NCBI RefSeq assembly: GCF_013409505.1
Contig: NZ_JACCBN010000001.1
Span: 186,001 to 250,000, forward strand
DNA from: Actinomycetospora corticicola
GTDB lineage: Bacteria > Actinomycetota > Actinomycetes > Mycobacteriales > Pseudonocardiaceae
Length of the DNA: 64,000 bases
Direction: 5' to 3'
Positions 1 to 64,000 of the stretch are shown here, piece after piece. The first letter of the stretch is position 1. Every line of letters starts with the position of its first letter. The notes below the pieces were generated by a model. The model had not been told where the DNA came from. It searched no databases and worked only from the letters and a program-made list of their open reading frames with translations. A program made the position numbers and the translations under genes.

Positions 1-245
1 ACGACGGCGGTGAGCGCCCCGACCTTGAGGCGCCACTTCGGGCGCCGACGTTCGGGCGACTGCGGACCGCGGAGCGCCTCCGGCACCTGCTGGTCCATGA
101 CCGGCTGTCCGACGGGTCGGCCGAACTGCGGGTGCGGCGGCATCGCCGGGTGCGGCATGCCCGGGTGCGGCCCGGCGTACGGCGGGCGCGGGCCCATCGG
201 CCCGGCGACGGGGAAGCGGGGGTAGGGGTGCTGGTCGGCGCGCAT
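1..245 (-). CDS. N-terminal fragment of Pro/Gly/Met-rich, probably membrane-anchored protein (cut by left edge)
   Basis: Only the first 81 codons are present; the gene reads leftward off the window. The ATG at 243-245 has an AGGAG ribosome site about six bases upstream. The first ~55 residues are low-complexity and rich in Pro, Gly, His and Met (for example PHPGMPHPAMPPHP). A basic stretch (RRRPKWRLK) follows, then the start of a hydrophobic segment at the edge. This order, disordered tail, basic patch, membrane helix, is common in actinobacterial membrane proteins of unknown role. No family can be assigned from this part. Confidence 0.6.
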   Translation of the reverse strand, partial: MRADQHPYPRFPVAGPMGPRPPYAGPHPGMPHPAMPPHPQFGRPVGQPVMDQQVPEALRGPQSPERRRPKWRLKVGALTAV

Positions 246-390
246 CGGGTTCTCCTGGTTCGTTCCGGCCCCGGTGGGACCGGGTGTTTCGACTGGAGAA
301 ACCATCGCGAATCCGCAGCTCCACGCCGATGGAGCTGACCCTGCGGTGCGCGGGGAGCCGACCCTCGTCCCGAGGTAGGGCTGACCCCAG

Positions 391-460
391 GTGCGCTCCG
401 CGCCTGTGTGCACTAATCCGTGTCCGGGCACGGAGAAGTACTCACGAGCGCGGAGCGCAC
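391..460. repeat. Family A palindrome, copy A1 (40-bp core 406-445)
   Basis: A 40-bp core (GTGTGCACTAATCCGTG ... ACTCAC) is flanked by outer arms GTGCGCTCCGCGC (391-403) and GCGCGGAGCGCAC (448-460). It is the most degenerate of six copies of the same hairpin in this window. It overlaps the end of the cystathionine enzyme gene, whose TAG stop (413-415) and last codons lie inside it. Confidence 0.75.
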
Positions 461-1639
461 ATCGCTGATCAGGTCGTCCGCGTCCTCCAGCCCCACCGAG
501 AGCCGGAGGTGCCCGTACCGGCGGAACTCCTCGGGCCAGTGCGCCGCCCGTGGCCCGTCCGGCCCGACGTGCACGATCAGCGACTCGTCGTGCCCCACCG
601 ACACCGCCGAGGTGATCACGCGCAGGTCGGCGACGAACCGGTTCTGGGTGTCGGCGTCACCGTGCAGCGCGAACGCCATCACCGCGCCCGGCGGCTCCCC
701 GTCGAAGAGGCGCCGTGCCACCGAACGTTGGGGGTGCGACGGCAGGCCGGGGTAGGCGACGTAGGCGACCTCGGGCCTCGTCGTCAGGAACTCCGCGACC
801 CGCTGCGCCGACGCCAGGTGCTGCCGCAGGCGCAGGGGGAGCGTGATCGCCCCGCGGGAGATCAGCCAGGCGTTGAACGGCGAGATCACGCCGCCCACGT
901 CGATCATGACGTCGGCGCGGATCGGGTCGAGCAGCTCCGTCGCGCCCAGCACGGCCCCGCCCATCGCGTCGCCGTGCCCGTTGACGAACTTCGTCAGCGA
1001 GTGCACGACGAGGTCCGCGCCGTGCTCGAGCGGCCGGTACAGCGGGGGCGGGGTGAAGGTCGAGTCGACCGACAGCAGCGCGCCGGCCTCGTGCGCGATC
1101 GCCGCCACGGCCGGGATGTCGCAGACCCGCGTCGTCGGGTTCGCGACCACCTCGGTGTGCACGAGCTTCGTCGTCGGCCGGATCGCGGCGCGGACGGCGT
1201 CGGGGTCGGAGGTGTCCACGAACGTCGCCTCGACGCCGTAGCGGGCGGGCAGGATGTCGCGGAACAGCCGGAACGTCGCCTCGTAGGTCACGTCGGAGAT
1301 CACCGCGTGGTCCCCGGTGCGCAGCAGACTGAAGAACACGGCGTGCAGGGCGGCGACCCCGGAGGCCAGCACGACGGCGTCCTCGGCATGCTCCAGCGCG
1401 GCCAGCTTCCGTTGCAGCGCGATCTGGTTGACCCCCGAGTTCCGCGTGTACAGCGGCGTGTCGAACCCCGACCACGACAACGACGACGGGTCCTCCGGCA
1501 ACGCGTACGAGTTGGCCAGCACCAGGGGCGTGCGGATCGCCCGCGTCCCCGGGTCGACGGCGTTGCCGCCGTGCACGGCCTGCGTCTCCAGCCGGCACGA
1601 CGACGGGTCGTGCTTGTCGGGTCGGTGTGGCTTCGCCAT
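413..1639 (-). CDS. Cystathionine gamma-synthase / gamma-lyase family PLP enzyme
   Basis: A 408-aa protein of the Cys/Met-metabolism PLP family. Visible marks are LETQAVHGG near the N-terminus, the substrate-loop segment PLYTRNSG, the Asp-containing strand SVDSTFTPPP and the PLP-lysine segment SLTKFVNGHGD. Family members join O-acyl-homoserine with cysteine, or cleave cystathionine to cysteine; sequence alone does not separate these. It is the last gene of a minus-strand operon directly after cystathionine beta-synthase, which favours the gamma-lyase half of reverse transsulfuration. The start is uncertain: ATG 1639 touches palindrome A2, while ATG 1660 and GTG 1663 lie inside it. No clear ribosome site is visible for any of them. 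The last residues (LVSTSPCPDTD) are encoded by palindrome A1. Confidence 0.88.
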   Translation of the reverse strand: MAKPHRPDKHDPSSCRLETQAVHGGNAVDPGTRAIRTPLVLANSYALPEDPSSLSWSGFDTPLYTRNSGVNQIALQRKLAALEHAEDAVVLASGVAALHAVFFSLLRTGDHAVISDVTYEATFRLFRDILPARYGVEATFVDTSDPDAVRAAIRPTTKLVHTEVVANPTTRVCDIPAVAAIAHEAGALLSVDSTFTPPPLYRPLEHGADLVVHSLTKFVNGHGDAMGGAVLGATELLDPIRADVMIDVGGVISPFNAWLISRGAITLPLRLRQHLASAQRVAEFLTTRPEVAYVAYPGLPSHPQRSVARRLFDGEPPGAVMAFALHGDADTQNRFVADLRVITSAVSVGHDESLIVHVGPDGPRAAHWPEEFRRYGHLRLSVGLEDADDLISDVRSALVSTSPCPDTD

Positions 1640-1695
1640 GTGAGCATTAAAGGCCGCCATCACGGCCGTTAGTGCTCACCTGCGCGGAGCGCACC
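1624..1695. repeat. Family A palindrome, copy A2 (40-bp core 1640-1679)
   Basis: The core has arms GTGAGCATTAAAGGCCG and CGGCCGTTAGTGCTCAC, with outer arms GGTGTGGCTTCGCC and GCGCGGAGCGCACC. It fills the whole junction between cystathionine beta-synthase and the gamma enzyme. It supplies the TAA stop (1669-1671) of the first and sits directly before the likely ATG of the second. As RNA it would form a hairpin between two operon genes. Confidence 0.85.
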
Positions 1696-2955
1696 CCGCG
1701 TCACCAACCCCGCCAACCGGCCGTCGCACACCAGGTGTGCGACCTCGCCGTCGGGAAAGCGCTCCAGGGCGTCGACGACCGGCTCGCCGACCCCGAGCCC
1801 CACCGGGGGAGAAGCGGCCGGCCCGACCGTGCCGGCGCCGGACAACTCCGACGCCGTGAGCAGGGCCAGCACCTCCCCGGCGGCCGGCGGGAACCGGTCG
1901 GACCGCCCGGCCAGCACCACCGGCAACGCCGGCTGACCCGACTCCGAGAGCGCCCGCGACGCCTCCGCGACCGGCGTCCCCACCGGCACCGACACCACGG
2001 GAGACACGAACGCCGACAGCTCCCCGTCCAGGAAGCCCTGCCGCCGGCACCACGTGTCGGAGTGGTACTTCGACAGGTAGGCGCGGCCGGAGTCGGGCAG
2101 CAGCACGACGACGCAGTCACCGGTCACCGAGGACGCCACCGCGTACGCCGTCCCCGACGAGCCGCCGACCAGCAGCCCCTCGGTCCGCGCCAGCGTCCGA
2201 CACGCCACGATCGACGCCCGGTCCGGCACGGCGACGACGCGGTCGACCACGTCGCGGTGGTAGGAGTCGGGCCACGGGTCGTTCACGGTCTGCGGGTGCA
2301 CGTAGTGCCCGGCCGCCTCGATCGCGAACGGGGAGCCGTCGCCGCCGTTGTAGGACGACGTCACGGGGTCGGCGCCGATCACCTGCACGCGCCCGTCCGA
2401 GGCCTCCTTGAGGAACCGTCCGGTCCCGGAGATCGTGCCGCCGGTGCCGATCGTCGCGACGAAGTGCGTCACGCGGCCCTCGGTCGCCTCCCAGATCTCC
2501 GGACCCGTCGTCCGGAGGTGGACCGCCGGATTGGCCGGGTTGCCGTACTGGTCGGCCCACCAGCCGCCCGGCGTCTCGCGGGCGATCCGCGCGGCGTAGG
2601 CGACGACCTGGTTCGGGTGCTCCTTCGGCAGCGCCGAGGGGGTCAGCACCACCTCCGCGCCGTAGGCCCGCAGGGCGTCGAGCTTCTCGACGGCGGTCTT
2701 GTCGGGCAGCACGCACACCATGCGGTAGCCCCGGGCCGCCGCGACCTGGGCGAGCCCGAGACCGGTGTTGCCCGACGTCCCCTCGACGATCGTGCCGCCG
2801 GGCCGCAGCGCCCCCGACTCCTCGGCCGCGAGCACCATCGACAGCGCGGCCCGGTCCTTCACCGAGCCGCCCGGGTTGAGGTACTCGAGCTTCGCGTGCA
2901 CCCCGGACCGCAGCGTCACCAGCGGCGTGCCGCCCACGAGGTCGAGCAGTTTCAC
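1669..2955 (-). CDS. Cystathionine beta-synthase-like PLP enzyme with C-terminal CBS region
   Basis: A 428-aa fold-type II PLP enzyme. The PLP lysine is in GGSVKDRAA (about residue 33); the phosphate loops TSGNTG and GTGGTISG and the late segment GGSSGTA are all present. After about residue 310 there is a CBS-type regulatory region (FVSPVVSVPVGTPVAEASRAL and a second half ending GLVTRGALRAGEH). The family condenses serine or O-acetylserine with homocysteine or sulfide. GTG at 2955 is chosen because it overlaps the upstream stop as GTGA and leaves the usual start KLLDLVGGTPL. It is followed by the gamma enzyme, so the pair can run homocysteine to cysteine. Confidence 0.9.
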   Translation of the reverse strand: MKLLDLVGGTPLVTLRSGVHAKLEYLNPGGSVKDRAALSMVLAAEESGALRPGGTIVEGTSGNTGLGLAQVAAARGYRMVCVLPDKTAVEKLDALRAYGAEVVLTPSALPKEHPNQVVAYAARIARETPGGWWADQYGNPANPAVHLRTTGPEIWEATEGRVTHFVATIGTGGTISGTGRFLKEASDGRVQVIGADPVTSSYNGGDGSPFAIEAAGHYVHPQTVNDPWPDSYHRDVVDRVVAVPDRASIVACRTLARTEGLLVGGSSGTAYAVASSVTGDCVVVLLPDSGRAYLSKYHSDTWCRRQGFLDGELSAFVSPVVSVPVGTPVAEASRALSESGQPALPVVLAGRSDRFPPAAGEVLALLTASELSGAGTVGPAASPPVGLGVGEPVVDALERFPDGEVAHLVCDGRLAGLVTRGALRAGEH

Positions 2956-4268
2956 GACTGCGACAACGCCCGGACCGGCGCCAGCCCCAGGTTCTCCCGC
3001 AGGGTCGTCCCCTCGTAGGAGGTGCGGAACGACCCCTTCTCCTGCAGCAGCGGGACCACCTGGTCGACGAACGGGTCCATCCCGCCGGGCGTGATGTGGG
3101 GGACCAGCACGAAGCCGTCGGAGGCGTTCGACTGCACGAAGTCGTCGATCGTGTCGGCCACCCGCTGCGGGGTCCCGACGAAGGTGTGCCGCCCGTTCTT
3201 CGCGATCACCACCTCGCGGAGCGACCAGCCCTTCGCCTCGCCGAGCTCGCGCCACTCCCGCGCGGTCGCGACCGGATCGCGGTACTGCCGCACGCTCGCC
3301 CGGCCCTTGGAGATGTGACCGCCGGAGTCGACGTCGTCCTCGGTCTTCGGGTCGAAGCTCGGCACCGGACCGTCGGGGTCCACGTCGGACAGGTCGCGGT
3401 TCCACACCTGCTCGGCGAACGCGATCGCCGTGGCGGGGGAGACCTGCTGGTACTGGACCTGGCGGGCGTTCTCGGCGGCCTCGTCCTCGGTGTCGCCCAG
3501 CACGAACGTCGCGGCCGGGAGGATCTTGAGGTCCTCGTGACGACGGCCATGCGCGGCCAGCCGCCCCTTCACGTCCGCGTAGAACTCCATGCCGGCCTGC
3601 TTCTCGGCGTGCCGCGTGAAGATCGCGTCGGCGGAGGCGGCCGCGAACTCACGACCCTCCTCGGAGTCCCCGGCCTGGATGATCACCGGGTGCCCCTGCG
3701 GGCTGCGCGGGACCGGGAACCGACCGGTGATGTCGAACTGGTCGGTGTGGATGTCGAACTCGCCGCCGTCGGTGTCCCACAGCTGCTTCGCGACGTCGAG
3801 CATCTCCTGCGCCCGCAGGTAGCGCTTCTCCTTCGGCAGGTAGCCGCCGCGGCGGAAGTTCTCGCCGGTGAACTCGTCCCAGCTCGTGACGACGTTCCAC
3901 GCCGCGCGACCGCCGGAGAGGAAGTCCAGCGAGGCGAGCTTGCGGGCGACGTCGAGCGGCTCGTTGAACGTCGAGTTCACCGTGCCGGCGAGGCCGATGT
4001 GCGACGTCACGGCCGCCATCGCCTGCAGGATCGACACGTTGTCCGGGCGCCCCATGACGTCCAGGTCGTAGATCTTCCCGCCCTGCTCGCGCAGCCGCAG
4101 GCCCTCGGCGAGGAACAGGAAGTCGAACAGCCCGCGCTCGGCGCTCTGCGCGAAGTGGCGGAACGACTCGAACTCGATGTGGCTTCCCGACGCCGGGTCG
4201 CTCCAGACCGTCGTGTTGTTGACGCCGGGGAAGTGCGCGGCGAGGTGGATCTGCTTCTTCTGCGTCAT
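2952..4268 (-). CDS. Luciferase-like (LLM) flavin-dependent monooxygenase, NtaA/SnaA/DszA type
   Basis: A 438-aa protein with the signature of the NtaA/SnaA/DszA branch of bacterial luciferase-like monooxygenases: HFPGVNNTTVWSDP at the start, then GRAAWNVVTSWDEFTGENFR and SPQGHPVIIQAGDSEEGREFAA. Members use reduced FMN from a separate reductase to oxidise sulfones, sulfonates, polyamines or similar substrates. The position between a second luciferase-like gene and cystathionine beta-synthase points to release of sulfur from an organosulfur compound. It overlaps both neighbours by four bases (ATGA upstream, GTGA downstream), so translation is probably coupled. No flavin reductase is nearby. 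The substrate is not predictable. Confidence 0.88.
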   Translation of the reverse strand: MTQKKQIHLAAHFPGVNNTTVWSDPASGSHIEFESFRHFAQSAERGLFDFLFLAEGLRLREQGGKIYDLDVMGRPDNVSILQAMAAVTSHIGLAGTVNSTFNEPLDVARKLASLDFLSGGRAAWNVVTSWDEFTGENFRRGGYLPKEKRYLRAQEMLDVAKQLWDTDGGEFDIHTDQFDITGRFPVPRSPQGHPVIIQAGDSEEGREFAAASADAIFTRHAEKQAGMEFYADVKGRLAAHGRRHEDLKILPAATFVLGDTEDEAAENARQVQYQQVSPATAIAFAEQVWNRDLSDVDPDGPVPSFDPKTEDDVDSGGHISKGRASVRQYRDPVATAREWRELGEAKGWSLREVVIAKNGRHTFVGTPQRVADTIDDFVQSNASDGFVLVPHITPGGMDPFVDQVVPLLQEKGSFRTSYEGTTLRENLGLAPVRALSQS

Positions 4269-5368
4269 GACTGCACTCCTGCGTAGCGGTCGGCAGGCTT
4301 CGCGAGGCCGAGCAGGCCGCGCAGGGTGTCCGCCTCGTAGGCGGTGCGGGTCAGGCCGCGGCGGGCCAGCTCGGGGGCCAGGTCGCGGGCGATGCGGGGG
4401 AGGTCGTGCTCGGCGACGGCGGGCCGCAGGCGCGCCCCGTCGAGGCCGGCGGCGGCCCAGCCCTCGAGCTTCGTCGCGAGCTGGTCGACGGTTCCGGCGA
4501 AGACGTCGGCGTCGGAACGCAGCGTCCGCTCGCCGTCGAGCCGGGTCCAGCGCGTGCTCGCGGCGGTCGCGTCGTCGTCGAGGAAGACGACCAGGTCGCC
4601 GAGCACCTGTGCGGGCTCGGCGCGCCCGATCTCCGCCTCCGCCGACCGCACCCCGCGCAGCGTCGTGGCCGCGTCCCCGGTGGGCCCGTCCCGCCCGACC
4701 CCGTCCGGCGTCGTGAACACGAGGTCGGCGCAGCGGGCGGCGAGCCGGTAGGCGGTGTCGACGTGCGCGAGCGCGGTGACGATCGGCTGTCCCTGCGGCG
4801 GGCGCGGCGTGATCGACGGGCCGCGGACGGCGAAGTGCGAGCCCACGAAGTCGATGTAGTGCAGCTTGTCGCGGTCGACGAAGCGGTTGGTCGCCGCGTC
4901 GCGGATCTCGGCGTCGTCCTCCCACGAGTCCCAGAGCCGGCGCTGCACCTCGACGTGGTCGATCGCCTCGTCGAAGAGGCCCTCGCGGGTCTCCGACGAC
5001 GGGTCGCGGCGGCCGAACAGCGCGGCCTCCGCCGGGTCGGCCGACACCTTGATCCGCTCGCCGGCCCGACCCGCCGTGACCCAGTCCAGCGTCGCGATCT
5101 GCGTGGACACGTGGAACGGCTCGGTGTGCGTCGCGACCACGGTCGGCACGAGCCCGACGTGCGAGGTGACCGGCCCGGCCCGCAGCGCGATCAGCACCGA
5201 GTCCAGCCCGCGGCGCGCGAACCCGTCCTCGAGGGTGACCAGCGTGGCCAGTCCACGCTCGGCCTCCTGGATCTGCGACACCCAGAAGTCCGGCTCCAGC
5301 ACGTCGCCGGGTGGGGCGGCGGGATGCCAGCCGGTGTCCTTCAGGGCGACGGCGAGATGGAAGGTCAT
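4265..5368 (-). CDS. Second luciferase-like flavin-dependent monooxygenase
   Basis: A 367-aa LLM-fold protein, shorter and more divergent than its partner at 2952-4268. It keeps LATLVTLEDGF, the segment TSHVGLVPTVVATHTEPFHVSTQIATLDWVTAGRAG and PPQGQPIVTALAHVDTAYRLAARCAD, typical of the family. It lies between a GNAT-type gene and the NtaA-type enzyme with ATGA overlaps on both sides. The paired arrangement suggests two oxygenation steps or two related substrates in one sulfur-release route. Assignment to the superfamily is secure; the reaction is inferred only from context. Confidence 0.82.
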   Translation of the reverse strand: MTFHLAVALKDTGWHPAAPPGDVLEPDFWVSQIQEAERGLATLVTLEDGFARRGLDSVLIALRAGPVTSHVGLVPTVVATHTEPFHVSTQIATLDWVTAGRAGERIKVSADPAEAALFGRRDPSSETREGLFDEAIDHVEVQRRLWDSWEDDAEIRDAATNRFVDRDKLHYIDFVGSHFAVRGPSITPRPPQGQPIVTALAHVDTAYRLAARCADLVFTTPDGVGRDGPTGDAATTLRGVRSAEAEIGRAEPAQVLGDLVVFLDDDATAASTRWTRLDGERTLRSDADVFAGTVDQLATKLEGWAAAGLDGARLRPAVAEHDLPRIARDLAPELARRGLTRTAYEADTLRGLLGLAKPADRYAGVQS

Positions 5369-6069
5369 GAGTCCTCCGGATTCGACGGAGCGCGGACGGC
5401 GACGAACGAGGGTCGGGCGCGCAGGCGGAAGCCGAGCTGTTCGTAGAGCCGGATCGCGGTGGTGTTGTCGGCACTGGCGTGCAGGAACGGGGTCTCACCG
5501 CGAGCGCGGATCCCGGCCGCGACGGCGAGGATCAGGCGGGTCGCGAGGCCGTGGCCGCGCACGGCGGGGTCGGTGCACACGGCGCTGATCTCGCACGCGC
5601 CCGCCACGTGCATCCGTTCCCCGGCCATCGCGACGAGCCCCAGCATGTCGTCCCGGATGCCCAGGTAGACGCCCAGTTCACGCGTGCGCCGGGCGAACGG
5701 GCCGGGCTTCGTGCGTCCGACCAGCGCGAGCATGGCGTCGACGTCGGTGTCGTCGAGCAGCACCATCTGCGCGTCGGCCGCGGTCGGGGTCGGGACCGCG
5801 TCGTCGAGGACCATCTGCACCCCGGGGATCTCCCGCTCGAGGGTCCAGTCTCCCGGGACCTCGAGCGGCCCCGACGTCCGGACGACCATCACCTCGCCCA
5901 GCGACGCGGCGTCGCGCCACTCCTGCGGGGAGGCCGGCGGCGCGAGGAAGGGCCCGACGTCGGGGTGGAAGCGGACGGCCTCTCCGCGGCGCACGGCGAG
6001 GTGGGCCTGCGGGCCCTCGAGGGCGGCGCGCAGCGGGTCGTCGAGCGCGGTCGTGGTGGGGGTGTCCAC
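5365..6069 (-). CDS. GNAT-family N-acetyltransferase
   Basis: About 234 aa. The C-terminal half carries the acetyl-CoA motif of the GNAT fold (AVCTDPAVRGHGLATRLI), followed by the usual NTTAIRLYEQLGFRLR. The N-terminal ~90 residues are less typical, as in FR47-like GNATs. GTG 6069 is preferred because the GGAGGA site lies five bases before it; a TTG three bases upstream would be too close. It is the first gene of the minus-strand sulfur operon and overlaps the next gene by ATGA. It could acetylate a substrate or intermediate, or detoxify a cysteine-like compound, but nothing fixes its target. Confidence 0.82.
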   Translation of the reverse strand: MDTPTTTALDDPLRAALEGPQAHLAVRRGEAVRFHPDVGPFLAPPASPQEWRDAASLGEVMVVRTSGPLEVPGDWTLEREIPGVQMVLDDAVPTPTAADAQMVLLDDTDVDAMLALVGRTKPGPFARRTRELGVYLGIRDDMLGLVAMAGERMHVAGACEISAVCTDPAVRGHGLATRLILAVAAGIRARGETPFLHASADNTTAIRLYEQLGFRLRARPSFVAVRAPSNPEDS

Positions 6070-6237
6070 CAATGTCCTCCCGGTCGGTACGGATACGACG
6101 GGGGAGACGGCCTACAGCCCCGACGGCGACCCACGGCCGTCGAGCCAGCGGCGCGACACGAGCACGATCACCCGGCCACCGTAACCACGACGGAGCCGTC
6201 CGTGCAGGTGAGCACCTCCACCGCCGGACCGGGAATA

Positions 6238-6660
6238 TCAGTGGTCCTTTCCGTGACCCTTCCCGTGTCCCTTGCCCGGGCCGTCGTCCTTCGGGCCCTT
6301 GCCCTTGTCCTTCCCCGGCCCGTCGTCCTTCCCGGGGGATGCCTTCCCGACGTCGGGTCGGGGCGCGACGCGCGGTCCGTCGTCCGGTCCGTCGTCCGAC
6401 CCGTCGCCCGCGGGCGCCGCGGCCCGTCGCGGGGCGGCGGTGGTCGGGTCGGGCGCGTCGTCGGCGACCGGCGTCGGCGCAGCGGTGGTGGGAGGTGCGA
6501 CTCCCGCCGGCACGATCGGCGCCCCGGCGGCCGGCAGCACCGCCGCCGGGGCCGGGACCGCATCCGTCGTCGGGAGACCCACCGCGAGGACGGTCGCGAC
6601 ACCCGCCGTCAGGAACACGCCTGCGGCCGTCGCCGCGAGCCGGGGCCAGGTCCACCTCAT
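6238..6660 (-). CDS. Small secreted or membrane-anchored Pro/Ala- and Lys/Gly/Asp-rich protein
   Basis: 140 aa. An N-terminal basic residue and hydrophobic helix (WPRLAATAAGVFLTAGVATVL) look like a signal peptide or anchor. A Pro/Ala/Thr linker follows, and the tail is made of repeated Asp-Gly-Pro-Gly-Lys units (DDGPGKDKGKG, DDGPGKGHGKGHGKDH). The low-complexity charged tail is typical of exported actinobacterial proteins and gives no enzymatic prediction. ATG 6660 is used because upstream in-frame codons lack a signal-like start. It is divergent from the APC permease gene, sharing a 61-bp gap. Confidence 0.6.
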   Translation of the reverse strand: MRWTWPRLAATAAGVFLTAGVATVLAVGLPTTDAVPAPAAVLPAAGAPIVPAGVAPPTTAAPTPVADDAPDPTTAAPRRAAAPAGDGSDDGPDDGPRVAPRPDVGKASPGKDDGPGKDKGKGPKDDGPGKGHGKGHGKDH

Positions 6661-6721
6661 GGGTGAGCAGGGAACCACATCGGTCCGGTGCGCCCCGCCC
6701 GCACGGGGTAGTCCGCGGTCC

Positions 6722-8293
6722 GTGAGTACGACGGTCGGCGACGAGGTCGCCGCGGAGGAGGGCCGCCTGCGCCGCCACCTGGGCGTGGGCGGTCTGTCCG
6801 CCATCGGTTTCTCGAACATCGTCGGGTCGGGCTGGCTGTTCGCCGCGCTCTACGCCGCGCAGATCGCCGGGCCCGCCGCCCTGGTCGCGTGGCTGGTGGC
6901 GGGCGTGCTGGTCACGCTCGTCGCGCTGGTGATGGTGGAGCTCGGCGCGACCCGGCCGGAGGGCGGCGGGACCGTCCGCTGGCCGCTCTACGCGAGCGGT
7001 CGGCTCACCGGCACCGTCATCGGGTTCTCGGTGCTGCTCTCGGTGGGCGCGACGTCCGCCGAGCTGACCGCGATCGTCCAGTACGCCGGCTACTATCTGC
7101 CCTGGCTCTACGCCGACGACGCGCTGACCGGCGCGGGCGTGCTCTTCGCCGTCGTGCTGTCGGTGCTGCTCACGGCCCTGAACTGGTTCGGCGTGAAGCT
7201 GTTCGGGCGGGTCAACACGGCGGTGACGGTCGTGAAGGTCGCCGTCCCGCTGCTGACCGTCGTCCTGCTGCTGGCCTCCGGCTTCGACTCCGCCCGGCTC
7301 ACCGACCACGGCGGCTTCGCCCCCTACGGCTGGGGCGCCGTGCTCTCCGCGTTGGCCGGCGGCGGGATCGTCTACTCGCTCAACGGGTTCCAGGCGCCGG
7401 TCGACTTCTCCGGCGAGGCGCGCAACCCGCAGCGCACGGTGCCGCTCGCGGTGCTCGGCTCGATCGGGCTCGCCCTGCTGCTCTACCTCGGGCTGCAGCT
7501 CGCGTTCCTCGGCGCCGTCCCCGCGGACGCCCTCGGCGCCGGCTGGCAGGGCGTGAACTTCGAGTCGCCGTTCGGGCAGCTCGCGGTCGCGCTGAACCTC
7601 GGGTTCCTCGCCGCCGTGCTCTACGGCGACGCGGTCGTCTCGCCGGGCGGCTCGGCCTTCGTCGGCGTCGCGGTCGACGCGCGCCACACCTACGCGCTCG
7701 CGAAGAACCGGCTGCTGCCCCGGGCCCTGATGGCGGTGCACCCGTCGTCGGGAATCCCGCGCCGGGCCCTGCTGCTCAATCTCGCCGTCATCGTGGTCTA
7801 CCTGCTGCCCTTCTCCGGCTGGCAGTCGATCGTGTCGGTGATGGGCACGCTGTACCTGCTGCTCTACCTCGCGGCCGCGGTCGCCGCGGAGGTGTTCCGA
7901 CGACGGGAGCCCGGGCGGCTCTCCGGGTGGGTCCCGGGGCTGCGGGTCATCGCGCCGGTGTCGTTCGTGCTGGCGACGCTGTTCGTCTACTGGTCGGGCT
8001 TCTCCGACCTGCGTCTGGCGCTGCCGCTGACCCTCGTCGGGGTGCCGCTGTTCGTGGTGCTGTGGCGGCGGGAACGCGCCGGGTCGCTGGTCGAGGAGCT
8101 GCGCCGCGGCGCCTGGCTGATGGTGCACCTGCTGGTGCTGATCCTGCTGTCGGGGCTCGGTTCGTTCGACGGGCTCGGTGTGCTGCCGGCGCCGTGGGAC
8201 AGCGTCGTCGTGGCCCTATGGGCGGCGCTGGTGTTCCCGGTGGCCGTGCGCTCCGGCGTGCGTGAGCCCGACGCCGTCCCCGCCCGAGCATGA
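6722..8293 (+). CDS. APC-superfamily amino acid permease
   Basis: 523 aa with about 12 hydrophobic segments. The first helix carries the superfamily pattern GGLSAIGFSNIVGSGWLF, and helix 6 starts FQAPVDFSGEARNPQRTVPLAVLGS, a classic APC feature. It imports an amino acid or related amine by proton symport; the substrate is unknown. GTG 6722 is chosen because the transporter homology begins a few residues later, although the frame stays open far upstream. The stop codon lies in the left arm of a long hairpin (8289-8366) that separates it from the convergent dodecin gene. Confidence 0.88.
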   Translation: MSTTVGDEVAAEEGRLRRHLGVGGLSAIGFSNIVGSGWLFAALYAAQIAGPAALVAWLVAGVLVTLVALVMVELGATRPEGGGTVRWPLYASGRLTGTVIGFSVLLSVGATSAELTAIVQYAGYYLPWLYADDALTGAGVLFAVVLSVLLTALNWFGVKLFGRVNTAVTVVKVAVPLLTVVLLLASGFDSARLTDHGGFAPYGWGAVLSALAGGGIVYSLNGFQAPVDFSGEARNPQRTVPLAVLGSIGLALLLYLGLQLAFLGAVPADALGAGWQGVNFESPFGQLAVALNLGFLAAVLYGDAVVSPGGSAFVGVAVDARHTYALAKNRLLPRALMAVHPSSGIPRRALLLNLAVIVVYLLPFSGWQSIVSVMGTLYLLLYLAAAVAAEVFRRREPGRLSGWVPGLRVIAPVSFVLATLFVYWSGFSDLRLALPLTLVGVPLFVVLWRRERAGSLVEELRRGAWLMVHLLVLILLSGLGSFDGLGVLPAPWDSVVVALWAALVFPVAVRSGVREPDAVPARA

Positions 8294-8366
8294 TCACGTC
8301 GAGGGGACGGTCAGGGCTGATGTCGGTCTCCGGAACAGCCATGACGGTCCACTCGACGTGATCATG
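8289..8366. terminator. Long 78-bp imperfect hairpin between convergent genes
   Basis: Arms CATGATCACGTCGAG (8289-8303) and CTCGACGTGATCATG (8352-8366) match perfectly. Inside them are further pairs GGAC/GTCC, TCA/TGA and GGCTG/CAGCC, leaving a ~16-nt loop. It covers the APC permease stop and lies 84 bp before the dodecin stop, so it could end transcription from both sides. There is no U-tract, as is usual in high-GC actinobacteria. Confidence 0.7.
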
Positions 8367-8450
8367 GTCGACGTCAGGCGGCTGACAGCGTGTCCACGCC
8401 GCGGGGTCGGCCCTCGGCCTCGCGGCGGGCGACCTCGGCGCGGACCCGGC

Positions 8451-8666
8451 TCACTTCGTGTCGGTGAGCGCGAACCCGACCTTGAGGGTGACCTGCACGT
8501 GACCGACCTCGCCGCCCTCGACGTGCCCGCGGATCTCGGTCACCTCGAACCAGTCGATGTCCTTCAGCGTCGCCGATGCGCGTGAGATGGCGCCGCGGAT
8601 CGCGTCGTCGACGCCCTTCTCCGAGGTGCCGACGATCTCGGTCTTGCTGTACGTGGTGTCCGCCAT
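8451..8666 (-). CDS. Dodecin family flavin-binding protein
   Basis: 71 aa, the normal length for dodecin. The sequence has the start KTEIVGTSEKGVDDAIRGAI, the flavin-contacting segment LKDIDWFEVTEIRGHVEGG and the closing strand HVQVTLKVGFAL. Dodecins form hollow dodecamers that store flavin or CoA and protect flavins from light. The ATG at 8666 has a GGAGCTCTCCC-type upstream region and gives the standard N-terminus MADTTYSK. In a region rich in FMN-dependent monooxygenases a flavin buffer makes sense, but that link is inference. Confidence 0.93.
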   Translation of the reverse strand: MADTTYSKTEIVGTSEKGVDDAIRGAISRASATLKDIDWFEVTEIRGHVEGGEVGHVQVTLKVGFALTDTK

Positions 8667-8798
8667 GGGAGAGCTCCTGGGGGTCAGGGGGATCGGGCAC
8701 ATCGTCGCCCGGCCGGGCAACGGTCATCACTCGGGCGTAGTCGGAGCAAGCCGGGAGGACGCGGATGTGACCGCGACCTCTCTCCGGGGAGAGATCCG

Positions 8799-8834
8799 TT
8801 GACAGGGCCGCGGGGCCCCGGTTCGGTGATGGCT
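8799..8834 (+). promoter_or_regulatory. Candidate promoter of the leader peptide and DszC-like gene
   Basis: TTGACA at 8799-8804, a 17-bp spacer, then TTCGGT at 8822-8827, seven bases before a GTG at 8835 in the leader frame. The spacing fits a sigma-70-type promoter with transcription starting at or near the initiation codon, that is, a leaderless mRNA. The -10 match is weak. Confidence 0.45.
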
Positions 8835-8930
8835 GTGACCCGACCGACCGAGGTGCTGATCCCGGCACTGCTGACGTCGCGTCTGCACGTCGACCTGCTG
8901 CTGGTCTGCTCCAGCGCCTGTCGCCCCTGA
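8829..8930 (+). CDS. Cysteine-containing HVDL leader peptide upstream of DszC-like gene
   Basis: 33 codons from ATG 8829, or 31 from GTG 8835. The C-terminal part SRLHVDLLLVCSSACRP matches the short HVDL leader peptides found before sulfur genes in actinobacteria: Arg-x-His-Val-Asp-Leu, then a few residues and late Cys codons. Two Cys codons lie near the stop. The ribosome could stall there when Cys-tRNA is scarce and change expression of the downstream gene at 9103. The function is inferred from motif and position. Confidence 0.75.
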   Translation: MAVTRPTEVLIPALLTSRLHVDLLLVCSSACRP

Positions 8931-9102
8931 CCTCGACGGTCCCCGGCGCCCTCTGAGTGCGCCGCTCCACGCGCGTCGTCCGCGCGATCTCCCCGGCGTC
9001 CCCGCACGCCGTTCCCCGGCCCGGGGCCGCACCGCCGTGCGCGCCCCGCGGCCCGTCCCCGCGCGCGCCGACGTCGCGCGCACCCCTGGTGGAAGGACAC
9101 CC

Positions 9103-10350
9103 ATGACCGAGGTACTCGAGCCCTTCGTGACCGCCGCCCGCGACGGCGGTGCCGACTTCGCGGCCCTCCCGACCCCGACCACGCCCGCCGAGTGGCTGGA
9201 GCGGGCCCGCCTGGTCCGCCGCATCCTCGAGGTCGACGCCGCGGAGCGCGACGCCGCCGGAGCGACCCCCTACGACGAGGTGGCCGTGCTCAAGCGGTCC
9301 GGCCTGGTCACGCTGCTGGGTCCGGTGGCGGAGGGCGGGGGTGGCCAGGAGTGGCCGCTGGCGTACCGGGTGACCCGGGAGGTCGCCGCCGGCGACGGCT
9401 CGATCGGGCAGCTGCTCGGCTACCACTACCTGTGGTTCTGGGCCGCGCGGCTCGTCGGCACCCCTGAGCAGATCGAGGCCGTCGAGACGCAGGCGACGGC
9501 CGAGCAGTGGTTCTTCGGCGGGGCGGTCAACCCACGCGACGACGACGTGGTGATCCACGACGAGGGCGACGAGCTCGTCTACCACGGCAAGAAGTCGTTC
9601 TCGACCGGCAGCAACGTCTCCGACGTGACCGTGCTCGAGGGCGTCGTCTCCGGCACCGAGACCCACGTCTTCGCGATCGTGCCCTCGAAGCAGGAGGGCA
9701 TCGTCTACCACGACGACTGGGACAACATCGGCCAGCGGCTGACCGAGTCCGGCGGGGTCACCATCGACGGCGTGCGGGTGCCGTGGGCCGCGGCGGCGGG
9801 GTTCCGCGACAAGGTCTACCAGCCGCGGGTCTACAACACCCTGAACGTCCCGGTGATCCAGCTGGTGTTCGTCAACTTCTACCTGGGGATCGCGCGCGGC
9901 GCGCTCGACACGGCCGCGGAGTACACCCGCACCACCACGCGCCCGTGGTTGCACGGCGGCCAGGAGCGCGCCACCGACGAGCCGTACATCGTCGACGGCT
10001 ACGGCGACCTGACGGCGAAGCTCTGGGCGGCCGAGGCCCTCGCCGACGCCGTCGCGGACGAGCAGCAGGAGATCCACCGCGACCCCGACGCCCTGACCGA
10101 GCAGGCGCGCGGCGAGCACGAGGTCCGGGTGGCGGCCGTGAAGGCGGTCGCCACGAACGTCGCCCTCGCCGCCTCCAACGCGATCTTCGAGCTCACCGGG
10201 GCCCGCGCGACCCGGGCCTCCCTGGGCTTCGACCGGTTCTGGCGCAACGTCCGCACGCACTCGCTGCACGACCCGGTCGCCTACAAGCGCCGGGAGGTCG
10301 GCCGCTTCGTACTGACCGGCGAGCTGCCCCAGCCGACCTGGTACAGCTGA
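9103..10350 (+). CDS. DszC/SfnB-type FMN-dependent monooxygenase (acyl-CoA dehydrogenase fold)
   Basis: 415 aa with the acyl-CoA dehydrogenase fold. It carries features of the DszC/SfnB oxygenase branch: YHYLWFWAARLVGTPEQIEAVE, YHGKKSFSTGSNVSDV, WDNIGQRLTESGGVTIDGVRVP and the C-terminal FDRFWRNVRTHSLHDPVAYKRREVGRF. These enzymes use reduced FMN and oxygen to attack sulfur compounds such as thiophenes and sulfones rather than acyl-CoA. ATG 9103 has a GGAAGGA site at suitable distance. A cysteine leader peptide 172 bp upstream supports a role in sulfur supply. A paralogue sits at 32146-33381. Confidence 0.87.
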   Translation: MTEVLEPFVTAARDGGADFAALPTPTTPAEWLERARLVRRILEVDAAERDAAGATPYDEVAVLKRSGLVTLLGPVAEGGGGQEWPLAYRVTREVAAGDGSIGQLLGYHYLWFWAARLVGTPEQIEAVETQATAEQWFFGGAVNPRDDDVVIHDEGDELVYHGKKSFSTGSNVSDVTVLEGVVSGTETHVFAIVPSKQEGIVYHDDWDNIGQRLTESGGVTIDGVRVPWAAAAGFRDKVYQPRVYNTLNVPVIQLVFVNFYLGIARGALDTAAEYTRTTTRPWLHGGQERATDEPYIVDGYGDLTAKLWAAEALADAVADEQQEIHRDPDALTEQARGEHEVRVAAVKAVATNVALAASNAIFELTGARATRASLGFDRFWRNVRTHSLHDPVAYKRREVGRFVLTGELPQPTWYS

Positions 10351-10441
10351 CGCTTCCGGGCCCACCGCCGGCCGGCCCGCGCCCTCGGAGCCGGTCCGTG
10401 GTGCGCCGGCGGGATCTCCGTGGTGTGGTGGCCGGGAGGTC

Positions 10442-10580
10442 CCGCCGACGGCACGTGATCATCCGAGTCAGCGCGACTCGGACGCGCCACGGCGGATCCG
10501 CGATCGGACCGGCCGGCCACCGGCGCCGAGCGCACCACATCATCCAAGTCGCCACGACTCGGATGGTCCCGCCGGCAGCA
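10442..10580. repeat. 81-bp tandem repeat (2 copies) with family D palindromes
   Basis: Two copies start at GCAC..ATCATCC (10451 and 10532) and are offset by 81 bp. Each contains a palindrome: CCGAGTC-AGCGC-GACTCGG at 10463-10481 and CCAAGTC-GCCAC-GACTCGG at 10544-10562. The same 7-N5-7 palindrome recurs three times in the array near 45 kb. It lies between the convergent DszC-like and NTF2-like genes. The remainder of this 280-bp gap shows no coding signal. Confidence 0.7.
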
Positions 10581-10630
10581 CGCCGGGTCCCGAGAAGGTG
10601 TCGGAACCGAGGTCCGAGCGTCCGAATTCG

Positions 10631-10987
10631 CTACGTCTTGGCGGGGACCGGCGTGCCCTGGTGGAACAGCACCCGCCAGGGCCCGCCGGGCTCCCGTCGC
10701 CAGACCGAGCTGCGCAAGGTCGTCCGTTCCTGACGACGGGTCCGGTAGGTCACCAGCACGACGTCCTCCGCGAGTCGGACCGCCGCCTCGTCGGAGACCT
10801 CCAACGGCTCGTGGTCGGCGGCGAACACGACCGCGAGGACGGACTCGCGGTCCCACTCCTGCCCGGACGCCCCGTACTCGCGGAAATCCGGGTCGATCAG
10901 CGGACCCGCCAGCTCTCGGGACCGCCGGACGTCGAGGTCGAGCAGCCGGAGTTCGAGGTCGAGGACCGTGCGCAGCTCGTCGTCCAT
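10631..10987 (-). CDS. Small NTF2-like / DUF4440-type protein
   Basis: 118 aa. The pattern fits the SnoaL/DUF4440 nuclear-transport-factor-2 fold: an initial helix (VLDLELRLLDLDVRRSRELAGPLIDPDFREYGASGQEWDRESV), then strands LVTYRTRRQERTTLRSSVWRREPGGPWRVLFHQGTPV ending near the C-terminus. The last strand WRVLFHQGTPV is characteristic. The fold is used both by enzymes and by ligand-binding proteins, so no reaction is assigned. It is a single gene, convergent with the DszC-like gene and divergent from the leader peptide at 11098. Confidence 0.78.
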   Translation of the reverse strand: MDDELRTVLDLELRLLDLDVRRSRELAGPLIDPDFREYGASGQEWDRESVLAVVFAADHEPLEVSDEAAVRLAEDVVLVTYRTRRQERTTLRSSVWRREPGGPWRVLFHQGTPVPAKT

Positions 10988-11097
10988 CCGGCCACCCTGG
11001 GCGCCCGCCGGCGAACCGGCAACGCACCCGGCCGTCATCACCGAGCCGGAATCGCAGGGCCTGGTGGACCGGCGCGGCGCCGTGTCAGAGTGATGAC

Positions 11098-11178
11098 GTG
11101 GGACCCGGATCGCGACTCGTGCGCCGCACGTACGTCGATCTGCTGCGCGTCGTCTCCGCGGGGTGTCGGGCGAGCTGA
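11098..11178 (+). CDS. YVDL-type cysteine leader peptide
   Basis: 26 codons from GTG 11098, ending RRTYVDLLRVVSAGCRAS. This is the HVDL leader pattern with His replaced by Tyr, and the late Cys codon is kept. Seven bases before the GTG there is a -10-like CAGAGT, so the transcript may be leaderless. The next plus-strand gene (11222) is of unknown function. The leader suggests that it, too, is controlled by cysteine supply. Confidence 0.6.
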   Translation: MGPGSRLVRRTYVDLLRVVSAGCRAS

Positions 11179-11221
11179 GCTCGCCGCCCGACCCGCCGGT
11201 CCGTCCGCGGACCGCCCCTCC

Positions 11222-11575
11222 GTGAGGATTCTCGTGCCCACGTCCCGTCCTGCCACGACCACCGCCACCATGCGTCCACGTCGACCGGCGGTGCCGGACC
11301 CGCTCGCGCGGGCCGTCGCCACCGGGCTCCGGCAGCTCCGGGCGCTCGACGTCGAGGGCACCCGCGAGCGGTGGACGCGCTGCCGCACGGTGGAGACCGC
11401 CCTGCGCGCCGCCCTCGACGAGCAGCTCACCCTGGGCCCCTCCGACGCGGTGCCCGCCGTCACGATCGCCTGCGCCTACCTCACGGCCACCGACGTGGAG
11501 GAGGCGTGCGCGGCCCTGCTCCTCGCCGCCGACCGTCTGCGGGCAACGAGCACTCGGACCGGCCCACCGTCGTGA
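11222..11575 (+). CDS. Small protein of unknown function downstream of a cysteine leader
   Basis: About 117 aa from GTG 11222; GTG 11234 and ATG 11270 are alternative starts, none with a clear ribosome site. The C-terminal ~90 residues look structured and helical (DPLARAVATGLRQLRALDVEGTRERWTRCRTVETALRAALDEQL, then AVTIACAYLTATDVEEACAALLLAADRL). No catalytic motif is visible and no family is recognised. It is framed by the YVDL leader 43 bp upstream and a strong hairpin that includes its stop codon, so it is probably a one-gene transcription unit. Confidence 0.5.
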   Translation: MRILVPTSRPATTTATMRPRRPAVPDPLARAVATGLRQLRALDVEGTRERWTRCRTVETALRAALDEQLTLGPSDAVPAVTIACAYLTATDVEEACAALLLAADRLRATSTRTGPPS

Positions 11576-11626
11576 ACGAGCGGCACTTTCGCAGCATCCA
11601 GGTGTGCGACAGTGCCGCTCGTTCAC
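11572..11626. terminator. Strong hairpin between convergent genes
   Basis: Perfect 16-bp arms GTGAACGAGCGGCACT (11572-11587) and AGTGCCGCTCGTTCAC (11611-11626), with an inner CGCA/TGCG pair in the loop. It overlaps the stop codon of the unknown gene on the plus strand and lies five bases from the stop of the MHS transporter on the minus strand. It probably terminates both. Confidence 0.75.
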
Positions 11627-11630
11627 TGCC

Positions 11631-12935
11631 TCACAGGTGCTCCAGCGGCCGAGCCTTCAACGCCGCCCAGATGCTGACCAGCGCTGCGACGAACAGGTAG
11701 CCCGCCGCGTACCAGGGTGCGCCGCCGCCGAGGGCGAGCAGCGAGGTGAGGATCAGCGGGGTGAGCCCGGAGGCGTAGATCCCGCCGCCCTGGAAGGCGA
11801 GCGACATGCCCGTGTAGCGCGTCCTCGTCGGGAAGATCTCGGCGAACAACGTCGACTCGGCGCCGCTGGTCAGCCCGTAGGAGATCCCGAGCATCACGAT
11901 CAGCACGAGTCCGACGACGACCGTCGAGCCGGTCCCGAGCAGCGCGAACGCCGGGAACACGCCGACGGCGAGGATCGCGCAGCCGATCGCGAAGACCCGG
12001 CCGCGGCCGATGCGGTCGCCGAGGAACCCGGCCAGCAGCACGACGAAGGCGCTGACCACGGCGGCGACGGTCACCGCGATCAGCATCTCCGAGCGCGGCA
12101 GCTTCAGCGTCGACACGGTGTAGGTGAGGACGAAGACGCCCCACGTGTTGAACGACGCGCCCTCGGCCCAGCGGGCGAGCAGACCGAAGCCGAGGTTGCG
12201 GCGCGACTCCGGGTCGCGCACGACGTCGACCACCGGGACGCGCGACACCTCCGCGGACTCCTGCATGCGGCGGAAGGCCGGGGTCTCGAGCACGGCGAGG
12301 CGCACCACGAACCCGATGATCACGAGCACGACGCTGGCCACGAACGCGATGCGCCACCCGTAGTCGAGGAACGCCTGATCGTCCATCAGTGCGCCGAGCA
12401 GGGCGAACGCGCCGGTGCCCAGCGCGAGTCCCAGCCCGAGCCCGATCTGCGGCGTCGCGCCGTAGAGGCCGCGCTTCCCCGGCGGGGCGTACTCGACGGC
12501 CATGAGCACGGCGCCGCCCCACTCGCCGCCGATCGCGATGCCCTGGATGACGCGGAGCAGCACGAGCAGGATCGGCGCGGCCACGCCGATCGCGGCGTAG
12601 GTGGGCAGCAGACCGATCGCGGCGGTCGAGAGTCCGGTCAGGGCCATCGTCACGATGAGGGTGCTGCGCCGACCGACGCGGTCCCCGATGTGCCCGAAGA
12701 TCAGCCCGCCGATGGGGCGGGCGACGAAGCCGATCGCGAAGGTGGCGAACGAGAGCAGCGTGGCCACCGTCGGGTCGCCGTTGCCGTAGAAGAGCTGCGG
12801 GAAGACGATCCCGGCGGCCGTGGCGAAGAGGAAGAAGTCGTACCACTCGATGGTCGTCCCGATGAGGGACGCCGCGAGGACGGTGCGGCCTTCCTTCGTC
12901 GTCGCCAGACGAGCGGTCTCGGCGGTCGCGGTCAC
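11631..12935 (-). CDS. MFS transporter, metabolite:H+ symporter (MHS) family
   Basis: 434 aa, about 12 transmembrane helices. MHS marks are the start LAASLIGTTIEWYDFFLFATAAG, the helix 2-3 loop FGHIGDRVGRRSTL and the helix 4-5 segment VIQGIAIGGEWGGAVLMAVEYAP. The family imports small carboxylates, betaines or related solutes with protons. Its GTG start (12935) overlaps the stop of the SsuD-like gene as GTGA, so transporter and monooxygenase are made together; the cargo is probably that enzyme's organosulfur substrate. Termination is by the hairpin at 11572-11626. Confidence 0.9.
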   Translation of the reverse strand: MTATAETARLATTKEGRTVLAASLIGTTIEWYDFFLFATAAGIVFPQLFYGNGDPTVATLLSFATFAIGFVARPIGGLIFGHIGDRVGRRSTLIVTMALTGLSTAAIGLLPTYAAIGVAAPILLVLLRVIQGIAIGGEWGGAVLMAVEYAPPGKRGLYGATPQIGLGLGLALGTGAFALLGALMDDQAFLDYGWRIAFVASVVLVIIGFVVRLAVLETPAFRRMQESAEVSRVPVVDVVRDPESRRNLGFGLLARWAEGASFNTWGVFVLTYTVSTLKLPRSEMLIAVTVAAVVSAFVVLLAGFLGDRIGRGRVFAIGCAILAVGVFPAFALLGTGSTVVVGLVLIVMLGISYGLTSGAESTLFAEIFPTRTRYTGMSLAFQGGGIYASGLTPLILTSLLALGGGAPWYAAGYLFVAALVSIWAALKARPLEHL

Positions 12936-14104
12936 CGGGAGGACCCCGCGAAGGGCACGGACGCGGCGGGGGCGTGGAGGGCGCGGGCGGCCTCGGACCC
13001 GGCGGCCGGGGTCCAGAGCCCACGGCGGCCGAGCTCGGCCAGCGGACCCTCGCCGACCCAGTAGGCCTCCTCGAGGTGCGGGTGGCCGGAGAGGACGAAC
13101 TCGGTGATGCCGAGGTCGTGGTACTCGACCATGCGGTCGGCGACCTCGGCATGGCTGCCGACGAGCGCCGTGCCCGCGCCGCCGCGCACCAGGCCGACAC
13201 CGGCCCACAGGTTGGGGGAGACCTCGAGGTCCCCGGCGGTCTTCGCCCCGCCGTCGTGCAGACTCCGCATCCGCTGCTGCCCGACCGACTCGCTCTTCGA
13301 CAGCCCGGCCTGGACGTTCTCGATCATGTGGTCGGGGATGCCGCGCAGCAGTTCCTCGGCCTGCGCCCACGCCGCGTCGGAGGTGTCGCGGGTGATCACG
13401 TGCAGCCGGATGCCGAACCGGACCTCGCGGCCCTCCTCGGCGGCGAGCTTGCGGATCCAGGTGATCTTCTCGGCCACCTGCTCCGGCGGCTCGCCCCAGG
13501 TCAGGTACACGTCGACGTGCTTCGCGGCGACCTCGCCGGCCTTCGGCGACGACCCGCCGAAGTAGATCGGCGGCACCGGGTCGGGCACGCGCTCGAGCTG
13601 CGCGCCCTCGACGTGGACCTGCTCGCCGTCGAGCGTGACCTCCTCGCCGGCCCAGAGGCGGCGGACGACGTCGAGGAACTCGCCGGTGCGGGTGTAGCGC
13701 TGGTCCTTGTCGAGGAAGTCGCCGTAGGCGCGCTGCTCGGAGGGCTCGCCGCCGGTGACGACGTTGACGAGGAGCCGACCGCCGGAGTGGCGCTGGAAGG
13801 TGGCGCCCATCTGCGCGGCGAGCGTGGGGGAGGTGCCGCCGGGGCGGAAGGCGACGAGGAACTTCAGCCGCTCGCTCTCGGCGGCGAGCATCGCGGTGGT
13901 GAGCCACGCGTCCTCGCACCACGCCCCGGTGGGGGTGAGCGCGCCCTCGAACCCGAGGGTCTCGGCGGCGCGGGCGATCTGGGCGAGGTAGCCGAGCGAC
14001 GCCTCGCGGGGCGTGCCGGCGGCCGAGGCGGCCATGCCGTGCCCACCGCCGACGAGGCCGCGGGAGTCGCCGTAGGTGGGCAGGAACCAGTGCGCGGTGA
14101 TCAC
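12932..14104 (-). CDS. ssuD: SsuD-like FMNH2-dependent alkanesulfonate monooxygenase
   Basis: 390 aa. The N-terminus ITAHWFLPTYGDSRGL closely follows the SsuD pattern (FWFLPTHGD). Other family stretches are FEGALTPTGAWCEDAWLTTAML, GRLLVNVVTGGEPSEQRAYGDFLDKDQRYTRTGEFL and YFGGSSPKAGEVAAKHVDVYLTWGEP. SsuD uses reduced FMN from a partner reductase to split alkanesulfonates into aldehyde and sulfite. No reductase gene is adjacent. A cysteine leader peptide and a perfect 40-bp palindrome lie upstream on the same strand, and an MHS transporter is translationally coupled downstream. Naming as SsuD is fairly secure at family level; the substrate may differ. Confidence 0.88.
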   Translation of the reverse strand: MITAHWFLPTYGDSRGLVGGGHGMAASAAGTPREASLGYLAQIARAAETLGFEGALTPTGAWCEDAWLTTAMLAAESERLKFLVAFRPGGTSPTLAAQMGATFQRHSGGRLLVNVVTGGEPSEQRAYGDFLDKDQRYTRTGEFLDVVRRLWAGEEVTLDGEQVHVEGAQLERVPDPVPPIYFGGSSPKAGEVAAKHVDVYLTWGEPPEQVAEKITWIRKLAAEEGREVRFGIRLHVITRDTSDAAWAQAEELLRGIPDHMIENVQAGLSKSESVGQQRMRSLHDGGAKTAGDLEVSPNLWAGVGLVRGGAGTALVGSHAEVADRMVEYHDLGITEFVLSGHPHLEEAYWVGEGPLAELGRRGLWTPAAGSEAARALHAPAASVPFAGSSR

Positions 14105-14134
14105 GATAGGGGAGTCCGTTCCGGGCTGGACGAT

Positions 14135-14201
14135 GTGCGCTCCGCGCTCGTGAGCACTAACGGTCGCTATAGCGACCGTTAGTGCTCACCTGCAGAGCAC
14201 C
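14135..14201. repeat. Family A palindrome, copy A3 (perfect 40-bp core 14150-14189)
   Basis: The core is a perfect 20+20 palindrome: GTGAGCACTAACGGTCGCTA followed by its exact complement. The left outer arm GTGCGCTCCGCG is present, the right one is weak. On the minus strand it sits between the leader peptide (ends 14211) and the ssuD-like start (14104), where an RNA hairpin could act as an attenuator. Confidence 0.9.
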
Positions 14202-14210
14202 TGGCGGCGA

Positions 14211-14294
14211 TCAGCTCGGACAGGCGCAGGTGGTGATCCGCTTGAGGTCGACGTGGCGGCGCTGCGTGAGCAGGCGCGTGCGGTCGACCGTCAT
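14211..14294 (-). CDS. Cysteine-containing HVDL leader peptide upstream of ssuD-like operon
   Basis: 27 aa ending TQRRHVDLKRITTCACPS, a textbook Arg-Arg-His-Val-Asp-Leu leader with two Cys codons close to the stop. The ATG at 14294 has a GGAGG site about nine bases upstream. The leader, palindrome A3 and ssuD-like gene follow each other on the minus strand, the layout expected for cysteine-dependent attenuation. Confidence 0.82.
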   Translation of the reverse strand: MTVDRTRLLTQRRHVDLKRITTCACPS

Positions 14295-14406
14295 GGGTGA
14301 CCATCCTCCGGTCGCCGGACGAACCCGACAACCCGAGGTGACGTGGACGTCAGGTAAGCGCGGCCGGTTCTCGACGGCGCCGGTCCCCGCCGAGGAGGCT
14401 GTCGCC

Positions 14407-15360
14407 GTGCGGGCACCGTCGACCCATCTGGCCAACCTCGACCTCAACCTGCTCGTGTCGCTGCGCGAGCTGCTCCGCGAGCGGAACGTGACCCGTGCGG
14501 CCGCCCGGGTAGGGGTGACGCAGCCCGCGGCGAGTGCCGCGCTGTCCCGGCTGCGTCGCCATTTCGACGACGAGCTGCTCGTCCGGCACGCGGGGGGATA
14601 CGTCCTGACCCCGCTCGCGGCACAGCTCGCCGACCAGGTCGAGGGCGTGTGCGCCGCCGCGGAACGCCTCTTCGGCACCGGGCACCGGTTCGACCCGACG
14701 ACCTCGCGGCGCAGCTTCAGCCTGCTCGTCGCCGATTACACCATCGCGGTGCTGGGGACGGCCCTGTCCTCGGCCCTCGCGGACCGGGCACCGGGGGTCG
14801 AGCTGCGGCTGCGCCTGGTCCACGAGTCGTTCTCCAACGACATCGGCGAGCGCATCCGGCTGATCGACGGCATGGTCGCCCCAGCGGCCCCGCGGTTCGA
14901 CCGCCCCGACCTGCGCTCGGTCCATCTCTTCGCCGACCGCTGGGTCCTCCTGCTCGACGCCGCGAGCCCCGCGGCCGAGGAGGATCTGACCCCGGCCCGA
15001 CTGGCCGTGCTGCCGTGGATCGTCCCCTTCGCGCCCGACCGGGGCTTCTCCACCGCGGCCCCGCTCACCCGACAGCTGGCCCGTCTCGGGGTCGAGCCCG
15101 ACACCCGGGTGCGGGTCGAGAGCTACCTCGCCGTGCCCCACCTCGTGGCCGGGACCGACCGGGTCGCGTTGGTCCAGGACCGGCTCGCCCGGGACGTCGC
15201 GCCGCGGCTGGGGCTCGTGACGCGCGAGTGTCCGCGGGTCGACGACGAGGAGCGGCCGACCGGGATCGAGGAGCGGCTGTGGTGGCACGCCGACCACGAC
15301 AGCGACCCGGCCCACCAGTGGCTGCGCGCCCTGCTCGTCGAGCTGACCGCCCGTCTCTGA
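14407..15360 (+). CDS. LysR-family transcriptional regulator (NodD-like branch)
   Basis: 317 aa. The helix-turn-helix begins at HLANLDLNLLVSLRELLRERNVTRAAARVGVTQPAASAALSRLRRHF, with the DLNLL start typical of the NodD/PcaQ-like group. The effector-binding part follows (FSLLVADYTIAVLGTALSSAL). GTG 14407 is chosen for its GAGGAGG site eight bases upstream; the frame is open farther up but without homology. It is divergent from the ssuD-like leader and 92 bp upstream of the catabolic island on the same strand. It could control either side, and the position directly before the island makes that the first choice. Confidence 0.88.
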   Translation: MRAPSTHLANLDLNLLVSLRELLRERNVTRAAARVGVTQPAASAALSRLRRHFDDELLVRHAGGYVLTPLAAQLADQVEGVCAAAERLFGTGHRFDPTTSRRSFSLLVADYTIAVLGTALSSALADRAPGVELRLRLVHESFSNDIGERIRLIDGMVAPAAPRFDRPDLRSVHLFADRWVLLLDAASPAAEEDLTPARLAVLPWIVPFAPDRGFSTAAPLTRQLARLGVEPDTRVRVESYLAVPHLVAGTDRVALVQDRLARDVAPRLGLVTRECPRVDDEERPTGIEERLWWHADHDSDPAHQWLRALLVELTARL

Positions 15361-15387
15361 CCCGCTGAGCTGCGGTTATTCGTGCGG

Positions 15388-15416
15388 TTGATGATCGCTC
15401 AGGTCGGTTGTCTATT
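15388..15416 (+). promoter_or_regulatory. Candidate promoter of the catabolic island
   Basis: TTGATG (15388-15393), a 17-bp spacer and TCTATT (15411-15416) form a plausible sigma-70-type promoter in an AT-richer patch. It would give a ~30-nt 5' leader before ATG 15453. This is the only AT-rich stretch before the long run of coupled genes. Confidence 0.4.
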
Positions 15417-15452
15417 TCCGTCATGGCTCACGTCACTCCTAGCTTGTGACCC

Positions 15453-16769
15453 ATGCCGCACCCGCTCACCGACCTCCCGGTCCGCACGGTCGTGCGACCC
15501 GGACCGGCCCGGCCGACCGACGCTCCCGAGCACGTGGTCACGGCCGACGTGTGCGTCGTCGGGGCGGGCATCGCCGGCGTCTCGGCCGCGGTGGAGTCCG
15601 CGCGGCTGGGCCGTGCGGTCGTCCTGGTCGACTCCCTGCCTGTCCTCGGCGGCCAGATGGTGAACTCGCTGATCGGTCTGTTCTGCGGCGTGTTCGGCAA
15701 CGCCCCGGAGCACCGGCGGCTGACCCACGGGATCTTCGACGACATCCTCGCCGACCTGGGCGCGAGCGGGGACCTGTTCTACCGGGTCGGGCACACGACC
15801 ACCGTCGGCTACGACGAGGTCCGGCTCGGCCGGTGGGTCGAGGACACGGTCCGCGAGCACGGCATCAAGGTCCTCACCGGGGCGTCGCTCGTCGGCGTCG
15901 ACCGGGAGGGGGACCGGGTGGTGGGCACCCGGTTCGCCACCCGCTTCGGCGCCGTCGACGTCCGCGCGCACGGCTTCGTCGACGCCAGCGGGGACGCGGC
16001 GTTGTGCTGGGCGGCGGGCCTGCCGTGCCGGCTGCCCGACCGGGAGATCTACGGCAGCCAGCAGCTCGTCGTCGAGAACCTCGTCGAGACCGCGGCCCCC
16101 GACCCGGCCGACCTCTCGGCCCGGGTCGACGCGAAGGCCGCCGAGTACGGCCTGCGCCGTCACGACGGGCTGGCCTTCTTCTTCCCGGGGCGCGGCACGG
16201 CGGTGCTCAACATGACCCACATCGAGGCCCCGCTCGACCCGATCGCCGCCGCCGAGGCCCAGCTGGAGGGCAAGGCCCAGGCCGACCGGGTCGTCGACTT
16301 CCTGCGCGCCGAGTTCCCCGAGGTGTTCGGCAAGGCGGCCGTGCGCGCCTACGGGCTGCCCGGCCGGCGCCAGACGCGGTGGGTGGCCGCCGCCCACCAG
16401 CTCACCGTCGACGAGGTCCGCGCGGGCATCCGCTTCCCGGACGCCGTCGCGCGCACCGCGTGGCCGATCGAGCTGCACGACAGTCCCGCGGGCTACGTCT
16501 GGGAGACCTTCGACGCGGACCACCTGCACTACGTGCCGCTGCGCTCCATGGCGCCCCCCGACGTCACGAACGTCCTCGCGGCCGGTCGCTGCATCGACGG
16601 GGACGCGGCCGCGCTGTCCAGCGTCCGCGTGATGGGGCCGTGCGCCGCGATGGGGCACGCGGCCGCGCACGCCCTCGACATGGCGGGCCCGGACGGCAGC
16701 GTCCACACCGTGTCCGCCGAGCGGGCCGGCGAGCTCGTCGCCCGGGTCCGGGTGAACGTCGATGACTGA
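15453..16769 (+). CDS. FAD-dependent oxidoreductase (FAD_oxidored family)
   Basis: 438 aa. A dinucleotide-binding motif lies at residues 33-50 (DVCVVGAGIAGVSAAVES), followed by GGQMVNSLIGLFCGVF, a pattern of the FAD_oxidored group. The C-terminal flavin-contact region is NVLAAGRCIDGDAAALSSVRVMGPCAAMGHAAA. Family members are poorly characterised; they often sit with sugar-acid or hydroxy-acid dehydratases and probably oxidise an alcohol or a C-H bond next to a carboxylate. It is the first gene of the island and overlaps the IlvD-type gene by eight bases. Function within the pathway is inference. Confidence 0.85.
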   Translation: MPHPLTDLPVRTVVRPGPARPTDAPEHVVTADVCVVGAGIAGVSAAVESARLGRAVVLVDSLPVLGGQMVNSLIGLFCGVFGNAPEHRRLTHGIFDDILADLGASGDLFYRVGHTTTVGYDEVRLGRWVEDTVREHGIKVLTGASLVGVDREGDRVVGTRFATRFGAVDVRAHGFVDASGDAALCWAAGLPCRLPDREIYGSQQLVVENLVETAAPDPADLSARVDAKAAEYGLRRHDGLAFFFPGRGTAVLNMTHIEAPLDPIAAAEAQLEGKAQADRVVDFLRAEFPEVFGKAAVRAYGLPGRRQTRWVAAAHQLTVDEVRAGIRFPDAVARTAWPIELHDSPAGYVWETFDADHLHYVPLRSMAPPDVTNVLAAGRCIDGDAAALSSVRVMGPCAAMGHAAAHALDMAGPDGSVHTVSAERAGELVARVRVNVDD

Positions 16770-18462
16770 GCCGGACCCGTCGGCCGCCCGGCCCCTGCGC
16801 TCGGTCCACGCCCCGGGCAGCGTCCGCTGGGCCACGCGCCGTGCCCAGTGGCGCGCCCTCGGCCTCACCGACGCCGACCTCGAGAAGCCCAAGATCGCGG
16901 TCGTCAACTCCTCCTCGGACATGGCGATCTGCTTCTCCCACCTCGACGAGATCGCCGCCCGCGTCAAGGCGGGGGTGCGCGCCGCCGGCGGGCTCGCCTT
17001 CGAGGCGCGCACCGTCGCGCCGAGCGACTTCCTGCACGCCGCCGGGCACGGCGGCGGCTACGTGCTCTCCTCCCGCGACCTGATCGTCGCCGACGTCGAG
17101 GTCGCGGTGGAGGGGGCGCGCCTCGACGGGATGATCTGCCTCGCCAGCTGCGACAAGACCACGCCCGCCCACCTGATGGCCGCCGCCCGCCTCGACGTCC
17201 CGACGATCGTCGTGGCCTGCGGCTACCAGCCCGCCGGGCGCCTGCGCGGCGAGCACTGCGACATCGAGGACGTCTTCCTCCACGCCTGCGGGGAGCCCTC
17301 GCCGACGCTGACCGCCGAGCTCACCGCCATGAGCGACGTCGCCGTCGGCGGACCGGGCGTGTGCGCCGGGATGGGCACCGCGAACTCGATGCACGTGGTG
17401 GCCGAGGCGCTGGGGATGGCGCTGCCCGGGACCACCCCGGTCGCGGCCCGCTCCGACGCGATGTGGGCCGCCGTCGACGCCGCCGCGGCCCGGATCGTCG
17501 CGATGGTCCATGAGGACCTGCGGCCCCGCGCCCTGATCACCGCGGCCGCCGTCGGGAACGCGGTCCGCGTGGCGCTGGCCGTCGGCGCCTCGATCAACAC
17601 CGTCAAGCACCTGCAGGCGGTCGCCGTCGAGGCCGGGCTGGACCTCGACGTGCTCGACCTGTTCGCGACGGCGGGGGCCGACACCCCCGTGCTCACCGAC
17701 GTCCGGCCGAACGGGCCGCGCTCGATCGAGGAGTTCGAGGCCGCCGGTGGGGCGGCCGCCGTCCTGGCCGAGCTCGGGGACCGCATCGACCGCACCGCGG
17801 CGACCGTCTCCGGCGCCACCCTCGCGGAGGACCTCGCGGGCGTGGCCTCCCGGGACCGGTCGGTGATCCGGCCGGCGACCGAGCCCGTCGTCGACGGACC
17901 GCTGGTCCTCGTCCTGCGCGGGTCGCTCTGCCCCGACGGGGGCATCGTCAAGCTCGCCGCCGACGCGCCGGTGGGCACGGCCACCCGGCCCGACGAGTTC
18001 ACCGGGCCGGCCCGGTGCGCGGACAGTCAGGAGGAGGCGCTCGCGCTGCTCGCGGCGGGACGCCTCACGGCGGGCGACGTCGTGGTGCTGCGGGGGCTCG
18101 GCCCGCACGGCCGCCCGGGGATGGGCATGGCCTCCCAGATCGTGTTCGCGCTCGACCGGGCCGGGCTCACCGGTCGGGTCGCCGTCGTCACCGACGGGCA
18201 GCTCTCCGGCCTGGTGAACCGGGGCGTGGTGGTCGGCGAGGTGCGCCCGGAGGCCGCGGACGGCGGCCCGCTGGCCCGCGTCCGCGACGACGACCTCGTG
18301 CGGATCGACCTCCGGGCGCGGACCTGCGACGTCCTCGTCGATCCCGCCGAGCTCGCCGCCCGCGACCCGGCCCCGGCCGCGGACCACGCCGAGACCGGCT
18401 GGCTCTCGGTGTACCGGCGCACCGCCCGGCCCCTGCAGGACGGGGCGGTCCTGCGCCCCTGA
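16762..18462 (+). CDS. IlvD/Edd-family Fe-S dehydratase (hydroxy- or sugar-acid dehydratase)
   Basis: 566 aa. The three cluster cysteines expected for the family are present at about residues 57 (SSDMAICFSH), 130 (ASCDKTTPAH) and 201 (GVCAGMGTANSM). The spacing is like that of L-arabinonate dehydratase (56/128/201), and the active-site loop TDGQLSG is near the C-terminus. The family removes water from 2,3-dihydroxy acids or sugar acids to give 2-keto-3-deoxy acids. Divergence in the substrate-binding segments argues against branched-chain amino-acid synthesis. It is coupled to the FAD oxidoreductase upstream and precedes aconitase-X genes, so the island holds two unrelated dehydratases. Confidence 0.88.
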   Translation: MTEPDPSAARPLRSVHAPGSVRWATRRAQWRALGLTDADLEKPKIAVVNSSSDMAICFSHLDEIAARVKAGVRAAGGLAFEARTVAPSDFLHAAGHGGGYVLSSRDLIVADVEVAVEGARLDGMICLASCDKTTPAHLMAAARLDVPTIVVACGYQPAGRLRGEHCDIEDVFLHACGEPSPTLTAELTAMSDVAVGGPGVCAGMGTANSMHVVAEALGMALPGTTPVAARSDAMWAAVDAAAARIVAMVHEDLRPRALITAAAVGNAVRVALAVGASINTVKHLQAVAVEAGLDLDVLDLFATAGADTPVLTDVRPNGPRSIEEFEAAGGAAAVLAELGDRIDRTAATVSGATLAEDLAGVASRDRSVIRPATEPVVDGPLVLVLRGSLCPDGGIVKLAADAPVGTATRPDEFTGPARCADSQEEALALLAAGRLTAGDVVVLRGLGPHGRPGMGMASQIVFALDRAGLTGRVAVVTDGQLSGLVNRGVVVGEVRPEAADGGPLARVRDDDLVRIDLRARTCDVLVDPAELAARDPAPAADHAETGWLSVYRRTARPLQDGAVLRP

Positions 18463-18500
18463 CGTCCGGCGATCCCACCCACCCCAGGAGGTCGGCACCG

Positions 18501-18554
18501 ATGCCGCACCCGAACCACCTCGAGGCGCCTCCCACGCGGGCGGTGACCCGATGA
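18501..18554 (+). CDS. 17-codon upstream peptide coupled to aconitase-X large subunit
   Basis: A strong AGGAGG site (18486-18491) lies nine bases before this ATG. The 17-aa frame (MPHPNHLEAPPTRAVTR) ends in a TGA that overlaps the next ATG as ATGA (18551-18554). The large-subunit gene has no good ribosome site of its own. It is therefore probably translated by coupling to this mini-frame. Whether the peptide itself matters is unknown. Confidence 0.5.
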   Translation: MPHPNHLEAPPTRAVTR

Positions 18555-19831
18555 TCCTCACCGACGACGAGCAGCGGATGCGCGACGGGGCGGACGGGCC
18601 GGCCACGGCGGCCGCGATGGACCTGCTGGTGCGCTACGGCGAGGCCCTCGACGCGGAACGGCTCTGCACCGTCCGCAACGTCGCGGGCACCACCACCCAG
18701 CCCTCCCCGGTGAAGGCCCGCCTGGTGGCCGAGGGTGGCTGGGACCGGGCCTTCTCGATCATCAACCTGGACGCCGACGAGACGCTGCCGATCCCGCCGA
18801 TGGCCGTCCCGACCTGCCAGCTCCAGCAGGGGTTCGGGCCGGACTCCGTGGGGACGGTGCCCTATCCCGAGGAGTTCGTGCAGCTCCAGAGCGGGGGAGA
18901 GGCGTTCATGGGGGCGCGGGGGGTCTCCGTGCTCGCGACCTGCACGCCCTACCAGGTCGGCAACCTCCCCGTCCGCGGCGAGCACTGCGCCTGGATGGAG
19001 TCCTCCGCCGTCGTCTACGCCAACAGCGTGCTGGGGGCGCGGACGAACTGCGAGGGAGGTGCTTCCACCGGGGCGGCCAGCCTGACCGGGCGCATCCCCT
19101 GCTGGGGCAACCACCACGACGAGCAGCGCCGCGGCACCCACCTTGTGCGGGCCACCACCCCGGTGGCGTCGTTCCGCGACTGGGGGCTCCTGGGCTACTT
19201 CGTGGGTGACGTCGTCCAGGAGGCCCGTCCGGTCGTCACCGGCGACCTGGCCCTGCCCGACCTCACCGACCTCAAGCACTTCGGGGCTGCCGCGGCGTCG
19301 TCCGGCGGGGTCGAGATGTACCACGTCCCCGGGGTGACCCCCGAGGCGCCGACGGTGGAGGCCGCGTTCGGCGGGGGCCGGGTGCCCGACGCCGTGGTGT
19401 TCGGCGAGGCCGAGAAGCGAGCCGCGTACGCCCGGCTCAACGACCAGGGCTCCGACGAGGACGTCGACTTCGTGCTCCTCGGGTGCCCGCACGCCTCGCT
19501 GGACCAGATCCGCGACATCGCGCGGGCCCTCGACGGCCGCCGCCTCGCCGCGGGCACCGAGCTGTGGGTGATGGCGCCGCGGGCGCTCGCCGCGGTCGCG
19601 GAGCGCTCGGGCCACACCGCGGTGATCGAGGCCGCCGGGGGCCGGGTGCTCACCGACTCCTGCCCGGCGATGTCGCGCACGGCTCCCGTCGGCACCCGGA
19701 CCTTCGCGACCGACTCGGCGAAGCAGGCGCACTACCTGCCGGCCATCCTCGGGATCGGCGCCTGGTTCGGGACCACGGCCGAGTGCGTCGACGCCGCGGT
19801 CACCGGCCGCTGGCGCGGTGAGCTCCGATGA
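18551..19831 (+). CDS. Aconitase X (AcnX) large/catalytic subunit
   Basis: 426 aa, clearly the AcnX catalytic domain: the start LTDDEQRMRDG, then FSIINLDADETLP, SVLATCTPYQVGNLPVRGEHCAWMESSAVVYANSVLGARTN and SCPAM near the C-terminus. Known AcnX proteins are cis-3-hydroxy-L-proline dehydratase and archaeal mevalonate-5-phosphate dehydratase. Here the swivel domain is a separate gene (two-subunit form). Residue 167 is Cys in TNCEGG, where I recall Arg (TNREGG) in other members; this may affect the substrate or cluster. It sits with an IlvD-type dehydratase, not with proline or mevalonate genes, so neither known activity is supported. Confidence 0.9.
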   Translation: MILTDDEQRMRDGADGPATAAAMDLLVRYGEALDAERLCTVRNVAGTTTQPSPVKARLVAEGGWDRAFSIINLDADETLPIPPMAVPTCQLQQGFGPDSVGTVPYPEEFVQLQSGGEAFMGARGVSVLATCTPYQVGNLPVRGEHCAWMESSAVVYANSVLGARTNCEGGASTGAASLTGRIPCWGNHHDEQRRGTHLVRATTPVASFRDWGLLGYFVGDVVQEARPVVTGDLALPDLTDLKHFGAAAASSGGVEMYHVPGVTPEAPTVEAAFGGGRVPDAVVFGEAEKRAAYARLNDQGSDEDVDFVLLGCPHASLDQIRDIARALDGRRLAAGTELWVMAPRALAAVAERSGHTAVIEAAGGRVLTDSCPAMSRTAPVGTRTFATDSAKQAHYLPAILGIGAWFGTTAECVDAAVTGRWRGELR

Positions 19832-20277
19832 GCGCGCCGCCGACCGCACTGCCGCGGGTCGTGCTGCGCGGGCGCACCGTCGTCCCGGGCGTCGTCACCG
19901 GCGAGGTCCTGGTCTCGCCCGAGACGATCTCGGGCTGGGGCGGGATCGACCCGGCCACCGGGACGATCATCGAGGCCCGCCACCCGCTGGCCGGGGTCTG
20001 CTTCTCCGGGCGCATCCTGGTCTTCCCCGGCGCCAAGGGCTCCTCGGGCTGGTCGGGGTTCTTCCAAACGACCCGGCTGCTCGGGACCGCGCCGATCGGG
20101 ATGATCTTCGCGGTGACCACCACGAAGGCGGCGCTCGGCGCGGTCGTCACCCGCGTGCCCGCCCTCGCCGACCTCGACGACGACCCGGTCGCGGTGCTGC
20201 GCACCGGCGACCGCATCCGGCTCGACGCCGACGCGGGCGTCGTCGAGCTCCTCGAGCGCACCGGGGAGGCCCCGTGA
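19828..20277 (+). CDS. Aconitase X small/swivel subunit (DUF126)
   Basis: 149 aa. The swivel-domain features are present: RTVVPGVVTGEVLVS, GWGGIDPATGTIIEARHPLAGVCFSGRILVFPGAKGSSGWSGFF and the strand GTAPIGMIFAVTTTKAALGAVV. It pairs with the catalytic subunit encoded just upstream (four-base ATGA overlap) to close the active site. The usual serine position of the swivel loop lies in the GSSGWSGFF segment. Its stop overlaps the Rieske ferredoxin start as GTGA. Confidence 0.9.
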   Translation: MSAPPTALPRVVLRGRTVVPGVVTGEVLVSPETISGWGGIDPATGTIIEARHPLAGVCFSGRILVFPGAKGSSGWSGFFQTTRLLGTAPIGMIFAVTTTKAALGAVVTRVPALADLDDDPVAVLRTGDRIRLDADAGVVELLERTGEAP

Positions 20278-20735
20278 GGATCGCGGTGATGGGCGCCGAC
20301 GAGCTCGCGCCCGGCGAGCACCGGGTGGTGCAGGTGGGCCGCCGCTCGATCGGGATCTTCCGGGTGGGCGACCGCTACCACGCGCTGGCCGACCACTGCC
20401 CCCACCAGGGCGGTCCCCTGTGCCGGGGCCGGGTCGCCCCGGTGGCGGTCGCCCCGGCCCCCGGCGAGGTCGCGCTCGACCCGGACCGGGTGTTCGTGGC
20501 CTGCCCCTGGCACGGCTGGGAGTACGACGTCACCACCGGCCGGTCCTACGTCGGACCCGGCGACGCGCCCGCCCGCAGCTTCCCGGCGGAGGTCGTGGCG
20601 GTGGACCCCCGGACCGGGCGCGTCCCGGGTCCCTACGTCGCGGACACGTTCGACGTGTCCGTCGAGAACCACGTCGTGGTCGTGGACACGACCGCGCGCC
20701 CCCGGCCCGACGACGTGCAGGAGGACCCCGCATGA
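20274..20735 (+). CDS. Stand-alone Rieske [2Fe-2S] ferredoxin
   Basis: 153 aa. The Rieske ligands are Cys42-x-His44 (DHCPHQGGPLC) and Cys77-x2-His80 (ACPWHGWEYD). An insert of about 15 residues (VAPVAVAPAPGEVALD) lies between the two boxes. It has no oxygenase domain, so it is an electron carrier or a small partner protein. It overlaps the AcnX small subunit (GTGA) and the first amidohydrolase (ATGA). It may carry electrons to the VanA-like oxygenase at 25844, although that enzyme has its own reductase, or serve an unknown redox step with the FAD protein. Confidence 0.88.
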   Translation: MRIAVMGADELAPGEHRVVQVGRRSIGIFRVGDRYHALADHCPHQGGPLCRGRVAPVAVAPAPGEVALDPDRVFVACPWHGWEYDVTTGRSYVGPGDAPARSFPAEVVAVDPRTGRVPGPYVADTFDVSVENHVVVVDTTARPRPDDVQEDPA

Positions 20736-21844
20736 CCACCACCCTCGCCCGGGACGCGGGCGCGGCGTCGCCGCGTCGTCGCGCCCGCACCCCCGTCGTG
20801 GACGCCGACATCCACCCGGCGGTCACCCCGGCCCGGCTCGCGACCGAGCTGCCCGCACCCTGGGCGCGGCGCTTCGAGCGCTTCGGGGTGCGGGGCGCGG
20901 CCCCGCCCGCGATCTACCCGCGGGTGCGCAACGGCGGCATGCGGGCCGACGCGCATCCCGCGTCGGGGCCTCCCGGCAGCGACCTCGGGCTGCTGCGCGA
21001 GCAGCTGCTCGACCCCTACGACGTCCTCGCGGGCGTGCTCATCCCGCTGCAGGGCCACACCTGGGGCGCGGAGGAACCCGCGTACGCCGCGGCCCTGTGC
21101 CGCGCGCTCAACGACATCCAGGTCGCCGACTGGCTCGACCCCGAACCCCGGCTGCGCGCCAGCATCTGCATCGCCCACGAGTCCCCGGAGCACGCCGTCG
21201 CCGAGATCGAGCGGCGCGCGGGGGACCCCCGCTTCGTGCAGGTGCTCTTCCCCAGCGGGACCCACCTGCCGGTCGCCGACGCGAAGTACCGGCCGATCTA
21301 CGCCGCCGCGGCCGCCGCCGGGCTCCCCGTCGGCATGCACCTCGGCGGCACCGAGGGGCACCGCGGGGACGGCTGGCCGTCGTTCTACCTCGAGCAGCAC
21401 GGCTGGTACGGCAACGCGATGGCGATGGCCCTGACCGCGCTCGTCGCGGGCGGCGTGTTCGACGACCACCCCGGCCTGCGCCTGGTCCTCGTGGAGGGCG
21501 GCATCACCTGGCTGCCCTCGCTGCTGTGGGGACTCGACGAGGGCTGGGCGTGCTTCCGCGACGACGTGCCGCGGGTGGTGCGTCCCCCGTCGGAGATCGT
21601 CCGGGAGCACTGCTGGTTCACCACCCAGCCGATCGACGAGCCGGAGAACCTCGCGCACCTCGCGACGACGCTGCGCCACACCGGCATGCTCGACCGGCTC
21701 CTCTTCGCCTCCGACTACCCGCACTGGGACTTCGACGACCCGGTGACGGCGCTGCGGGTGCTCCCCGCCGACCTGCGCCGGCCGATGATGGCCCGCAACG
21801 CGGCCGCGCTCTACGGTCTCGAGCTCCCGGCGGGCACCCCGTGA
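20732..21844 (+). CDS. Amidohydrolase_2 family (COG2159) metal-dependent hydrolase or decarboxylase, copy 1
   Basis: 370 aa TIM-barrel protein of the ACMSD-like amidohydrolase_2 family. The N-terminal metal motif is VVDADIHP, followed by LCRALNDIQ, RRAGDPRFVQVLF, the barrel His in PVGMHLGG and the late Asp in FASDYPHWDFDDP. The family includes decarboxylases of aromatic acids, hydratases and C-C hydrolases. The first motif is Asp-x-His rather than a full His-x-His, as in many COG2159 proteins. It forms a tandem pair with the next gene and is coupled to it by a GTGA overlap. The substrate is unknown. Confidence 0.87.
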   Translation: MTTTLARDAGAASPRRRARTPVVDADIHPAVTPARLATELPAPWARRFERFGVRGAAPPAIYPRVRNGGMRADAHPASGPPGSDLGLLREQLLDPYDVLAGVLIPLQGHTWGAEEPAYAAALCRALNDIQVADWLDPEPRLRASICIAHESPEHAVAEIERRAGDPRFVQVLFPSGTHLPVADAKYRPIYAAAAAAGLPVGMHLGGTEGHRGDGWPSFYLEQHGWYGNAMAMALTALVAGGVFDDHPGLRLVLVEGGITWLPSLLWGLDEGWACFRDDVPRVVRPPSEIVREHCWFTTQPIDEPENLAHLATTLRHTGMLDRLLFASDYPHWDFDDPVTALRVLPADLRRPMMARNAAALYGLELPAGTP

Positions 21845-22923
21845 GCGCCGGCGTGGTCGACGCGGACACCCACGTCGCCCCTGCGTCGTGGGCGGACCTC
21901 CTGCCCCACCTGCCCGCCTACTGGCGCGACTACGTCGAGGGCGCCGCGTTGCGCCTCGACCCGGTCCAGGCCGGCGCCTACCCGCCCGGCGCGGTCACCG
22001 GCGCCGCCCCCGCCGACGTCGAGACCCTGCGGGCGCAGGTGCTCGACGTGCCCGCGCCCGGCGGGGCCGCGGTCACGACGGCGGTCCTCACCGCGACCTC
22101 CGCCTTCGACGTCAGCCGCAACCCCTACTTCGACGCGGCCCTGTGCCGCGCGCTCAATGACTGGGTGGCCGAGCGGTTCCTCGACCACGACCCCCGGGTG
22201 CGCGCGAGTGTCGCGGTGCCCTCGGTCGACCCGGAGGCGGCGGTCGAGGAGATCCGTCGTCGCGCCGGGGACCCCCGCTTCGTCCAGGTGCTGCTGCCGG
22301 TGCGCGGCCACGACCACCGCTACGGCCACCGTCGCTTCCTGCCCCTGTTCGAGGCGAGCGTCGAGCACGGCCTCGCGGTCGCCCTGCACGCCTGGGGGCG
22401 GGCGGGCAGCGCGGCGACCACCACCGGGTTCACCCACACCTACCTCCAGGACTACCTCGCCCAGGGGCAGATCGCACAGGGCCAGCTCACCAGCCTCGTC
22501 GTGGAGGGGGTGCTGGGGCGGCTGCCCGACCTGCGGGTGGTCGTCGCCGAGTGCGGCTTCTCCTGGCTCCCGCCCCTGCTGTGGCGCCTGGACAAGGAGT
22601 GGAAGGGCATCTGGCGGGAGGTGCCGTGGGTGACCCGGCCGCCGTCGGAGTACCTCCGCGAGCAGGTCCGGTTCACGTCCACCCCGGCGCACCTGCCGAC
22701 CGCGCGCCCCGAGCTCGACGAGGCCCTCGAGGTGATCGGGCCGGGCGAGCTCGTCCTGTACGCCGGCGACCACCCGCACGTCCACGGCGACGGGACCGCG
22801 CGCCTGCTGGCCGCTCTCGGCCCGGCCGACCGCGCCGCCGTGCTCGGCGGCACCGCCACCACCTTCCTGCTCGACCCGGCCGCCCGGTCGGCGGCACCCC
22901 GTCCCCAGGAGGCCCACCGATGA
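21841..22923 (+). CDS. Amidohydrolase_2 family (COG2159) protein, copy 2
   Basis: 360 aa, a diverged paralogue of the preceding gene: VVDADTHVAPASWADLLPHLP, LCRALNDWVAERFLDHDPRVRASVAVPS, RRAGDPRFVQVLLP, barrel His in VALHAWG and late Asp in YAGDHPHVHGDGT. Shared stretches (LCRALND, RRAGDPRFVQVL) show common origin, while the differing active-site surroundings suggest two substrates or a heteromer. GTG 21841 overlaps the previous stop, and its own stop overlaps the ABC binding-protein start as ATGA. Confidence 0.86.
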   Translation: MSAGVVDADTHVAPASWADLLPHLPAYWRDYVEGAALRLDPVQAGAYPPGAVTGAAPADVETLRAQVLDVPAPGGAAVTTAVLTATSAFDVSRNPYFDAALCRALNDWVAERFLDHDPRVRASVAVPSVDPEAAVEEIRRRAGDPRFVQVLLPVRGHDHRYGHRRFLPLFEASVEHGLAVALHAWGRAGSAATTTGFTHTYLQDYLAQGQIAQGQLTSLVVEGVLGRLPDLRVVVAECGFSWLPPLLWRLDKEWKGIWREVPWVTRPPSEYLREQVRFTSTPAHLPTARPELDEALEVIGPGELVLYAGDHPHVHGDGTARLLAALGPADRAAVLGGTATTFLLDPAARSAAPRPQEAHR

Positions 22924-23975
22924 GACCGATCCGAATGTCCCGCAGCCGGGTGCTGCGCGCCCTCGCCGTGGCCCTCGCCGCGGTAGCGGTGCTCACGGCG
23001 TGCGGCGGGGCGGGAGACACCACCGACGACGGCCGCCAGCGGATGACCTTCCTCAACATCCTGCCGCTCGAGTCGTTGTCGTACTCGGCCGAGCTGATCG
23101 CCGACACGAAGGGCTTCTTCGCGGCCCGCGGGCTCGACGTCACCTTCGAGACGACCCAGGGCTCGGCCCCCGCCATCCAGACGGTCCTCGCCGGCTCCGC
23201 GGAGATCACCCGCATCGGCGACATCGAGACGATGATCGCCGCCGGGAAGCGGGGTGCCCCCCTCGTCGCGGTCGGGGAGGCCATCCACCGGGGCACGCTG
23301 CGCATGGTCTCGGCCCGCGACGACGCGATCACCGAGGCCGGGCAGTTCCGGGGCAAGCTCGTGGGGACCCCGTCCGAGGGCGGGACCAGTTCGATCACCC
23401 TCGACCTCGTCGCCGGCTCGGCGGGCGTCCCGCCGGCCGAGGTGCGCCGCCAGGTCGTCGGCCTCGCCCCGGGCGTGTTCGACCTGCTCACCACGGGGCG
23501 CATCGACGCCTACATCGTCTCCCTCGACACGTCCGTGCAGTTGCAGCGCACCCGGCCCGAGGCCGTCGTCTACGACCCGAATTCCGCCATCAGCGCGGGC
23601 GCCCAGGTCTACGCCACCTCGCGGGCGACCGCGCAGGACCCCGCGGAGCAGGACAAGCTGCGTCGCTACATGGCCGCGATCGACGACGCGGTGCGGTTCA
23701 TCGCCGCCGACCAGGCCACCGGGTTCCAGGCCACGATGGCCTCGATCTCCTCGAAGTACCAGGTCCCCGCGCTCGGCGATCCGGAGACGGCGCGCGAGGC
23801 GCTGCGCGGCTACGTCGCGTCCTACACCGGTGGGGAGACCTCCGTCGGCATCTCCCCGCAGCGCTGGGAGAGGACCTACCAGGAGATCGCCGGGATCGGG
23901 CAGTTGCCTCCGGGGCTGGACCCGGCGCAGTGGCTGGTCGCCGGGATCGCGCCGACCGGGACCGTGACCCGATGA
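22920..23975 (+). CDS. ABC importer substrate-binding lipoprotein (SsuA/NMT1-like)
   Basis: 351 aa. The N-terminus is a lipoprotein signal with lipobox LTAC and Cys28. The mature part follows the nitrate/sulfonate/thiamine-precursor binding-protein pattern: LPLESLSYSAELIADTKGFFAARGLDVTFETTQGSAPAIQTVLAGSAEITRIGD. Such proteins feed sulfonates, aromatic acids or pyrimidines to the matching permease. In this operon it probably captures the island's substrate. It precedes ATPase and permease genes in the usual order. Confidence 0.9.
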   Translation: MRPIRMSRSRVLRALAVALAAVAVLTACGGAGDTTDDGRQRMTFLNILPLESLSYSAELIADTKGFFAARGLDVTFETTQGSAPAIQTVLAGSAEITRIGDIETMIAAGKRGAPLVAVGEAIHRGTLRMVSARDDAITEAGQFRGKLVGTPSEGGTSSITLDLVAGSAGVPPAEVRRQVVGLAPGVFDLLTTGRIDAYIVSLDTSVQLQRTRPEAVVYDPNSAISAGAQVYATSRATAQDPAEQDKLRRYMAAIDDAVRFIAADQATGFQATMASISSKYQVPALGDPETAREALRGYVASYTGGETSVGISPQRWERTYQEIAGIGQLPPGLDPAQWLVAGIAPTGTVTR

Positions 23976-23989
23976 GGACGGGAGCACCG

Positions 23990-24847
23990 ATGAGCCAGGA
24001 GACGTTGGTCCACCACACCGATGCCGGACCGCAGCGCGACCGCGGAACGGCGGGGGCGGGCGGCCGCGCGGTCGGCCTCCGCGTGTCGGGCGTCGACAAG
24101 GTCTACCCGACGCGCCGCGGGGAGGTGCACGCGCTGTCGGGCATCGACCTCGAGATCGGCGTGGGCGAGTTCGTGTCGCTCGTGGGCCGTTCGGGGTGCG
24201 GGAAGACGACGCTGCTGCGCGTGTTGTCCGGGCTGCTGGCCCCGACGGCGGGTGCGGTCGAGGCGGGCGGCCGGTCGGCCTGGGTGAACGGGCGGCGCGA
24301 CGACGCCGTGTTCGCCGAGTTCGGGCTCGTCTTCCAGGAGGCGAACCTCTTCCCGTGGTTCACCGTGGTCGACAACGTCGCGCTCCCGCTCAAGCTGCGC
24401 GGTGTCGCGAAGGCCGAGCGTCGGGCGCGGGCCGCCGAACTGTGCGCGACCGTGGGGCTCGTCGGCTTCGAGGACTCCTACCCGCGCGAACTCTCCGGCG
24501 GGATGCGCCAGCGCGCCGCCATCGCGCGGGCGCTGGCGTGCGACCCGTCCGTGCTGCTCATGGACGAGCCCTTCGGGGCGCTCGACGCCATGACCCGCGA
24601 CCGGATGAACCTGGAGCTGCAGCGGATCCACGCCGACTCGGGCGCGACGGTCGTGTTCGTGACGCACTCGATCAACGAGGCGGTGTTCCTCGCCGATCGC
24701 ATCGTGCTGCTGACCCCGCGGCCCGGCCGCATCCGGTCGATCACGCCCGTCACCCTCCCGCGGCCGCGATCGGTCGAGGTGGAGGCGACGGCGGAGTTCG
24801 GCGAGCTCGTCGTCGGGCTGCGCCGCGAGCTGGACGAGGAGGACTGA
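23990..24847 (+). CDS. ABC importer ATPase (SsuB/TauB-like)
   Basis: 285 aa from ATG 23990, which has GGAG six bases upstream; ATG 23972 overlaps the previous stop (ATGA) and would add six residues. Walker A is GRSGCGKTTLLR, the Q-loop FQEANLFPWFTV, the signature LSGGMRQRAAIARAL, Walker B VLLMDEPFGALD and the switch His VTHS. This is the standard SsuB/TauB/NrtD type. It powers uptake with the neighbouring lipoprotein and permease. Confidence 0.93.
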   Translation: MSQETLVHHTDAGPQRDRGTAGAGGRAVGLRVSGVDKVYPTRRGEVHALSGIDLEIGVGEFVSLVGRSGCGKTTLLRVLSGLLAPTAGAVEAGGRSAWVNGRRDDAVFAEFGLVFQEANLFPWFTVVDNVALPLKLRGVAKAERRARAAELCATVGLVGFEDSYPRELSGGMRQRAAIARALACDPSVLLMDEPFGALDAMTRDRMNLELQRIHADSGATVVFVTHSINEAVFLADRIVLLTPRPGRIRSITPVTLPRPRSVEVEATAEFGELVVGLRRELDEED

Positions 24848-25689
24848 TGACCACGATCGAGCACACCGACGGCGCCCCGGCCCCGACCGCGGACGCCGGG
24901 GGTGAGGGCGAGTCGCCGTGGATGCGGCGGCTCCCGTGGATCAGCGGCCCGGTGATGCTGCTCGTGCTGCTGGGCGGCTGGCAGTTCGCGGTGTCCGTGG
25001 TCGGGGTGTCGGAGTTCATCCTGCCCGCACCGGGCGCGGTGGCGGGCGCGCTGGGGACGCTGCTCGCGAGCGAGGACATCTGGGGCCACGTCGGCATCAC
25101 GCTGTTCGAGGTCCTCGCCGGCTTCGGGATCGCGCTCGTCGTGGGTGTCGCCGTGGGCGCGGTGCTCGGCCGGATCGCGTGGCTGCAGCGGGCCGTGCAG
25201 CCGGCGCTCGTGGCCCTCCAGGTCGTGCCGAAGGTCGCGTTCGTGCCGATCTTCGTGATCTGGTTCGGCTTCGGCCCCACGTCGAAGATCATCATGGCCG
25301 CGCTGCTCGCCTTCTTCCCGATCATGCTGAACGTGATGCTCGGCGTGCGCTCGGTCGACCGCGGGCACCGCGACGTGATGCGCGGGCTCGGCGCCGGTCG
25401 ATGGGCGACCTTCCGCAACATGGAACTGCCCACGACACTTCCCTACGTGTTCACGGGCGCCGAGGTCGCGATCGTGTTCTCGGTGATCGGCGCCATCGTG
25501 GGTGAATACCTCGGCGGCAGCGAGGGGCTCGGATTCCTCGTGGTGTCGAGCCTGAACGCCCTCGACGCGCCTCGTCTGTTCGCCGTGATCGTGTTGTTGG
25601 CGGTGCTGGGATCCCTGCTCTACGTCGCCGTGACGACGGTCAAGAAGCTGGTCATCCCCTGGCACGACTCGGTGCGCACCGGGGTCTGA
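24847..25689 (+). CDS. ABC importer permease (SsuC/TauC-like)
   Basis: 280 aa with about six transmembrane helices. The cytoplasmic coupling loop MRGLGAGRWATFRNMELPTTLPYVFTGAEVA matches the EAA-type motif of SsuC/TauC permeases. It shares one base with the ATPase stop (TGATG). It ends the first operon block; a hairpin follows at 25706-25741. Confidence 0.93.
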   Translation: MTTIEHTDGAPAPTADAGGEGESPWMRRLPWISGPVMLLVLLGGWQFAVSVVGVSEFILPAPGAVAGALGTLLASEDIWGHVGITLFEVLAGFGIALVVGVAVGAVLGRIAWLQRAVQPALVALQVVPKVAFVPIFVIWFGFGPTSKIIMAALLAFFPIMLNVMLGVRSVDRGHRDVMRGLGAGRWATFRNMELPTTLPYVFTGAEVAIVFSVIGAIVGEYLGGSEGLGFLVVSSLNALDAPRLFAVIVLLAVLGSLLYVAVTTVKKLVIPWHDSVRTGV

Positions 25690-25705
25690 GCAGGCGCTGC
25701 GCCCG

Positions 25706-25741
25706 TCGACGGACCCGGCCCCCGAGGGTCGGGTCCGTCGA
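25706..25741 (+). terminator. Hairpin terminator after the ABC permease
   Basis: Arms TCGACGGACCCG and CGGGTCCGTCGA pair perfectly across a 12-nt loop. It lies 16 bp after the permease stop and separates the transport block from the oxygenase block. Confidence 0.7.
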
Positions 25742-25775
25742 TTCGGCGTGCCCGGTCGCGAGCGGGAATTCGGCG

Positions 25776-25793
25776 GTCGGACAGTTTTCCGAC
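25776..25793. promoter_or_regulatory. Candidate operator upstream of the Rieske oxygenase
   Basis: An 18-bp inverted repeat GTCGGA-CAGTTT-TCCGAC in a locally AT-richer stretch, 50 bp before the oxygenase ATG. Size and position fit a dimeric regulator such as the IclR protein at the end of this block. No experimental support. Confidence 0.4.
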
Positions 25794-25843
25794 ATGTGGG
25801 ACGGAGGCTGTGGAGGGTGCCCGGCGCGCCGCACGATATCGAC

Positions 25844-26896
25844 ATGACCACCACGATTCCCCGCGAGCAGTGGTACGTCGCCGCCTACGGGGTCGAGATT
25901 CGGGACGAATTGTTCCACCGCACGATCGCGGGGGAGTCCATCCTGTTCTGGCGCACCGCCGAGGGAACGGTCACCGCGGTCTCCGACCGGTGCGTCCACC
26001 GCCGCTTCCCGCTCTCGCAGGCGCCGACCCGCCTCGTCGACGACCAGGTGATCTGCGGCTACCACGGCTTCACCTACGGCAGCGACGGCCGGTGCACCGC
26101 CGTCCCGGGCCAGACCCGGGTGCCGCGGACGGCCCGCCTCACCTCGTACCCGATCCGCGAGCAGGACTCCCTCGTCTGGGTGTGGATCGGCGACCCGGCC
26201 CGGGCCGCGGACACCCCGATCCCGCGGGCACCGTGGCTCGACGACCCGGCCTGGACGGTCGTCCGCGGGCTCGAGCCGCTCGCGGCCCGCTTCGGGCTGC
26301 TGGTGGACAACCTCCTGGACCTCTCGCACGAGACCTACCTGCACGGCGGCTCCATCGGCACCCCGGAGGTCGCCGGGACCCCGATCACCACCGAGGTCGA
26401 CGACGAGGCGGGCGTGGTCCACGTGAGCCGGCACATGGACGACGCCGAGTGCCCGCCCTTCTACGCCCGCTCCACCGGGCTCCGCGGCCGGATCTCGCGA
26501 TGGCAGGACATCGAGTACACCCCGCCGTGCCTCTACCTCCTGCACTCGCGCATCGCCCCGGTGGGGAGCGTCCCCCGCCCCGACGGCACCGACCCGGACG
26601 CCTTCCACGTCGAGGTCGTCTACGCCATCACGCCGGAGACGGAGCACTCCACGCACGACTTCTGGATGGTCGCCCGTGACTTCGCGCTCGACGACGCGGA
26701 GGTGTCGGCCTTCCTGGCCGAGCAGAACCGGGCCGTCGTCCGCCAGGACGTCGTCGCCCTCGACGTGCTCGAGACCGTCGTCGCCACCGACCCCGAGGGC
26801 GCCCAGGAGCTCTCGATCAACATCGACACCGGGGGCCTCGCCGCGCGGCGCCTCCTGGCCCGCCAGCTGGGCGCCGGCGCCGGGGGTGTCCGGTGA
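25844..26896 (+). CDS. VanA-like Rieske non-heme iron oxygenase
   Basis: 350 aa. The Rieske ligands are Cys50-x-His52 and Cys71-x2-His74 (RCVHRRF, ICGYHGFTY). The catalytic iron segment is DNLLDLSHETYLHGG (His162, His167), as in vanillate O-demethylase and related monooxygenases. Such enzymes demethylate methoxy-aromatics or hydroxylate ring or side-chain carbons. ATG 25844 gives the usual N-terminus MTTTIPREQWYVAAYG. The reductase follows two genes later, with overlapping starts and stops. It is the probable oxygen-activating step of the island; the true substrate is unknown. Confidence 0.9.
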   Translation: MTTTIPREQWYVAAYGVEIRDELFHRTIAGESILFWRTAEGTVTAVSDRCVHRRFPLSQAPTRLVDDQVICGYHGFTYGSDGRCTAVPGQTRVPRTARLTSYPIREQDSLVWVWIGDPARAADTPIPRAPWLDDPAWTVVRGLEPLAARFGLLVDNLLDLSHETYLHGGSIGTPEVAGTPITTEVDDEAGVVHVSRHMDDAECPPFYARSTGLRGRISRWQDIEYTPPCLYLLHSRIAPVGSVPRPDGTDPDAFHVEVVYAITPETEHSTHDFWMVARDFALDDAEVSAFLAEQNRAVVRQDVVALDVLETVVATDPEGAQELSINIDTGGLAARRLLARQLGAGAGGVR

Positions 26897-27117
26897 CGGC
26901 GGGGCCGGACCGAGTGCCCCTTGGGACCGCGAGGATCCGGGTGGTGTGGCTGCCCGGCGACGACCGGCTCCGGGGCACCTGTCACTGCGGCTCCGAGGTC
27001 GTGGCCGAGGGACCGGTCGAGGTGTGGACGTGGTTGCTCGCCCATCCCGACGGCCACCACGGGGTGGACGGCGCGCACCCGGGGGCACTCGCCGGGACCG
27101 CGGGGGTCCCGTGGTGA
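26893..27117 (+). CDS. Small conserved-looking protein with CHCG motif between oxygenase and reductase
   Basis: 74 aa, GTG start overlapping the oxygenase stop (GTGA) and ending with the same overlap at the reductase start. The middle reads RGTCHCGSEVVAEGPVEVWTWLLAHPDGH. Strand-rich with a single CxC pair, it may bind metal or assist the oxygenase, but no family is recognised. Gapless coupling on both sides makes it likely to be a real gene. Confidence 0.6.
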   Translation: MTAGPDRVPLGTARIRVVWLPGDDRLRGTCHCGSEVVAEGPVEVWTWLLAHPDGHHGVDGAHPGALAGTAGVPW

Positions 27118-28106
27118 CCGCGTCGACCGCCGTCACCGGTCCGGGATCCGCCGCCGACGGGACGGCGGGACTCGATCTGCTCGTGGAGCGTCGCGAGCTC
27201 GTCGCCGATGACGTGGTGGCCCTGACGTTGACCCGACCGGGAGGCGCGGCGCTCCCGGCGTGGACGCCGGGCGCCCACGTCGAGCTGCACCTCGACGGGT
27301 TCGTCCGCCCGTACTCGCTCTGCGGCGACCCGCACGACGACCACCGGTGGCGGATCGCGGTCCTGCGCGTCCCCGCCGGTCGCGGGGGTTCCGCCCGTGT
27401 CCACGACACGCTGCACCCCGGCGCGACGATCCGCGTGCTCGGGCCCCGCAACCGGTTCGCGCTCCTCTCGGCGCCGAGCTACCGGTTCGTCGCCGGCGGG
27501 ATCGGCATCACCCCGCTCCTGCCGATGATCGCCGAGGCGGAGACGCGCGGGGCCGACTGGCACCTCACCTACGGCGGTCGGAGCACCTCCACCATGGCCT
27601 TCGCCGATCGGCTGCGGGCCGAGCACCCCGACCGGGTCGAGCTGTGGCCGGAGGACACGTGCGGCCTGCTCGACCTCCGCCGGGCGGTCGGCGAGCTCGA
27701 GCCGGACGGGCTCGTGTACTGCTGCGGGCCGGCGCCCCTCCTCGCGGCGATCACCGCCCACACGGCCGACCGTCCGCCCGGGGTGCTCCACCTGGAGCGG
27801 TTCACCCCGGTCGAGGACGCCGCGGGCGACGAGCGGCGGGAGGGCTTCGAGATCGAGCTCGCCGCCTCCGGCCGCCGCCTCGTCGTCCCGCCGGGGCGCA
27901 CGGTCCTCGAGACTCTCGAGGACGCCGGCGTCGACATGCTGTCCTCCTGCCGCGCGGGCACCTGCGGGACCTGCGAGACCGGGGTGCTCGCCGGCGAGGT
28001 CGACCACCGGGACGCCCTGCTCTCCGCGGAGGAGCGCTCGGCCCACGACACGATGTTCGTCTGCGTCTCCCGCGCCGCCTCCGCGCGGCTCGTCCTGGAC
28101 CTGTGA
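27114..28106 (+). CDS. VanB-like oxygenase reductase (FMN, NAD(P)H, plant-type [2Fe-2S])
   Basis: 330 aa from GTG 27114 (GTG 27111 is possible). The flavin site is RPYSLCGDP, the nicotinamide site AGGIGITPLLPMI and YCCGPAPLL. The C-terminal ferredoxin domain has CRAGTCGTCETG plus a final FVCVS cysteine. This is the phthalate-oxygenase-reductase layout that serves VanA-type oxygenases. It passes electrons from NAD(P)H to the Rieske oxygenase two genes upstream. It overlaps the small protein before it and the IclR gene after it (both GTGA). Confidence 0.92.
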   Translation: MTASTAVTGPGSAADGTAGLDLLVERRELVADDVVALTLTRPGGAALPAWTPGAHVELHLDGFVRPYSLCGDPHDDHRWRIAVLRVPAGRGGSARVHDTLHPGATIRVLGPRNRFALLSAPSYRFVAGGIGITPLLPMIAEAETRGADWHLTYGGRSTSTMAFADRLRAEHPDRVELWPEDTCGLLDLRRAVGELEPDGLVYCCGPAPLLAAITAHTADRPPGVLHLERFTPVEDAAGDERREGFEIELAASGRRLVVPPGRTVLETLEDAGVDMLSSCRAGTCGTCETGVLAGEVDHRDALLSAEERSAHDTMFVCVSRAASARLVLDL

Positions 28107-28894
28107 CCGCCGTGGGCGTCGCGAAGGGCCGGGTGACCGGGCCCGTCGTGGCCCGGGCCTTCAGCGCCCTCGCCGCGTTCGACGCCGAGCACCCGCAGCT
28201 CTCGCTCAGCGAGCTCGCCCGGCGGACCGGTCTCCCGATCTCCACGGTGCACCGGCTGGCAGCCGAGCTGCTCGCGTGCGGTGCGCTGGAACGCGGGACC
28301 TCGGGCCGGTACCAGATCGGGCTGCGGCTCTGGGAGATCGGAGCGCTCGCCCCCCGCGGCCCCGGGCTGCGCGAGATCGCGCTGCCCTTCCTGGAGGACC
28401 TGTGCGAGGTCACCCGGGAGAACGTGCAGCTCGCGGTCCGGGAGGACGACGAGGTGGTCTACGTCGAGCGGCTGGCCGGGTCCCGGGCGGTCCCGGTCCG
28501 CACCCGGGTAGGCGGCCGGTTCGCGCTGAGCGCCACCGGCGTCGGCCTGGTCCTGCTCGCGCACGCGCCCGGGGAGGTGGTCGACCGGGTGCTCGCCTCC
28601 CCGGTCCCGCGCTACACCCGGCACACCCTCACCTCGACCGCCGCTATCCGGGAGGCCCTCGCCGCCGCCCGTCGTCGGGACTGCGCGGTCAGTGACCGCC
28701 AGGTCACCGACGATGCGGTCTCCGTGGCGGCGCCGATCCGGCACGGCAGCGGGCCCGTAGTGGCCGCGCTCTCGATCGTCGCGCACGCGGAGGGCGCCGA
28801 GGTGGCCTCGCTCTCGGCCCTCGTGCGCACCAGCGCGCACGCCGTCTCGCGGGCCCTCGGGTCGGTCCCCGGGCCGCGGCGCTTTGGCGGCTGA
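28103..28894 (+). CDS. IclR-family transcriptional regulator
   Basis: 263 aa. The winged helix-turn-helix is at residues ~10-70 (VVARAFSALAAFDAEHPQLSLSELARRTGLPISTVHRLAAELL). The effector domain follows with DDEVVYVERLAGSRAVPVRTRVGGRFALSATGVG and HGSGPVVAALSIV. IclR proteins commonly control aromatic and organic-acid catabolism. It is co-transcribed with the oxygenase and reductase, so it probably autoregulates this block. A perfect hairpin follows the stop. Confidence 0.92.
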   Translation: MTAVGVAKGRVTGPVVARAFSALAAFDAEHPQLSLSELARRTGLPISTVHRLAAELLACGALERGTSGRYQIGLRLWEIGALAPRGPGLREIALPFLEDLCEVTRENVQLAVREDDEVVYVERLAGSRAVPVRTRVGGRFALSATGVGLVLLAHAPGEVVDRVLASPVPRYTRHTLTSTAAIREALAAARRRDCAVSDRQVTDDAVSVAAPIRHGSGPVVAALSIVAHAEGAEVASLSALVRTSAHAVSRALGSVPGPRRFGG

Positions 28895-28899
28895 CGCGC

Positions 28900-28933
28900 G
28901 GAAGGGGCGGGGGACGACGCCCCCGCCCCTTCC
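28900..28933. terminator. Bidirectional hairpin terminator between IclR and msrA genes
   Basis: Perfect 14-bp arms GGAAGGGGCGGGGG and CCCCCGCCCCTTCC with a 6-nt loop. It sits between convergent genes, five bases after the IclR stop and eight before the msrA stop. Confidence 0.85.
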
Positions 28934-28941
28934 CGGACGGA

Positions 28942-29460
28942 TCAGGCCTGGGCGGACGTCTCGGAGCGCCTCGGCAGCTTCCAGTCCGGGCGAACCCAGT
29001 GGCAGGTGTAGCCCCACGGCTGGCGGATCAGGTAGTCCTGGTGCTCCGGCTCGGCCTCCCAGAAGTCACCGGCCGGCTCGACCTCGGTGACGACCTTGCC
29101 CGGCCACAGGCCGGAGGCGTCGACGTCGGCGATGGTGTCCTCGGCGACGCGCTTCTGCTCGTCGGAGGTGTAGTAGATCGCCGACCGGTAGCTGCGGCCG
29201 ATGTCGTTGCCCTGCCGGTTGCGCGTCGACGGGTCGTGGATCTGGAAGAAGAACTCCAGGATCTCGCGGAAGGAGATCTTCTCGTTGTCGAACACGACCT
29301 CGACGGCCTCGGCGTGGTCGCCGTGGTTGCGGTAGGTGGCGTTCGGGACGTCCCCGCCGGAGTAGCCGACGCGGGTGGAGATGACGCCGGGCCGGCGACG
29401 CAGCAGGTCCTGGGCGCCCCAGAAGCAGCCGCCGGCGAGGATCGCGGTCTCGGTGGCCAT
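28942..29460 (-). CDS. msrA: Peptide-methionine (S)-S-oxide reductase MsrA
   Basis: 172 aa. The catalytic motif [18 protein letters not shown] is at the N-terminus, with [28 protein letters not shown] and [19 protein letters not shown] farther on. It repairs methionine sulfoxide in proteins using thioredoxin. ATG 29460 has an AAGGGACC-type purine stretch upstream. It is monocistronic, convergent with the IclR gene. Confidence 0.95.
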
Positions 29461-29516
29461 GAAGGTCCCTTCTCTCGACTCGTCGTGCACAACGGATCCG
29501 GGAGCCCGAGCCTTCC

Positions 29517-29711
29517 CTATTCGCGGCTCTGGCGCCGCCGGTACTGGTCGACGATCCCGGGCGGGAGGGGCCCCGACGACGAGACGGGCAGGCCCCGCTC
29601 GCGGGCCCACATCCGCACCGACTCGACCCAGCCGGAGATGGTGCCCGCGCGGGTCGGTTCGTCGGCGTCGCGGCGGGGCAGGGGCGTGATGGGCTGGCGT
29701 GGTTCGGTCAT
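29517..29711 (-). CDS. Lsr2-like single-domain DNA-binding mini-protein
   Basis: 64 aa. The second half, [33 protein letters not shown], follows the C-terminal DNA-binding domain of Lsr2: the helix IRxWA, a short loop with Gly, and PxxVxxAYxxA. Lsr2 bridges DNA through an AT-hook-like loop in this domain. Here the N-terminal dimerisation half is absent and the hook RGR is altered to SGP, so normal silencing is doubtful. It lies between msrA and a luciferase-like gene. Confidence 0.6.
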
Positions 29712-29771
29712 GACCGGCACCTCCGATGACGTCGTCGTCACGTCCCTCCACACGTACGCCTGTGGTCGCGA

Positions 29772-30866
29772 TCACACAACCACGCTGTCCACCTCCGAGC
29801 GGACGAGCGGCAGCAGGTCCCGGCCGTAGGCGGCGACGTCGTCGAAGGGGTCGTAGCCGCGCAGCAGGAACGTCGTCACCCCGATCCCGACGTAGTCGAG
29901 CAGGGCCGCGGCCACCGTCTCCGGGGTCCCGACCAGGGCCGTCGAGTTCCCGGCGGCGCCGCTGGCGGCCGCGGTCGGCGTCCAGAGGCACCGGTCGTGC
30001 AGCTCGCCGCGCTCCGCGGTGGCCATCAGCCGCTGCGACCCGACGTTCGTGCGCGTCGTCTCGTGCTGCTGCCGGTTCGCGCTGCGCCCGGTGAACGAGC
30101 CGCCGCCCCCGCCCGCGGCGACGATCCGGTCGAGCACGTCGTGCGCCCGCTCCCACGCCTGCTCCTCGGTGGCGCCGAGGATGGGGCGGAAGGACACGGA
30201 GATCCCCGGCATCTCGGTGCGTCCGGCCGCCCGCGCGGCGTCGTGGACCGAGGCGATCTGCTCGGCGGTGTCGGCGAGCGGCTCGCCCCACAGCGCGAAG
30301 ACGTCGGCGTGCTTCCCACCCACGCGGTAGGCGGACGCGGACGAGCCGCCGAAGAAGACCGGGATCGGCTGCTCGGGGCGGACGTCGGTCTGCGCATCGG
30401 TCACGTCGTAGAACTCGCCGTGGTGGTCGAACGGCTCGGTCGCGGTCCAGGTCCGGCGCAGCACCTCGAGGTACTCGTCGGTCCGCCGGTAGCGGCCCTC
30501 CTTGTCGACGTGGTCGCCGTCGCGGGCCTGGTCGGCGTCGCTGCCGCCCGAGATGGTGTGCACCGCGACCCGCCCGCTGCCGGCGAACGCGTCGAGCGTG
30601 GCGAAGGACCGGGCCGCGAGGGTGGGCGCGACGAACCCCGGCCGGTGGGCGATCAGGAAGCCGAGCCGGTCGGTCGACGCGGCCAGCGCGGCGGCCACCT
30701 GCAGCCCGTCGGGGGAGGAGGCGCTGTGCCCGACGAGCACCCGGTCGAACCCGGCCTCCTCGTGCGCGGCGGCGAACCGGCGCGCGAACCCGACGTCGAG
30801 AACGGGTCCCGACGGCGGGTGGATCTCCGAGCCGTACCGGGTGCTGAGCTGTCCGATGAACTCCAC
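29772..30866 (-). CDS. Luciferase-like alkanesulfonate monooxygenase homologue (SsuD-like)
   Basis: 364 aa, GTG start. Family segments are [78 protein letters not shown] and [30 protein letters not shown]. It is a diverged paralogue of the SsuD-like protein at 12932-14104. It is divergent from a ferredoxin-reductase gene, and the 83-bp gap is almost entirely the family A palindrome A4. It is the fourth luciferase-like enzyme in the window; the substrate is unknown. Confidence 0.86.
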
Positions 30867-30870
30867 ACGT

Positions 30871-30944
30871 GGGGGTGGCTCCGCCCCGTGAGTACTAATC
30901 CGTGCCGGAACACGGATTAGTACTCACGAGGCGGAGCCACCCCC
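30871..30944. repeat. Family A palindrome, copy A4 (74 bp with outer arms; core 30888-30927)
   Basis: The outer arms GGGGGTGGCTCCGCC / GGCGGAGCCACCCCC (15 bp) and inner arms GTGAGTACTAATCCGTG / CACGGATTAGTACTCAC (17 bp) both match perfectly, separated by mismatched CC/GA and a six-base loop. It fills the gap between two divergent genes, so it cannot be a 3' terminator for either. Both transcripts would start within or beside it. Confidence 0.92.
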
Positions 30945-30949
30945 CGGGT

Positions 30950-32155
30950 ATGCACATCGTGATCATCGGGAGCGGACTCGCCGGCTCCACGACCGCGCAG
31001 ACCCTGCGCGACCAGGGGTTCGACGGGGACGTCACGCTCGTCGGCGGGGAGACCCACCTGCCCTACGACCGCCCGCCACTGTCCAAGGACTACCTCGCCG
31101 GGTCGGTCGCCTTCGACGACGACGTCGTCCTGCACCCCCGCGAGTGGTACGACGAGCAGCGGATCGACCTGCGCCTCGGCGCCCGGGCCGACGCCCTGGA
31201 CCCGAAGGCGCACCAGGTCACGCTCGCCGACGGCACCACGCTCGACTACGACAAGCTCGTCCTCGCCACCGGCTCCACCGCCCGCACGCTGGACCTGCCC
31301 GGGGCGGACGCGCCCGGCGTGCACACGCTGCGGACCCGGGAGGACTCCGACGCGATCCGCGCGGAGTTCGGGGAGGGTCGCCGCCTCGTCGTCGTCGGCG
31401 CCGGCTGGATCGGACTCGAGGTCGCGGCGACCGCCCGCGGGGCGGGCACGACGGTGACGGTGCTGGAGCACGAGGAGCTCCCGCTGCTCAAGGTCCTCGG
31501 GCCGGAGATGGCGCAGGTGTTCGCCGACCTGCACACGCAGAACGGCGTCGAGCTGCGCCCGCAGGTCGAGGTGCAGGAGATCGTCGTCGAGAACGGCCGC
31601 GCCGCCGGGGTCCGCCTCGCCGACGGGTCCACCGTCGAGGCCGACGCCGTCGTCATCGGGGTCGGCGCCGCACCGGAGCTCGCGCTCGCCGAGGCCGCCG
31701 GGCTCGACGTCGAGAACGGCGTGCTGGTCGACGCGTCGCTGCGCTCCAGCGACCCCGACGTCTACGCCGTCGGCGACATCGCCGCCCACGACCACCCGAC
31801 CTTCGGGCGGCTGCGCGTCGAGCACTGGAACGCCGCCTCCACCCACCCGGCGACCGCGGTGGCCGCGCTGCTCGGCGGCGACGCCACCTACACCGACGCG
31901 CCGTACTTCTTCTCCGACCAGTTCGACCTCGGGATGGAGTACGTCGGGCACGCGCCGCAGGGCAGCTACGCCCGCATCGTGACCAGCGGCGACGTCGCCG
32001 GCCGGGAGTTCGTCGCCTCCTGGCTCGACGGCTCCGACCGGCTGCTCGCCGTGATGAACGTGAACGTGTGGGACGGCCTGGACGAGGTGCGCTCGTACGT
32101 CGGCTCGAAGGACCCCGTCAGCGAGGAGACGCTGCAGGTGGCCGATCAGAAGTAG
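30950..32155 (+). CDS. FAD-dependent NAD(P)H:ferredoxin/rubredoxin reductase family protein
   Basis: 401 aa. Two dinucleotide motifs are visible: VIIGSGLAGSTTAQTLRDQ (FAD) and VVVGAGWIGLEVAATARGAG (NAD). They are followed by VYAVGDIAAHDHPTFGRLRVEHWNAASTH and a C-terminal reductase domain (YFFSDQFDLGMEYVGHA). This is the rhodocoxin/putidaredoxin-reductase type that reduces small Fe-S carriers. Its 3' end overlaps the convergent DszC-like gene by ten bases. It might reduce the flavin or ferredoxin partners of local monooxygenases, which is inference. Confidence 0.92.
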   Translation: MHIVIIGSGLAGSTTAQTLRDQGFDGDVTLVGGETHLPYDRPPLSKDYLAGSVAFDDDVVLHPREWYDEQRIDLRLGARADALDPKAHQVTLADGTTLDYDKLVLATGSTARTLDLPGADAPGVHTLRTREDSDAIRAEFGEGRRLVVVGAGWIGLEVAATARGAGTTVTVLEHEELPLLKVLGPEMAQVFADLHTQNGVELRPQVEVQEIVVENGRAAGVRLADGSTVEADAVVIGVGAAPELALAEAAGLDVENGVLVDASLRSSDPDVYAVGDIAAHDHPTFGRLRVEHWNAASTHPATAVAALLGGDATYTDAPYFFSDQFDLGMEYVGHAPQGSYARIVTSGDVAGREFVASWLDGSDRLLAVMNVNVWDGLDEVRSYVGSKDPVSEETLQVADQK

Positions 32156-33381
32156 CCGTTGCGGGGGAGCTCCTCGCCGCTGATCGCCAGGCGGCCGAGA
32201 GCGCTCGCCCGGTACGACGCCGGGTTGTGCAGGGTCAGGGTGCGGATGTTGCGCCAGTGCCGGTCCAGGTTCTTCGCGCGGCTGGAGGCCGACGCGCCGC
32301 CGACGTCGAACAACGTCGTCGCCGCGTCGGCCGCCACGCGGTCGAGGTGCACCTTCACCGCACTGGCGGCCACCGACGCCGCGCGGCCCACCTCGTCGGT
32401 GGGCTCCCCGGCCCGTACGGCGTCCTCGGCGGCCTGCACCGCATCGGCTGCAGCGAGGACGCTCGCCTCCGCGATCCAGGCCGTGGCGGCGAGTCGGCCC
32501 ACCGTCTCCTGCAGGATCGGGTCGTCGACCGGCCGTGGGGCGGGCGCGTGGTCGAAGGTGCGGGTCCGGGAACGCACGAGCGCGGCCGCGTCCGTCGCGA
32601 CGGACCGGAGGATGCCCGCCACCAACGCTTGCAGGTAGAGCTGGAGGAACGGCACGTCGGAAGCGGCCCGCGGCTCGTGGCGGGGACGCACCGTCAGGAA
32701 CTCCTCGGGCGCGACGGCGACCCCGTCGAACCGCGTCGTCCCCGTCCCGGTCCGTGACTGGCCCATGCCGTCCCAGTCGTCGACGACCGTGACGCCCGCG
32801 CGCGAGACGGGCACGAGCACCGTCGCCACCCGATCGCCCTCCACCCGGGCCGCCACCGAGATCCAGTCCGAGTACAGCGTGCCGGTGCTGTAGTACTTCA
32901 CGCCGTCGAGCCGCCATCCGTCGCCGGCCTCGGTCAACGTCGTCGTGAAGTCGTGGTTCCCGGCGGCGACCGCGCCGGTCTCGGAGATCGCGTTGCCGAA
33001 CACCTTTCCGGCCCGCACCTCGTCGAGCCAGCGGGTGTGTCCGCCGCGCACGAAGCCCAGCGTCTGGCTGAAGTGCGTCCGCAGCACGTGCGCGACGATC
33101 GGGTCCGCCTCCGCCAGGTCGATCACGAACCCGAGCAGTTCGCGGACCGACGCGCCCTGCCCGCCCTCGTCGACCGGCAGCGCGAGGGCGCCGAGCCCGG
33201 CCGCGGCGACGGCCTTCACCTGCTCGAACGGACTCACGTCGTGCAGCTCCCGCTCGGCCGCGCCCTCCGCGATCGACGCGAGGAGCTCGCGCAGTTCGGC
33301 GGAGCCGAGCCGCACGCCCGCGCGAGGGGAACCTTCGTGCCACAAGAGCGCTCGATCCTTCCCCTCGCGTTCGGCTGTCAC
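32146..33381 (-). CDS. DszC/SfnB-type FMN-dependent monooxygenase, second copy
   Basis: 411 aa from GTG 33381. Acyl-CoA dehydrogenase fold of the sulfur-oxygenase branch: VLRTHFSQTLGFVRGG, LDGVKYYSTGTLYSDWISVAARV, DDWDGMGQSRTGTGTTRFDGVAV and KNLDRHWRNIRTLTLHNPASYRASALGRL. It is a paralogue of 9103-10350. Residues ~5-21 are encoded by the family B repeat at 33321-33369, so the functional start may instead be GTG 33315. It follows the MHS transporter gene on the same strand, and a cysteine leader heads this two-gene unit. Confidence 0.85.
   Translation of the reverse strand: MTAEREGKDRALLWHEGSPRAGVRLGSAELRELLASIAEGAAERELHDVSPFEQVKAVAAAGLGALALPVDEGGQGASVRELLGFVIDLAEADPIVAHVLRTHFSQTLGFVRGGHTRWLDEVRAGKVFGNAISETGAVAAGNHDFTTTLTEAGDGWRLDGVKYYSTGTLYSDWISVAARVEGDRVATVLVPVSRAGVTVVDDWDGMGQSRTGTGTTRFDGVAVAPEEFLTVRPRHEPRAASDVPFLQLYLQALVAGILRSVATDAAALVRSRTRTFDHAPAPRPVDDPILQETVGRLAATAWIAEASVLAAADAVQAAEDAVRAGEPTDEVGRAASVAASAVKVHLDRVAADAATTLFDVGGASASSRAKNLDRHWRNIRTLTLHNPASYRASALGRLAISGEELPRNGYF
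33321..33369. repeat. Family B inverted-repeat element, copy B1
   Basis: 49 bp with ends CGCGAGGGGAA and TTCCCCTCGCG and an internal GAGCGCTC palindrome. It lies inside the 5' coding region of the DszC-like gene. Copy B2 lies 26 bp away in opposite orientation. Confidence 0.75.
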
Positions 33382-33395
33382 GGTGCTACTCCGTT

Positions 33396-33446
33396 CGCGA
33401 GGGGAGAAATTGATCGCTCTACGCGCACGAGGGTTCCCCTCACGCG
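33396..33446. repeat. Family B inverted-repeat element, copy B2
   Basis: 51 bp, opposite orientation to B1, ends CGCGAGGGGA and TCCCCTCACGCG; the centre is diverged (GATCGCTC). It includes the stop codon of the MHS transporter (33440-33442). Confidence 0.7.
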
Positions 33447-34747
33447 GATGTCGATCCTTCCCGACGGCGGGTGTGATCGGGGGCGAGCAGCGCCGCGCCC
33501 GTCGTCAGGACGGCGAGTCCGGCGTAGGCGAGCACGATCCACCAGGGCCGCCCGTCCCCGGCGATGAGCAGCGAGGCGGCCACGAGCGGGGCGAACCCGC
33601 CGGCCAGCACGGACCCGATCTGGTAGCCCAGCGAGGCGCCGCTGTAGCGGACGCGGACGTCGAACATCTCCGCGAACCAGGCGGCCTGCGGGCCGTACAT
33701 GGAGTCGTGGACGACGTTGATCGCCAGCACCGCGGCCAGCACGATCAGCACCGTCGACCCGGTGTCGACGGCGAGGAAGAACAGGGCCAGGGCGGCCGTC
33801 CCGCCGATCGCACCGAGGAGGTAGGGCCGTCGACGCCCGACGCGGTCGGACAGGATCGCCCAGAGCGGCGTGGTCGCGAGCCCGATCGCCGAGACGATGA
33901 CGACGGCGGTGAGGCCTGCCGTCGAGCCGCGGCCGAGGGTCTGGGTGACGTAGGTCAGGCCGTAGGTCGTGATGAGGACGTAGAGCCCGATCTGCGAGAG
34001 CCGCAGACCCGTCGTCAGGATGACCGCCCGGGGTGCCGTGCGCAGGACCTCGACGATCGGGAGCTTCGCGACCTGGCGTTCGGCGCGCAGCGTCGTGAAC
34101 TCCGGGGCGTCCTCGAGCCGCAGCCGGATGACCAGGCCGATGACGACGAGCACGGCGCTCGCGAGGAACGGGATGCGCCAGCCCCAGGCGAGGAAGGCCT
34201 CCTCGGACGTCGTCGCGCGTACGAGGAACAGCGACCCGGTGGCGAGCAGCATCCCGGCGGGCGACCCGATCTGGGTGAAGCTGCCGTACCAGCCGCGGCG
34301 GTCCGGCGGGGCGTGCTCGGCGGACAGCACCGCGGCGCCGCCCCACTCGGCGCCGACCGCGAACCCCTGCACGAGCCGGAGCACCACGAGCAGGGTCGGC
34401 GCGAGGGCGCCGATGCTCGCGTAGGCGGGCAGCACGCCGATGAGGGTCGTCGCGACGCCCATGGCGATCAGCGACCCGACCAGCACGCTCTTGCGGCCCA
34501 CCCGGTCGCCGAGGTGTCCGGCGACGACCGCGCCGATCGGGCGGGCGCCGAACCCGGCGGCGTAGGTCGCGAAGGCGGCGAGCGTGCCCGCCGTCGGGCT
34601 GACCGAGGGGAAGAACAGCGTGTTGAAGACCAGCGCGGTCGCGGTGGCGTAGAGGTAGAAGTCGTACCACTCGATCGTCGTGCCGACGGCGCTCGCGAGG
34701 GCGACGCGGCGCGGGGTGGTGGGGGTCGACGTGGCCGTCGTGGTCAC
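33440..34747 (-). CDS. MFS transporter, MHS family, second copy
   Basis: 435 aa from GTG 34747, with GGAG nearby. MHS features are LASAVGTTIEWYDFYLYATATALVFNTLFF, GHLGDRVGRKSVLVG and RLVQGFAVGAEWGGAAVLSAEHAPPDRRG. It resembles the transporter at 11631-12935 but is not a recent duplicate. A 23-aa leader peptide ends 37 bases upstream. It is followed by the DszC-like gene, so it probably imports that enzyme's substrate. Confidence 0.9.
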   Translation of the reverse strand: MTTTATSTPTTPRRVALASAVGTTIEWYDFYLYATATALVFNTLFFPSVSPTAGTLAAFATYAAGFGARPIGAVVAGHLGDRVGRKSVLVGSLIAMGVATTLIGVLPAYASIGALAPTLLVVLRLVQGFAVGAEWGGAAVLSAEHAPPDRRGWYGSFTQIGSPAGMLLATGSLFLVRATTSEEAFLAWGWRIPFLASAVLVVIGLVIRLRLEDAPEFTTLRAERQVAKLPIVEVLRTAPRAVILTTGLRLSQIGLYVLITTYGLTYVTQTLGRGSTAGLTAVVIVSAIGLATTPLWAILSDRVGRRRPYLLGAIGGTAALALFFLAVDTGSTVLIVLAAVLAINVVHDSMYGPQAAWFAEMFDVRVRYSGASLGYQIGSVLAGGFAPLVAASLLIAGDGRPWWIVLAYAGLAVLTTGAALLAPDHTRRREGSTSA

Positions 34748-34784
34748 ACGGGTCTCCGGAGGTCGGTGGGGGAGCGGGGCAGCC

Positions 34785-34856
34785 CTACCGACACAGGGAC
34801 GACGCAACCAGCAGCAGGTCGATGTGCTCACGCACCACGAGCAGCCAGCCGGTCAT
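34785..34856 (-). CDS. HIDL-type cysteine leader peptide upstream of MHS transporter
   Basis: 23 aa ending VVREHIDLLLVASSLCR, the HVDL pattern with Ile in place of Val and a Cys just before the last residue. A -10-like TACCGT lies exactly seven bases before the ATG, consistent with a leaderless transcript. Only 37 bases separate its stop from the transporter GTG, so stalling could directly affect that ribosome site. Confidence 0.75.
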   Translation of the reverse strand: MTGWLLVVREHIDLLLVASSLCR

Positions 34857-34924
34857 CGCGGCGACGGTAACGGGCGAGGGGCGCTCGTGCAGTCCCTTGC
34901 GTCGTTCGTCGCAGGTGCGATCGA

Positions 34925-35029
34925 ATGATGCGCATGCGCGCAGGTGGCCTCCGGGCCTTCGGGCTCACGGCCTTCTGGCCGAGCCGCCGCGTGCAGGAGT
35001 TCGACCAGTGGTGTCGCCGGGCCGCGTGA
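34925..35029 (+). CDS. Possible 34-aa small ORF upstream of carbonic anhydrase
   Basis: Reads from an ATGATG pair to TGA, ending [18 protein letters not shown]. It has one late Cys but no HVDL motif. It lies 79 bp before the carbonic anhydrase gene and opposite a leader promoter. It may be a different type of leader or chance; support is weak. Confidence 0.25.
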
Positions 35030-35108
35030 GCCCGCCGTCGTACCCCGCGTGCTGACGTGGCCGGTCCGTGCCGTCCCCTGGTCGAACCCCTGTGAGAGGA
35101 CCCCTGAC

Positions 35109-35597
35109 GTGTCGGTCACCGACGAGTACCTGAAGAACAACGAGACCTACGTCGCGAACTTCCCCGGCGAGCTGCCCCTGCCGCCCGCCCGCAGGACCGC
35201 CGTCGTGGCCTGCATGGACGCCCGCGTGAACCCCTACGGGGCGCTGGGCCTGACGGAGGGCGACTCGCACGTCATCCGCAACGCCGGCGGGATCGTCGCC
35301 GACGACACCATCCGCTCGCTGGCGATCTCGCAGCACCTGCTGGGGACCGAGGAGATCATCCTCGTCCACCACACCGACTGCGGCATGGTCACCTTCACCG
35401 ACGAGTAGTTCGCCGACATCCTCGCGAAGGAGGCCGGCCAGCCGCCGTCGTGGACCGTGAACGCCTTCCCCGACGCCGAACAGGACGTCCGTGACTCCAT
35501 CAAGCGGGTCACCGACAGCCCGTTCATCAAGAACGAGGACTCGGTGCGCTGCTTCGTCCTCGACGTGGCGACCGGGAAGCTGAACGAGGTGCGCTGA
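35109..35597 (+). pseudogene. Beta-carbonic anhydrase interrupted by in-frame TAG (Rv1284-type)
   Basis: Starting at GTG 35109 the frame encodes a beta-class carbonic anhydrase much like mycobacterial Rv1284. It has the zinc motif CMDARV and HHTDCGM, with [30 protein letters not shown] between. At codon 100 (35406-35408) there is TAG after FTDE, where homologues have an acidic residue. The frame then continues without further damage (FADILAKEAGQPPSW to FVLDVATGKLNEVR) to TGA at 35595-35597, restoring the normal 162-163 aa length. So the gene is either freshly inactivated, wrongly sequenced at one base, or read through. All metal ligands lie before the stop, but the truncated 99-aa product would lack about a third of the fold. 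Confidence 0.85.
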
Positions 35598-35604
35598 GGC
35601 GCTC

Positions 35605-35658
35605 GTGAGCACTAAGTGGGGCTATAGCCCCACTTAGTGCTCACATGGCGGAGCCACC
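35605..35658. repeat. Family A palindrome, copy A5 (perfect 40-bp core 35605-35644)
   Basis: A perfect 20+20 palindrome GTGAGCACTAAGTGGGGCTA plus complement, then the right outer arm GGCGGAGCCACC, which reaches the cysN stop. It lies between the convergent carbonic anhydrase and cysN genes and could act as a two-way terminator. Confidence 0.9.
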
Positions 35659-36971
35659 TACGCGTCGACCGGAGTCGCCACGAGCGGCCGACCGACCAGG
35701 CCCGCGGCAAGCGTGTCGCCGGCCTGCGGGTCGATGACCAGGAACGACCCGGTCGCGGCAACCGTGTCGTAGTCGTCGAGCGGCAACGGCTCGGCGACGG
35801 TGATCGCGACGTGGCCGATGTCGTTGATCTCGAGCGTGCCGGGGTCGGCGTCGAGGGCGAGGGTCTGGATGTCCAGGCGGTCCTCGACGGCGGTGATCAT
35901 CGCCTGCACGGTGTGCGTGCCGTGCTTGACGAGCAACCGGCGCCCGGGCGTGAGCGGCTTGTCGTGCAGCCATGCGAGCGTCGCCGTGAACTCGGTGACC
36001 GGCTCCGGCGCCGACCCGGCCGCCACGATCACGGCCCCGCGCGCGATGCCGAGGTCGTGCGCGAGCCGCAGCACGACGCTGTCGCCGGCGGAGGCGGCGT
36101 CCAGCGAGGACGTGTACCGGTCGATGCCCTCGACCGTGGTCCGCTGCCCGTCCGGCAGCACGACGACCTCGTCGCCGACCGACACCGAGCCGGCCGCGAC
36201 GAGGCCCGCGTAGCCGCGATAGTCGGGCAGCTCGGCCGAGCGGGGCCGGATGACGGTCTGCACCGGGAAGCGGAAGGGCGCCGCCTCGTCCGGGCCGTCG
36301 ACCGGCACGGTCTCGAGGTGGTCGAGCAGGGTCGGGCCGTCGTGCCAGGGGGTGCGGTCGGACCCCACCACGACGTTGTCGCCCTTCTTGGCCGACACGG
36401 GGATCGTGACGACGGCGTCCTCGGCGTAGCCCAGGGCCACGGCGTGGTCGCGGAACTCCTTGGTGATCGTCAGGTAGGTCGCCTCGTCGTAGTCGACCAG
36501 GTCGATCTTGTTGACGGCGAGCACCAGCCGCGGCACCCGCAGCAGGGCCATGACGGCGGTGTGGCGGCGGGTCTGCTCGACCACGCCGTGCCGCGCGTCG
36601 ACGAGCAGCACCGCGAGCGCCGCGGTGGACGCGCCGGTGACGGTGTTGCGGGTGTACTGGACGTGGCCGGGGGTGTCGGCGAGCACGAAGGACCGGCGAG
36701 GCGTCGCGAAGTAGCGGTACGCCACGTCGATCGTGATGCCCTGCTCCCGCTCCGAGCGCAGGCCGTCGACGAGCAGCGACAGGTCGGGCTCGCCGTCGGT
36801 GCTCTTCGACGCCCGCTCGACCGCCTCGAGCTGGTCGGCCAGGACGGACTTGGTGTCGTAGAGCAGCCGACCGACGAGCGTGGACTTGCCGTCGTCGACC
36901 GAGCCCGCCGTCGCGAGCCGCAGGAGATCATGCCCCGACGGTCCAGCTCCGCTGCGCTTCGTGTCCCCCAT
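35658..36971 (-). CDS. cysN: Sulfate adenylyltransferase subunit 1 (GTPase)
   Basis: 437 aa. GTPase motifs are present: ATAGSVDDGKSTLVGRLLYD (P-loop), SEREQGITIDVAYRYF (switch I), ADTPGHVQYTRNTVTGAS and NKIDLVD. The C-terminal EF-Tu-like barrels follow. No APS-kinase (CysC) domain is attached, which agrees with use of APS rather than PAPS downstream. It forms ATP sulfurylase with CysD, encoded one base upstream. It is the last gene of the sulfate-assimilation operon. Confidence 0.95.
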   Translation of the reverse strand: MGDTKRSGAGPSGHDLLRLATAGSVDDGKSTLVGRLLYDTKSVLADQLEAVERASKSTDGEPDLSLLVDGLRSEREQGITIDVAYRYFATPRRSFVLADTPGHVQYTRNTVTGASTAALAVLLVDARHGVVEQTRRHTAVMALLRVPRLVLAVNKIDLVDYDEATYLTITKEFRDHAVALGYAEDAVVTIPVSAKKGDNVVVGSDRTPWHDGPTLLDHLETVPVDGPDEAAPFRFPVQTVIRPRSAELPDYRGYAGLVAAGSVSVGDEVVVLPDGQRTTVEGIDRYTSSLDAASAGDSVVLRLAHDLGIARGAVIVAAGSAPEPVTEFTATLAWLHDKPLTPGRRLLVKHGTHTVQAMITAVEDRLDIQTLALDADPGTLEINDIGHVAITVAEPLPLDDYDTVAATGSFLVIDPQAGDTLAAGLVGRPLVATPVDA

Positions 36972-36972
36972 G

Positions 36973-37887
36973 TCAGAAGTAGCCTTCCTTCTTGCGATCT
37001 TCCATGGCGGCCTCGGAGAGGCGGTCGTCGGCGCGCGTGGCGCCGCGCTCGGTCAGCCGGGACTCGCGGACCTCCGCGAGGACCTCGTCGAGGGTGGTGG
37101 CCGTCGACTCGACCGCGCCGGTGCAGGAGCCGTCCCCGACGGTGCGGTAGCGGACGCTCTTGCTGAGGACCTGTTCGCCGTCGCGCGGTCCGCCCCACGG
37201 GCCCGACGTCAGCCACATGCCGTCGCGGGCGAACACGTCGCGGGTGTGCGCGTAGTAGATCGTCGGCAGGTCGATGTCCTCGCGCTGGATGTAGCGCCAG
37301 ACGTCGAGCTCGGTCCAGTTCGACAGCGGGAACACGCGGACGTGCTCGCCCGCCTTGTGGCGACCGTTGTAGAGGTTCCACAGCTCGGGGCGCTGCCGCG
37401 ACGGCTCCCAGGCGCCGAAGGCGGTGCGGAGCGAGAAGATGCGCTCCTTGGCGCGGGCCCTCTCCTCGTCGCGCCGCCCCCCGCCGAACACGGCGTCGTG
37501 ACGGTGCTCGGCGATCGCGTCGAGCAGCGGCGTGGTCTGCAGCGGGTTGCGGGTGCCGTCGGCGCGCTCGGACAGACGCCCGTCGTCGATGTAGTCCTGG
37601 ACGCTCGCCACCTCGAGCGTCAAGCCGTAGCGCTCGACCACGGCGTCGCGGAACGTGATGACCTCGTCGAAGTTGTGCCCGGTGTCGACGTGGAGCACCG
37701 GGAACGGGATCGGCGCGGGCCAGAAGGCCTTGTGCGCGAGGTGCACCAGCAGCATGGAGTCCTTGCCGCCGGAGAAGAGGATCACCGGGCGGTCGAACTC
37801 GCCGGCGACCTCGCGCATGACGTGGATCGCCTCGGACTCGAGGACGTCGAGCTGGTCGGTACCCGTCGTCGGGAGCGTCGCCGTCAT
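36973..37887 (-). CDS. cysD: Sulfate adenylyltransferase subunit 2
   Basis: 304 aa from ATG 37887, which overlaps the cysH stop (ATGA). It has the PP-loop FSGGKDSMLLVHLAHKAF, then VLHVDTGHNFDEVI, FGGGRRDEERARAKERIFS, SNWTELDVWRYI and the conserved end MEDRKKEGYF. It is the catalytic ATP-pyrophosphatase-type half of ATP sulfurylase, with CysN as the regulatory GTPase. Confidence 0.96.
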   Translation of the reverse strand: MTATLPTTGTDQLDVLESEAIHVMREVAGEFDRPVILFSGGKDSMLLVHLAHKAFWPAPIPFPVLHVDTGHNFDEVITFRDAVVERYGLTLEVASVQDYIDDGRLSERADGTRNPLQTTPLLDAIAEHRHDAVFGGGRRDEERARAKERIFSLRTAFGAWEPSRQRPELWNLYNGRHKAGEHVRVFPLSNWTELDVWRYIQREDIDLPTIYYAHTRDVFARDGMWLTSGPWGGPRDGEQVLSKSVRYRTVGDGSCTGAVESTATTLDEVLAEVRESRLTERGATRADDRLSEAAMEDRKKEGYF

Positions 37888-38603
37888 CCGTGCAACCCGC
37901 ATTCGGTCTTGGTGAAGCCCGCCCAGCGGCCGCTGCGCGGGTCGGCGCCGGGCGCCGGTTTGGCCGTGCACGGCTGACAGCCGATCGACGGGTAGCCCTC
38001 ACCGACCAGCGGGTTGACCAGCACCGCGTTCTCGGCGATGTAGGCGTCCATCTGCTCGTCGCTCCAGTGGGCGATCGGGTTGACCTTGGCCAGCCCGTGC
38101 TTCTCGTCCCACGTCACCAGCGGGGTGTTCGCGCGGGTCGGCGCCTCGACACGGCGCACGCCGGTCACCCAGGCGTCGTAGAGCGCGAGGGTCTTCTTCA
38201 GCGGCTCGACCTTGCGCATGTTGCAGCAGGCGCCGGGGTCGCTGGCGAACAGGTCCTTCCCGAACCGCTCGTCCTGCTCGGCGACGGTCAACTCCGGCTG
38301 CGCCTCGACGATGTGCACGCCGTAGACCTGCGCGACGGCGTCGCGGGTCCCGAGCGTCTCGGCGAAGTGGTAGCCGGTCTCGAGGAAGAGCACGTCGACG
38401 CCGGGGCGGGCCTCGGCGCCGAGCTTGACCAGCACGGCGTCCTGCATGTTCGACGCGACGATCAGCCGGTCGCCGTACGTCGCGGCCGCCCACGCGAGGA
38501 TGTCCTGCGCGAGCTCGACGTGGTCGGTCGAGTCCTCGAGCGCGGCGAAACGCTCGCCCGCCGCCAGAGCGTCGGCCCTGGTGGCGCTCTCGGTGCTGGT
38601 CAT
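37884..38603 (-). CDS. cysH: Adenylyl-sulfate (APS) reductase
   Basis: 239 aa from ATG 38603, which overlaps the preceding small gene (ATGA). Besides the PAPS/APS-reductase fold (VLFLETGYHFAETL, KVNPIAHWSDEQMDAYI) it has the two cysteine pairs for a [4Fe-4S] cluster (ACCNMRK and GCQPC). The catalytic tail is TECGLHG. The cluster marks it as the APS-using type. It reduces APS to sulfite with thioredoxin. Confidence 0.94.
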   Translation of the reverse strand: MTSTESATRADALAAGERFAALEDSTDHVELAQDILAWAAATYGDRLIVASNMQDAVLVKLGAEARPGVDVLFLETGYHFAETLGTRDAVAQVYGVHIVEAQPELTVAEQDERFGKDLFASDPGACCNMRKVEPLKKTLALYDAWVTGVRRVEAPTRANTPLVTWDEKHGLAKVNPIAHWSDEQMDAYIAENAVLVNPLVGEGYPSIGCQPCTAKPAPGADPRSGRWAGFTKTECGLHG

Positions 38604-38728
38604 GCGGCCACTCCCGTGACGACGAAGGTGCTGCGGCAGTCGGCGCACTCCCACGCGTTCTCGGGGGTCTCCCGGGGGCGCAGGTCCTGCTCGCCGCAGT
38701 AGGGGCAGTACTGGATGGCCAACCTCAT
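38600..38728 (-). CDS. 42-aa zinc-ribbon protein in the sulfate operon
   Basis: MRLAIQYCPYCGEQDLRP then WECADCRSTF: two Cys-x2-Cys knuckles, a minimal zinc or Fe-S ribbon. It overlaps the sulfite-reductase stop and the cysH start, both as ATGA, so it is certainly translated with them. It may carry metal or sulfur, or act as a small redox partner. No biochemical role is known to me. Confidence 0.8.
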   Translation of the reverse strand: MRLAIQYCPYCGEQDLRPRETPENAWECADCRSTFVVTGVAA

Positions 38729-40497
38729 TGCAGCTGCGCTTCTTCCGCGCGCAGCACCCACTGGGCGAAGCGCTCGCCGTCGTTCCGGTCGGCGACGAAG
38801 CCCCGGACCAGGCGCTCGACGTACGGACCGAGCTCGGCGGAGAGGACCTTGTGGCCGCGCAGCTTGCGCCCGAAGCCGGAGTCGAGGCCGAGCCCGCCGC
38901 CGAGGTGGACCTGGAAGCCGGCGGCCGGGTTGCCCTCGGCGTCGTTGACGATCTGGCCCTTGAGCCCGATGTCGGCGACCTGCACCCGGGCGCACGAGTT
39001 CGGGCAGCCGTTGAGGTGGATCGAGATCGGGTTCTCGAGCTCGCCGGCGACGTCCGCGCACAGCTGCTCGAGCTCGGTCACGAGGTCACCCGCCCGGTTC
39101 TTCGTGTCGACGAAGGCGAGCTTGCAGAACTCCAGGCCGGTGCAGGCCATCGTGGCGCGGCGGAAGACACTCGGCCGCGCGGGCAGCCCGAGGTGGTCCA
39201 GCGCCGTCGTCAGGGTCTCGACCTGCTCGGACGGCACGTCCAGGACCAGGATCTTCTGGTACGGCGTGAGCCGGACGCGGGTGGATCCGACGTCCTCGGC
39301 GGCCTTCGCGACGCCGACCAGCGTGGAGCCGGAGGTGCGCCCGGCGGGCGGCGCGACGCCGACGAACTTGCGGCCGTCGGTCTGGTCGTGGATGCCGACG
39401 TGGTCGATCGTGCCCGCGATCGCCTCGGGCGCCGGGCCGTCGATCAGCTTCCGGTGCAGGTACTCGTCCTCCATGACCTGCCGGAACTTCTCCGGGCCCC
39501 AGTCCGCGACGAGGAACTTGATGCGCGCGCGGGTGCGGAGGCGCCGGTAGCCGTAGTCGCGGAACGTCTGGACCACGGCGTGCCAGACGTCGGGCACCTC
39601 GTCGAGCGGCACCCACGCGCCGAGGCGCACCGCGAGCTTCGGGTTGGTCGAGAGACCGCCGCCGACGTACACGTCGAAGCCGGGGCCGTGCTCGGGGTGG
39701 ACCACCCCGACGAAGCTGACGTCGTTGACCTCGTGCGCGACGTCCTGCTGCCCCGAGATCGCGGTCTTGAACTTGCGGGGGAGGTTCGACAGCGAACGGT
39801 CACCGATGAAGCGCTCGACGATCTCCTCGACCGCGGACGTCCCGTCGATGACCTCGTCGGCGCTGATCCCGGCGACGGGCGAGCCGAGCACGACGCGCGG
39901 GCAGTCGCCGCACGCCTCCGTCGTCTGCAGCCCGACGGCCTCGAGCCGACGCCAGATCTCCGGCATGTCCTCGATGCGGATCCAGTGGAACTGGATGTTC
40001 TCGCGGTCGGTGACGTCGGCAGTGTCGCGCGCGAAGGTCTGGGAGATCTCGCCGATGACGCGCAGCTGCTCGGTGGTCAGCGCCCCGCCGTCGACCCGGA
40101 CGCGCAGCATGAAGTACGACGCGTCGAGCTCCTCCTCCTCGACGTGACCGGTGTCGGTCCCGGGGAAGCCCTCGGCGCGCTGGGTGTAGAGCCCCATCCA
40201 GCGGAAACGGCCGCGCAGGTCGGCCGGGTCGATCGAGTCGAACCCGCGGTGGGCGTAGATGTTCTCGATCCGCGCCCGCACGTTCAGCGGGTTGTCGTCC
40301 TTCTTGGACTGCTCGTTCTTGTTCAGCGGCTCGCGGTAGCCCAGCGCCCACTGCCCCTCGGCCTTGCCCTTGCGGGCGCGCTGCGGCTTGGGCTTGACGG
40401 GCTTGTCCTCGACGTCGCTGCGCATGCCGACGGAGGTGGTCTCGGCGTACGACTGCTCGGGCGTCGTGGCACCTTCGCTGGACGGGGCGCTGGTCAT
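38725..40497 (-). CDS. Ferredoxin-dependent sulfite (nitrite/sulfite-type) reductase
   Basis: 590 aa, a full-length siroheme/[4Fe-4S] reductase with two ferrodoxin-like halves. The cluster/siroheme cysteines are in ACTGLEFCK and HLNGCPNSCARVQ. Earlier segments DRENIQFHWIRIEDMPEIW and ACGDCPRVVLGSPVAG are characteristic. Position before cysH, cysD and cysN shows it reduces sulfite to sulfide. The first ~60 residues are a Lys/Pro-rich extension. A Cys leader peptide lies 116 bp upstream. Homologues are often misnamed nitrite reductase. Confidence 0.93.
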   Translation of the reverse strand: MTSAPSSEGATTPEQSYAETTSVGMRSDVEDKPVKPKPQRARKGKAEGQWALGYREPLNKNEQSKKDDNPLNVRARIENIYAHRGFDSIDPADLRGRFRWMGLYTQRAEGFPGTDTGHVEEEELDASYFMLRVRVDGGALTTEQLRVIGEISQTFARDTADVTDRENIQFHWIRIEDMPEIWRRLEAVGLQTTEACGDCPRVVLGSPVAGISADEVIDGTSAVEEIVERFIGDRSLSNLPRKFKTAISGQQDVAHEVNDVSFVGVVHPEHGPGFDVYVGGGLSTNPKLAVRLGAWVPLDEVPDVWHAVVQTFRDYGYRRLRTRARIKFLVADWGPEKFRQVMEDEYLHRKLIDGPAPEAIAGTIDHVGIHDQTDGRKFVGVAPPAGRTSGSTLVGVAKAAEDVGSTRVRLTPYQKILVLDVPSEQVETLTTALDHLGLPARPSVFRRATMACTGLEFCKLAFVDTKNRAGDLVTELEQLCADVAGELENPISIHLNGCPNSCARVQVADIGLKGQIVNDAEGNPAAGFQVHLGGGLGLDSGFGRKLRGHKVLSAELGPYVERLVRGFVADRNDGERFAQWVLRAEEAQLQ

Positions 40498-40613
40498 CGG
40501 TGGTGCGTCCTCACAGACGCAGGCATGCGGGACCTTCCCGACGGCGGGTGTGGTCGCGCGCCTGCTGACGATCGTGGTGGTGGGTGCCCTCGAGGGGCGT
40601 CAGCGGCGGTGCG

Positions 40614-40679
40614 TCAGCACGCCGGGCAGAGCGCGCTGGCGACACGCGCGAGGTCGACATGACGTCGACCGACGAGCAT
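40614..40679 (-). CDS. Cysteine-containing HVDL leader peptide upstream of sulfite reductase operon
   Basis: 21 aa, the tail GRRHVDLARVASALCPAC being a near-ideal HVDL leader with two Cys codons at the very end. A -10-like TGCACT lies seven bases before the ATG, consistent with leaderless translation. It heads the sir/cysH/cysD/cysN operon, the strongest functional context among the five leaders here. Confidence 0.85.
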   Translation of the reverse strand: MLVGRRHVDLARVASALCPAC

Positions 40680-40760
40680 CGGGTCCAGTGCACGCACGGT
40701 CCTGAGCGTGCCACGTCGAGGGGCACGATTCCACCGGCGGCTCTGTGGGGTGCCCCTCTC

Positions 40761-40806
40761 ACGGCAGGAAAGCGTCGTTGCTGTCATCCAGTGGCAGGAG
40801 AGCCAC
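40761..40806. repeat. Family C double-hairpin repeat, copy C1
   Basis: A 46-bp element whose reverse strand reads GTGGCTCTCCTGCCAC, then TGACAGCAACGACGCT and on. Two adjacent hairpins are predicted. It lies 26 bp before the hemW start. Confidence 0.7.
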
Positions 40807-40832
40807 ATCGTCGCCGCGCGCACAATGGACGG

Positions 40833-42068
40833 ATGCCCTCCGTGCCGCCCGGCGGCGAACCCGCCCCGGCCGACGGCTCGCTCCCGCCCGACGCGCTCAC
40901 CGGGCTGGGGACGCGCCCGTTCGGCGTCTACGTCCACGTGCCCTTCTGCGCGACCCGCTGCGGGTACTGCGACTTCAACACCTACACGGCCTCCGACCTG
41001 GGCCTGACCAGCACCGACGACCCCGCGAGCCCGGCCAGCTGGCTGGAGGGCCTCCGTCGGGAGCTCGACCTCGCGGGCCGCGTGCTCGGCACTCCACCGC
41101 CCGCCGACACGGTCTTCATCGGTGGCGGCACGCCGTCCCTGCTGGGCGCGGACGGGCTGACCGCGGTCCTCGACGCGATCCGGTCCACCGTCGGTCTCGC
41201 GCCCGGCGCCGAGGTGACCACCGAGGCCAACCCCGAGTCGACGACGCCCGAGCTCCTCGCCGCCATCGCCGACGCCGGGTACACCCGCCTCTCGCTCGGG
41301 ATGCAGTCCGACGTCGACCACGTCCTCGCCGTGCTCGACCGCCGCCACACCCCGGGCGCGGCGGTGTCGGTCGCCCGCGCGGCACTCGAGGCGGGGCTGC
41401 GCCACGTCAACCTCGACCTCATCTACGGCACGCCCACCGAGACCGACGACGACCTCCGCCGCTCCCTCGACGCCGTGCTCGCCTCCGGCGCCGACCACGT
41501 CTCGGCCTACTCGCTCATCGTCGAGGACGGCACCGCCCTGGCCCGCCGGGTCGCGCGCGGCGAGCTGCCGATGCCCGACGACGACGTCCTCGCCGACCGC
41601 TACGAGATCGTCGACGACGTCCTGACCGCCCACGGCCTCGGCTGGTACGAGGTGTCGAACTGGGCGCGCACCGTCGACGCCCGCTGCCGCCACAACCTCG
41701 GCTACTGGTCCGGCGGCGACTGGTGGGGCGCCGGCCCGGGCGCCCACTCGCACGTCGGCGGCGTCCGCTGGTGGAACGTCCGCCACCCGGCCCGCTACTC
41801 GAAGCAGCTCGCCGCGGGGGAGTCGCCCGCCGAGGCCCGCGAGCTGCTCACCCCCGCCGACCGGCACGTCGAGCAGGTGCTCCTGCAGCTGCGCACGGTC
41901 GAGGGCCTCCCCGCACGCGTGCTCCACGACGCCGGGCGCGCGGCCGCCGTGCAGGCGGTGCGCGACGGCCTTCTCGACGACGGGTGCTGGGCCCGCGGGC
42001 AGGCGGTGCTCACCCGGCCCGGCCGGCTCCTCGCCGACGGGGTCGCCATCTCGCTGACGGGGGACTGA
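40833..42068 (+). CDS. hemW: HemW-type radical SAM heme chaperone
   Basis: 411 aa. The radical SAM motif is CATRCGYC in YVHVPFCATRCGYCDFNTY, with FIGGGTPSLL, EANPES, RLSLGMQS and the C-terminal SGGDWWGAGPGAHSHVGGVRWWN. It is usually annotated as an oxygen-independent coproporphyrinogen III oxidase, but the CxxxCxxC arrangement without the true HemN C-terminal cysteine supports HemW, a heme-delivery protein. The downstream hydrolase is coupled (TGATG). Confidence 0.92.
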   Translation: MPSVPPGGEPAPADGSLPPDALTGLGTRPFGVYVHVPFCATRCGYCDFNTYTASDLGLTSTDDPASPASWLEGLRRELDLAGRVLGTPPPADTVFIGGGTPSLLGADGLTAVLDAIRSTVGLAPGAEVTTEANPESTTPELLAAIADAGYTRLSLGMQSDVDHVLAVLDRRHTPGAAVSVARAALEAGLRHVNLDLIYGTPTETDDDLRRSLDAVLASGADHVSAYSLIVEDGTALARRVARGELPMPDDDVLADRYEIVDDVLTAHGLGWYEVSNWARTVDARCRHNLGYWSGGDWWGAGPGAHSHVGGVRWWNVRHPARYSKQLAAGESPAEARELLTPADRHVEQVLLQLRTVEGLPARVLHDAGRAAAVQAVRDGLLDDGCWARGQAVLTRPGRLLADGVAISLTGD

Positions 42069-42919
42069 TGACGCTGCCCGACCCGGTCCGCGTCACGCTC
42101 CCGGACGTCACGCTCTCCGTGCTCGACGCCGGATCCGGGCCCGCCGTGCTGCTGCTGCACGGCTTCCCCGACCGCGCGACGCTGTGGCGTGCCCAGATCG
42201 AGCGCCTGCTCGACGCCGGGTACCGCGTGATCGCCCCCGACCTGCGCGGCTTCGGCGACAGCGACCGTCCCGACGACGTCCGGTCCTACCGTCTCCGCCA
42301 CTCGGTCGCGGACATGGTGGCGCTGCTGAGCGAGCGCGGGGTGGACCGGGCCGTCGTGGTCGGCCACGACTACGGGGCGGCCGTCGGGTGGGCCCTCGCG
42401 ATGTCGAGCGACGTCGTCCGCGGCTACGTGGCGCTCTCCGTCGGACACCCGAACGCCTTCCGGACCGCGGGCCTCGTCCAGCGCGCCCTGTCCTGGTACA
42501 TGCTCTGGTTCCTGACGCCGGGCGTGCCCGAGACCGTGCTGCCCGCCGACGACTGGGCCTTCCTCCGCCGCTGGGCCCACCCCGGGACCGAGGACGACGA
42601 CCTCGTCCGCACGCACATCCGCGACCTCTCCCGCCCGGGCGCGCTGACGGCGGGCCTGTCCTGGTACCGGGCCAACGTCGACCCGCGGACCTTCGCCGAC
42701 GAGCACCCGCTCGACATGCCGCCGGTCACGTGCCCGGTGCTCGGCCTGATCGGGGCGGACGACATCGCGCTCACCGAGGCACAGATGGCCGGGTCCGCCG
42801 CGTACGTCACCGGCGGCTTCGAGTGTGTGACGCTGCCGGGCGCGGGCCACTGGCTCCCGGCTCGCCACGCGGACGCCGTCAACGAGCACCTCCTGGCGTT
42901 CCTCGCCCGCCTCGACTGA
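42068..42919 (+). CDS. Alpha/beta hydrolase, epoxide hydrolase-like
   Basis: 283 aa. The oxyanion motif is LLHGFPDRATLW, the nucleophile elbow VVGHDYGAAVGW (Asp nucleophile), and the catalytic His is in LPGAGHWLPARHADAVN. An Asp nucleophile after GH is the pattern of epoxide hydrolases and haloalkane dehalogenases; the HGFP motif favours the former. The start shares a base with the hemW stop. The link to heme biology is probably only transcriptional. Confidence 0.85.
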   Translation: MTLPDPVRVTLPDVTLSVLDAGSGPAVLLLHGFPDRATLWRAQIERLLDAGYRVIAPDLRGFGDSDRPDDVRSYRLRHSVADMVALLSERGVDRAVVVGHDYGAAVGWALAMSSDVVRGYVALSVGHPNAFRTAGLVQRALSWYMLWFLTPGVPETVLPADDWAFLRRWAHPGTEDDDLVRTHIRDLSRPGALTAGLSWYRANVDPRTFADEHPLDMPPVTCPVLGLIGADDIALTEAQMAGSAAYVTGGFECVTLPGAGHWLPARHADAVNEHLLAFLARLD

Positions 42920-42924
42920 CCCGC

Positions 42925-43869
42925 TCAGGGCACCAGCAGCAGCTTCCCGCCCGCCTGCATCGAGCGGCTCCGCCGGACCGTCTCGCCGAATTCCGCGAGC
43001 GGGTAGCTCCCGGCGATCGGCACGTCGACCGCCCCGCGGGCGGCGAGTGCGGCCACCTGGGGGAGGGCGTCGATACGCAATGCACCTGCGCTGTTCCGGA
43101 CGCCGAGCCGCGCGGCCTCCGCGGGCCGCGCGACCGTGAGCACCCGGTCCGGGTCGCCCGTGATCGCCACCAGGTCGGGCAGGACGCCGTCGGGCGCGGG
43201 GGGAGTGTCCGGCGGCGCCCAGGCGACGGGCGCGCTGTCGAAGGCGCGGTCCACCGGGCCTCCCGCGAGGTCCCGCACCCGGTCGACCATGCCGTCCCCG
43301 TACGTCGTCACCTGCGCGCCCGAGGCCCGCAACGACGCCGCGTTCCGCGGCCCGGCCGTCGCGATCACCCGGACGCCCCGGTGCAGGGCCAGCTGGGCGG
43401 CCATCCGCCCGATCACCGAGCCGGCACCGTGGACCAGCAGCGTCTCGCCGGGGGCGACGCCGAGCAGGTCCACGCAGCGCGTCGCCGTCTCGGCCGCCAT
43501 CGGCAGCGCCGCGGCCTGGGCGAGGTCCAGCCCCTCGGGCACCGCGGTCCACGTCGCCAGGACCGCCAGCTCGGCCGCGCCCGCCGATGCCGTCCCGTGG
43601 GGGACGGGGCCGAGCACGAGCCGACCGAGCTCGTCGTCGGGAACGCCCTCGCCGACCTCGTCGACGGTGCCCGACACCTCCAGCCCGATCCCGCAGGGCG
43701 GTTCCTGGTCCGGGAAGAGGCCCTCGCAGAGGGCCCAGTCGGCCGGGTTGAGGCCGCAGAACGCGACGCGGACCCGGACCTGCCCGGGGCCCGGGTGCGG
43801 CTCGGCGACGTCGTGCAGGGCCAGGACGTCCTCGGGGTCGCCGAGGCGGTCGTACTGCAGTGCTCGCAT
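42925..43869 (-). CDS. Zinc-less quinone oxidoreductase (MDR family)
   Basis: 314 aa. A GroES-like N-terminal part (GPGQVRVRVAFCGLNPADWALCEG) is followed by the NAD(P)H-binding region LLVHGAGSVIGRMAAQLALHRGVRVIATAG. The structural-zinc cysteine cluster is absent, as in quinone oxidoreductases. It uses NADPH to reduce quinones or enones. It is divergent from a LysR gene with a perfect palindrome at that gene's start, so it is the likely target of that regulator. Confidence 0.88.
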   Translation of the reverse strand: MRALQYDRLGDPEDVLALHDVAEPHPGPGQVRVRVAFCGLNPADWALCEGLFPDQEPPCGIGLEVSGTVDEVGEGVPDDELGRLVLGPVPHGTASAGAAELAVLATWTAVPEGLDLAQAAALPMAAETATRCVDLLGVAPGETLLVHGAGSVIGRMAAQLALHRGVRVIATAGPRNAASLRASGAQVTTYGDGMVDRVRDLAGGPVDRAFDSAPVAWAPPDTPPAPDGVLPDLVAITGDPDRVLTVARPAEAARLGVRNSAGALRIDALPQVAALAARGAVDVPIAGSYPLAEFGETVRRSRSMQAGGKLLLVP

Positions 43870-43928
43870 GGCGTCGACGCTAGGAACGGGGCCGTCCGTG
43901 CGTCCAAGACCAGTTCGGCAGGCGAGGC

Positions 43929-43943
43929 ATACCGTGGCGGTAT
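43929..43943. promoter_or_regulatory. Candidate LysR-box between quinone reductase and LysR genes
   Basis: A perfect 15-bp palindrome ATACCG-TGG-CGGTAT with the T-N11-A pattern of LysR boxes, covering the LysR ATG. It is suited to autorepression and divergent control of the quinone reductase. Confidence 0.6.
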
Positions 43944-44808
43944 GACCGAGCTCGACCTGCGGTTGCTGCAGTACTTCACGGTGGTGGCGCGCCACGGCAA
44001 CGTCGGGCGGGCGGCCGCGGAGCTGCGGGTGGCGCAGCCGTCGCTGTCGCGGCAGATGCAGCGGCTGGAGTCGCAGGTGGGGGCCCGGCTCCTCGACCGG
44101 TCGGCCCGCGGGAGCGCGCTGACGGCGGCCGGCAAGGTCCTGCTCTCGCACGCCGAGGAGCTGCTGCGCGCGGCCGAGCGGGCGGTCATCGAGGCGAGGG
44201 CGACGACGGAGCCGGACCGGCTGGTCGTCGGCCACACCGGCAACCTCGTCGTCACGCCCGTGGTGCGGGAGCTGCGGCGCCGCCACCCGGAGGCCGAGAT
44301 CCGCACGGTCGCGGTGACCGGGCCGGTCGCGGACGGCCTCCTGGCCGGACGGGTCGACGCCGTGATCGCGCGCCTCCCGCTTCCCGACGACGGGCTGTGC
44401 CTCGACCGGCTGCACGACGAGCCGCGGGCCCTCGTCGTCCCGGTCGGGCACCGGTTGGCCGGCCGGACGTCGGTCGAGCTCGCCGACTTCGTCGACGAGC
44501 CGCTCGCCCGCTACGGAGACCCGACGGTCGACGCATGGTGGCGCGTCGACCCGCGGCCGGACGGCTCCCGGGCCCCGGACGGCCCGCTCGTCGGCGCCCT
44601 CGGGAACAAGTTCGAGCTGGTGGCGGCCGGGGAGGCGCTGCTCGTGCTCCCGCAGCGCCCCACCAGCACCGGGTTCCGGGACGACCTCGTCGCCGTGCCG
44701 ATCCGCGACGTCCCGCCGACGCCCGTCGTCCTCGCGACCCGGTCCGGACCGCCCTCGCCGCTCGTCGCCGAGGCACGGGCGCTCGCCCGGGAGCTGCTCG
44801 TCCACTGA
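43942..44808 (+). CDS. LysR-family transcriptional regulator
   Basis: 288 aa. The N-terminal helix-turn-helix is LRLLQYFTVVARHGNVGRAAAELRVAQPSLSRQMQRLESQVGARLLDRS. The effector domain contains DRLVVGHTGNLVVTPVVRELRRRHPEAEI and GNKFELVAAGEALLVLPQRP. Divergent organisation with the quinone reductase is the classic LysR arrangement. Confidence 0.93.
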   Translation: MTELDLRLLQYFTVVARHGNVGRAAAELRVAQPSLSRQMQRLESQVGARLLDRSARGSALTAAGKVLLSHAEELLRAAERAVIEARATTEPDRLVVGHTGNLVVTPVVRELRRRHPEAEIRTVAVTGPVADGLLAGRVDAVIARLPLPDDGLCLDRLHDEPRALVVPVGHRLAGRTSVELADFVDEPLARYGDPTVDAWWRVDPRPDGSRAPDGPLVGALGNKFELVAAGEALLVLPQRPTSTGFRDDLVAVPIRDVPPTPVVLATRSGPPSPLVAEARALARELLVH

Positions 44809-44850
44809 GGAGCAGCCGGGCGGTCGTGCTCCGGGAGCGGACGTGCGGTC

Positions 44851-45160
44851 GATCAACCGAGTCGGGATGACTCGGTTCGTCGACGTGGGTCGGCGCTTCG
44901 GATGGTCTCTGCCGGTCGGGAGTCCGGATCGCGATCGATCAACCGAGTCGGGATGACTCGGTTCGTCGACGTGGGTCGGCGCTCTGGATGGTCTCTGCCG
45001 GTCGGGCGTCCGGATCGCGATCGATCAACCGAGTCGGGATGACTCGGTTCGTCGACGTGGGTGGGCCCTCCGGATGGTCTCTGCCGGTCGGGAGTCCGGA
45101 CCGCGGCCGATCGATCGGTTCGCGACGACTCGGTCGGTCGAGGTCGGTCTCGATCGGTCA
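44851..45160. repeat. 86-bp tandem repeat, three copies plus one degenerate, with family D palindromes
   Basis: Units start at 44851, 44937 and 45023 (GATCAACCGAGTCGGGATGA), exactly 86 bp apart and almost identical; a fourth, degenerate unit begins at 45109. Each full unit holds a palindrome CCGAGTC-GGGAT-GACTCGG (44857-44875, 44943-44961, 45029-45047) with flanking AA/TT extending it to nine-base arms. The array fills the 349-bp gap between the LysR gene and the WXG100-like gene. Nothing else is recognisable there. Confidence 0.9.
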
Positions 45161-45463
45161 GCCCCCGGATCCCAGCGCCCCGGCGTCGCCCGCCCGGTAC
45201 TCCGCCACGGTCGCCCGGAGCGCGCCGCCGAGCGATCCGAGTCCCACCGCCTCCTGACCGATCGCGTCGACTCCCTCCGCGGCCTTCGGGTCGTACTGCG
45301 CGGCGAACGTGCGGCCCTGTTCGTCGTCACCGGCCACGTCGCCGAGCCCGGCGAGCGTCGACCGCAGCGCCGCCACGGCGTCGGCCGCGATCCGGCCGGC
45401 CTCGTCGAACCGGGTGGCGGCCGACTCGAGGTCCTCGGGCCGGGTGCCGAATCCGCCTGTCAC
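45158..45463 (-). CDS. WXG100/ESX-like small helical protein
   Basis: 101 aa, GTG start. It follows the helix-turn-helix-bundle layout of actinobacterial WXG100-related proteins: FGTRPEDLESAATRFDEAGRIAADAVAALRSTL, then a loop and a second helix with AIGQEAVGLGSLGGALRATVAEYRAGD. The exact WXG turn is missing. Such proteins are type VII secretion partners or substrates. It follows a toxin-like gene on the same strand, separated by repeat C2. Confidence 0.65.
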   Translation of the reverse strand: MTGGFGTRPEDLESAATRFDEAGRIAADAVAALRSTLAGLGDVAGDDEQGRTFAAQYDPKAAEGVDAIGQEAVGLGSLGGALRATVAEYRAGDAGALGSGG

Positions 45464-45513
45464 ACGGCCGAGCGTAGGAAACCGTCCCCGCGCCGTGGGG
45501 TCGATTCGACGAA

Positions 45514-45559
45514 GTGGCTTCCCTGCCACCGGATGACAGCAACGACGCTTCGCTGCCAC
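45514..45559. repeat. Family C double-hairpin repeat, copy C2
   Basis: 46 bp: first hairpin GTGGCTTCCCTGCCAC, then TGACAGCAACGACGCT and TCGCTGCCA forming the second. It lies between the toxin-like gene and the WXG100-like gene. Confidence 0.75.
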
Positions 45560-45571
45560 GGGGGAGGGGGA

Positions 45572-46762
45572 TCAGGGCCAGAAGATGCTCCCCTCGTCGA
45601 ACACGAACCGGATCGACGTGGGCAGTTCGAGCCCCTCCGCCTTGGCCCGCAGCACGGCGGCGAGCAGACCCTTCCCGGCCTCGTCGACGTCGAGCGCGAT
45701 CATCCGGCCGTCGACGACGAGGTCGCCCCCGCCCTGACGGGCGAGCCGGCCGCTGCCCTCCAACACGGCCGCCTCCACCGACGACGCCGACGACACCTCG
45801 GGCACGGTCAGCTCGACGAACCGGCCGCGGTCGCCGGCGTCGGCCCGCACGAGGGCGCCCGCGTCGGTGCGGGCGTGCACGCTCAGGCCCTCCGACTCGA
45901 GGAGGCGGGCGGTCGGGACCTGCTCCGGCGAGAAGGCCGCGCCCGGCGACTCGTGCACGCCGGGGCGGAAGAGCGGACCGAGCGCCCCGCGGGACGATGG
46001 GTCGAGCGCCGCGGAGATCCGGCTGTCGAGCGCCGCGAGGTCGTCCGCGAGTCCGGACGGCGCCGCGCCAGGCGCCGTACCTGGCGTCGCACCGGGCGCG
46101 GGTCGACCGGCCGCTCCCGCGAGGCCGCCCGAGATCCCGCCGAGCACACCCCCGAACACCCCGCCGAGCGTCGCCGCGCCGCCGACCTCGTCGAGCGAGT
46201 AGCCGCCGCGCCCGAACGCCTCGACCCGCAACGGCTGGGCGATGGCCAGGTCGACCGCCGCCGCTTCGACCGCCCCGAACACCGCGCCCACCACGACCCC
46301 ACCCAGGATCGCCGCGGCCGTCGCCGAGAGCTCGACCCCGATCGCGGCCGCCGCAGCGACGAGGCCCGCGCTCACCCCGGCTGCCGCAGCGGCGGACGTG
46401 CCGAACGTCAGCCACGCGAGCCCGACGCCGGCGACGATCGTCGCGCCCGCGGTCACCGCCAGCTCCGTCACCCGCGCCCGCGCGTCGTCGACCGCGTCGG
46501 CGAACCGGGTCAGGGCGACGCCGAGCGCCCGGCAGCCGGCGGCGTCGTCGCGCAGCGCCGCCTCGTGCGCGGTCCACGTGACGCCGAACCGATCTGCCGC
46601 CGCACCGGCCCACGACGCCCGCGCCTGCGCCGTCCCCGACCATCCGACCTCACGCGCCCGGTCCAGCTCCGCGCCCGCCCGCTCCCACGCGGCGGCGGCC
46701 GTCCGGAGCCGGTCGGGGTCGGCGGCGGGCCACCACAGCCCGACCTCCTCGACGACGTCCAT
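45572..46762 (-). CDS. WXG100-like secreted protein with C-terminal toxin-like domain
   Basis: 396 aa. Residues ~1-110 form a long-helix domain with ESX-type features (WWPAADPDRLRTAAAAWERAG, then SWAGAAADRF). Residues ~110-230 are Ala/Gly-rich and hydrophobic, like the glycine-zipper membrane part of polymorphic toxins. A Pro/Gly/Ala linker follows. The last ~130 residues are a compact charged domain (ARLLESEGLSVHARTDAGALV ... GDLVVDGRMIALDV ... IRFVFDEGSIFWP). The order, export domain, linker, C-terminal effector, is that of type VII or CDI-like toxins; the C-terminal part resembles CdiA-type nucleases only loosely. Toxicity is inference. Confidence 0.6.
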   Translation of the reverse strand: MDVVEEVGLWWPAADPDRLRTAAAAWERAGAELDRAREVGWSGTAQARASWAGAAADRFGVTWTAHEAALRDDAAGCRALGVALTRFADAVDDARARVTELAVTAGATIVAGVGLAWLTFGTSAAAAAGVSAGLVAAAAAIGVELSATAAAILGGVVVGAVFGAVEAAAVDLAIAQPLRVEAFGRGGYSLDEVGGAATLGGVFGGVLGGISGGLAGAAGRPAPGATPGTAPGAAPSGLADDLAALDSRISAALDPSSRGALGPLFRPGVHESPGAAFSPEQVPTARLLESEGLSVHARTDAGALVRADAGDRGRFVELTVPEVSSASSVEAAVLEGSGRLARQGGGDLVVDGRMIALDVDEAGKGLLAAVLRAKAEGLELPTSIRFVFDEGSIFWP

Positions 46763-47157
46763 CACGCGGCCCGGGCGGTGATCACCTGGCCGCGCGCGAC
46801 CGTGATGACGACGACGGCGGCCCCGGTCAGCGTCCAGGTCGCGCTGCGCTCGTCGTAGACCGAGGACGTCGGGTCGGCGAGCGTGCGGGCGATCGCGTCG
46901 AGCGACACGGCGCCCCAGTCGATGCGCCGGAAGCCGTAGTACCGGTTCCCGCACAGCAGGTCCGAGGTCTCCTCGCCCCGCGCGAACACGCGCACCACCT
47001 GGTCCTCGGGGGTGGACGGCCCGCAGATCTCGGGCGGCTCGGCGAGGGCGGACGGGGCGCCCACCAGGACACCCAGGAACACGAGCACGGCGACGACGAG
47101 CGAGCGGACCACAGCGAACACAGCGACCTCCACGGTGCGGGGGACCGCGTCGGTCAC
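46762..47157 (-). CDS. Small exported protein upstream of toxin-like gene
   Basis: 131 aa with an N-terminal signal (VVRSLVVAVLVFLGVLVGAPSALAEPPEIC), a middle segment with two Cys (EICGPSTPED, SDLLCGNRYYGFRRIDWG) and a C-terminal hydrophobic helix (WTLTGAAVVVITVARG). Its stop shares a base with the toxin-like gene start (TGATG). It could be an accessory membrane protein or an immunity-like partner. No family recognised. Confidence 0.6.
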   Translation of the reverse strand: MTDAVPRTVEVAVFAVVRSLVVAVLVFLGVLVGAPSALAEPPEICGPSTPEDQVVRVFARGEETSDLLCGNRYYGFRRIDWGAVSLDAIARTLADPTSSVYDERSATWTLTGAAVVVITVARGQVITARAA

Positions 47158-47163
47158 GGGCCC

Positions 47164-47805
47164 TCATCCGCTCGGACTGCCACCGGCCCCGATCGGTTCC
47201 GACGAATTCCCCGCGCCCGCGATCAACGTGGTGATCCGCACCCAGGACGGCGCGGTCGGGGTCGACCCGAAACCGAAGTGCACCGGCGGCGACACCGGGT
47301 GCAGCGCGCCCTGGTCCACCCCGTCGTACGTGGTCGTCGCCGCGGTGATCCGCTGCAGGTCCTGCGCGCCGTAGTACTCGGTCCGGCCTCCGCCGGCGCT
47401 GCCCACGGTCCGCACGCCCGGCAGCACCCGCCGGGCGATCGCGTCGATCGTCGCGATCCACCACGACGCCGTGGCCAACCGCCACGGCACGGCGCGCAGC
47501 AGGAGCCCGAGCGGGGAACGACCGCCGAGCGTGAAGCGGGACTCGAGCGGCCCCGCCGTCAGGAAGAACTCGGAGCCGAGCGAGCGCAGGTCGACGGGCA
47601 CGTACCGGACCTCGTCGAACGTGTACGTCGCGCCGACGAACTCGGCGACGGCCGCCGACGGCGCGAGCAGCAGCCGGTGCCCGTCGGGCCGTTCGACCAT
47701 GACGTCGGTGAAGGTGCCGAGCGGGGAGTGCGGCCAGTGGCCGATCACGTAGCGCAGCCCGGCCGCCGTGCCCAGCCCGGCGATCCAGCCGTCGAAGCGT
47801 TCCAC
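47164..47805 (-). CDS. Conserved-looking protein of unknown function
   Basis: About 213 aa from GTG 47805, just before the structured part VERFDGWIAGLGTAAGLRYVIGHWPHSPLGTFTDVMVERPDGHRLLLAPSAAVAEFVGATYTFDEV. The rest is strand-rich with SRFTLGGRSPLGLLLRAVPW and PVHFGFGSTPTAPSWVRITTL. It is not recognised; the pattern is reminiscent of lipid- or ligand-binding beta folds but no motif is decisive. It lies six bases upstream of the small exported-protein gene. Confidence 0.6.
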   Translation of the reverse strand: MERFDGWIAGLGTAAGLRYVIGHWPHSPLGTFTDVMVERPDGHRLLLAPSAAVAEFVGATYTFDEVRYVPVDLRSLGSEFFLTAGPLESRFTLGGRSPLGLLLRAVPWRLATASWWIATIDAIARRVLPGVRTVGSAGGGRTEYYGAQDLQRITAATTTYDGVDQGALHPVSPPVHFGFGSTPTAPSWVRITTLIAGAGNSSEPIGAGGSPSG

Positions 47806-47828
47806 CGGCGCGGGGTGCCCGACGCGCG

Positions 47829-48662
47829 CTACAGATCCACCAGGACGATGCCCACCACGACGACGGCCGCGGCCACCGCCCGCCGCCACCCGAAGCGTTC
47901 ACCGAGGAACAGGGTCCCGATCACGGTACCGATGACGATCGAGGTCTCGCGCAGCGCCGCCACCGCCGCCGTCGCGCCGCTGGTCTGCGCGACCAGCACC
48001 AGCCCGTAGGCCGCGAGCGACACGAGCCCGCCGACGAACCCGATCGCCAGCGACGACCACGGCACCCGCAGCAGCCCCCGGCCCCGCCGCACCACGGCGA
48101 GCACGGGCATGACCGGTCCCTGCACGAGGAACATCCACGCGGCGTACACGGGGACCGGGGTGGTCGCGACCGCGCCCGCGTCGACGAGCGTGTAGCCGGC
48201 GATGAACAGCCCGGTCGCGACGGCGGCGCCGAGCGCGGGCAGCGCCGCCCGCGTGAGCCGTCCGCCGTCGAGCGCGAGGGACACCAGCCCGAGCGAGATC
48301 ACGGCGACCCCGAGCAGCTCCCACCAGGGGAGACCGCCGCCGAACACGACCTCGTACAGCGCGACGATCCAGGGCGCCGTCCCGCGGGCCACCGGATAGA
48401 CCAGGCTGAACTCGCCGAGCTGGTAGCTCGCCCACAGCAGCAGCGTGTAGCCGACGTGCAGCGCCGCCGAGAGCAGGACGGCCGGCCACGCGTGGGCCGG
48501 CGGCGGTCCGAGCACCAGCGCCGCGCCCCCGCCGACCACGACGTAGGACAGGCCGATCAGCGCGAAGCCGACGAGGCGGTCGGCGACCCCGTGCGCGATG
48601 GCGTTCCAGGTCGCGTGCAGGACGGCGGCGAGCAGGGTGAGGGTGATGACGGCGGGGGACAC
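47829..48662 (-). CDS. EamA/DMT-family transporter
   Basis: 277 aa, about ten hydrophobic helices in two EamA halves: LLAAVLHATWNAIAHG at the start, YPVARGTAPWIVALYEVVFGG ending the first half, and AALRETSIVIGTVIGTLFLGERFGWRRAVAAAVVVVGIVLV ending the second. The GERxxxRR end is typical. DMT exporters move amino acids or other metabolites; cargo unknown. GTG start at 48662. Confidence 0.88.
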   Translation of the reverse strand: MSPAVITLTLLAAVLHATWNAIAHGVADRLVGFALIGLSYVVVGGGAALVLGPPPAHAWPAVLLSAALHVGYTLLLWASYQLGEFSLVYPVARGTAPWIVALYEVVFGGGLPWWELLGVAVISLGLVSLALDGGRLTRAALPALGAAVATGLFIAGYTLVDAGAVATTPVPVYAAWMFLVQGPVMPVLAVVRRGRGLLRVPWSSLAIGFVGGLVSLAAYGLVLVAQTSGATAAVAALRETSIVIGTVIGTLFLGERFGWRRAVAAAVVVVGIVLVDL

Positions 48663-48872
48663 CGGCGGCTCCTGGGGCGTCGGCCCGCACGGGTGCGGGC
48701 GCGTCGGGATGGAGCCCTCGGGGTTTCTCTCCCGTCAGGTGTCGGCCGTGGGCCGTGGCGCCGCTCGGTCCAGACCCCGGATCGCCCTGGTTGTGGATCA
48801 GGAGGCGGGCGTCGGACGGAACCCTAGGCGCAGGCAGAGGTCACCCTACGCCCGTGCGGCTCCGCGCCGGGG

Positions 48873-49043
48873 TCAGCGGACCAGGCCGCCGAAGGTCATG
48901 TACTTGTGACCGCGGGAGGCCAGGCTCAGCATCACGCCGCCGACCACGGCGAGCACCGCACCGATCGCGGCCTCGTGCAGGACGAACCCCGTGAGGGCAC
49001 CGGCGAACACGGCGATGATCAGGGTGTCCCGCAGGAAGCGCAT
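48873..49043 (-). CDS. 56-aa small membrane protein
   Basis: The frame from ATG 49043 encodes MRFLRDTLIIAVFAGALTGF, then HEAAIGAVLAVVGGVMLSLASRG and a short polar tail ending in TGA at 48873. Two hydrophobic segments separated by a short loop make a hairpin membrane protein. Codon use (G/C third positions) supports coding. Function unknown. Confidence 0.6.
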   Translation of the reverse strand: MRFLRDTLIIAVFAGALTGFVLHEAAIGAVLAVVGGVMLSLASRGHKYMTFGGLVR

Positions 49044-49128
49044 CACGGGGCGGACGCTAGCCAGGTCCGGCGCACCGGACCGGCAGGCTCACCCGGACGA
49101 GACCCGACCCGGCGTCTCCGACGGCTCC

Positions 49129-49932
49129 TCAGGCGATCTCGCGACCGGCCGCGGCGGCCAGCGGGCGCCGGGCCCGGATGACGACGAGCTCCTCGGTCCG
49201 CTGCCCGGGCTCGATGAGGCCGCGCTGCTCGAGCATCTCGGCGCGGGCGGTGAACACCGGCCCGAACGGGTGCTCGCAGCGCGCGGCGACGTCGGCGTCG
49301 AGGCCGTGGCCGGCCAGCCGCTCGAGCGTGGCCTCGACACCGTTGACGGCCGAGTGCACCAGCAGCAGGCAGCCCCCGGGAGCGAGGACACGCGGCGCCT
49401 CGTCGATCACCCGGTCGACGACCGTGCGCCCGTCGAGCCCGCCGTCGAAGGCGCGCATCGCGCCGCGGGTCGGGAGCGACGCGTCGGCCGTGGGGACGTA
49501 GGGCGGGTTGGAGACGACGAGGTCGTACTGCTTCCCGACGACGGGTGCGACGAGGTCGCCGCGGTGGAGCCGGAGCCGGCGGCCCAGCCGCCACGCGTTG
49601 GTCCACGCGCTGAGCAGCGCGCGACGTGAGACGTCGACCGCGGTGACGTCCGTGCCCGGCACACCCGCTGCGACCAGCGACAATGCGCCGGTCCCCGCGC
49701 ACAGCTCGAGTACGTGGCGGCGGGGGAGCGGGGAGTCGAGCAGTTCGCGCTGCAGCACGTCGGCGAGCAGCCACGTGTCGCGCTGGGCGGGATAGACGCC
49801 GGGGCCGCGCAGCACCGGCAGGTGCGCCCGGGAGCCGTCGGCGGCGGGGATCGGGATGACGACGTCGGGGACGACCGGCTCGGGCACGACGGTGGTCGTG
49901 CGCGGGGTCGGCAGTGAGATGGACATACGCAT
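49129..49932 (-). CDS. HemK/PrmC-like N5-glutamine (or related) methyltransferase
   Basis: 267 aa. The SAM-binding motif is VLELCAGTGALSLVAAG, followed by VTAVDVSRRALLSAWTNA and the catalytic NPPY motif in DLVVSNPPYVPTADASLP. HemK-type enzymes methylate glutamine in release factors or other proteins. Length and the absence of the PrmC N-terminal helical domain suggest the shorter HemK2-like group. It is divergent from the iron-redox gene at 50174; similar small clusters with CDGSH proteins occur in actinobacteria as far as I recall. Confidence 0.82.
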   Translation of the reverse strand: MRMSISLPTPRTTTVVPEPVVPDVVIPIPAADGSRAHLPVLRGPGVYPAQRDTWLLADVLQRELLDSPLPRRHVLELCAGTGALSLVAAGVPGTDVTAVDVSRRALLSAWTNAWRLGRRLRLHRGDLVAPVVGKQYDLVVSNPPYVPTADASLPTRGAMRAFDGGLDGRTVVDRVIDEAPRVLAPGGCLLLVHSAVNGVEATLERLAGHGLDADVAARCEHPFGPVFTARAEMLEQRGLIEPGQRTEELVVIRARRPLAAAAGREIA

Positions 49933-50173
49933 GCTCCTCGGCGGGCACGGGGGACTGCGCGGACGCGGGGGCCTGCCGATGTGCGGCGGCCGGGCGTCCC
50001 CGAAGAGCAGCTGCGCACTCAACCGCCGGGGACGGAAGTGTGTCCGGGTGTTACCCGCAGATGACGGGAGCTGACCGTCGGATCCGGTGTGATGCACACG
50101 CCGCGTGTCCCAGGTGCTCCACCGGGTAGCCGCGCCGTTCGATCGCCCCCGCACCCGACGTCCGAGGAGACCC

Positions 50174-51178
50174 GTGACCGACGTCCTCACCCAGCCCGCG
50201 GCCCGCGCCGACGCCCTGCCGGCCGGCCGCGGCCCCGTCTCGTCCGTCGTCGTCGACGTCCTCGCCGGGCGCCGCCCGGTGACCGACCTGCCGTCGGAAC
50301 CCGGCCTGGACCCCTACGGCGAGGACCTGCAGCTCGCGCTCTACGTCCTCTACGAGCTGCATTACCACGGCTTCGCCGACGTCGACCCCGAGCTGGAGTG
50401 GGATCCCGACCTGCTGCGGCTGCGACGGTCCCTCGAGCAGACGTTCCTGACGGCGCTGCAGGCCGAGGTGCCCGCGGGCGACGACGTCGACGCCGAGGTC
50501 GAGGCGCTGCTGGTGGAGCAGGCCGACGGCGACGGTGCGTCCTGGCGGCTCATGCGCGACGGCGAGCTCTGGCAGCTGCGCGAGTACGTCGTGCTCCGGT
50601 CGATCTACCACCTCAAGGAGGCCGACCCGCAGGCCTGGGTGATCCCGCGGATCGACGGCCAGGCCAAGGCGTCGCTGGTCACCGTCGAGCACGACGAGTT
50701 CGGTGGCGGCCGCGGCGAGCGGGTCCACGCGCAGGTGTTCGCCGACATGATGGCCGAGCTGGACCTCGATCCCCGCTACCACGGTTACCTCGAGGTGGCG
50801 CCCGCCGAGGCGCTCGCGCCGGTCAACCTCATGTCGCTGTGCGGGCTGCACCGCCGGTGGCGCGGGGCGTCCGTCGGGCAGTTCGCGCTGATCGAGGTGA
50901 CGTCGTCCCCCGGGTCGGCGCGCATCGTCAAGGCGATGCAGCGGCTCGGGACCTCCGAGGCGGCGACCGCGTTCTACGTCGAGCACGTCGAGGCCGACGC
51001 GGTGCACGAGCAGCTGGTGCGTCGGGGCCTGCTGGCCGACCTCGTGGCGCGGTCCCCGGAGCTCGCCCCTGACGTCGTGTTCGGGATGCGGGCGCTGACC
51101 CTCCTCGAGGACCGCCTCGGCGATCACCTCATGCGGTCCTGGGACGCCGGGTCGTCGTCCTTGCGCGCCGCGCTCTGA
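50174..51178 (+). CDS. Iron-containing redox enzyme (heme-oxygenase-like diiron fold)
   Basis: 334 aa from GTG 50174, which has GAGGAGA upstream; GTG/ATG codons farther up are open but lack a site. It is an all-helical protein of the Haem_oxygenas_2 type, with ligand-like clusters LYELHYHGFADVD, VEHDEFGGGRGERVHAQVFADMM and FYVEHVEADAVHEQL. This fold holds a diiron centre that can cleave C-C bonds or hydroxylate in other families. Its 3' end overlaps the antisense CDGSH gene by 55 bp. The reaction is unknown. Confidence 0.82.
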   Translation: MTDVLTQPAARADALPAGRGPVSSVVVDVLAGRRPVTDLPSEPGLDPYGEDLQLALYVLYELHYHGFADVDPELEWDPDLLRLRRSLEQTFLTALQAEVPAGDDVDAEVEALLVEQADGDGASWRLMRDGELWQLREYVVLRSIYHLKEADPQAWVIPRIDGQAKASLVTVEHDEFGGGRGERVHAQVFADMMAELDLDPRYHGYLEVAPAEALAPVNLMSLCGLHRRWRGASVGQFALIEVTSSPGSARIVKAMQRLGTSEAATAFYVEHVEADAVHEQLVRRGLLADLVARSPELAPDVVFGMRALTLLEDRLGDHLMRSWDAGSSSLRAAL

Positions 51179-51387
51179 CGGACCTTCTTCCGGTGGCTGG
51201 TGTCGCAGAACGGGAAGCGCTTGCTCCGACGGCAGGTGCAGACCGCGACCACCGGCCGCTCGGACCGGACGATCTCGCCGTCGGGGGTCTCGAGTTCCAC
51301 GGGTCCCTCGACCAGCACCGGTCCGCCGTCGGTGAGGGTCACGCGGGGGACACGGGGGAGGCGCGGCTGCGGTTCGGGGTGCGACAT
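51124..51387 (-). CDS. CDGSH-type iron-sulfur protein
   Basis: 87 aa. The Fe-S motif is CTCRRSKRFPFCDTSH: three Cys and one His, as in CDGSH [2Fe-2S] domains, with Thr instead of Gly after the Asp. The N-terminal half is strand-rich (VLVEGPVELETPDGEIVRSERPVVAVC). Such proteins transfer electrons or clusters. It is tail-to-tail and overlapping with the diiron gene, and it probably works with it. Confidence 0.88.
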   Translation of the reverse strand: MSHPEPQPRLPRVPRVTLTDGGPVLVEGPVELETPDGEIVRSERPVVAVCTCRRSKRFPFCDTSHRKKVRQSAARKDDDPASQDRMR

Positions 51388-51421
51388 GGCGCGCGGCTAC
51401 CCGGGCGCTTCCCACCGTCAA

Positions 51422-51472
51422 GCGTGAGGGGAACCCTCGCGCCACCAGAGCGCTCGAATCCTCCCCTCACGC
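51422..51472. repeat. Family B inverted-repeat element, copy B3
   Basis: 51 bp, ends GCGTGAGGGGAA and TCCCCTCACGC, with an internal GAGCGCTC. It includes the TGA stop of the AtuA-like gene (51467-51469). Together with the oppositely oriented B4 it brackets that gene. Confidence 0.8.
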
Positions 51473-53251
51473 CTCCAGCAGGGCCTCCGGCACGTCGACC
51501 ACCCGGCTGCGCAGGTACTCGCCGAGTCCCTTGGCCTGCGGGTCGGGACGGGTCGAGGACGCCACGCCGTCGCCGAGGATGCCGTGCACGACGACGTTGA
51601 GGGCGCGCAGGTTCGGCAGCTGGTGGACCTCGATCGCCAGGTCGGCGACCTCCGGCCCGAGCAGCTCCCGCACCCGCTCCGTCGTCAGGAACGAGCGGAG
51701 CCAGGCGTGGGCCTCGTCGGTCCGCGCCCACACTCCGATGTTCGCGTCGCCGCCCTTGTCCCCGGACCGGGCGCCGACGACGGTGCCGAACGGGACGCGG
51801 CGGGTGGGCCCAGTCGGCGCCGACGACGATGTGGCGTCCCTGTCACTGGGTGCAAGCAATGACGCATTGCTGTCACCGGAGGTGGGCGGGTCCGCCACGA
51901 CCCGCCGCTCGCCGTCGGGCAGCACCACGGTGTGCGTGACGGCCGAGCGCGGCACCGCGGCCGGCCGGTAGACCCCGAAGGCCGACTCGGCGCTGGGCGG
52001 GGTGGTGGTGTGGAAGCCCGCGTAGCCGCCGAGCGCGAGCTCCATGGTGGCGTTGGAGAACGAGCGGCCGACCACCCGCGGGTCGGGGTCCTTCACCGTG
52101 ACCTTGAGGTGCGCGGTGGCCTCGGCGTTCGACCCGGCGTCGGGGTGGTCGAAGCGCAGCAGCCGGACGTCGACCTCGGCGAACCGGTCGCGCCCCCCGA
52201 GCACCTCGAACAGCAGCTGCTCGGCGAACGCCGCCTTCGCCTCGATGTCCAGCCCGGTGAGCACCAGCGTCATCGCGTTCCGGTAGCCGCCCGCGTCGTT
52301 CAGCGCGACCTTGAGCGTCGGCGGGGGAGGGGTCCCGCGCACGCCCGAGATCCGCACGCGGTGCTCGCCGTCCTGCGCGAGCGCGATCGTGTCGAAGTGG
52401 GTGGTGCAGTCCGGGCCGAGGTAGGCCGGTGCGGCGATCTCGTAGAGCAGCTGCGCGGTGACGGTCCCGACCGACACGAGCCCGCCGGTGCCGGGGTGCT
52501 TGGTGATCACCGACGAGCCGTCGGCCTCCACCTCGGCGATCGGGAACCCGGGGTAGCGGCGGTCGGTGACCTCGTCGAGGAACGAGTAGTTGCCACCGGT
52601 GGCCTGGGGCCCGCACTCGATCACGTGCCCCGCGACGACCGCGCCGGCCAGCGCGTCGAGGTCCTCCCGCGCCCACCCGTGCCACCAGGCCGCGGGCCCG
52701 ACGACGAGCGACGCGTCGGTCACCCGGCCCGTCACCACCACGTCGGCCCCTGCCGCCAGGGCCTCCGCGATGCCCCAGCCGCCGAGGTAGGCGTTCGCGG
52801 AGACGGGCTTGCCGGTCACCTCCGGCACGATCGCGTCGAGCGATCCGCGCAGGTCGTCGCCCTCGACGTACGCGACCTTCGCGCCGCTGCCGAGCTCCTC
52901 GAGGGCCGCCGCGAGTCCGGCGGGGTTGAGCCCGCCGGCGTTGGAGACGACCTTGATCCCGCGCGCGACGCAGTCGGCGAGGACGTCGCGCATCTGCGTC
53001 AGGAACGTCTTCGCGTACCCGGCGTCGGGGTCCTTGGCCTGGGCCTTGGCGAGGATCAGCATCGTCAGTTCGGCGAGGTAGTCCCCGCAGAGCACGTCGA
53101 CGGGGCCGCCGTCGAGCATCTCCCGCGCGGCGTTCAGGCGGTCGCCGTAGAACCCGGAGATGTTGCCGATCCGCACCGGACGGCCACCGTGAGGGGAGGA
53201 TTCGAGCGCTCTTGTGGCGTCAGGGTTCCCCTCACGCGGGGTGGTGGTCAT
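51467..53251 (-). CDS. AtuA-like acyclic terpene utilisation family protein (DUF1446)
   Basis: 594 aa. The N-terminal domain starts VRIGNISGFYGDRLNAAREMLDGGPVDVLCGDYLAELTM, the DUF1446 hallmark. A C-terminal domain begins near residue 485 (PFGTVVGARSGDKGGDANIGVWARTDEA). ATG 53251 shares a base with the preceding stop (TGATG), so the first ~20 residues, encoded by repeat B4, are probably translated; GTG 53176 is the alternative. Repeat C3 encodes about 15 residues (DSNASLLAPSDRDAT) in the linker between the two domains. AtuA-like proteins belong to citronellol/geraniol-type catabolism; their reaction is uncertain. Confidence 0.88.
   Translation of the reverse strand: MTTTPREGNPDATRALESSPHGGRPVRIGNISGFYGDRLNAAREMLDGGPVDVLCGDYLAELTMLILAKAQAKDPDAGYAKTFLTQMRDVLADCVARGIKVVSNAGGLNPAGLAAALEELGSGAKVAYVEGDDLRGSLDAIVPEVTGKPVSANAYLGGWGIAEALAAGADVVVTGRVTDASLVVGPAAWWHGWAREDLDALAGAVVAGHVIECGPQATGGNYSFLDEVTDRRYPGFPIAEVEADGSSVITKHPGTGGLVSVGTVTAQLLYEIAAPAYLGPDCTTHFDTIALAQDGEHRVRISGVRGTPPPPTLKVALNDAGGYRNAMTLVLTGLDIEAKAAFAEQLLFEVLGGRDRFAEVDVRLLRFDHPDAGSNAEATAHLKVTVKDPDPRVVGRSFSNATMELALGGYAGFHTTTPPSAESAFGVYRPAAVPRSAVTHTVVLPDGERRVVADPPTSGDSNASLLAPSDRDATSSSAPTGPTRRVPFGTVVGARSGDKGGDANIGVWARTDEAHAWLRSFLTTERVRELLGPEVADLAIEVHQLPNLRALNVVVHGILGDGVASSTRPDPQAKGLGEYLRSRVVDVPEALLEA
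51831..51876. repeat. Family C double-hairpin repeat, copy C3, inside a coding sequence
   Basis: 46 bp matching C1 and C2: GTGGCGTCCCTGTCAC, then AAGCAATGACGCATTGCTGT. It is read in frame as part of the AtuA-like protein's interdomain linker. Confidence 0.75.
53188..53238. repeat. Family B inverted-repeat element, copy B4
   Basis: 51 bp, opposite orientation to B3, ends CGTGAGGGGA and TCCCCTCACGCG. It is in frame within the 5' end of the AtuA-like gene, encoding EGNPDATRALESSPH. Confidence 0.8.
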
Positions 53252-54036
53252 CAGAGCGGCTTCCTTCCCGTACCGGCCTCGCCCGCGAACGCCTGCCCGA
53301 TGCGCGCCCACTCGGTGGCGGCCGGACCCTCGACGGTCAGGGCCAGGTCGTCCTGGTGACGTCGTTGGGTGATGAGCAGCGCGAAGTCCTCGGCGGGGCC
53401 GGTGATCCGGTCGGGCGCGCCCTCGGGACCCCAGGTCCACGTCGCGCCGTCGGGCGCGGTGAGCTCGACCCGGATCGGGACGTCGGGCATCTCCAGCCCG
53501 TGGGCCAGGTAGCTGAACGGCCGGGCGCCGACGCCGATGTGGGCCACGTGCCGGATCCGGTCCGACGGGACGTGCGTCGCGTCGACGGTGTCGTAGACGT
53601 CCTGCGCGTGCGCCCAGGTCTCCATGATCCGCGCCGTCAACGACGAGGCGGCGCTCATGGCGGGCCCGAACCACGGCACGCGCGTCTTCGGGTCGAGCTC
53701 CCGGAACGCGGCGATGAGGTCGATGCGTGCCTCGTCGAACCAGGCCAGCATGTCGGCGCCGCTCATCGACCGGAACCGCGCCGCGATCGTGTCCGGGCTG
53801 ACCCCGCCCTCGGCGTCCATCGCGGCCTTCTCTGCGGCGAACGCGTCGGGGTCGGTGGCCGAGCGCAGCGCGACGTCGTCGAAGTAGGCCAGGTGGGAGA
53901 CCTGGTCGAGGATCGTCCAGCCCTCGGCGGGCGTCTCCTGCCGCCACTGGTCCTCGGTCAACGCCGCCAGCACGGCCCGCAGCTCGGCGGACTCGGCCGC
54001 GAGGTCGTCGGCGAGCGCGTCCATGGACACCGGCAC
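53251..54036 (-). CDS. TIGR03084-like maleylpyruvate-isomerase/DinB-fold protein
   Basis: 261 aa from GTG 54036 (ATG 54024 possible). A four-helix DinB-like N-terminal part (ALADDLAAESAELRAVLAALTEDQWRQETPAEGWTILDQVSHLAYFDD) contains the metal-binding His pattern, with ETWAHAQDV later. The C-terminal part (DVPIRVELTAPDGATWTWGPEGAPDRITGPAEDFALLITQRR) is an SCP2-like strand region. This arrangement matches the TIGR03084 group, often linked to mycothiol-dependent or CoA-linked catabolism. It is coupled to the AtuA-like gene (TGATG). Confidence 0.82.
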   Translation of the reverse strand: MPVSMDALADDLAAESAELRAVLAALTEDQWRQETPAEGWTILDQVSHLAYFDDVALRSATDPDAFAAEKAAMDAEGGVSPDTIAARFRSMSGADMLAWFDEARIDLIAAFRELDPKTRVPWFGPAMSAASSLTARIMETWAHAQDVYDTVDATHVPSDRIRHVAHIGVGARPFSYLAHGLEMPDVPIRVELTAPDGATWTWGPEGAPDRITGPAEDFALLITQRRHQDDLALTVEGPAATEWARIGQAFAGEAGTGRKPL

Positions 54037-54040
54037 GGTG

Positions 54041-54787
54041 CTACCTCCCCGTCCAGACCGGGGCGCGCTTGTCGCGGAACGCCGCCGGTCCCTCCTGTGC
54101 GTCGGACGACCGGTAGACCGGCGCCCAGATCTCCTCGGCCCGCTCGTAGACGTCCGGTCGCGAGAGGTACGCCGTCGCCTTCGCGGCGCGCACCGAGAGC
54201 GGCGCGTTCGCGGCGATGCGCGCGGCCAGCTCCTGGGTGTGCGAGCGCAGCTCGGCGGCCGGGACGACGTGGTTCACCAGCCCCACCTCGCGGGCCCGGG
54301 TCGCGTCGAGCGGGTCGCCGGTCAGCAGGATCTCCAGCGCCACCCGCGGCGGCACCAGCCACGACAGCGGCGCCGCCCACGGCGAGCCGCGCCCGACCTT
54401 CACCTCCGACACCGCGAACCGGGCGTGCTCGGCGGCGACCACGAGGTCGCACTGCTGGGCCAACAGGAACCCGCCGGCGAACGCGACCCCGTTGACGGCG
54501 GCGATCGTCGGCTTCGGCACGTCGATGTTGCGCCCGAACTGGGGCAGGAAGTCCGGCGGAGGGATCTCCAGGGATGTCTCCGCCATCTCCTTGAGGTCGC
54601 CGCCCGCGCAGAAGGCCTTCTCACCGGCGCCGGTCAACACGAGGACGGCCGCTCCGGAGTCGTCGACGAACCGGCGCGTGCCCTCCCAGAGCCCCTCCCG
54701 GACCTCCTTCGACAGCGCGTTCCGCGCCTCCGGCCGGTCGATCGTCAGCCAGGCGACGCCGTCGTCAACCTCGTACCGCACGGTCAC
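54041..54787 (-). CDS. Enoyl-CoA hydratase/isomerase family protein
   Basis: 248 aa. Crotonase motifs are WLTIDRPEARNALSKEV, GEKAFCAGGDLKEM (oxyanion hole) and AAVNGVAFAGGFLLAQQCDLVVAAEHARFAVSEVKVGRG. The catalytic Glu region EVKVGRGSPWAAPL is a little unusual. It hydrates an enoyl-CoA intermediate, possibly the counterpart of AtuE in terpene breakdown. GTG 54787 overlaps the AMP-ligase stop (GTGA). Confidence 0.9.
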   Translation of the reverse strand: MTVRYEVDDGVAWLTIDRPEARNALSKEVREGLWEGTRRFVDDSGAAVLVLTGAGEKAFCAGGDLKEMAETSLEIPPPDFLPQFGRNIDVPKPTIAAVNGVAFAGGFLLAQQCDLVVAAEHARFAVSEVKVGRGSPWAAPLSWLVPPRVALEILLTGDPLDATRAREVGLVNHVVPAAELRSHTQELAARIAANAPLSVRAAKATAYLSRPDVYERAEEIWAPVYRSSDAQEGPAAFRDKRAPVWTGR

Positions 54788-56280
54788 GGGAACATCCTCC
54801 GCAGGTCGGGCCGGTTGAGCTTGCCGCTGCCGGTGCGGGGCAGCGCGTCGACGATCTCGATCCGCCGCGGACGGTGCATGCCCTGCAGGTCGGGGTGCTC
54901 GGCGCACCACCGGTGCAGCTCCTCCACGGTGATCTCCCGGCGGGTGACCACCACGGCCGTCACCTGCTCCACCCACCGCTCGTGCGCGGTGCCGATGACG
55001 GCGACCTCCGCGAGGTCGGGGTGGCCCGCGAGGTGCTCCTCGACCATCTGCGGGAACACGTTCTCGCCACCGGAGACGATCATGTCGTCGATCCGGTCGA
55101 CGTAGTAGAGGTAGCCGTCGGCGTCGCGGGACATGAGGTCGCCCGTGCGGAACCAGCCGTCCACGAACTTCTCCGAGTCGGTCACGCCCCAGTAGCCCGG
55201 CGTCACCGCGTCGCCCCGCACCCACAGCTCGCCGACGCCGGAGGCGCCCGGCTCCAGGTCCGGCGAGCCGTCGACCGGCACCAGCCGCGTCCGCACGATC
55301 TGGTCCAGGGCACGACCCATGGAGTCCGGACGACGGGTCTCGCCCGCGCGGTAGGTCACGACCAGCCCGCTCTGCTCGGTCTGCCCGTAGATCTCCGTGC
55401 CGAGGATGCCGGTGCCCTTCTGCAGGCGCTCGATCGCCGCCGTCGGGGTCCGCGACCCGCCGAACATGCAGACCCGGAACGAGTCCAGCACCACGGGCTG
55501 ATCCACCGTCCGGTTCCCGACGTCGATCATCATCGTCGAGATCAGCCCGCCGTAGGTCGGACGCAGCTGTTCGACCAGCTCCAGCCAGCGCACCACGTCC
55601 CAGCGCGGCATGAACGTTATCTGCCCGCCTCGCAGCAGCATCGGCAGGCTCGCGAGCTGCAGCCCGCCGACGTGGAACATCGGCATGCAGTTGAGGACGT
55701 GGTCGTCCCCGGACAGCTCGTAGACCTCGATCGCGCCGTCGACCTGCGCGGCGATGTTCCGGTGCGTCTGCCGGACGCCCTTCGGCACCCCCGTCGACCC
55801 CGAGGTGTACATCAGCAGCGCGTCGTCCCCGTCGAGCCGCGGCACCACGCCCTCGAGCGGCTCCGCCCCGGCGACCGCCGTCGCGAACGAGCCCTCCGCA
55901 CCCGTCGTCAGGAACACGGGCGTCTCGGCCCCGAGCACCCGCTCGACGCGCTCGACGTCCTGCGCGGGCAGGACGACCAGCCGCGCGCCGGAGTCGAGGA
56001 GCGCGTGGCGCAGCGGGGCGTCCGGGAACATGTAGTTCAGCGGGACGCCGACCGCGCCCGCCTGCCATGCTCCGACGATCGCGACGAGGTACTCCAGGCA
56101 GTTCGGCGCGAGCACGGCGACGCGGTCGCCCTCGTTCACGCCGGTCGCGCGGAGGTAGCCGGCGAACCGGGCTACCTGGTCCGCGAACTCCGCGTACGGG
56201 ATCTCGGTGGCGTCGAGGCGCAGCGCGACCTGCTCGGCGTGGTCCGCCGCGGCGCGGCGCAGCAGGGTTGCGAGGTTCAT
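54784..56280 (-). CDS. AMP-binding acyl-CoA ligase
   Basis: 498 aa. The ATP/AMP motifs are LLMYTSGSTGVPKGV, EIYGQTEQ and WFRTGDLMSRDADGYLYYVDRIDDMIVSGGENVFP, with the C-terminal catalytic Lys in PRTGSGKLNRPDL. It activates a carboxylic acid to its CoA ester. It overlaps the carboxylase alpha gene (ATGA) and hydratase gene (GTGA). The substrate is likely a branched or terpenoid acid, given the neighbours. Confidence 0.92.
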   Translation of the reverse strand: MNLATLLRRAAADHAEQVALRLDATEIPYAEFADQVARFAGYLRATGVNEGDRVAVLAPNCLEYLVAIVGAWQAGAVGVPLNYMFPDAPLRHALLDSGARLVVLPAQDVERVERVLGAETPVFLTTGAEGSFATAVAGAEPLEGVVPRLDGDDALLMYTSGSTGVPKGVRQTHRNIAAQVDGAIEVYELSGDDHVLNCMPMFHVGGLQLASLPMLLRGGQITFMPRWDVVRWLELVEQLRPTYGGLISTMMIDVGNRTVDQPVVLDSFRVCMFGGSRTPTAAIERLQKGTGILGTEIYGQTEQSGLVVTYRAGETRRPDSMGRALDQIVRTRLVPVDGSPDLEPGASGVGELWVRGDAVTPGYWGVTDSEKFVDGWFRTGDLMSRDADGYLYYVDRIDDMIVSGGENVFPQMVEEHLAGHPDLAEVAVIGTAHERWVEQVTAVVVTRREITVEELHRWCAEHPDLQGMHRPRRIEIVDALPRTGSGKLNRPDLRRMFP

Positions 56281-58217
56281 TCGACCACCGCCAGCACCTG
56301 GCGCGTCTCGACCTGGTCGCCCGCGCCGACGTGCAGTTCCGTGACGACGCCGTCGACCGGCGCCGCGACCGTGTGCTCCATCTTCATGGCCTCCAGGACG
56401 ACGAGGGCGGCTCCCGCGGTGACCTCCTGCCCGCTCGCCGCGAGCACCCGCACCACCGTGCCGGGCATCGGGGCGAGCAGGGACCCGGCGTGGGCGACGG
56501 CGTTCGGATCGGCGAACCGCGGCACGTCGTCGAACGCGCTCGACCCGTCCGGGCCGTCGACGAACGTCCGTCCGGCGGCCCGGTGGATCCGGTAGGTCCG
56601 GCGCACGCCGTCCTGCGTCAGCACCACCTCCGCCGGGGACGCCGACACCAGCCCGAGGTCGAGCCGTTCCCCGTCGACCGCGACCTCCAGGCCGGACCGA
56701 CGGAAGGAGTAGGCCACGTCGAGAGTGCGGTCGTCTGACATGTAGCCGACCGTCTGCGGCGGTCCACCGACGTTCCGCCATCCCGACGGCAGGTCGCGCA
56801 GCACCACCGCGTCCGCGCGGTGCTGCGCCTGCGCCGCGAGCGCCGCGGCGACCGCCCGGACCCGCTCCCCGGCAGGCGCACCCGGCGTCAGGAGCTCGGG
56901 GTGGCGCGGGAGGTAGCCGGTGTCGGTGCCCCCGGCGAGGAACTCGTCGTCGCGCAGGATGCCGACGAGCAGGTCGCGGTTGGTGGTCACCCCGTGGATG
57001 CCGGCCTGCGCGAGCGCGCGGGCCAGCGTGCGAGCGGCCTCGGTGCGGGTGGGGCCGTGGGCGATGACCTTGGCGAGCATCGGGTCGTAGTGCGGGCTGA
57101 CGACCGACCCGTCGGTCACCCCGGCGTCGACTCGCACGCCCGGCAGGGCGGGGATCGCGAAGCGGTGCAGCGTGCCCGTCGCGGGCAGGTAGCCCGCGGG
57201 GACGTCCTCGGCGTAGAGCCGCACCTCGATGGCGTGCCCGTCGATGCGCGCGCCCGTGACCTCCGGCGGCAGCGGGTGCCCCTCGGCGACCCGCAGCTGC
57301 AGCGCCACCAGGTCCAGGCCCGTGACCAGCTCCGTCACCGGGTGCTCGACCTGCAGCCGGGTGTTGACCTCGAGGAAGAAGAAGCTGCCGTCGCGGTCCA
57401 GGACGAACTCGACGGTGCCCGCGCCGGTGTAGCCGATGGCCTTGCCGGCGGCGACCGCGGCCGCGCCGAGCTGGGCGCGCAACGTGGCGTCGACCGCGGG
57501 GGAGGGGCTCTCCTCCACGATCTTCTGGTAGCGCCGCTGGATGGAGCACTCGCGCTCGAAGAGGTGCACGACCTCGCCGTGGGCGTCGCCGACGATCTGC
57601 ACCTCGACGTGGCGCGGGTCCTCGACGTAGCGCTCGAGGAACACCGTGCCGTCGCCGAACGCGGACGCGGCCTCCCGGCGGGCGCCGTCGACGGCGTCGG
57701 CCAGGTCGGACTGCCGCCGGACGATCCGCATGCCGCGCCCGCCACCGCCGAACGCGGCCTTGACCAGCACCGGGAAGTCCAGGTCGGTCGGCAGCTCGGC
57801 GCCTTCTTCCAGGAACGCGCCCGGCAGCACCGGCACGCCCGCCGCGTCCATCATCGCCTTCGCCTCGAGCTTCGAGCCCATCGACGCGATGGCGTCGGGG
57901 GAGGGGCCGACGAAGGTCAGGCCGGCCGCCGCGCAGTCGCGGGCGAACCCGGCGTTCTCGGAGAGGAAGCCGTAGCCGGGGTGCACCGCGTCGGCGCCGG
58001 TGGCCCGGGCGGCGGCGATGACGAGGTCGGACCGCAGGTACGTGTCGGTCGGCGAGGCGCCCGGCAGCCGGACCGCCTCGTCGGCGAGGGCGACGAACGG
58101 GGCGTCGGCGTCCGGGTCGGAGTACACGGCGACGGTGTCGATCCCGAGCGCCTGCGCGGTGCGCATGACGCGGGCGGCGATCTCGCCGCGGTTCGCCACG
58201 AGCAGCTTCGTGATCAT
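56277..58217 (-). CDS. Acyl-CoA carboxylase alpha subunit (biotin carboxylase + BCCP)
   Basis: 646 aa. The biotin carboxylase part starts ITKLLVANRGEIAARVMRTAQALGI, with VKAAFGGGGRGMRIVRR (ATP grasp), YQKIVEESPSP and VNTRLQVEHPVTE. A middle linker domain follows, then a biotinyl domain with EAMKMEH (biotinyl Lys about 614). Together with the beta subunit at 58253 it carboxylates an acyl-CoA; 3-methylcrotonyl-CoA or geranyl-CoA type is the best guess from context. Confidence 0.94.
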   Translation of the reverse strand: MITKLLVANRGEIAARVMRTAQALGIDTVAVYSDPDADAPFVALADEAVRLPGASPTDTYLRSDLVIAAARATGADAVHPGYGFLSENAGFARDCAAAGLTFVGPSPDAIASMGSKLEAKAMMDAAGVPVLPGAFLEEGAELPTDLDFPVLVKAAFGGGGRGMRIVRRQSDLADAVDGARREAASAFGDGTVFLERYVEDPRHVEVQIVGDAHGEVVHLFERECSIQRRYQKIVEESPSPAVDATLRAQLGAAAVAAGKAIGYTGAGTVEFVLDRDGSFFFLEVNTRLQVEHPVTELVTGLDLVALQLRVAEGHPLPPEVTGARIDGHAIEVRLYAEDVPAGYLPATGTLHRFAIPALPGVRVDAGVTDGSVVSPHYDPMLAKVIAHGPTRTEAARTLARALAQAGIHGVTTNRDLLVGILRDDEFLAGGTDTGYLPRHPELLTPGAPAGERVRAVAAALAAQAQHRADAVVLRDLPSGWRNVGGPPQTVGYMSDDRTLDVAYSFRRSGLEVAVDGERLDLGLVSASPAEVVLTQDGVRRTYRIHRAAGRTFVDGPDGSSAFDDVPRFADPNAVAHAGSLLAPMPGTVVRVLAASGQEVTAGAALVVLEAMKMEHTVAAPVDGVVTELHVGAGDQVETRQVLAVVE

Positions 58218-58252
58218 GTGGGGCGAGCGGAGCGACGCGGAAGACACAAGCC

Positions 58253-59851
58253 TCACATCCGGAACGTGCCGTAGCCGCGACGGCCCTGCACGGGGTTGGA
58301 GTGGACGGCCGAGAGCGACAGGCCGAGCACGGTGCGGGTGTCGCGGGGGTCGACGATGCCGTCGTCGTAGAGCTTCCCGGAGATGAAGAAGCTGTGGGAC
58401 TCGGCCTCGATCTGCGCCTCGATCGCCCGCGTGCGGGCGGCGTCGCCCTCCTCGTCGAAGGGCTTGCCCTGGCTCTGTGCCGACGCGCGACCGACGATCG
58501 ACATGACGCCCGCGAGCTGCGCGGCCCCCATGACGGCGAGCTTCGCGCCCGGCCAGGCGAACATCAGGCGGGGGTCGTAGGCCCGGCCCGACATCCCGTA
58601 GTTCCCGGCCCCGAACGACGACGCCATGTTGATCGTCAGATGGGGCACCTGGCTGTTCGTCACCGCGTTGATCATCTTGGCGCCGTCCTTGATGATCCCG
58701 CCCTGCTCGTAGTCGGTGCCGACCATGTAGCCCGTGGTGTTCTGCAGGAAGATCAACGGGGTGTCGGTCTGGTTGGCCAGCAGGATGAACTCGCTGGCCT
58801 TCTTCGCCTCCTCGGAGAACAGCACACCGCGGTGGTTCGCGAGGACTCCGACCGGATAGCCGTGGATGCTCGCCCACCCCGTCACCAGCGAGGTGCCGTA
58901 GAGCGGCTTGTACTCGTCGAACTCCGAGCCGTCGACGGTGCGCGCGAGCACCTCGCGCGGGTCGAACGGCACCTTCGGGTCGGGCGGCAGGAGCCCGAGG
59001 ATCTCCTCCGGGTCGTACCGGGGCGGCTCGACGAGGGCGGCCGGTGCGGGTCCGAGCTTGCGCCAGTGGAACCGCGACACGATCTCGCGGCCCAGCCGGA
59101 TCGCGTCCCGCTCGTCGGTGGCGAAGTAGTCCGACAGGCCCGAGACCCGCGAGTGCATCTCCGCGCCGCCGAGCGCCTCGTCGTCCGCGGTTTCCCCGGT
59201 CGCCATCTTGACCAGCGGCGGGCCGCCGAGGAACACCTTGGCGGCCTTGTCGACCAGCACGGCGTAGTCACACATGCCGGGCACGTACGCGCCGCCGGCG
59301 GTGGAGTTGCCGAACACCAGCGCGACCGTCGGGATCGCCATCGACGACAGCTCGGTCAGCTCGTGGAAGATGCGCCCCGCCGGGACGAACAGCTCCGCCT
59401 GCGTCGGCAGGTCGGCCCCGCCGGACTCCACGAGGTTGATCACCGGGAGCCGGTTCAGCCGCGCGATCTCCAGCGCCCGCAGCGTCTTGCGCAGCGAGTA
59501 CGGGTTCATCGCGCCACCACGGACCGTCGGGTCGTGCCCGATGACCACGCACTCGACCCCGGAGACCACCCCGATCCCGGTGAGGATCGACGCGCCCACG
59601 GTGAAGTCGGTGCCCCACGCCGCGAGCGGCGAGAGCTCGAGGAACGGCGAGTCGGGGTCCAGGAGCAGCGCGAGCCGCTCCCGGACCGGCAGCTTCCCGC
59701 GGTCGCGGTGCCGCTGGGTGTAGCGCTCGCCGCCGCCCGCGACGGCGAGCTCGAGCTGCTCGTCGAGCTGGGCGATCACCTCGAGCTGCTGCTGGCGGTT
59801 CGTCGCGAAGGTCTCCGACGACGGGTCGAGCAGGCTGGTCAGGACCGCCAC
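58253..59851 (-). CDS. Acyl-CoA carboxylase beta subunit (carboxyltransferase)
   Basis: 532 aa, GTG start one base after the ligase stop. Carboxyltransferase features are YTQRHRDRGKLPVRERLALLLDPDSPFLELSPLAAWG, LVESGGADLPTQAELFVPAGRIFHELT (a 3-methylcrotonyl/geranyl type signature), NSTAGGAYVPGMCDYAVLV and FLQNTTGYMVGTDYEQGGIIKDGAKMINAVTN. The similarity to MCCB/GCC-like subunits rather than propionyl-CoA carboxylase supports a branched unsaturated acyl-CoA substrate. Confidence 0.93.
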   Translation of the reverse strand: MAVLTSLLDPSSETFATNRQQQLEVIAQLDEQLELAVAGGGERYTQRHRDRGKLPVRERLALLLDPDSPFLELSPLAAWGTDFTVGASILTGIGVVSGVECVVIGHDPTVRGGAMNPYSLRKTLRALEIARLNRLPVINLVESGGADLPTQAELFVPAGRIFHELTELSSMAIPTVALVFGNSTAGGAYVPGMCDYAVLVDKAAKVFLGGPPLVKMATGETADDEALGGAEMHSRVSGLSDYFATDERDAIRLGREIVSRFHWRKLGPAPAALVEPPRYDPEEILGLLPPDPKVPFDPREVLARTVDGSEFDEYKPLYGTSLVTGWASIHGYPVGVLANHRGVLFSEEAKKASEFILLANQTDTPLIFLQNTTGYMVGTDYEQGGIIKDGAKMINAVTNSQVPHLTINMASSFGAGNYGMSGRAYDPRLMFAWPGAKLAVMGAAQLAGVMSIVGRASAQSQGKPFDEEGDAARTRAIEAQIEAESHSFFISGKLYDDGIVDPRDTRTVLGLSLSAVHSNPVQGRRGYGTFRM

Positions 59852-59852
59852 C

Positions 59853-61451
59853 TCAGCGCCCTCCGTAGTGCATCGCGTGGGTCTCCCGGACGACGTTCTT
59901 CTGGATCTTGCCGGTCGAGGTGCGGGGCAGTTCCTGCTCGACGATCACGGCCTTCGGCACCTTGTAGCCGTCGAGCCGCTCCTTGAGCGACGCGGTCAGT
60001 TTCTCGGCGTCGATCGTGGTCCCCGGCTTCGGCACGACGACGGCGGTGATGGCCTCGCTCCACCGCGCGTGCGGCAGCCCGACGACCACGACCTCGGCGA
60101 CGTCGGGCTCAGCGTCGTAGACCGCCCGCTCCACCTCGATCGACGCGACGTTCTCGCCACCGGTCTTGATGACGTCCTTCGTGCGGTCGGCGAACCACAG
60201 CACGCCGTCGTCGCCGAAGCGCCCGACGTCGCCGGAGTGGAACCAGCCGTGGGCGAACGCGGTGGCGGTCGCGGCCTCGTCGTGTAGGTAGCCCTGCATC
60301 GTCGACGGGCCGCGGTAGACGATCTCGCCCTGCTCGCCCGGCGGCAGCAGCCCGCCGTCGGGACCCATGATCCCGACCTGCACGCCCGTCAGCGGCGTCC
60401 CCACCGACCCGACGTGCGTGAGCTGGTGCTCCGGGCGGAACAGCGTGGTGATCGGCGACATCTCGGTCTGGCCGAACAGCAGCGCGAAGTCGCAGCGGAA
60501 CCCGTCGAGGCAGGCCTTGATCTGCGCCTCCGGCATCGGGGCCATGGCATAGACCGCACGCTTCAACGAGCTCAGGTCGCGGTCGGCGAAGCTCGCGTGG
60601 TCCAGCGCCGCCCGGTACATCATCGGCAGCCCGAAGACCTGCGTGATGCCCTCGGCCTCGATGGTCTCGAGGAAGCGCGCCGGGTCAAAGCCCCGATGCA
60701 CGTGGATCGTCGCGCCGACCACCACCGCCGGCGTGCAGAACGCGTTGAGCTGCGCCGTGTGGAACATCGGCATCATCGCGAGGAACCGGTCGCCCGCGGT
60801 CCAGCCGGAGTCCAGCGCCGCGGACATCGACTCGAGGTGGATCCCGAGGTGCGTGCCCACCACGCCCTTCGGGAACGACGTGGTGCCCGAGGTGTAGAGG
60901 TAGCTCAGCGCCGCGCGGTCGTCGATCGCGACCTCGACGGGGGACTCGTCGCCGGACGCCAGGTCCGAGAGGGTCAGCCCCGCGACGTCGGTGACCTCGG
61001 AGGTCAGCAGACTCGGGTCGTCGCGCGCGGTCCCGACCGCGAGGACGACGTCGGTCACCGCCGGCACCTGTGCGACCGCCTCCGCGATCGTCACGGCGAG
61101 TTGGGTCTCCACGACGATGCCTCGGGCCTGCGAGTGCCCGAGGACGTAGGCGACCTCGTCGGGGCGCCAGCCGAGGTTGATCGGCACACACACGACGCCG
61201 CTCTTGGCGCAGGCGTAGTAGACGGCCAGGAACTCGGCGCTGTTGCCCGCGGCCAGGGCGAGGGCGTCGCCGACGCCGTACCCGCGGGCGACGAGCCCGT
61301 GGGCCAGCCGGTTCACCCACGCGTCGAACTCCGCGTAGGTCCATCGTCGAGCCCCGTCCACGACGGCGAGCTGGGTCGGCCGGGCGAACGCGCTGCGGGT
61401 GAGCGCGTCGCCGACGTTGACACGCTGGACGAGGTTGCGCTCGAGATCCAT
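59853..61451 (-). CDS. AMP-binding acyl-CoA ligase, second copy
   Basis: 532 aa. Motifs: LSYLYTSGTTSFPKGVVGTHLG (note SF where TG is usual), LLFGQTEMSP, WFHSGDVGRFGDDGVLWFADRTKDVIKTGGENVASIEVE and the catalytic Lys in RTSTGKIQKNVVRE. It activates another acid in the pathway. ATG 61451 shares a base with the acyl-CoA dehydrogenase stop (TGATG). Confidence 0.92.
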   Translation of the reverse strand: MDLERNLVQRVNVGDALTRSAFARPTQLAVVDGARRWTYAEFDAWVNRLAHGLVARGYGVGDALALAAGNSAEFLAVYYACAKSGVVCVPINLGWRPDEVAYVLGHSQARGIVVETQLAVTIAEAVAQVPAVTDVVLAVGTARDDPSLLTSEVTDVAGLTLSDLASGDESPVEVAIDDRAALSYLYTSGTTSFPKGVVGTHLGIHLESMSAALDSGWTAGDRFLAMMPMFHTAQLNAFCTPAVVVGATIHVHRGFDPARFLETIEAEGITQVFGLPMMYRAALDHASFADRDLSSLKRAVYAMAPMPEAQIKACLDGFRCDFALLFGQTEMSPITTLFRPEHQLTHVGSVGTPLTGVQVGIMGPDGGLLPPGEQGEIVYRGPSTMQGYLHDEAATATAFAHGWFHSGDVGRFGDDGVLWFADRTKDVIKTGGENVASIEVERAVYDAEPDVAEVVVVGLPHARWSEAITAVVVPKPGTTIDAEKLTASLKERLDGYKVPKAVIVEQELPRTSTGKIQKNVVRETHAMHYGGR

Positions 61452-62602
61452 CAGTACGACCTCGGCAGACCGAGGCTGTGCTGCGCGACGAAGTTCAGCA
61501 CCATCTCGCGGTTGACCGGCGCGATCCGCAGCAGACGGGCGAGGCCCCAGTAGGGGAGCAGGCCGAACTCCTGGGAGACCCCGTTGCCGCCGTGGGTCTG
61601 CATCGCGGCGTCGCACGCGGCGATCGCGGCCTCGGCGGCGGCGTACTTCGCCATGTTCGACGCCTCGCCGGCAGGCAGTCCCTGGTCGTGCAGCCAGGCG
61701 GCCTTCTGCGTCATGAGCGCGGCCAGCTCGGTCTCGATCTTGGCCTTCGCCAGCGGGTGGGCGACGCCCTGGTGGGCGCCGATCGGGCGGTCCCACACCT
61801 GGCGGTCGTTGGCGTACCGGGCCGCCTTCGCCAGCGCGTACCGGGCGATGCCGACGCACAGCGCCGCCCCCGTGATGCGCTCCGGGTTCAGGCCGTGGAA
61901 CACCTGCTTGAAGCCCTGGTTCTCGTCGCCGACCAGCGCCGACGCGGGCACCCGCACGTCGTCGAACCGGAGCGTGAACTGCTTCTCCGGCAGCAGCACG
62001 TCCACCGGCAGCGGCACCTTCTGCAGCCCGGGCGCGTCGGTGGGCACCAGGAAGAGGGAGAGCTGGGCCTTGCCCTTCGCGTCCTTGCCGGTCCGCGCGA
62101 CGAGCAGCAGCGCCTCGGCGTCGTCGACCCCGGAGATGTAGTACTTCTCGCCGCTGATCACCCACTCGTCGCCCTCACGTCGGGCGTGCGTGGCGAGCTG
62201 GTGGGTGTTGGAGCCGGCGCCCGGCTCGGTGATCGCGAAGACCACCTTCTCCCGGCCCGACGCGAGGCCCGGCAGCCACTCCTTGCGCTGCTCCTCGGTG
62301 CCGTACTCGGCGATCACGGCCGCCGAGATGGCGTGCGTGACCAGCAGCAGGAGCATCGGCGCGCCCGCCGCCGCGGTCTCCTCGCACACCAGCGACAGCT
62401 CGACCAGCCCGCCGCCCCCGCCGCCGTACTCCTCGGGCACCGAGACGCCGACGTACCCGGCGTCGCCGAGCGCGTGCCAGAGCTCGATGCACTCGGCGCC
62501 CCGCCGCGCGTGGTCGACGTAGTAGTCGCCCCCGAACGGCGCGGACGCCTTCGCGACCGCGGCCCGGAGGTCGCGGTGCTCGTCGGTCTCCACGAAGTCC
62601 AC
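61451..62602 (-). CDS. Acyl-CoA dehydrogenase
   Basis: 383 aa from GTG 62602, which has GAGGGA upstream; a farther GTG would add 12 residues. Motifs: VFAITEPGAGSNTHQLATHARREGDEWVISGEKYYISG (FAD and substrate contacts), QTHGGNGVSQEFGL and the final RIAPVNREMVLNFVAQHSLG. This is an ordinary dehydrogenase, unlike the DszC-like enzymes elsewhere here. It provides the first oxidation step for the carboxylase-hydratase pathway and is the first gene of the operon. Confidence 0.93.
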   Translation of the reverse strand: MDFVETDEHRDLRAAVAKASAPFGGDYYVDHARRGAECIELWHALGDAGYVGVSVPEEYGGGGGGLVELSLVCEETAAAGAPMLLLLVTHAISAAVIAEYGTEEQRKEWLPGLASGREKVVFAITEPGAGSNTHQLATHARREGDEWVISGEKYYISGVDDAEALLLVARTGKDAKGKAQLSLFLVPTDAPGLQKVPLPVDVLLPEKQFTLRFDDVRVPASALVGDENQGFKQVFHGLNPERITGAALCVGIARYALAKAARYANDRQVWDRPIGAHQGVAHPLAKAKIETELAALMTQKAAWLHDQGLPAGEASNMAKYAAAEAAIAACDAAMQTHGGNGVSQEFGLLPYWGLARLLRIAPVNREMVLNFVAQHSLGLPRSY

Positions 62603-62690
62603 GGCGACTCCCTCACTGCTTTGTGACTGGCCGTTCACTCGCGCCGTACCGTAGCGTCCCGGACGGCGGGCCGGAAGGTGCCTGCGGCAG

Positions 62691-62730
62691 GTGAGCAGAA
62701 AGGGTCGTCATGGCGACCTTTTCTGCTCAC
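62691..62730. repeat. Family A palindrome, copy A6 (40 bp)
   Basis: Arms GTGAGCAGAAAGGGTCGTCA and TGGCGACCTTTTCTGCTCAC, with only two mismatches. It has the same 40-bp length as the other five copies. It lies between the divergent dehydrogenase and TetR genes, 17 bp before the TetR start, and could also be a regulator-binding site. Confidence 0.85.
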
Positions 62731-62747
62731 GAGCACCGGAGGTGCAC

Positions 62748-63362
62748 ATGGAGCTGGTCGATACGGCCGAGGCGGTCGACGGCACCCGCACCCGCCGTCG
62801 TCGGGACCCCGCCCGCAAGGACCGCATCCTCGCCGCCGCCGCCGAGCTGGTGGCGAAGCACGGCTACCACGCCGTGGGCATGGCCGACATCGGCGCGGCC
62901 GCCGGCATCGTCGGCTCCGGGATCTACCGGCACTTCGGGTCCAAGTCGGCGCTGCTGTCCGCGCTGCTCGAGCAGCTCATGGACGAGATGCAGCGGACGG
63001 CGGCGGCCGTGGTTGCCGAGGCCGCGGACGACCGGGACGCCCTCGAGCGGCTGGTCGACAACCACGTGCGGTTCGCGATCGAGGACCGCCGGCTGCTGCA
63101 GGTGTACTACCGCGAGGCCCACCACCTCCCCGAGGAGGACCTCCGACGGCTGCGCCGCGCCCAGCGGCACTACGTCGAGGAGTGGGTGATCGTGCTGACC
63201 CCGCTGCGCCGGGAGCTCTCGGACGCGGAACTGCGCGTGGTGGTGCACGCGGCCCTCGGCACGACCCAGGCGGTGCTCTTCCACCACAGCGGCCTGCCGG
63301 TCGAACGGCTCGCCGCGATGCTGGGTGCGATGGCACGCAGCGTGCTGGGTCTCGACAAGTGA
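62748..63362 (+). CDS. TetR-family transcriptional regulator
   Basis: 204 aa from ATG 62748, with GGAGG seven bases upstream. The DNA-binding domain is RKDRILAAAAELVAKHGYHAVGMADIGAAAGIVGSGIYRHFGSKSALLSALLEQL. The ligand domain is of the acyl-CoA-regulator style (DRRLLQVYYREAHHLPEEDLRRLRRAQRHYVEEWV). It is divergent from the acyl-CoA operon and upstream of another ligase, so it probably represses both in the absence of a CoA-ester ligand. Confidence 0.93.
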   Translation: MELVDTAEAVDGTRTRRRRDPARKDRILAAAAELVAKHGYHAVGMADIGAAAGIVGSGIYRHFGSKSALLSALLEQLMDEMQRTAAAVVAEAADDRDALERLVDNHVRFAIEDRRLLQVYYREAHHLPEEDLRRLRRAQRHYVEEWVIVLTPLRRELSDAELRVVVHAALGTTQAVLFHHSGLPVERLAAMLGAMARSVLGLDK

Positions 63363-63443
63363 ACCGCTGATAACTCGGGGCTTGCGTTCACCGGGGTCCG
63401 CTGGCAATGCTGCACGTCACATCGCAGCGGCAGGGAGGCCCGG

Positions 63444-64000
63444 GTGGACATCGACGCCATCACGTTCGACGTCACGACGCTGCGGGGCCGCCGGGCCGTG
63501 CACCGCTGGGAGCGCACGTCGGTCGGTGACGTCTTCGAGCGGTTGACCTGGAGCTACCCCGACAAGGTCGCCCTCGTCGGCCGTCCCGGGGCGTTCGCCG
63601 ACGAGCGCTTCGCGTCCGTGACCTACCGCGAGGCCGATCGCACGGCCAACCAGGTCGCGCAGGCGCTCATCGGTCGCGGGCTGCAGCCGGGCGCCCGGGT
63701 GCTGCTGTTCTGCGAGAACTCCGTCGAGGCGTACCTCGCGAAGGTCGGGATCGCGAAGGCCGGTCTGGTGGCGATGCCGCTCAACCCGAACCTCGCCCCT
63801 GACGTCGTCGAGCACCTCATCGCCCACGCCGAACCCGAGTTCGCGATCGTCGACGCCGAGACCTGGCCGCGCGCCGCCCGTGCCTTCGAGGCAGCGGGCC
63901 TCGCACCTGGCGTCACGATCGCGATCGGGGGCGAGCCGGTCGAGGGGAGCTCCTCCTTCACCGCGTTCGTCGACGCCGCGAGTGACGCCGAGCCCGACGT
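63444..64000 (+). CDS. AMP-binding acyl-CoA ligase, N-terminal part (cut by right edge)
   Basis: 185 codons to the window end without a stop. GTG 63444 has GGGAGG a few bases upstream. Features of the fatty-acyl-CoA synthetase group: TSVGDVFERLTWSYPDKVALVG, FASVTYREADRTANQVAQALIGRGLQPGARVLLFCENSVEAYLAKVGIAKAGLVAMPLNPNLAPDVVEHLI. The ATP-binding core is outside the window. It lies 81 bp after the TetR gene and may be co-controlled with the terpene-type operon. Confidence 0.85.
   Translation, partial: MDIDAITFDVTTLRGRRAVHRWERTSVGDVFERLTWSYPDKVALVGRPGAFADERFASVTYREADRTANQVAQALIGRGLQPGARVLLFCENSVEAYLAKVGIAKAGLVAMPLNPNLAPDVVEHLIAHAEPEFAIVDAETWPRAARAFEAAGLAPGVTIAIGGEPVEGSSSFTAFVDAASDAEPD

Follow-up and report, generated by a model that had tools for sequence, protein, structure and literature searches.

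The head-to-tail arrangement of genes from several catabolic enzyme families in a 64,000-nucleotide stretch of the genome of the soil actinobacterium Actinomycetospora corticicola (the window, to which all positions refer) raises the question of whether they make up a single pathway. Fourteen genes, all on the + strand, lie between positions 15453 and 28894. We assigned gene families with HMMs (Pfam, NCBIfam), which gave FAD_oxidored (PF12831), ILVD_EDD, AcnX, AcnX swivel, Rieske, two Amidohydro_2, NMT1, ABC_tran, BPD_transp_1, Rieske with VanA_C, a Fer2/NAD-binding reductase, and IclR; the small CHCG-motif protein has no Pfam or NCBIfam match. Together with the preceding regulator and an intervening hairpin, the genes are as follows:

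14338..15360, + strand: LysR-family regulator (PF00126/PF03466)
15453..16769, + strand: FAD oxidoreductase of family PF12831
16762..18462, + strand: dehydratase of the IlvD/EDD superfamily (PF00920/PF24877)
18551..19831, + strand: AcnX large subunit (PF04412, 369 bits)
19828..20277, + strand: AcnX small (swivel) subunit (PF01989)
20286..20735, + strand: AibG-like Rieske ferredoxin (PF00355), with C38-x-H (C38PH) and C73-x2-H (C73PWH)
20732..21844, + strand: AH1, predicted catalytic dinuclear monooxygenase subunit, AibH2-like (Amidohydro_2, PF04909)
21841..22923, + strand: AH2, predicted partner subunit of mononuclear type, AibH1-like (Amidohydro_2, PF04909)
22935..23975, + strand: NMT1/SsuA-type binding lipoprotein (PF09084)
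23990..24847, + strand: ABC importer ATPase (PF00005)
24847..25689, + strand: ABC importer permease (PF00528)
25690..25760, + strand: stretch with a long terminator-like hairpin without T-run, between units A and B (RNA fold)
25817..26896, + strand: VanA-like Rieske oxygenase, OxyA (Rieske and VanA_C)
26893..27117, + strand: small CHCG-motif protein of 74 aa, with relatives encoded between OxyA and RedB
27111..28106, + strand: VanB-like 2Fe-2S reductase, RedB (PF00111, PF00175)
28103..28894, + strand: IclR regulator (PF09339/PF01614)

The gene families named in a preliminary description of this DNA agree with the HMM assignments, and so does its end-to-end run, which however counts 14 genes instead of 13. 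The first of them starts with an ATG at 15453, and not at 15388 as described, and is preceded by the LysR gene. Overlaps of 1 to 8 bases were reported at most junctions and are found at 8 of the 13 (1, 4, 4, 4, 4, 4, 7, and 8 nt), the remaining five being gaps of 88, 8, 11, 14, and 127 nt. The 127-nt gap sits 5' of the VanA-like gene and contains a 17-bp stem. The RNA fold of positions 25690-25760 has an energy of -50.6 kcal/mol (z -4.83), and 0 of 200 shuffled sequences were as stable; a scan for T-run terminators found none. The run forms two adjoining units: A, from the LysR gene (14338) to the permease (25689), and B (25817-28894). We think it fairly likely that these are two catabolic units, with A serving the import and breakdown of an organic acid, and we read unit A as an undescribed organic-acid catabolic regulon under LysR control, built from known families.

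The best solved relative of AcnX is TkAcnX (194 bits), a type IIb mevalonate-5-phosphate dehydratase that likewise has separate large and small subunits and three cluster cysteines (PMC8184944). The alignment of the small subunit with TkAcnXS extends across the region of the general-base serine. In the large subunit, C131, C312, C371, E150, S151, K391, and Y395 are kept in all 90 aligned sequences of the class, and the three cysteines are the cluster positions of TkAcnX. The catalytic Glu/Ser/Lys/Tyr and the swivel domain are also common to the hydroxyproline dehydratases of the AtAcnX type, from which the window protein differs in having Cys at three archaeal-type positions, in its gene company, and in the loss of the amine-binding Asp and the supporting Asn. 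Asp203 of AtAcnX binds the amino group of the substrate, and the site aligned to it is never Asp in the 90 sequences; Asn233, equivalent to the substrate-binding Asn79(L) of TkAcnX in the accessible text of PMC8184944, corresponds to Leu91 in 89 of the 90. Compared with TkAcnX, the window enzyme has Leu for Asn79 and sits in a bacterial catabolic operon. It lacks the substrate residues that go with either of the two functions known for AcnX, in agreement with the earlier suspicion that it lies outside them, and we rejected the cis-3-hydroxyproline and mevalonate-5-phosphate roles on these residues. The AcnX subclasses IIc-IIf are described as having none of the landmark residues of the two known functions, and their characterisation is called for (PMC8184944, accessible text).

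Among the 80 nearest AcnX loci, the PF12831 flavoprotein is found in 71, IlvD in 56, and both in 53, whereas neither occurs in any of the 11 loci that belong to other classes of AcnX. This is far above the control and supports AcnX, the flavoprotein, and often IlvD as one recurrent catabolic core, a grouping that had already been proposed. Core-only operons with an importer and a regulator recur in Actinobacteria, and a Paroceanicella plasmid carries LysR-ilvD-FAD-AcnX-DUF126 adjoining a TRAP transporter. The window AcnX class also occurs in proteobacterial genomes (2/385 and 10/268, E up to 1e-110); a substrate clue sought in six proteobacterial stretches and one plasmid yielded just more transporters and regulators. 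The window IlvD has both ILVD/EDD Pfam domains and Cys57, Cys130, and Cys201, which we take to be the cluster-binding cysteines, and scores 429.7 bits on the biosynthetic model TIGR00110, below its cut-off of 618. Structure models of the flavoprotein were made from 11 sequences (pLDDT 55) and then from 50 (pLDDT 93.9); the predicted fold of the second gave generic matches, and therefore we assign no function from it. In the open-licence PMC literature, we found nothing beyond PMC8184944 that links AcnX to IlvD, and no pathway described as using both, in keeping with the earlier view that the route could not be named.

The two PF04909 proteins had been taken for COG2159 hydrolases or decarboxylases, a reading that we set aside on their metal ligands and best relatives. 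The best PDB match of AH1 is AibH2 (6m1w_B, 270 bits) and that of AH2 is AibH1 (6m1w_A, 189.5 bits). The ligands D26, H28, H203, E255, D328, and H331 and an extra acid, D333, are present in 8/8 AH1 sequences; AH2 keeps D9, H11, H183, E237, D310, and H313 and has H315 in place of the extra acid (6/6, leaving out the cut or split copies of loci L073 and L084). The ferredoxin gene lies directly 5' of AH1 in 15 of the 16 fetched oxygenase loci (it was not detected in L269), and the trio is complete in all seven oxygenase-bearing AcnX loci. With its ferredoxin, the pair looks like the make-up of an AibH1H2G-type Mn/Fe monooxygenase. The 2-aminoisobutyrate monooxygenase of Rhodococcus wratislaviensis (AibH1H2-AibG-AibF; PMC7782822, PMC10401708, accessible parts) resembles the predicted AH1/AH2 enzyme in being a PF04909 heterodimer, in having a full dinuclear ligand set in one subunit and no extra acid in the other, and in the small Rieske ferredoxin encoded beside it. 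The sequences are nevertheless distant, as the bit scores indicate, no AibF-type gene lies inside unit A, and AH1/AH2 sit with AcnX, the flavoprotein, and IlvD rather than with the aib dehydrogenases, permease, and AibC; compared with Table 1 of PMC7782822, none of these was found in unit A by Pfam. Breakdown of an amino acid, either 2-aminoisobutyrate or hydroxyproline, would agree with the Aib proteins being the best solved relatives of AH1/AH2 and with the 219 bits that AcnX reaches on the hydroxyproline dehydratase model NF051439. That score is, however, far below the cut-off of 700, the amine-binding Asp and its supporting Asn are replaced throughout or nearly so, and unit A shows no aib gene by Pfam besides the oxygenase and ferredoxin types (PMC7782822), so that we regard an amino-acid route as very improbable.

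SfbO and other amidohydrolase-related dinuclear oxygenases (PMC10811679) also combine a Rieske ferredoxin with PF04909 proteins bearing dinuclear ligands; the window differs from them in its two-subunit AibH1/H2 arrangement and its candidate partner pathway. According to the accessible parts of these sources, the natural substrates of SfbO-type candidates could not be inferred (PMC10811679), and none of the 555 AibH2-like proteins has been characterised, their neighbourhoods giving little indication of function (PMC10401708). A search of the open-licence PMC literature found no work joining an aconitase with AibH2-type oxygenases. The genes of AibH-type metal oxygenases are usually labelled hydrolases.

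The regulator and its putative target site provide a link between AcnX and the oxygenase. The LysR gene keeps its position in many AcnX operons, 12 of the 15 oxygenase operons at separate loci have related LysR genes (48-60%) nearby, and the window LysR (14338..15360) is the likely regulator of unit A. Upstream of the flavoprotein gene we located, by PWM, one further feature:

15376..15419, + strand: 44-bp promoter/operator-like element, ending TCTATTTCC

It scores 35.7, and the next site in the 64 kb scores 1.2. When up to two mismatches are allowed, the 6.17-Mb genome has no match to its 30-bp core other than this one (15390-15419); the reversed-pattern control gave 0. The 30-bp pattern found the AcnX promoter in eight of nine genomes (not in G256), and three further two-mismatch matches elsewhere in those genomes are taken as chance. 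We built the PWM from eight AcnX promoters of loci without oxygenase and scanned whole oxygenase loci of 17-18 kb. Of the 15 separate oxygenase loci, 11 have its top site 57-61 bp 5' of the ferredoxin match (9/11 from genomes with the window AcnX class, 2/4 from genomes without). Counted per family genome (n=297), AH1 is present in 25/30 genomes with this AcnX class and in 8/267 without it (odds ratio 162), mostly at a locus separate from the AcnX core. AcnX and the AibH-type oxygenase thus appear, from these comparisons of sequence, to share a control switch, and a place for the oxygenase in the same pathway or regulon as the core is supported. Loose clustering, in which unrelated genes for acid use have come to lie together without a common substrate, would fit the variable gene content, the frequent location of unit B and the oxygenase elsewhere in the genome, and the oxygenase operons with the element in genomes without the window AcnX class. 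We find it quite unlikely, as a co-occurrence of this extent and a promoter element common to separate loci are hard to obtain by clustering alone. IlvD is present in none of the seven oxygenase-bearing AcnX loci, three of which (L073, L084, L107) are cut by contig ends. We considered whether IlvD and the oxygenase exclude each other, but this is not a rule, since some genomes (G064, G146) hold both, at separate loci.

Unit B differs in its associations. The best PDB match of OxyA is the dicamba O-demethylase DdmC (145 bits). The CHCG protein, already proposed as part of the run, is recurrent: of 28 mapped loci, window included, 22 have a relative of it together with the oxygenase and reductase genes, and in most of the mapped loci an IclR gene is near OxyA/RedB. 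VanAB vanillate O-demethylase of actinobacteria (PMC9867520, accessible text) likewise pairs a Rieske and VanA_C oxygenase with a 2Fe-2S reductase, a likeness at the level of domains; unit B has the CHCG protein and IclR in addition. By gene content, unit B is a separable, stand-alone VanAB-like module behind a strong hairpin. Relatives of RedB (54-55%) lie near the AibH-type oxygenase in L264, L265, and L273.

The preliminary description had taken the genes for a single island that breaks down a methoxylated ring acid. In that case the whole run would be one pathway, its substrate a methoxylated acid of aromatic or alicyclic type, with VanAB-like demethylation ahead of the AcnX/IlvD core. A VanA-like gene does lie within 10 kb of the window AcnX class, on either strand, in 5 of 80 loci (L085, L091, L093, L098, L118), against about 0.06 expected in a rough count ignoring relatedness, and it is present in 20/30 AcnX genomes and 65/267 others (odds ratio 6.2). 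Some core operons also hold a transporter whose best score is to an aromatic-acid family, below its cut-off. The other 75 loci, however, do not show the gene, which is widespread (67/397 order genomes, 85/297 family genomes) and in the fetched neighbourhoods has its own CHCG protein, reductase, IclR, and sometimes transporter; no ring-cleavage gene was seen in the recurrent AcnX core. We consider a single pathway unlikely: the proximity exceeds rough chance, but in a minority of loci. As regards linkage, only some of the genes travel together, and the island does not as a whole, but the AcnX core stays tied to the AibH-type oxygenase by their co-occurrence and shared promoter element.

In the two-unit reading that we favour, the ABC importer would bring the organic acid in. 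NADH would supply electrons, which a VanB/AibF-type reductase and then the Rieske ferredoxin would carry to AH1. With O2, the Mn/Fe (or diiron) centre of this subunit may hydroxylate or dealkylate a C-H bond. Using its Tk-like three-cysteine cluster, AcnX would turn a 3-hydroxy acid without amino group into an enoic acid and water. IlvD would convert a 2,3-dihydroxy acid to a 2-oxo acid with loss of water, the product joining central metabolism, and the flavoprotein would perform one redox step. Unit B, under IclR control, probably delivers its product to the same pool or to a neighbouring one; its reductase may also serve AH1. The steps could be ordered more closely, giving AcnX a third function: AcnX would yield the enoic acid, the AibH-type oxygenase the 2,3-diol, and IlvD the 2-oxo acid. 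An enzyme of the epoxide-hydrolase/fluoroacetate-dehalogenase family, encoded just 3' of the AibH-type oxygenase in many genomes, would assist the oxygenation to the diol. IlvD would come from the operon or be borrowed from branched-chain amino-acid synthesis, which would explain its frequent absence from the operon. This order is speculation, and we rate it as distinctly improbable.

Overall, two orphan enzyme groups, one AcnX class and one AibH-type oxygenase, become jointly testable. The CHCG protein, a recurrent VanAB-like partner that matches no Pfam or NCBIfam family, is a second, small lead. Since co-occurrence and a common promoter element tie AcnX to the oxygenase, the inducing acid should reveal the substrates of both.

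The genes of the window were called with a codon model and then checked against HMM libraries, and this check recovered every family named in the preliminary description. The run of genes it reported was borne out with small corrections, as 14 genes at 15453-28894. It placed overlaps at most junctions; 8 of 13 do overlap, by 1-8 nt, and the remaining five are gaps of 8-127 nt. Overall, its observation is confirmed with these small corrections, and its interpretation, a ring acid degraded by two hydroxy-acid dehydratases with an oxygenase and hydrolases or decarboxylases, is right in part. The genome is a single contig of 6.17 Mb; both of the named loci that match most closely belong to Actinomycetospora, which is therefore its probable genus. 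The features discussed individually below are:

11631-12935, minus strand, metabolite:H+ symporter-like MFS transporter (highest scores, under the cut-off, with TIGR00883 and the shikimate transporter model)
12932-14104, minus strand, alkanesulfonate-monooxygenase-like gene of the luciferase family (459 of 510 bits), with the MFS gene divergent from the LysR gene
14338-15360, LysR gene, preceding the 14-gene run
20732-21844, AH1, amidohydrolase-like protein
21841-22923, AH2, amidohydrolase-like protein
26893-27117, CHCG-motif protein of about 75 aa
29772-30866, minus strand, second, more distant alkanesulfonate-monooxygenase-like gene, on the opposite flank of the cluster (191 of 510 bits)

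In the family-wide search, 38 of 297 genomes had an AcnX scoring above the curated cut-off. Neighbourhoods and the tree separate a hydroxyproline-linked class, at least one other, and the class of the window's gene (window class), which by our own sorting occurs in 30 of the 297. Of 421 AcnX relatives from a scan of named genomes, the best 80 were retained, and all statements on these 80 loci concern the nearest relatives only. Among them, the small AcnX subunit is present in 79, a PF12831 flavoprotein (of either of two subgroups) in 71, IlvD in 56, and the last two together in 53, with contig ends cutting some loci counted as lacking flavoprotein or IlvD. Control loci from other AcnX classes had neither flavoprotein (0/11) nor IlvD (0/11). 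The importer accompanying this core is exchangeable: ABC systems of NMT1 and branched-chain type, a further ABC binding protein, MFS transporters of two kinds, and TRAP and tricarboxylate-type systems occur, some of these assignments being presumptive. This points to some organic acid as the substrate. Eight Microbacteriaceae AcnX loci (L108, L109, L120, L130, L132, L133, L135, L138) carry near the core a UGSC-group gene (PF24696, assigned through the L048 member) and two unnamed partners; several have another PF12831 subgroup, and several also have what we take to be AMP-ligase-, SDR- and MaoC-like genes. In an Oceanicola locus, a TauD/TfdA-family dioxygenase (L146:16488-17375) adjoins the flavoprotein, a third oxygenase type alongside window-class AcnX.

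We compared window-class AcnX with two solved AcnX enzymes, taking residue roles from the excerpted text of PMC8184944. In the alignment of 90 sequences, a few of which are one gene fetched twice, the catalytic Glu, Ser, Lys and Tyr are kept in all 90, as is Cys at the three cluster positions of TkAcnX. The supporting Asn is replaced by Leu in 89, the remaining one having a gap, and Asp never occurs at the aligned amine-binding site among the 90. Subclasses IIc-IIf are described, in the same excerpts, as having neither set of landmark residues (PMC8184944); the window class fits this description, subclass letter aside.

The best solved relatives of AH1 and AH2 are AibH2 (270 bits) and AibH1 (189.5 bits), respectively. 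As excerpted, the AibH1H2 structure has in AibH2 three His, three carboxylates and an extra Asp342, an acid missing from AibH1 (PMC7782822). By alignment, AH1 keeps all seven AibH2-type residues (8/8 sequences) and AH2 shows the AibH1-type pattern (6/6, excluding the cut or split copies of L073 and L084). The ferredoxin preceding AH1 has CxH and CxxH motifs, and according to excerpts of PMC10811679 and PMC10401708, proteins of this kind are dinuclear monooxygenases that can be recognised by the adjacent Rieske protein. Given these relatives, ligands, motifs and adjacency rule, the ferredoxin-AH1-AH2 trio can be read as a putative monooxygenase.

Among the 297 genomes used for the AcnX search, 33 have an AH1 relative (E up to 1e-90): 25 of the 30 with window-class AcnX versus 8 of the 267 without (odds ratio 162, relatedness ignored). 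At this threshold AH1 is missing from five window-class genomes (G037, G148, G163, G194, G269), of which G037 and G269 have AcnX relatives of only 50-52%. Within the window's genus, AcnX is present in 5 of 18 genomes, each with an AH1 ortholog of at least 84%; the other 13 have no AH1 ortholog, three having relatives of 58-59%. The AcnX class and the oxygenase are linked to each other. Most of the other genera seen have the oxygenase genes elsewhere in the genome, in the order ferredoxin-AH1-AH2, often followed by a hydrolase of the epoxide-hydrolase/fluoroacetate-dehalogenase family (9 loci; L263:6094-6981 is an example related to both, and the window's run has no such gene). A related LysR gene is found at 12 of 15 separate oxygenase loci, often with an ABC importer, and a VanB-like reductase lies near the oxygenase in L264, L265 and L273. 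At L262 and L268, a relative of the 11631-12935 MFS gene adjoins the AibH-type oxygenase.

The spacers between LysR and flavoprotein genes look alike across AcnX loci. A position matrix was built from 8 AcnX promoters, all at loci without the oxygenase. Its score at window position 15376 is 35.7, against 1.2 at the next best site in the 64 kb. The 30-bp core of this element has a single occurrence in the window's genome; of 9 genomes searched with it, 8 have it at their AcnX promoter. We ran the matrix on 16 fetched oxygenase loci, one AcnX-linked (L261) and 15 separate, that is, more than 20 kb from AcnX (L262 and L266 have it on the same contig, at distances of about 30 and 52 kb) or in a genome without it. 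In 11 of the 15, two of them near-identical (L264, L265), the matrix's best hit anywhere in the 17-18 kb stretch falls 57-61 bp ahead of the ferredoxin match and on the correct strand. Genomes with AcnX supply 9 of these sites, from 11 loci tested (all but L260 and L272), and genomes without window-class AcnX supply 2, from 4 loci (L268 and L271, but not L269 and L270). Seven of these sites outscore all 27 control loci, whose maximum is 11.0; the other four score 0.6-10.2, with position as their support. Training loci L067, L078 and L081 are from the same genomes as tested oxygenase loci, at different places. We take these results as evidence for one putative LysR regulon comprising the AcnX and oxygenase operons; from the element's occurrence in genomes lacking AcnX, the oxygenase operon can also exist by itself. 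L263 has a second copy of the element (27.3) at about 6067, minus strand, flanked by the hydrolase gene and the gene of the importer binding protein.

The window's IlvD scores under the biosynthetic cut-off, and among the loci mapped it lies beside the oxygenase only in the window. Relatives' operons holding the oxygenase lack IlvD, and in six genomes of this kind or close to them nothing above 43% was found. There are two alternatives: IlvD has a different substrate, or the housekeeping enzyme stands in for it.

A strong hairpin, with no T-run, separates these genes from the VanA-like unit (25817-28894). At E up to 1e-120, 67 of 397 genomes of the order and 85 of 297 of the family have the VanA-like oxygenase, whose best solved relative is dicamba O-demethylase; actinobacterial VanA enzymes are described in the excerpted text of PMC9867520. 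In the fetched neighbourhoods, 20 of them around orthologs, the VanA-like gene usually accompanies the CHCG protein, VanB-like reductase and IclR, apart from AcnX. The CHCG protein, which matched nothing in Pfam and NCBIfam searches, recurs between the VanA-like and VanB-like genes. A functional link of this unit to the AcnX core is possible, since the VanA-like gene is near window-class AcnX in 5 of the 80 loci (best 80 of 421), in differing arrangements, and is commoner with it (20/30 genomes versus 65/267 others).

In the pathway we propose, the substrate would be imported, AH1 would oxidise a C-H bond using O2, AcnX would dehydrate a 3-hydroxy acid, there would be a redox step at a flavin, and IlvD, where present, would form a 2-oxo acid from a 2,3-dihydroxy acid by dehydration. 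Each step, taken alone, is supported by the chemistry of its family; we infer their order and the substrate. A diol route uniting AcnX, oxygenase, hydrolase and IlvD, proposed as a further case, is rather improbable. The gene set is an undescribed regulon assembled from known families.
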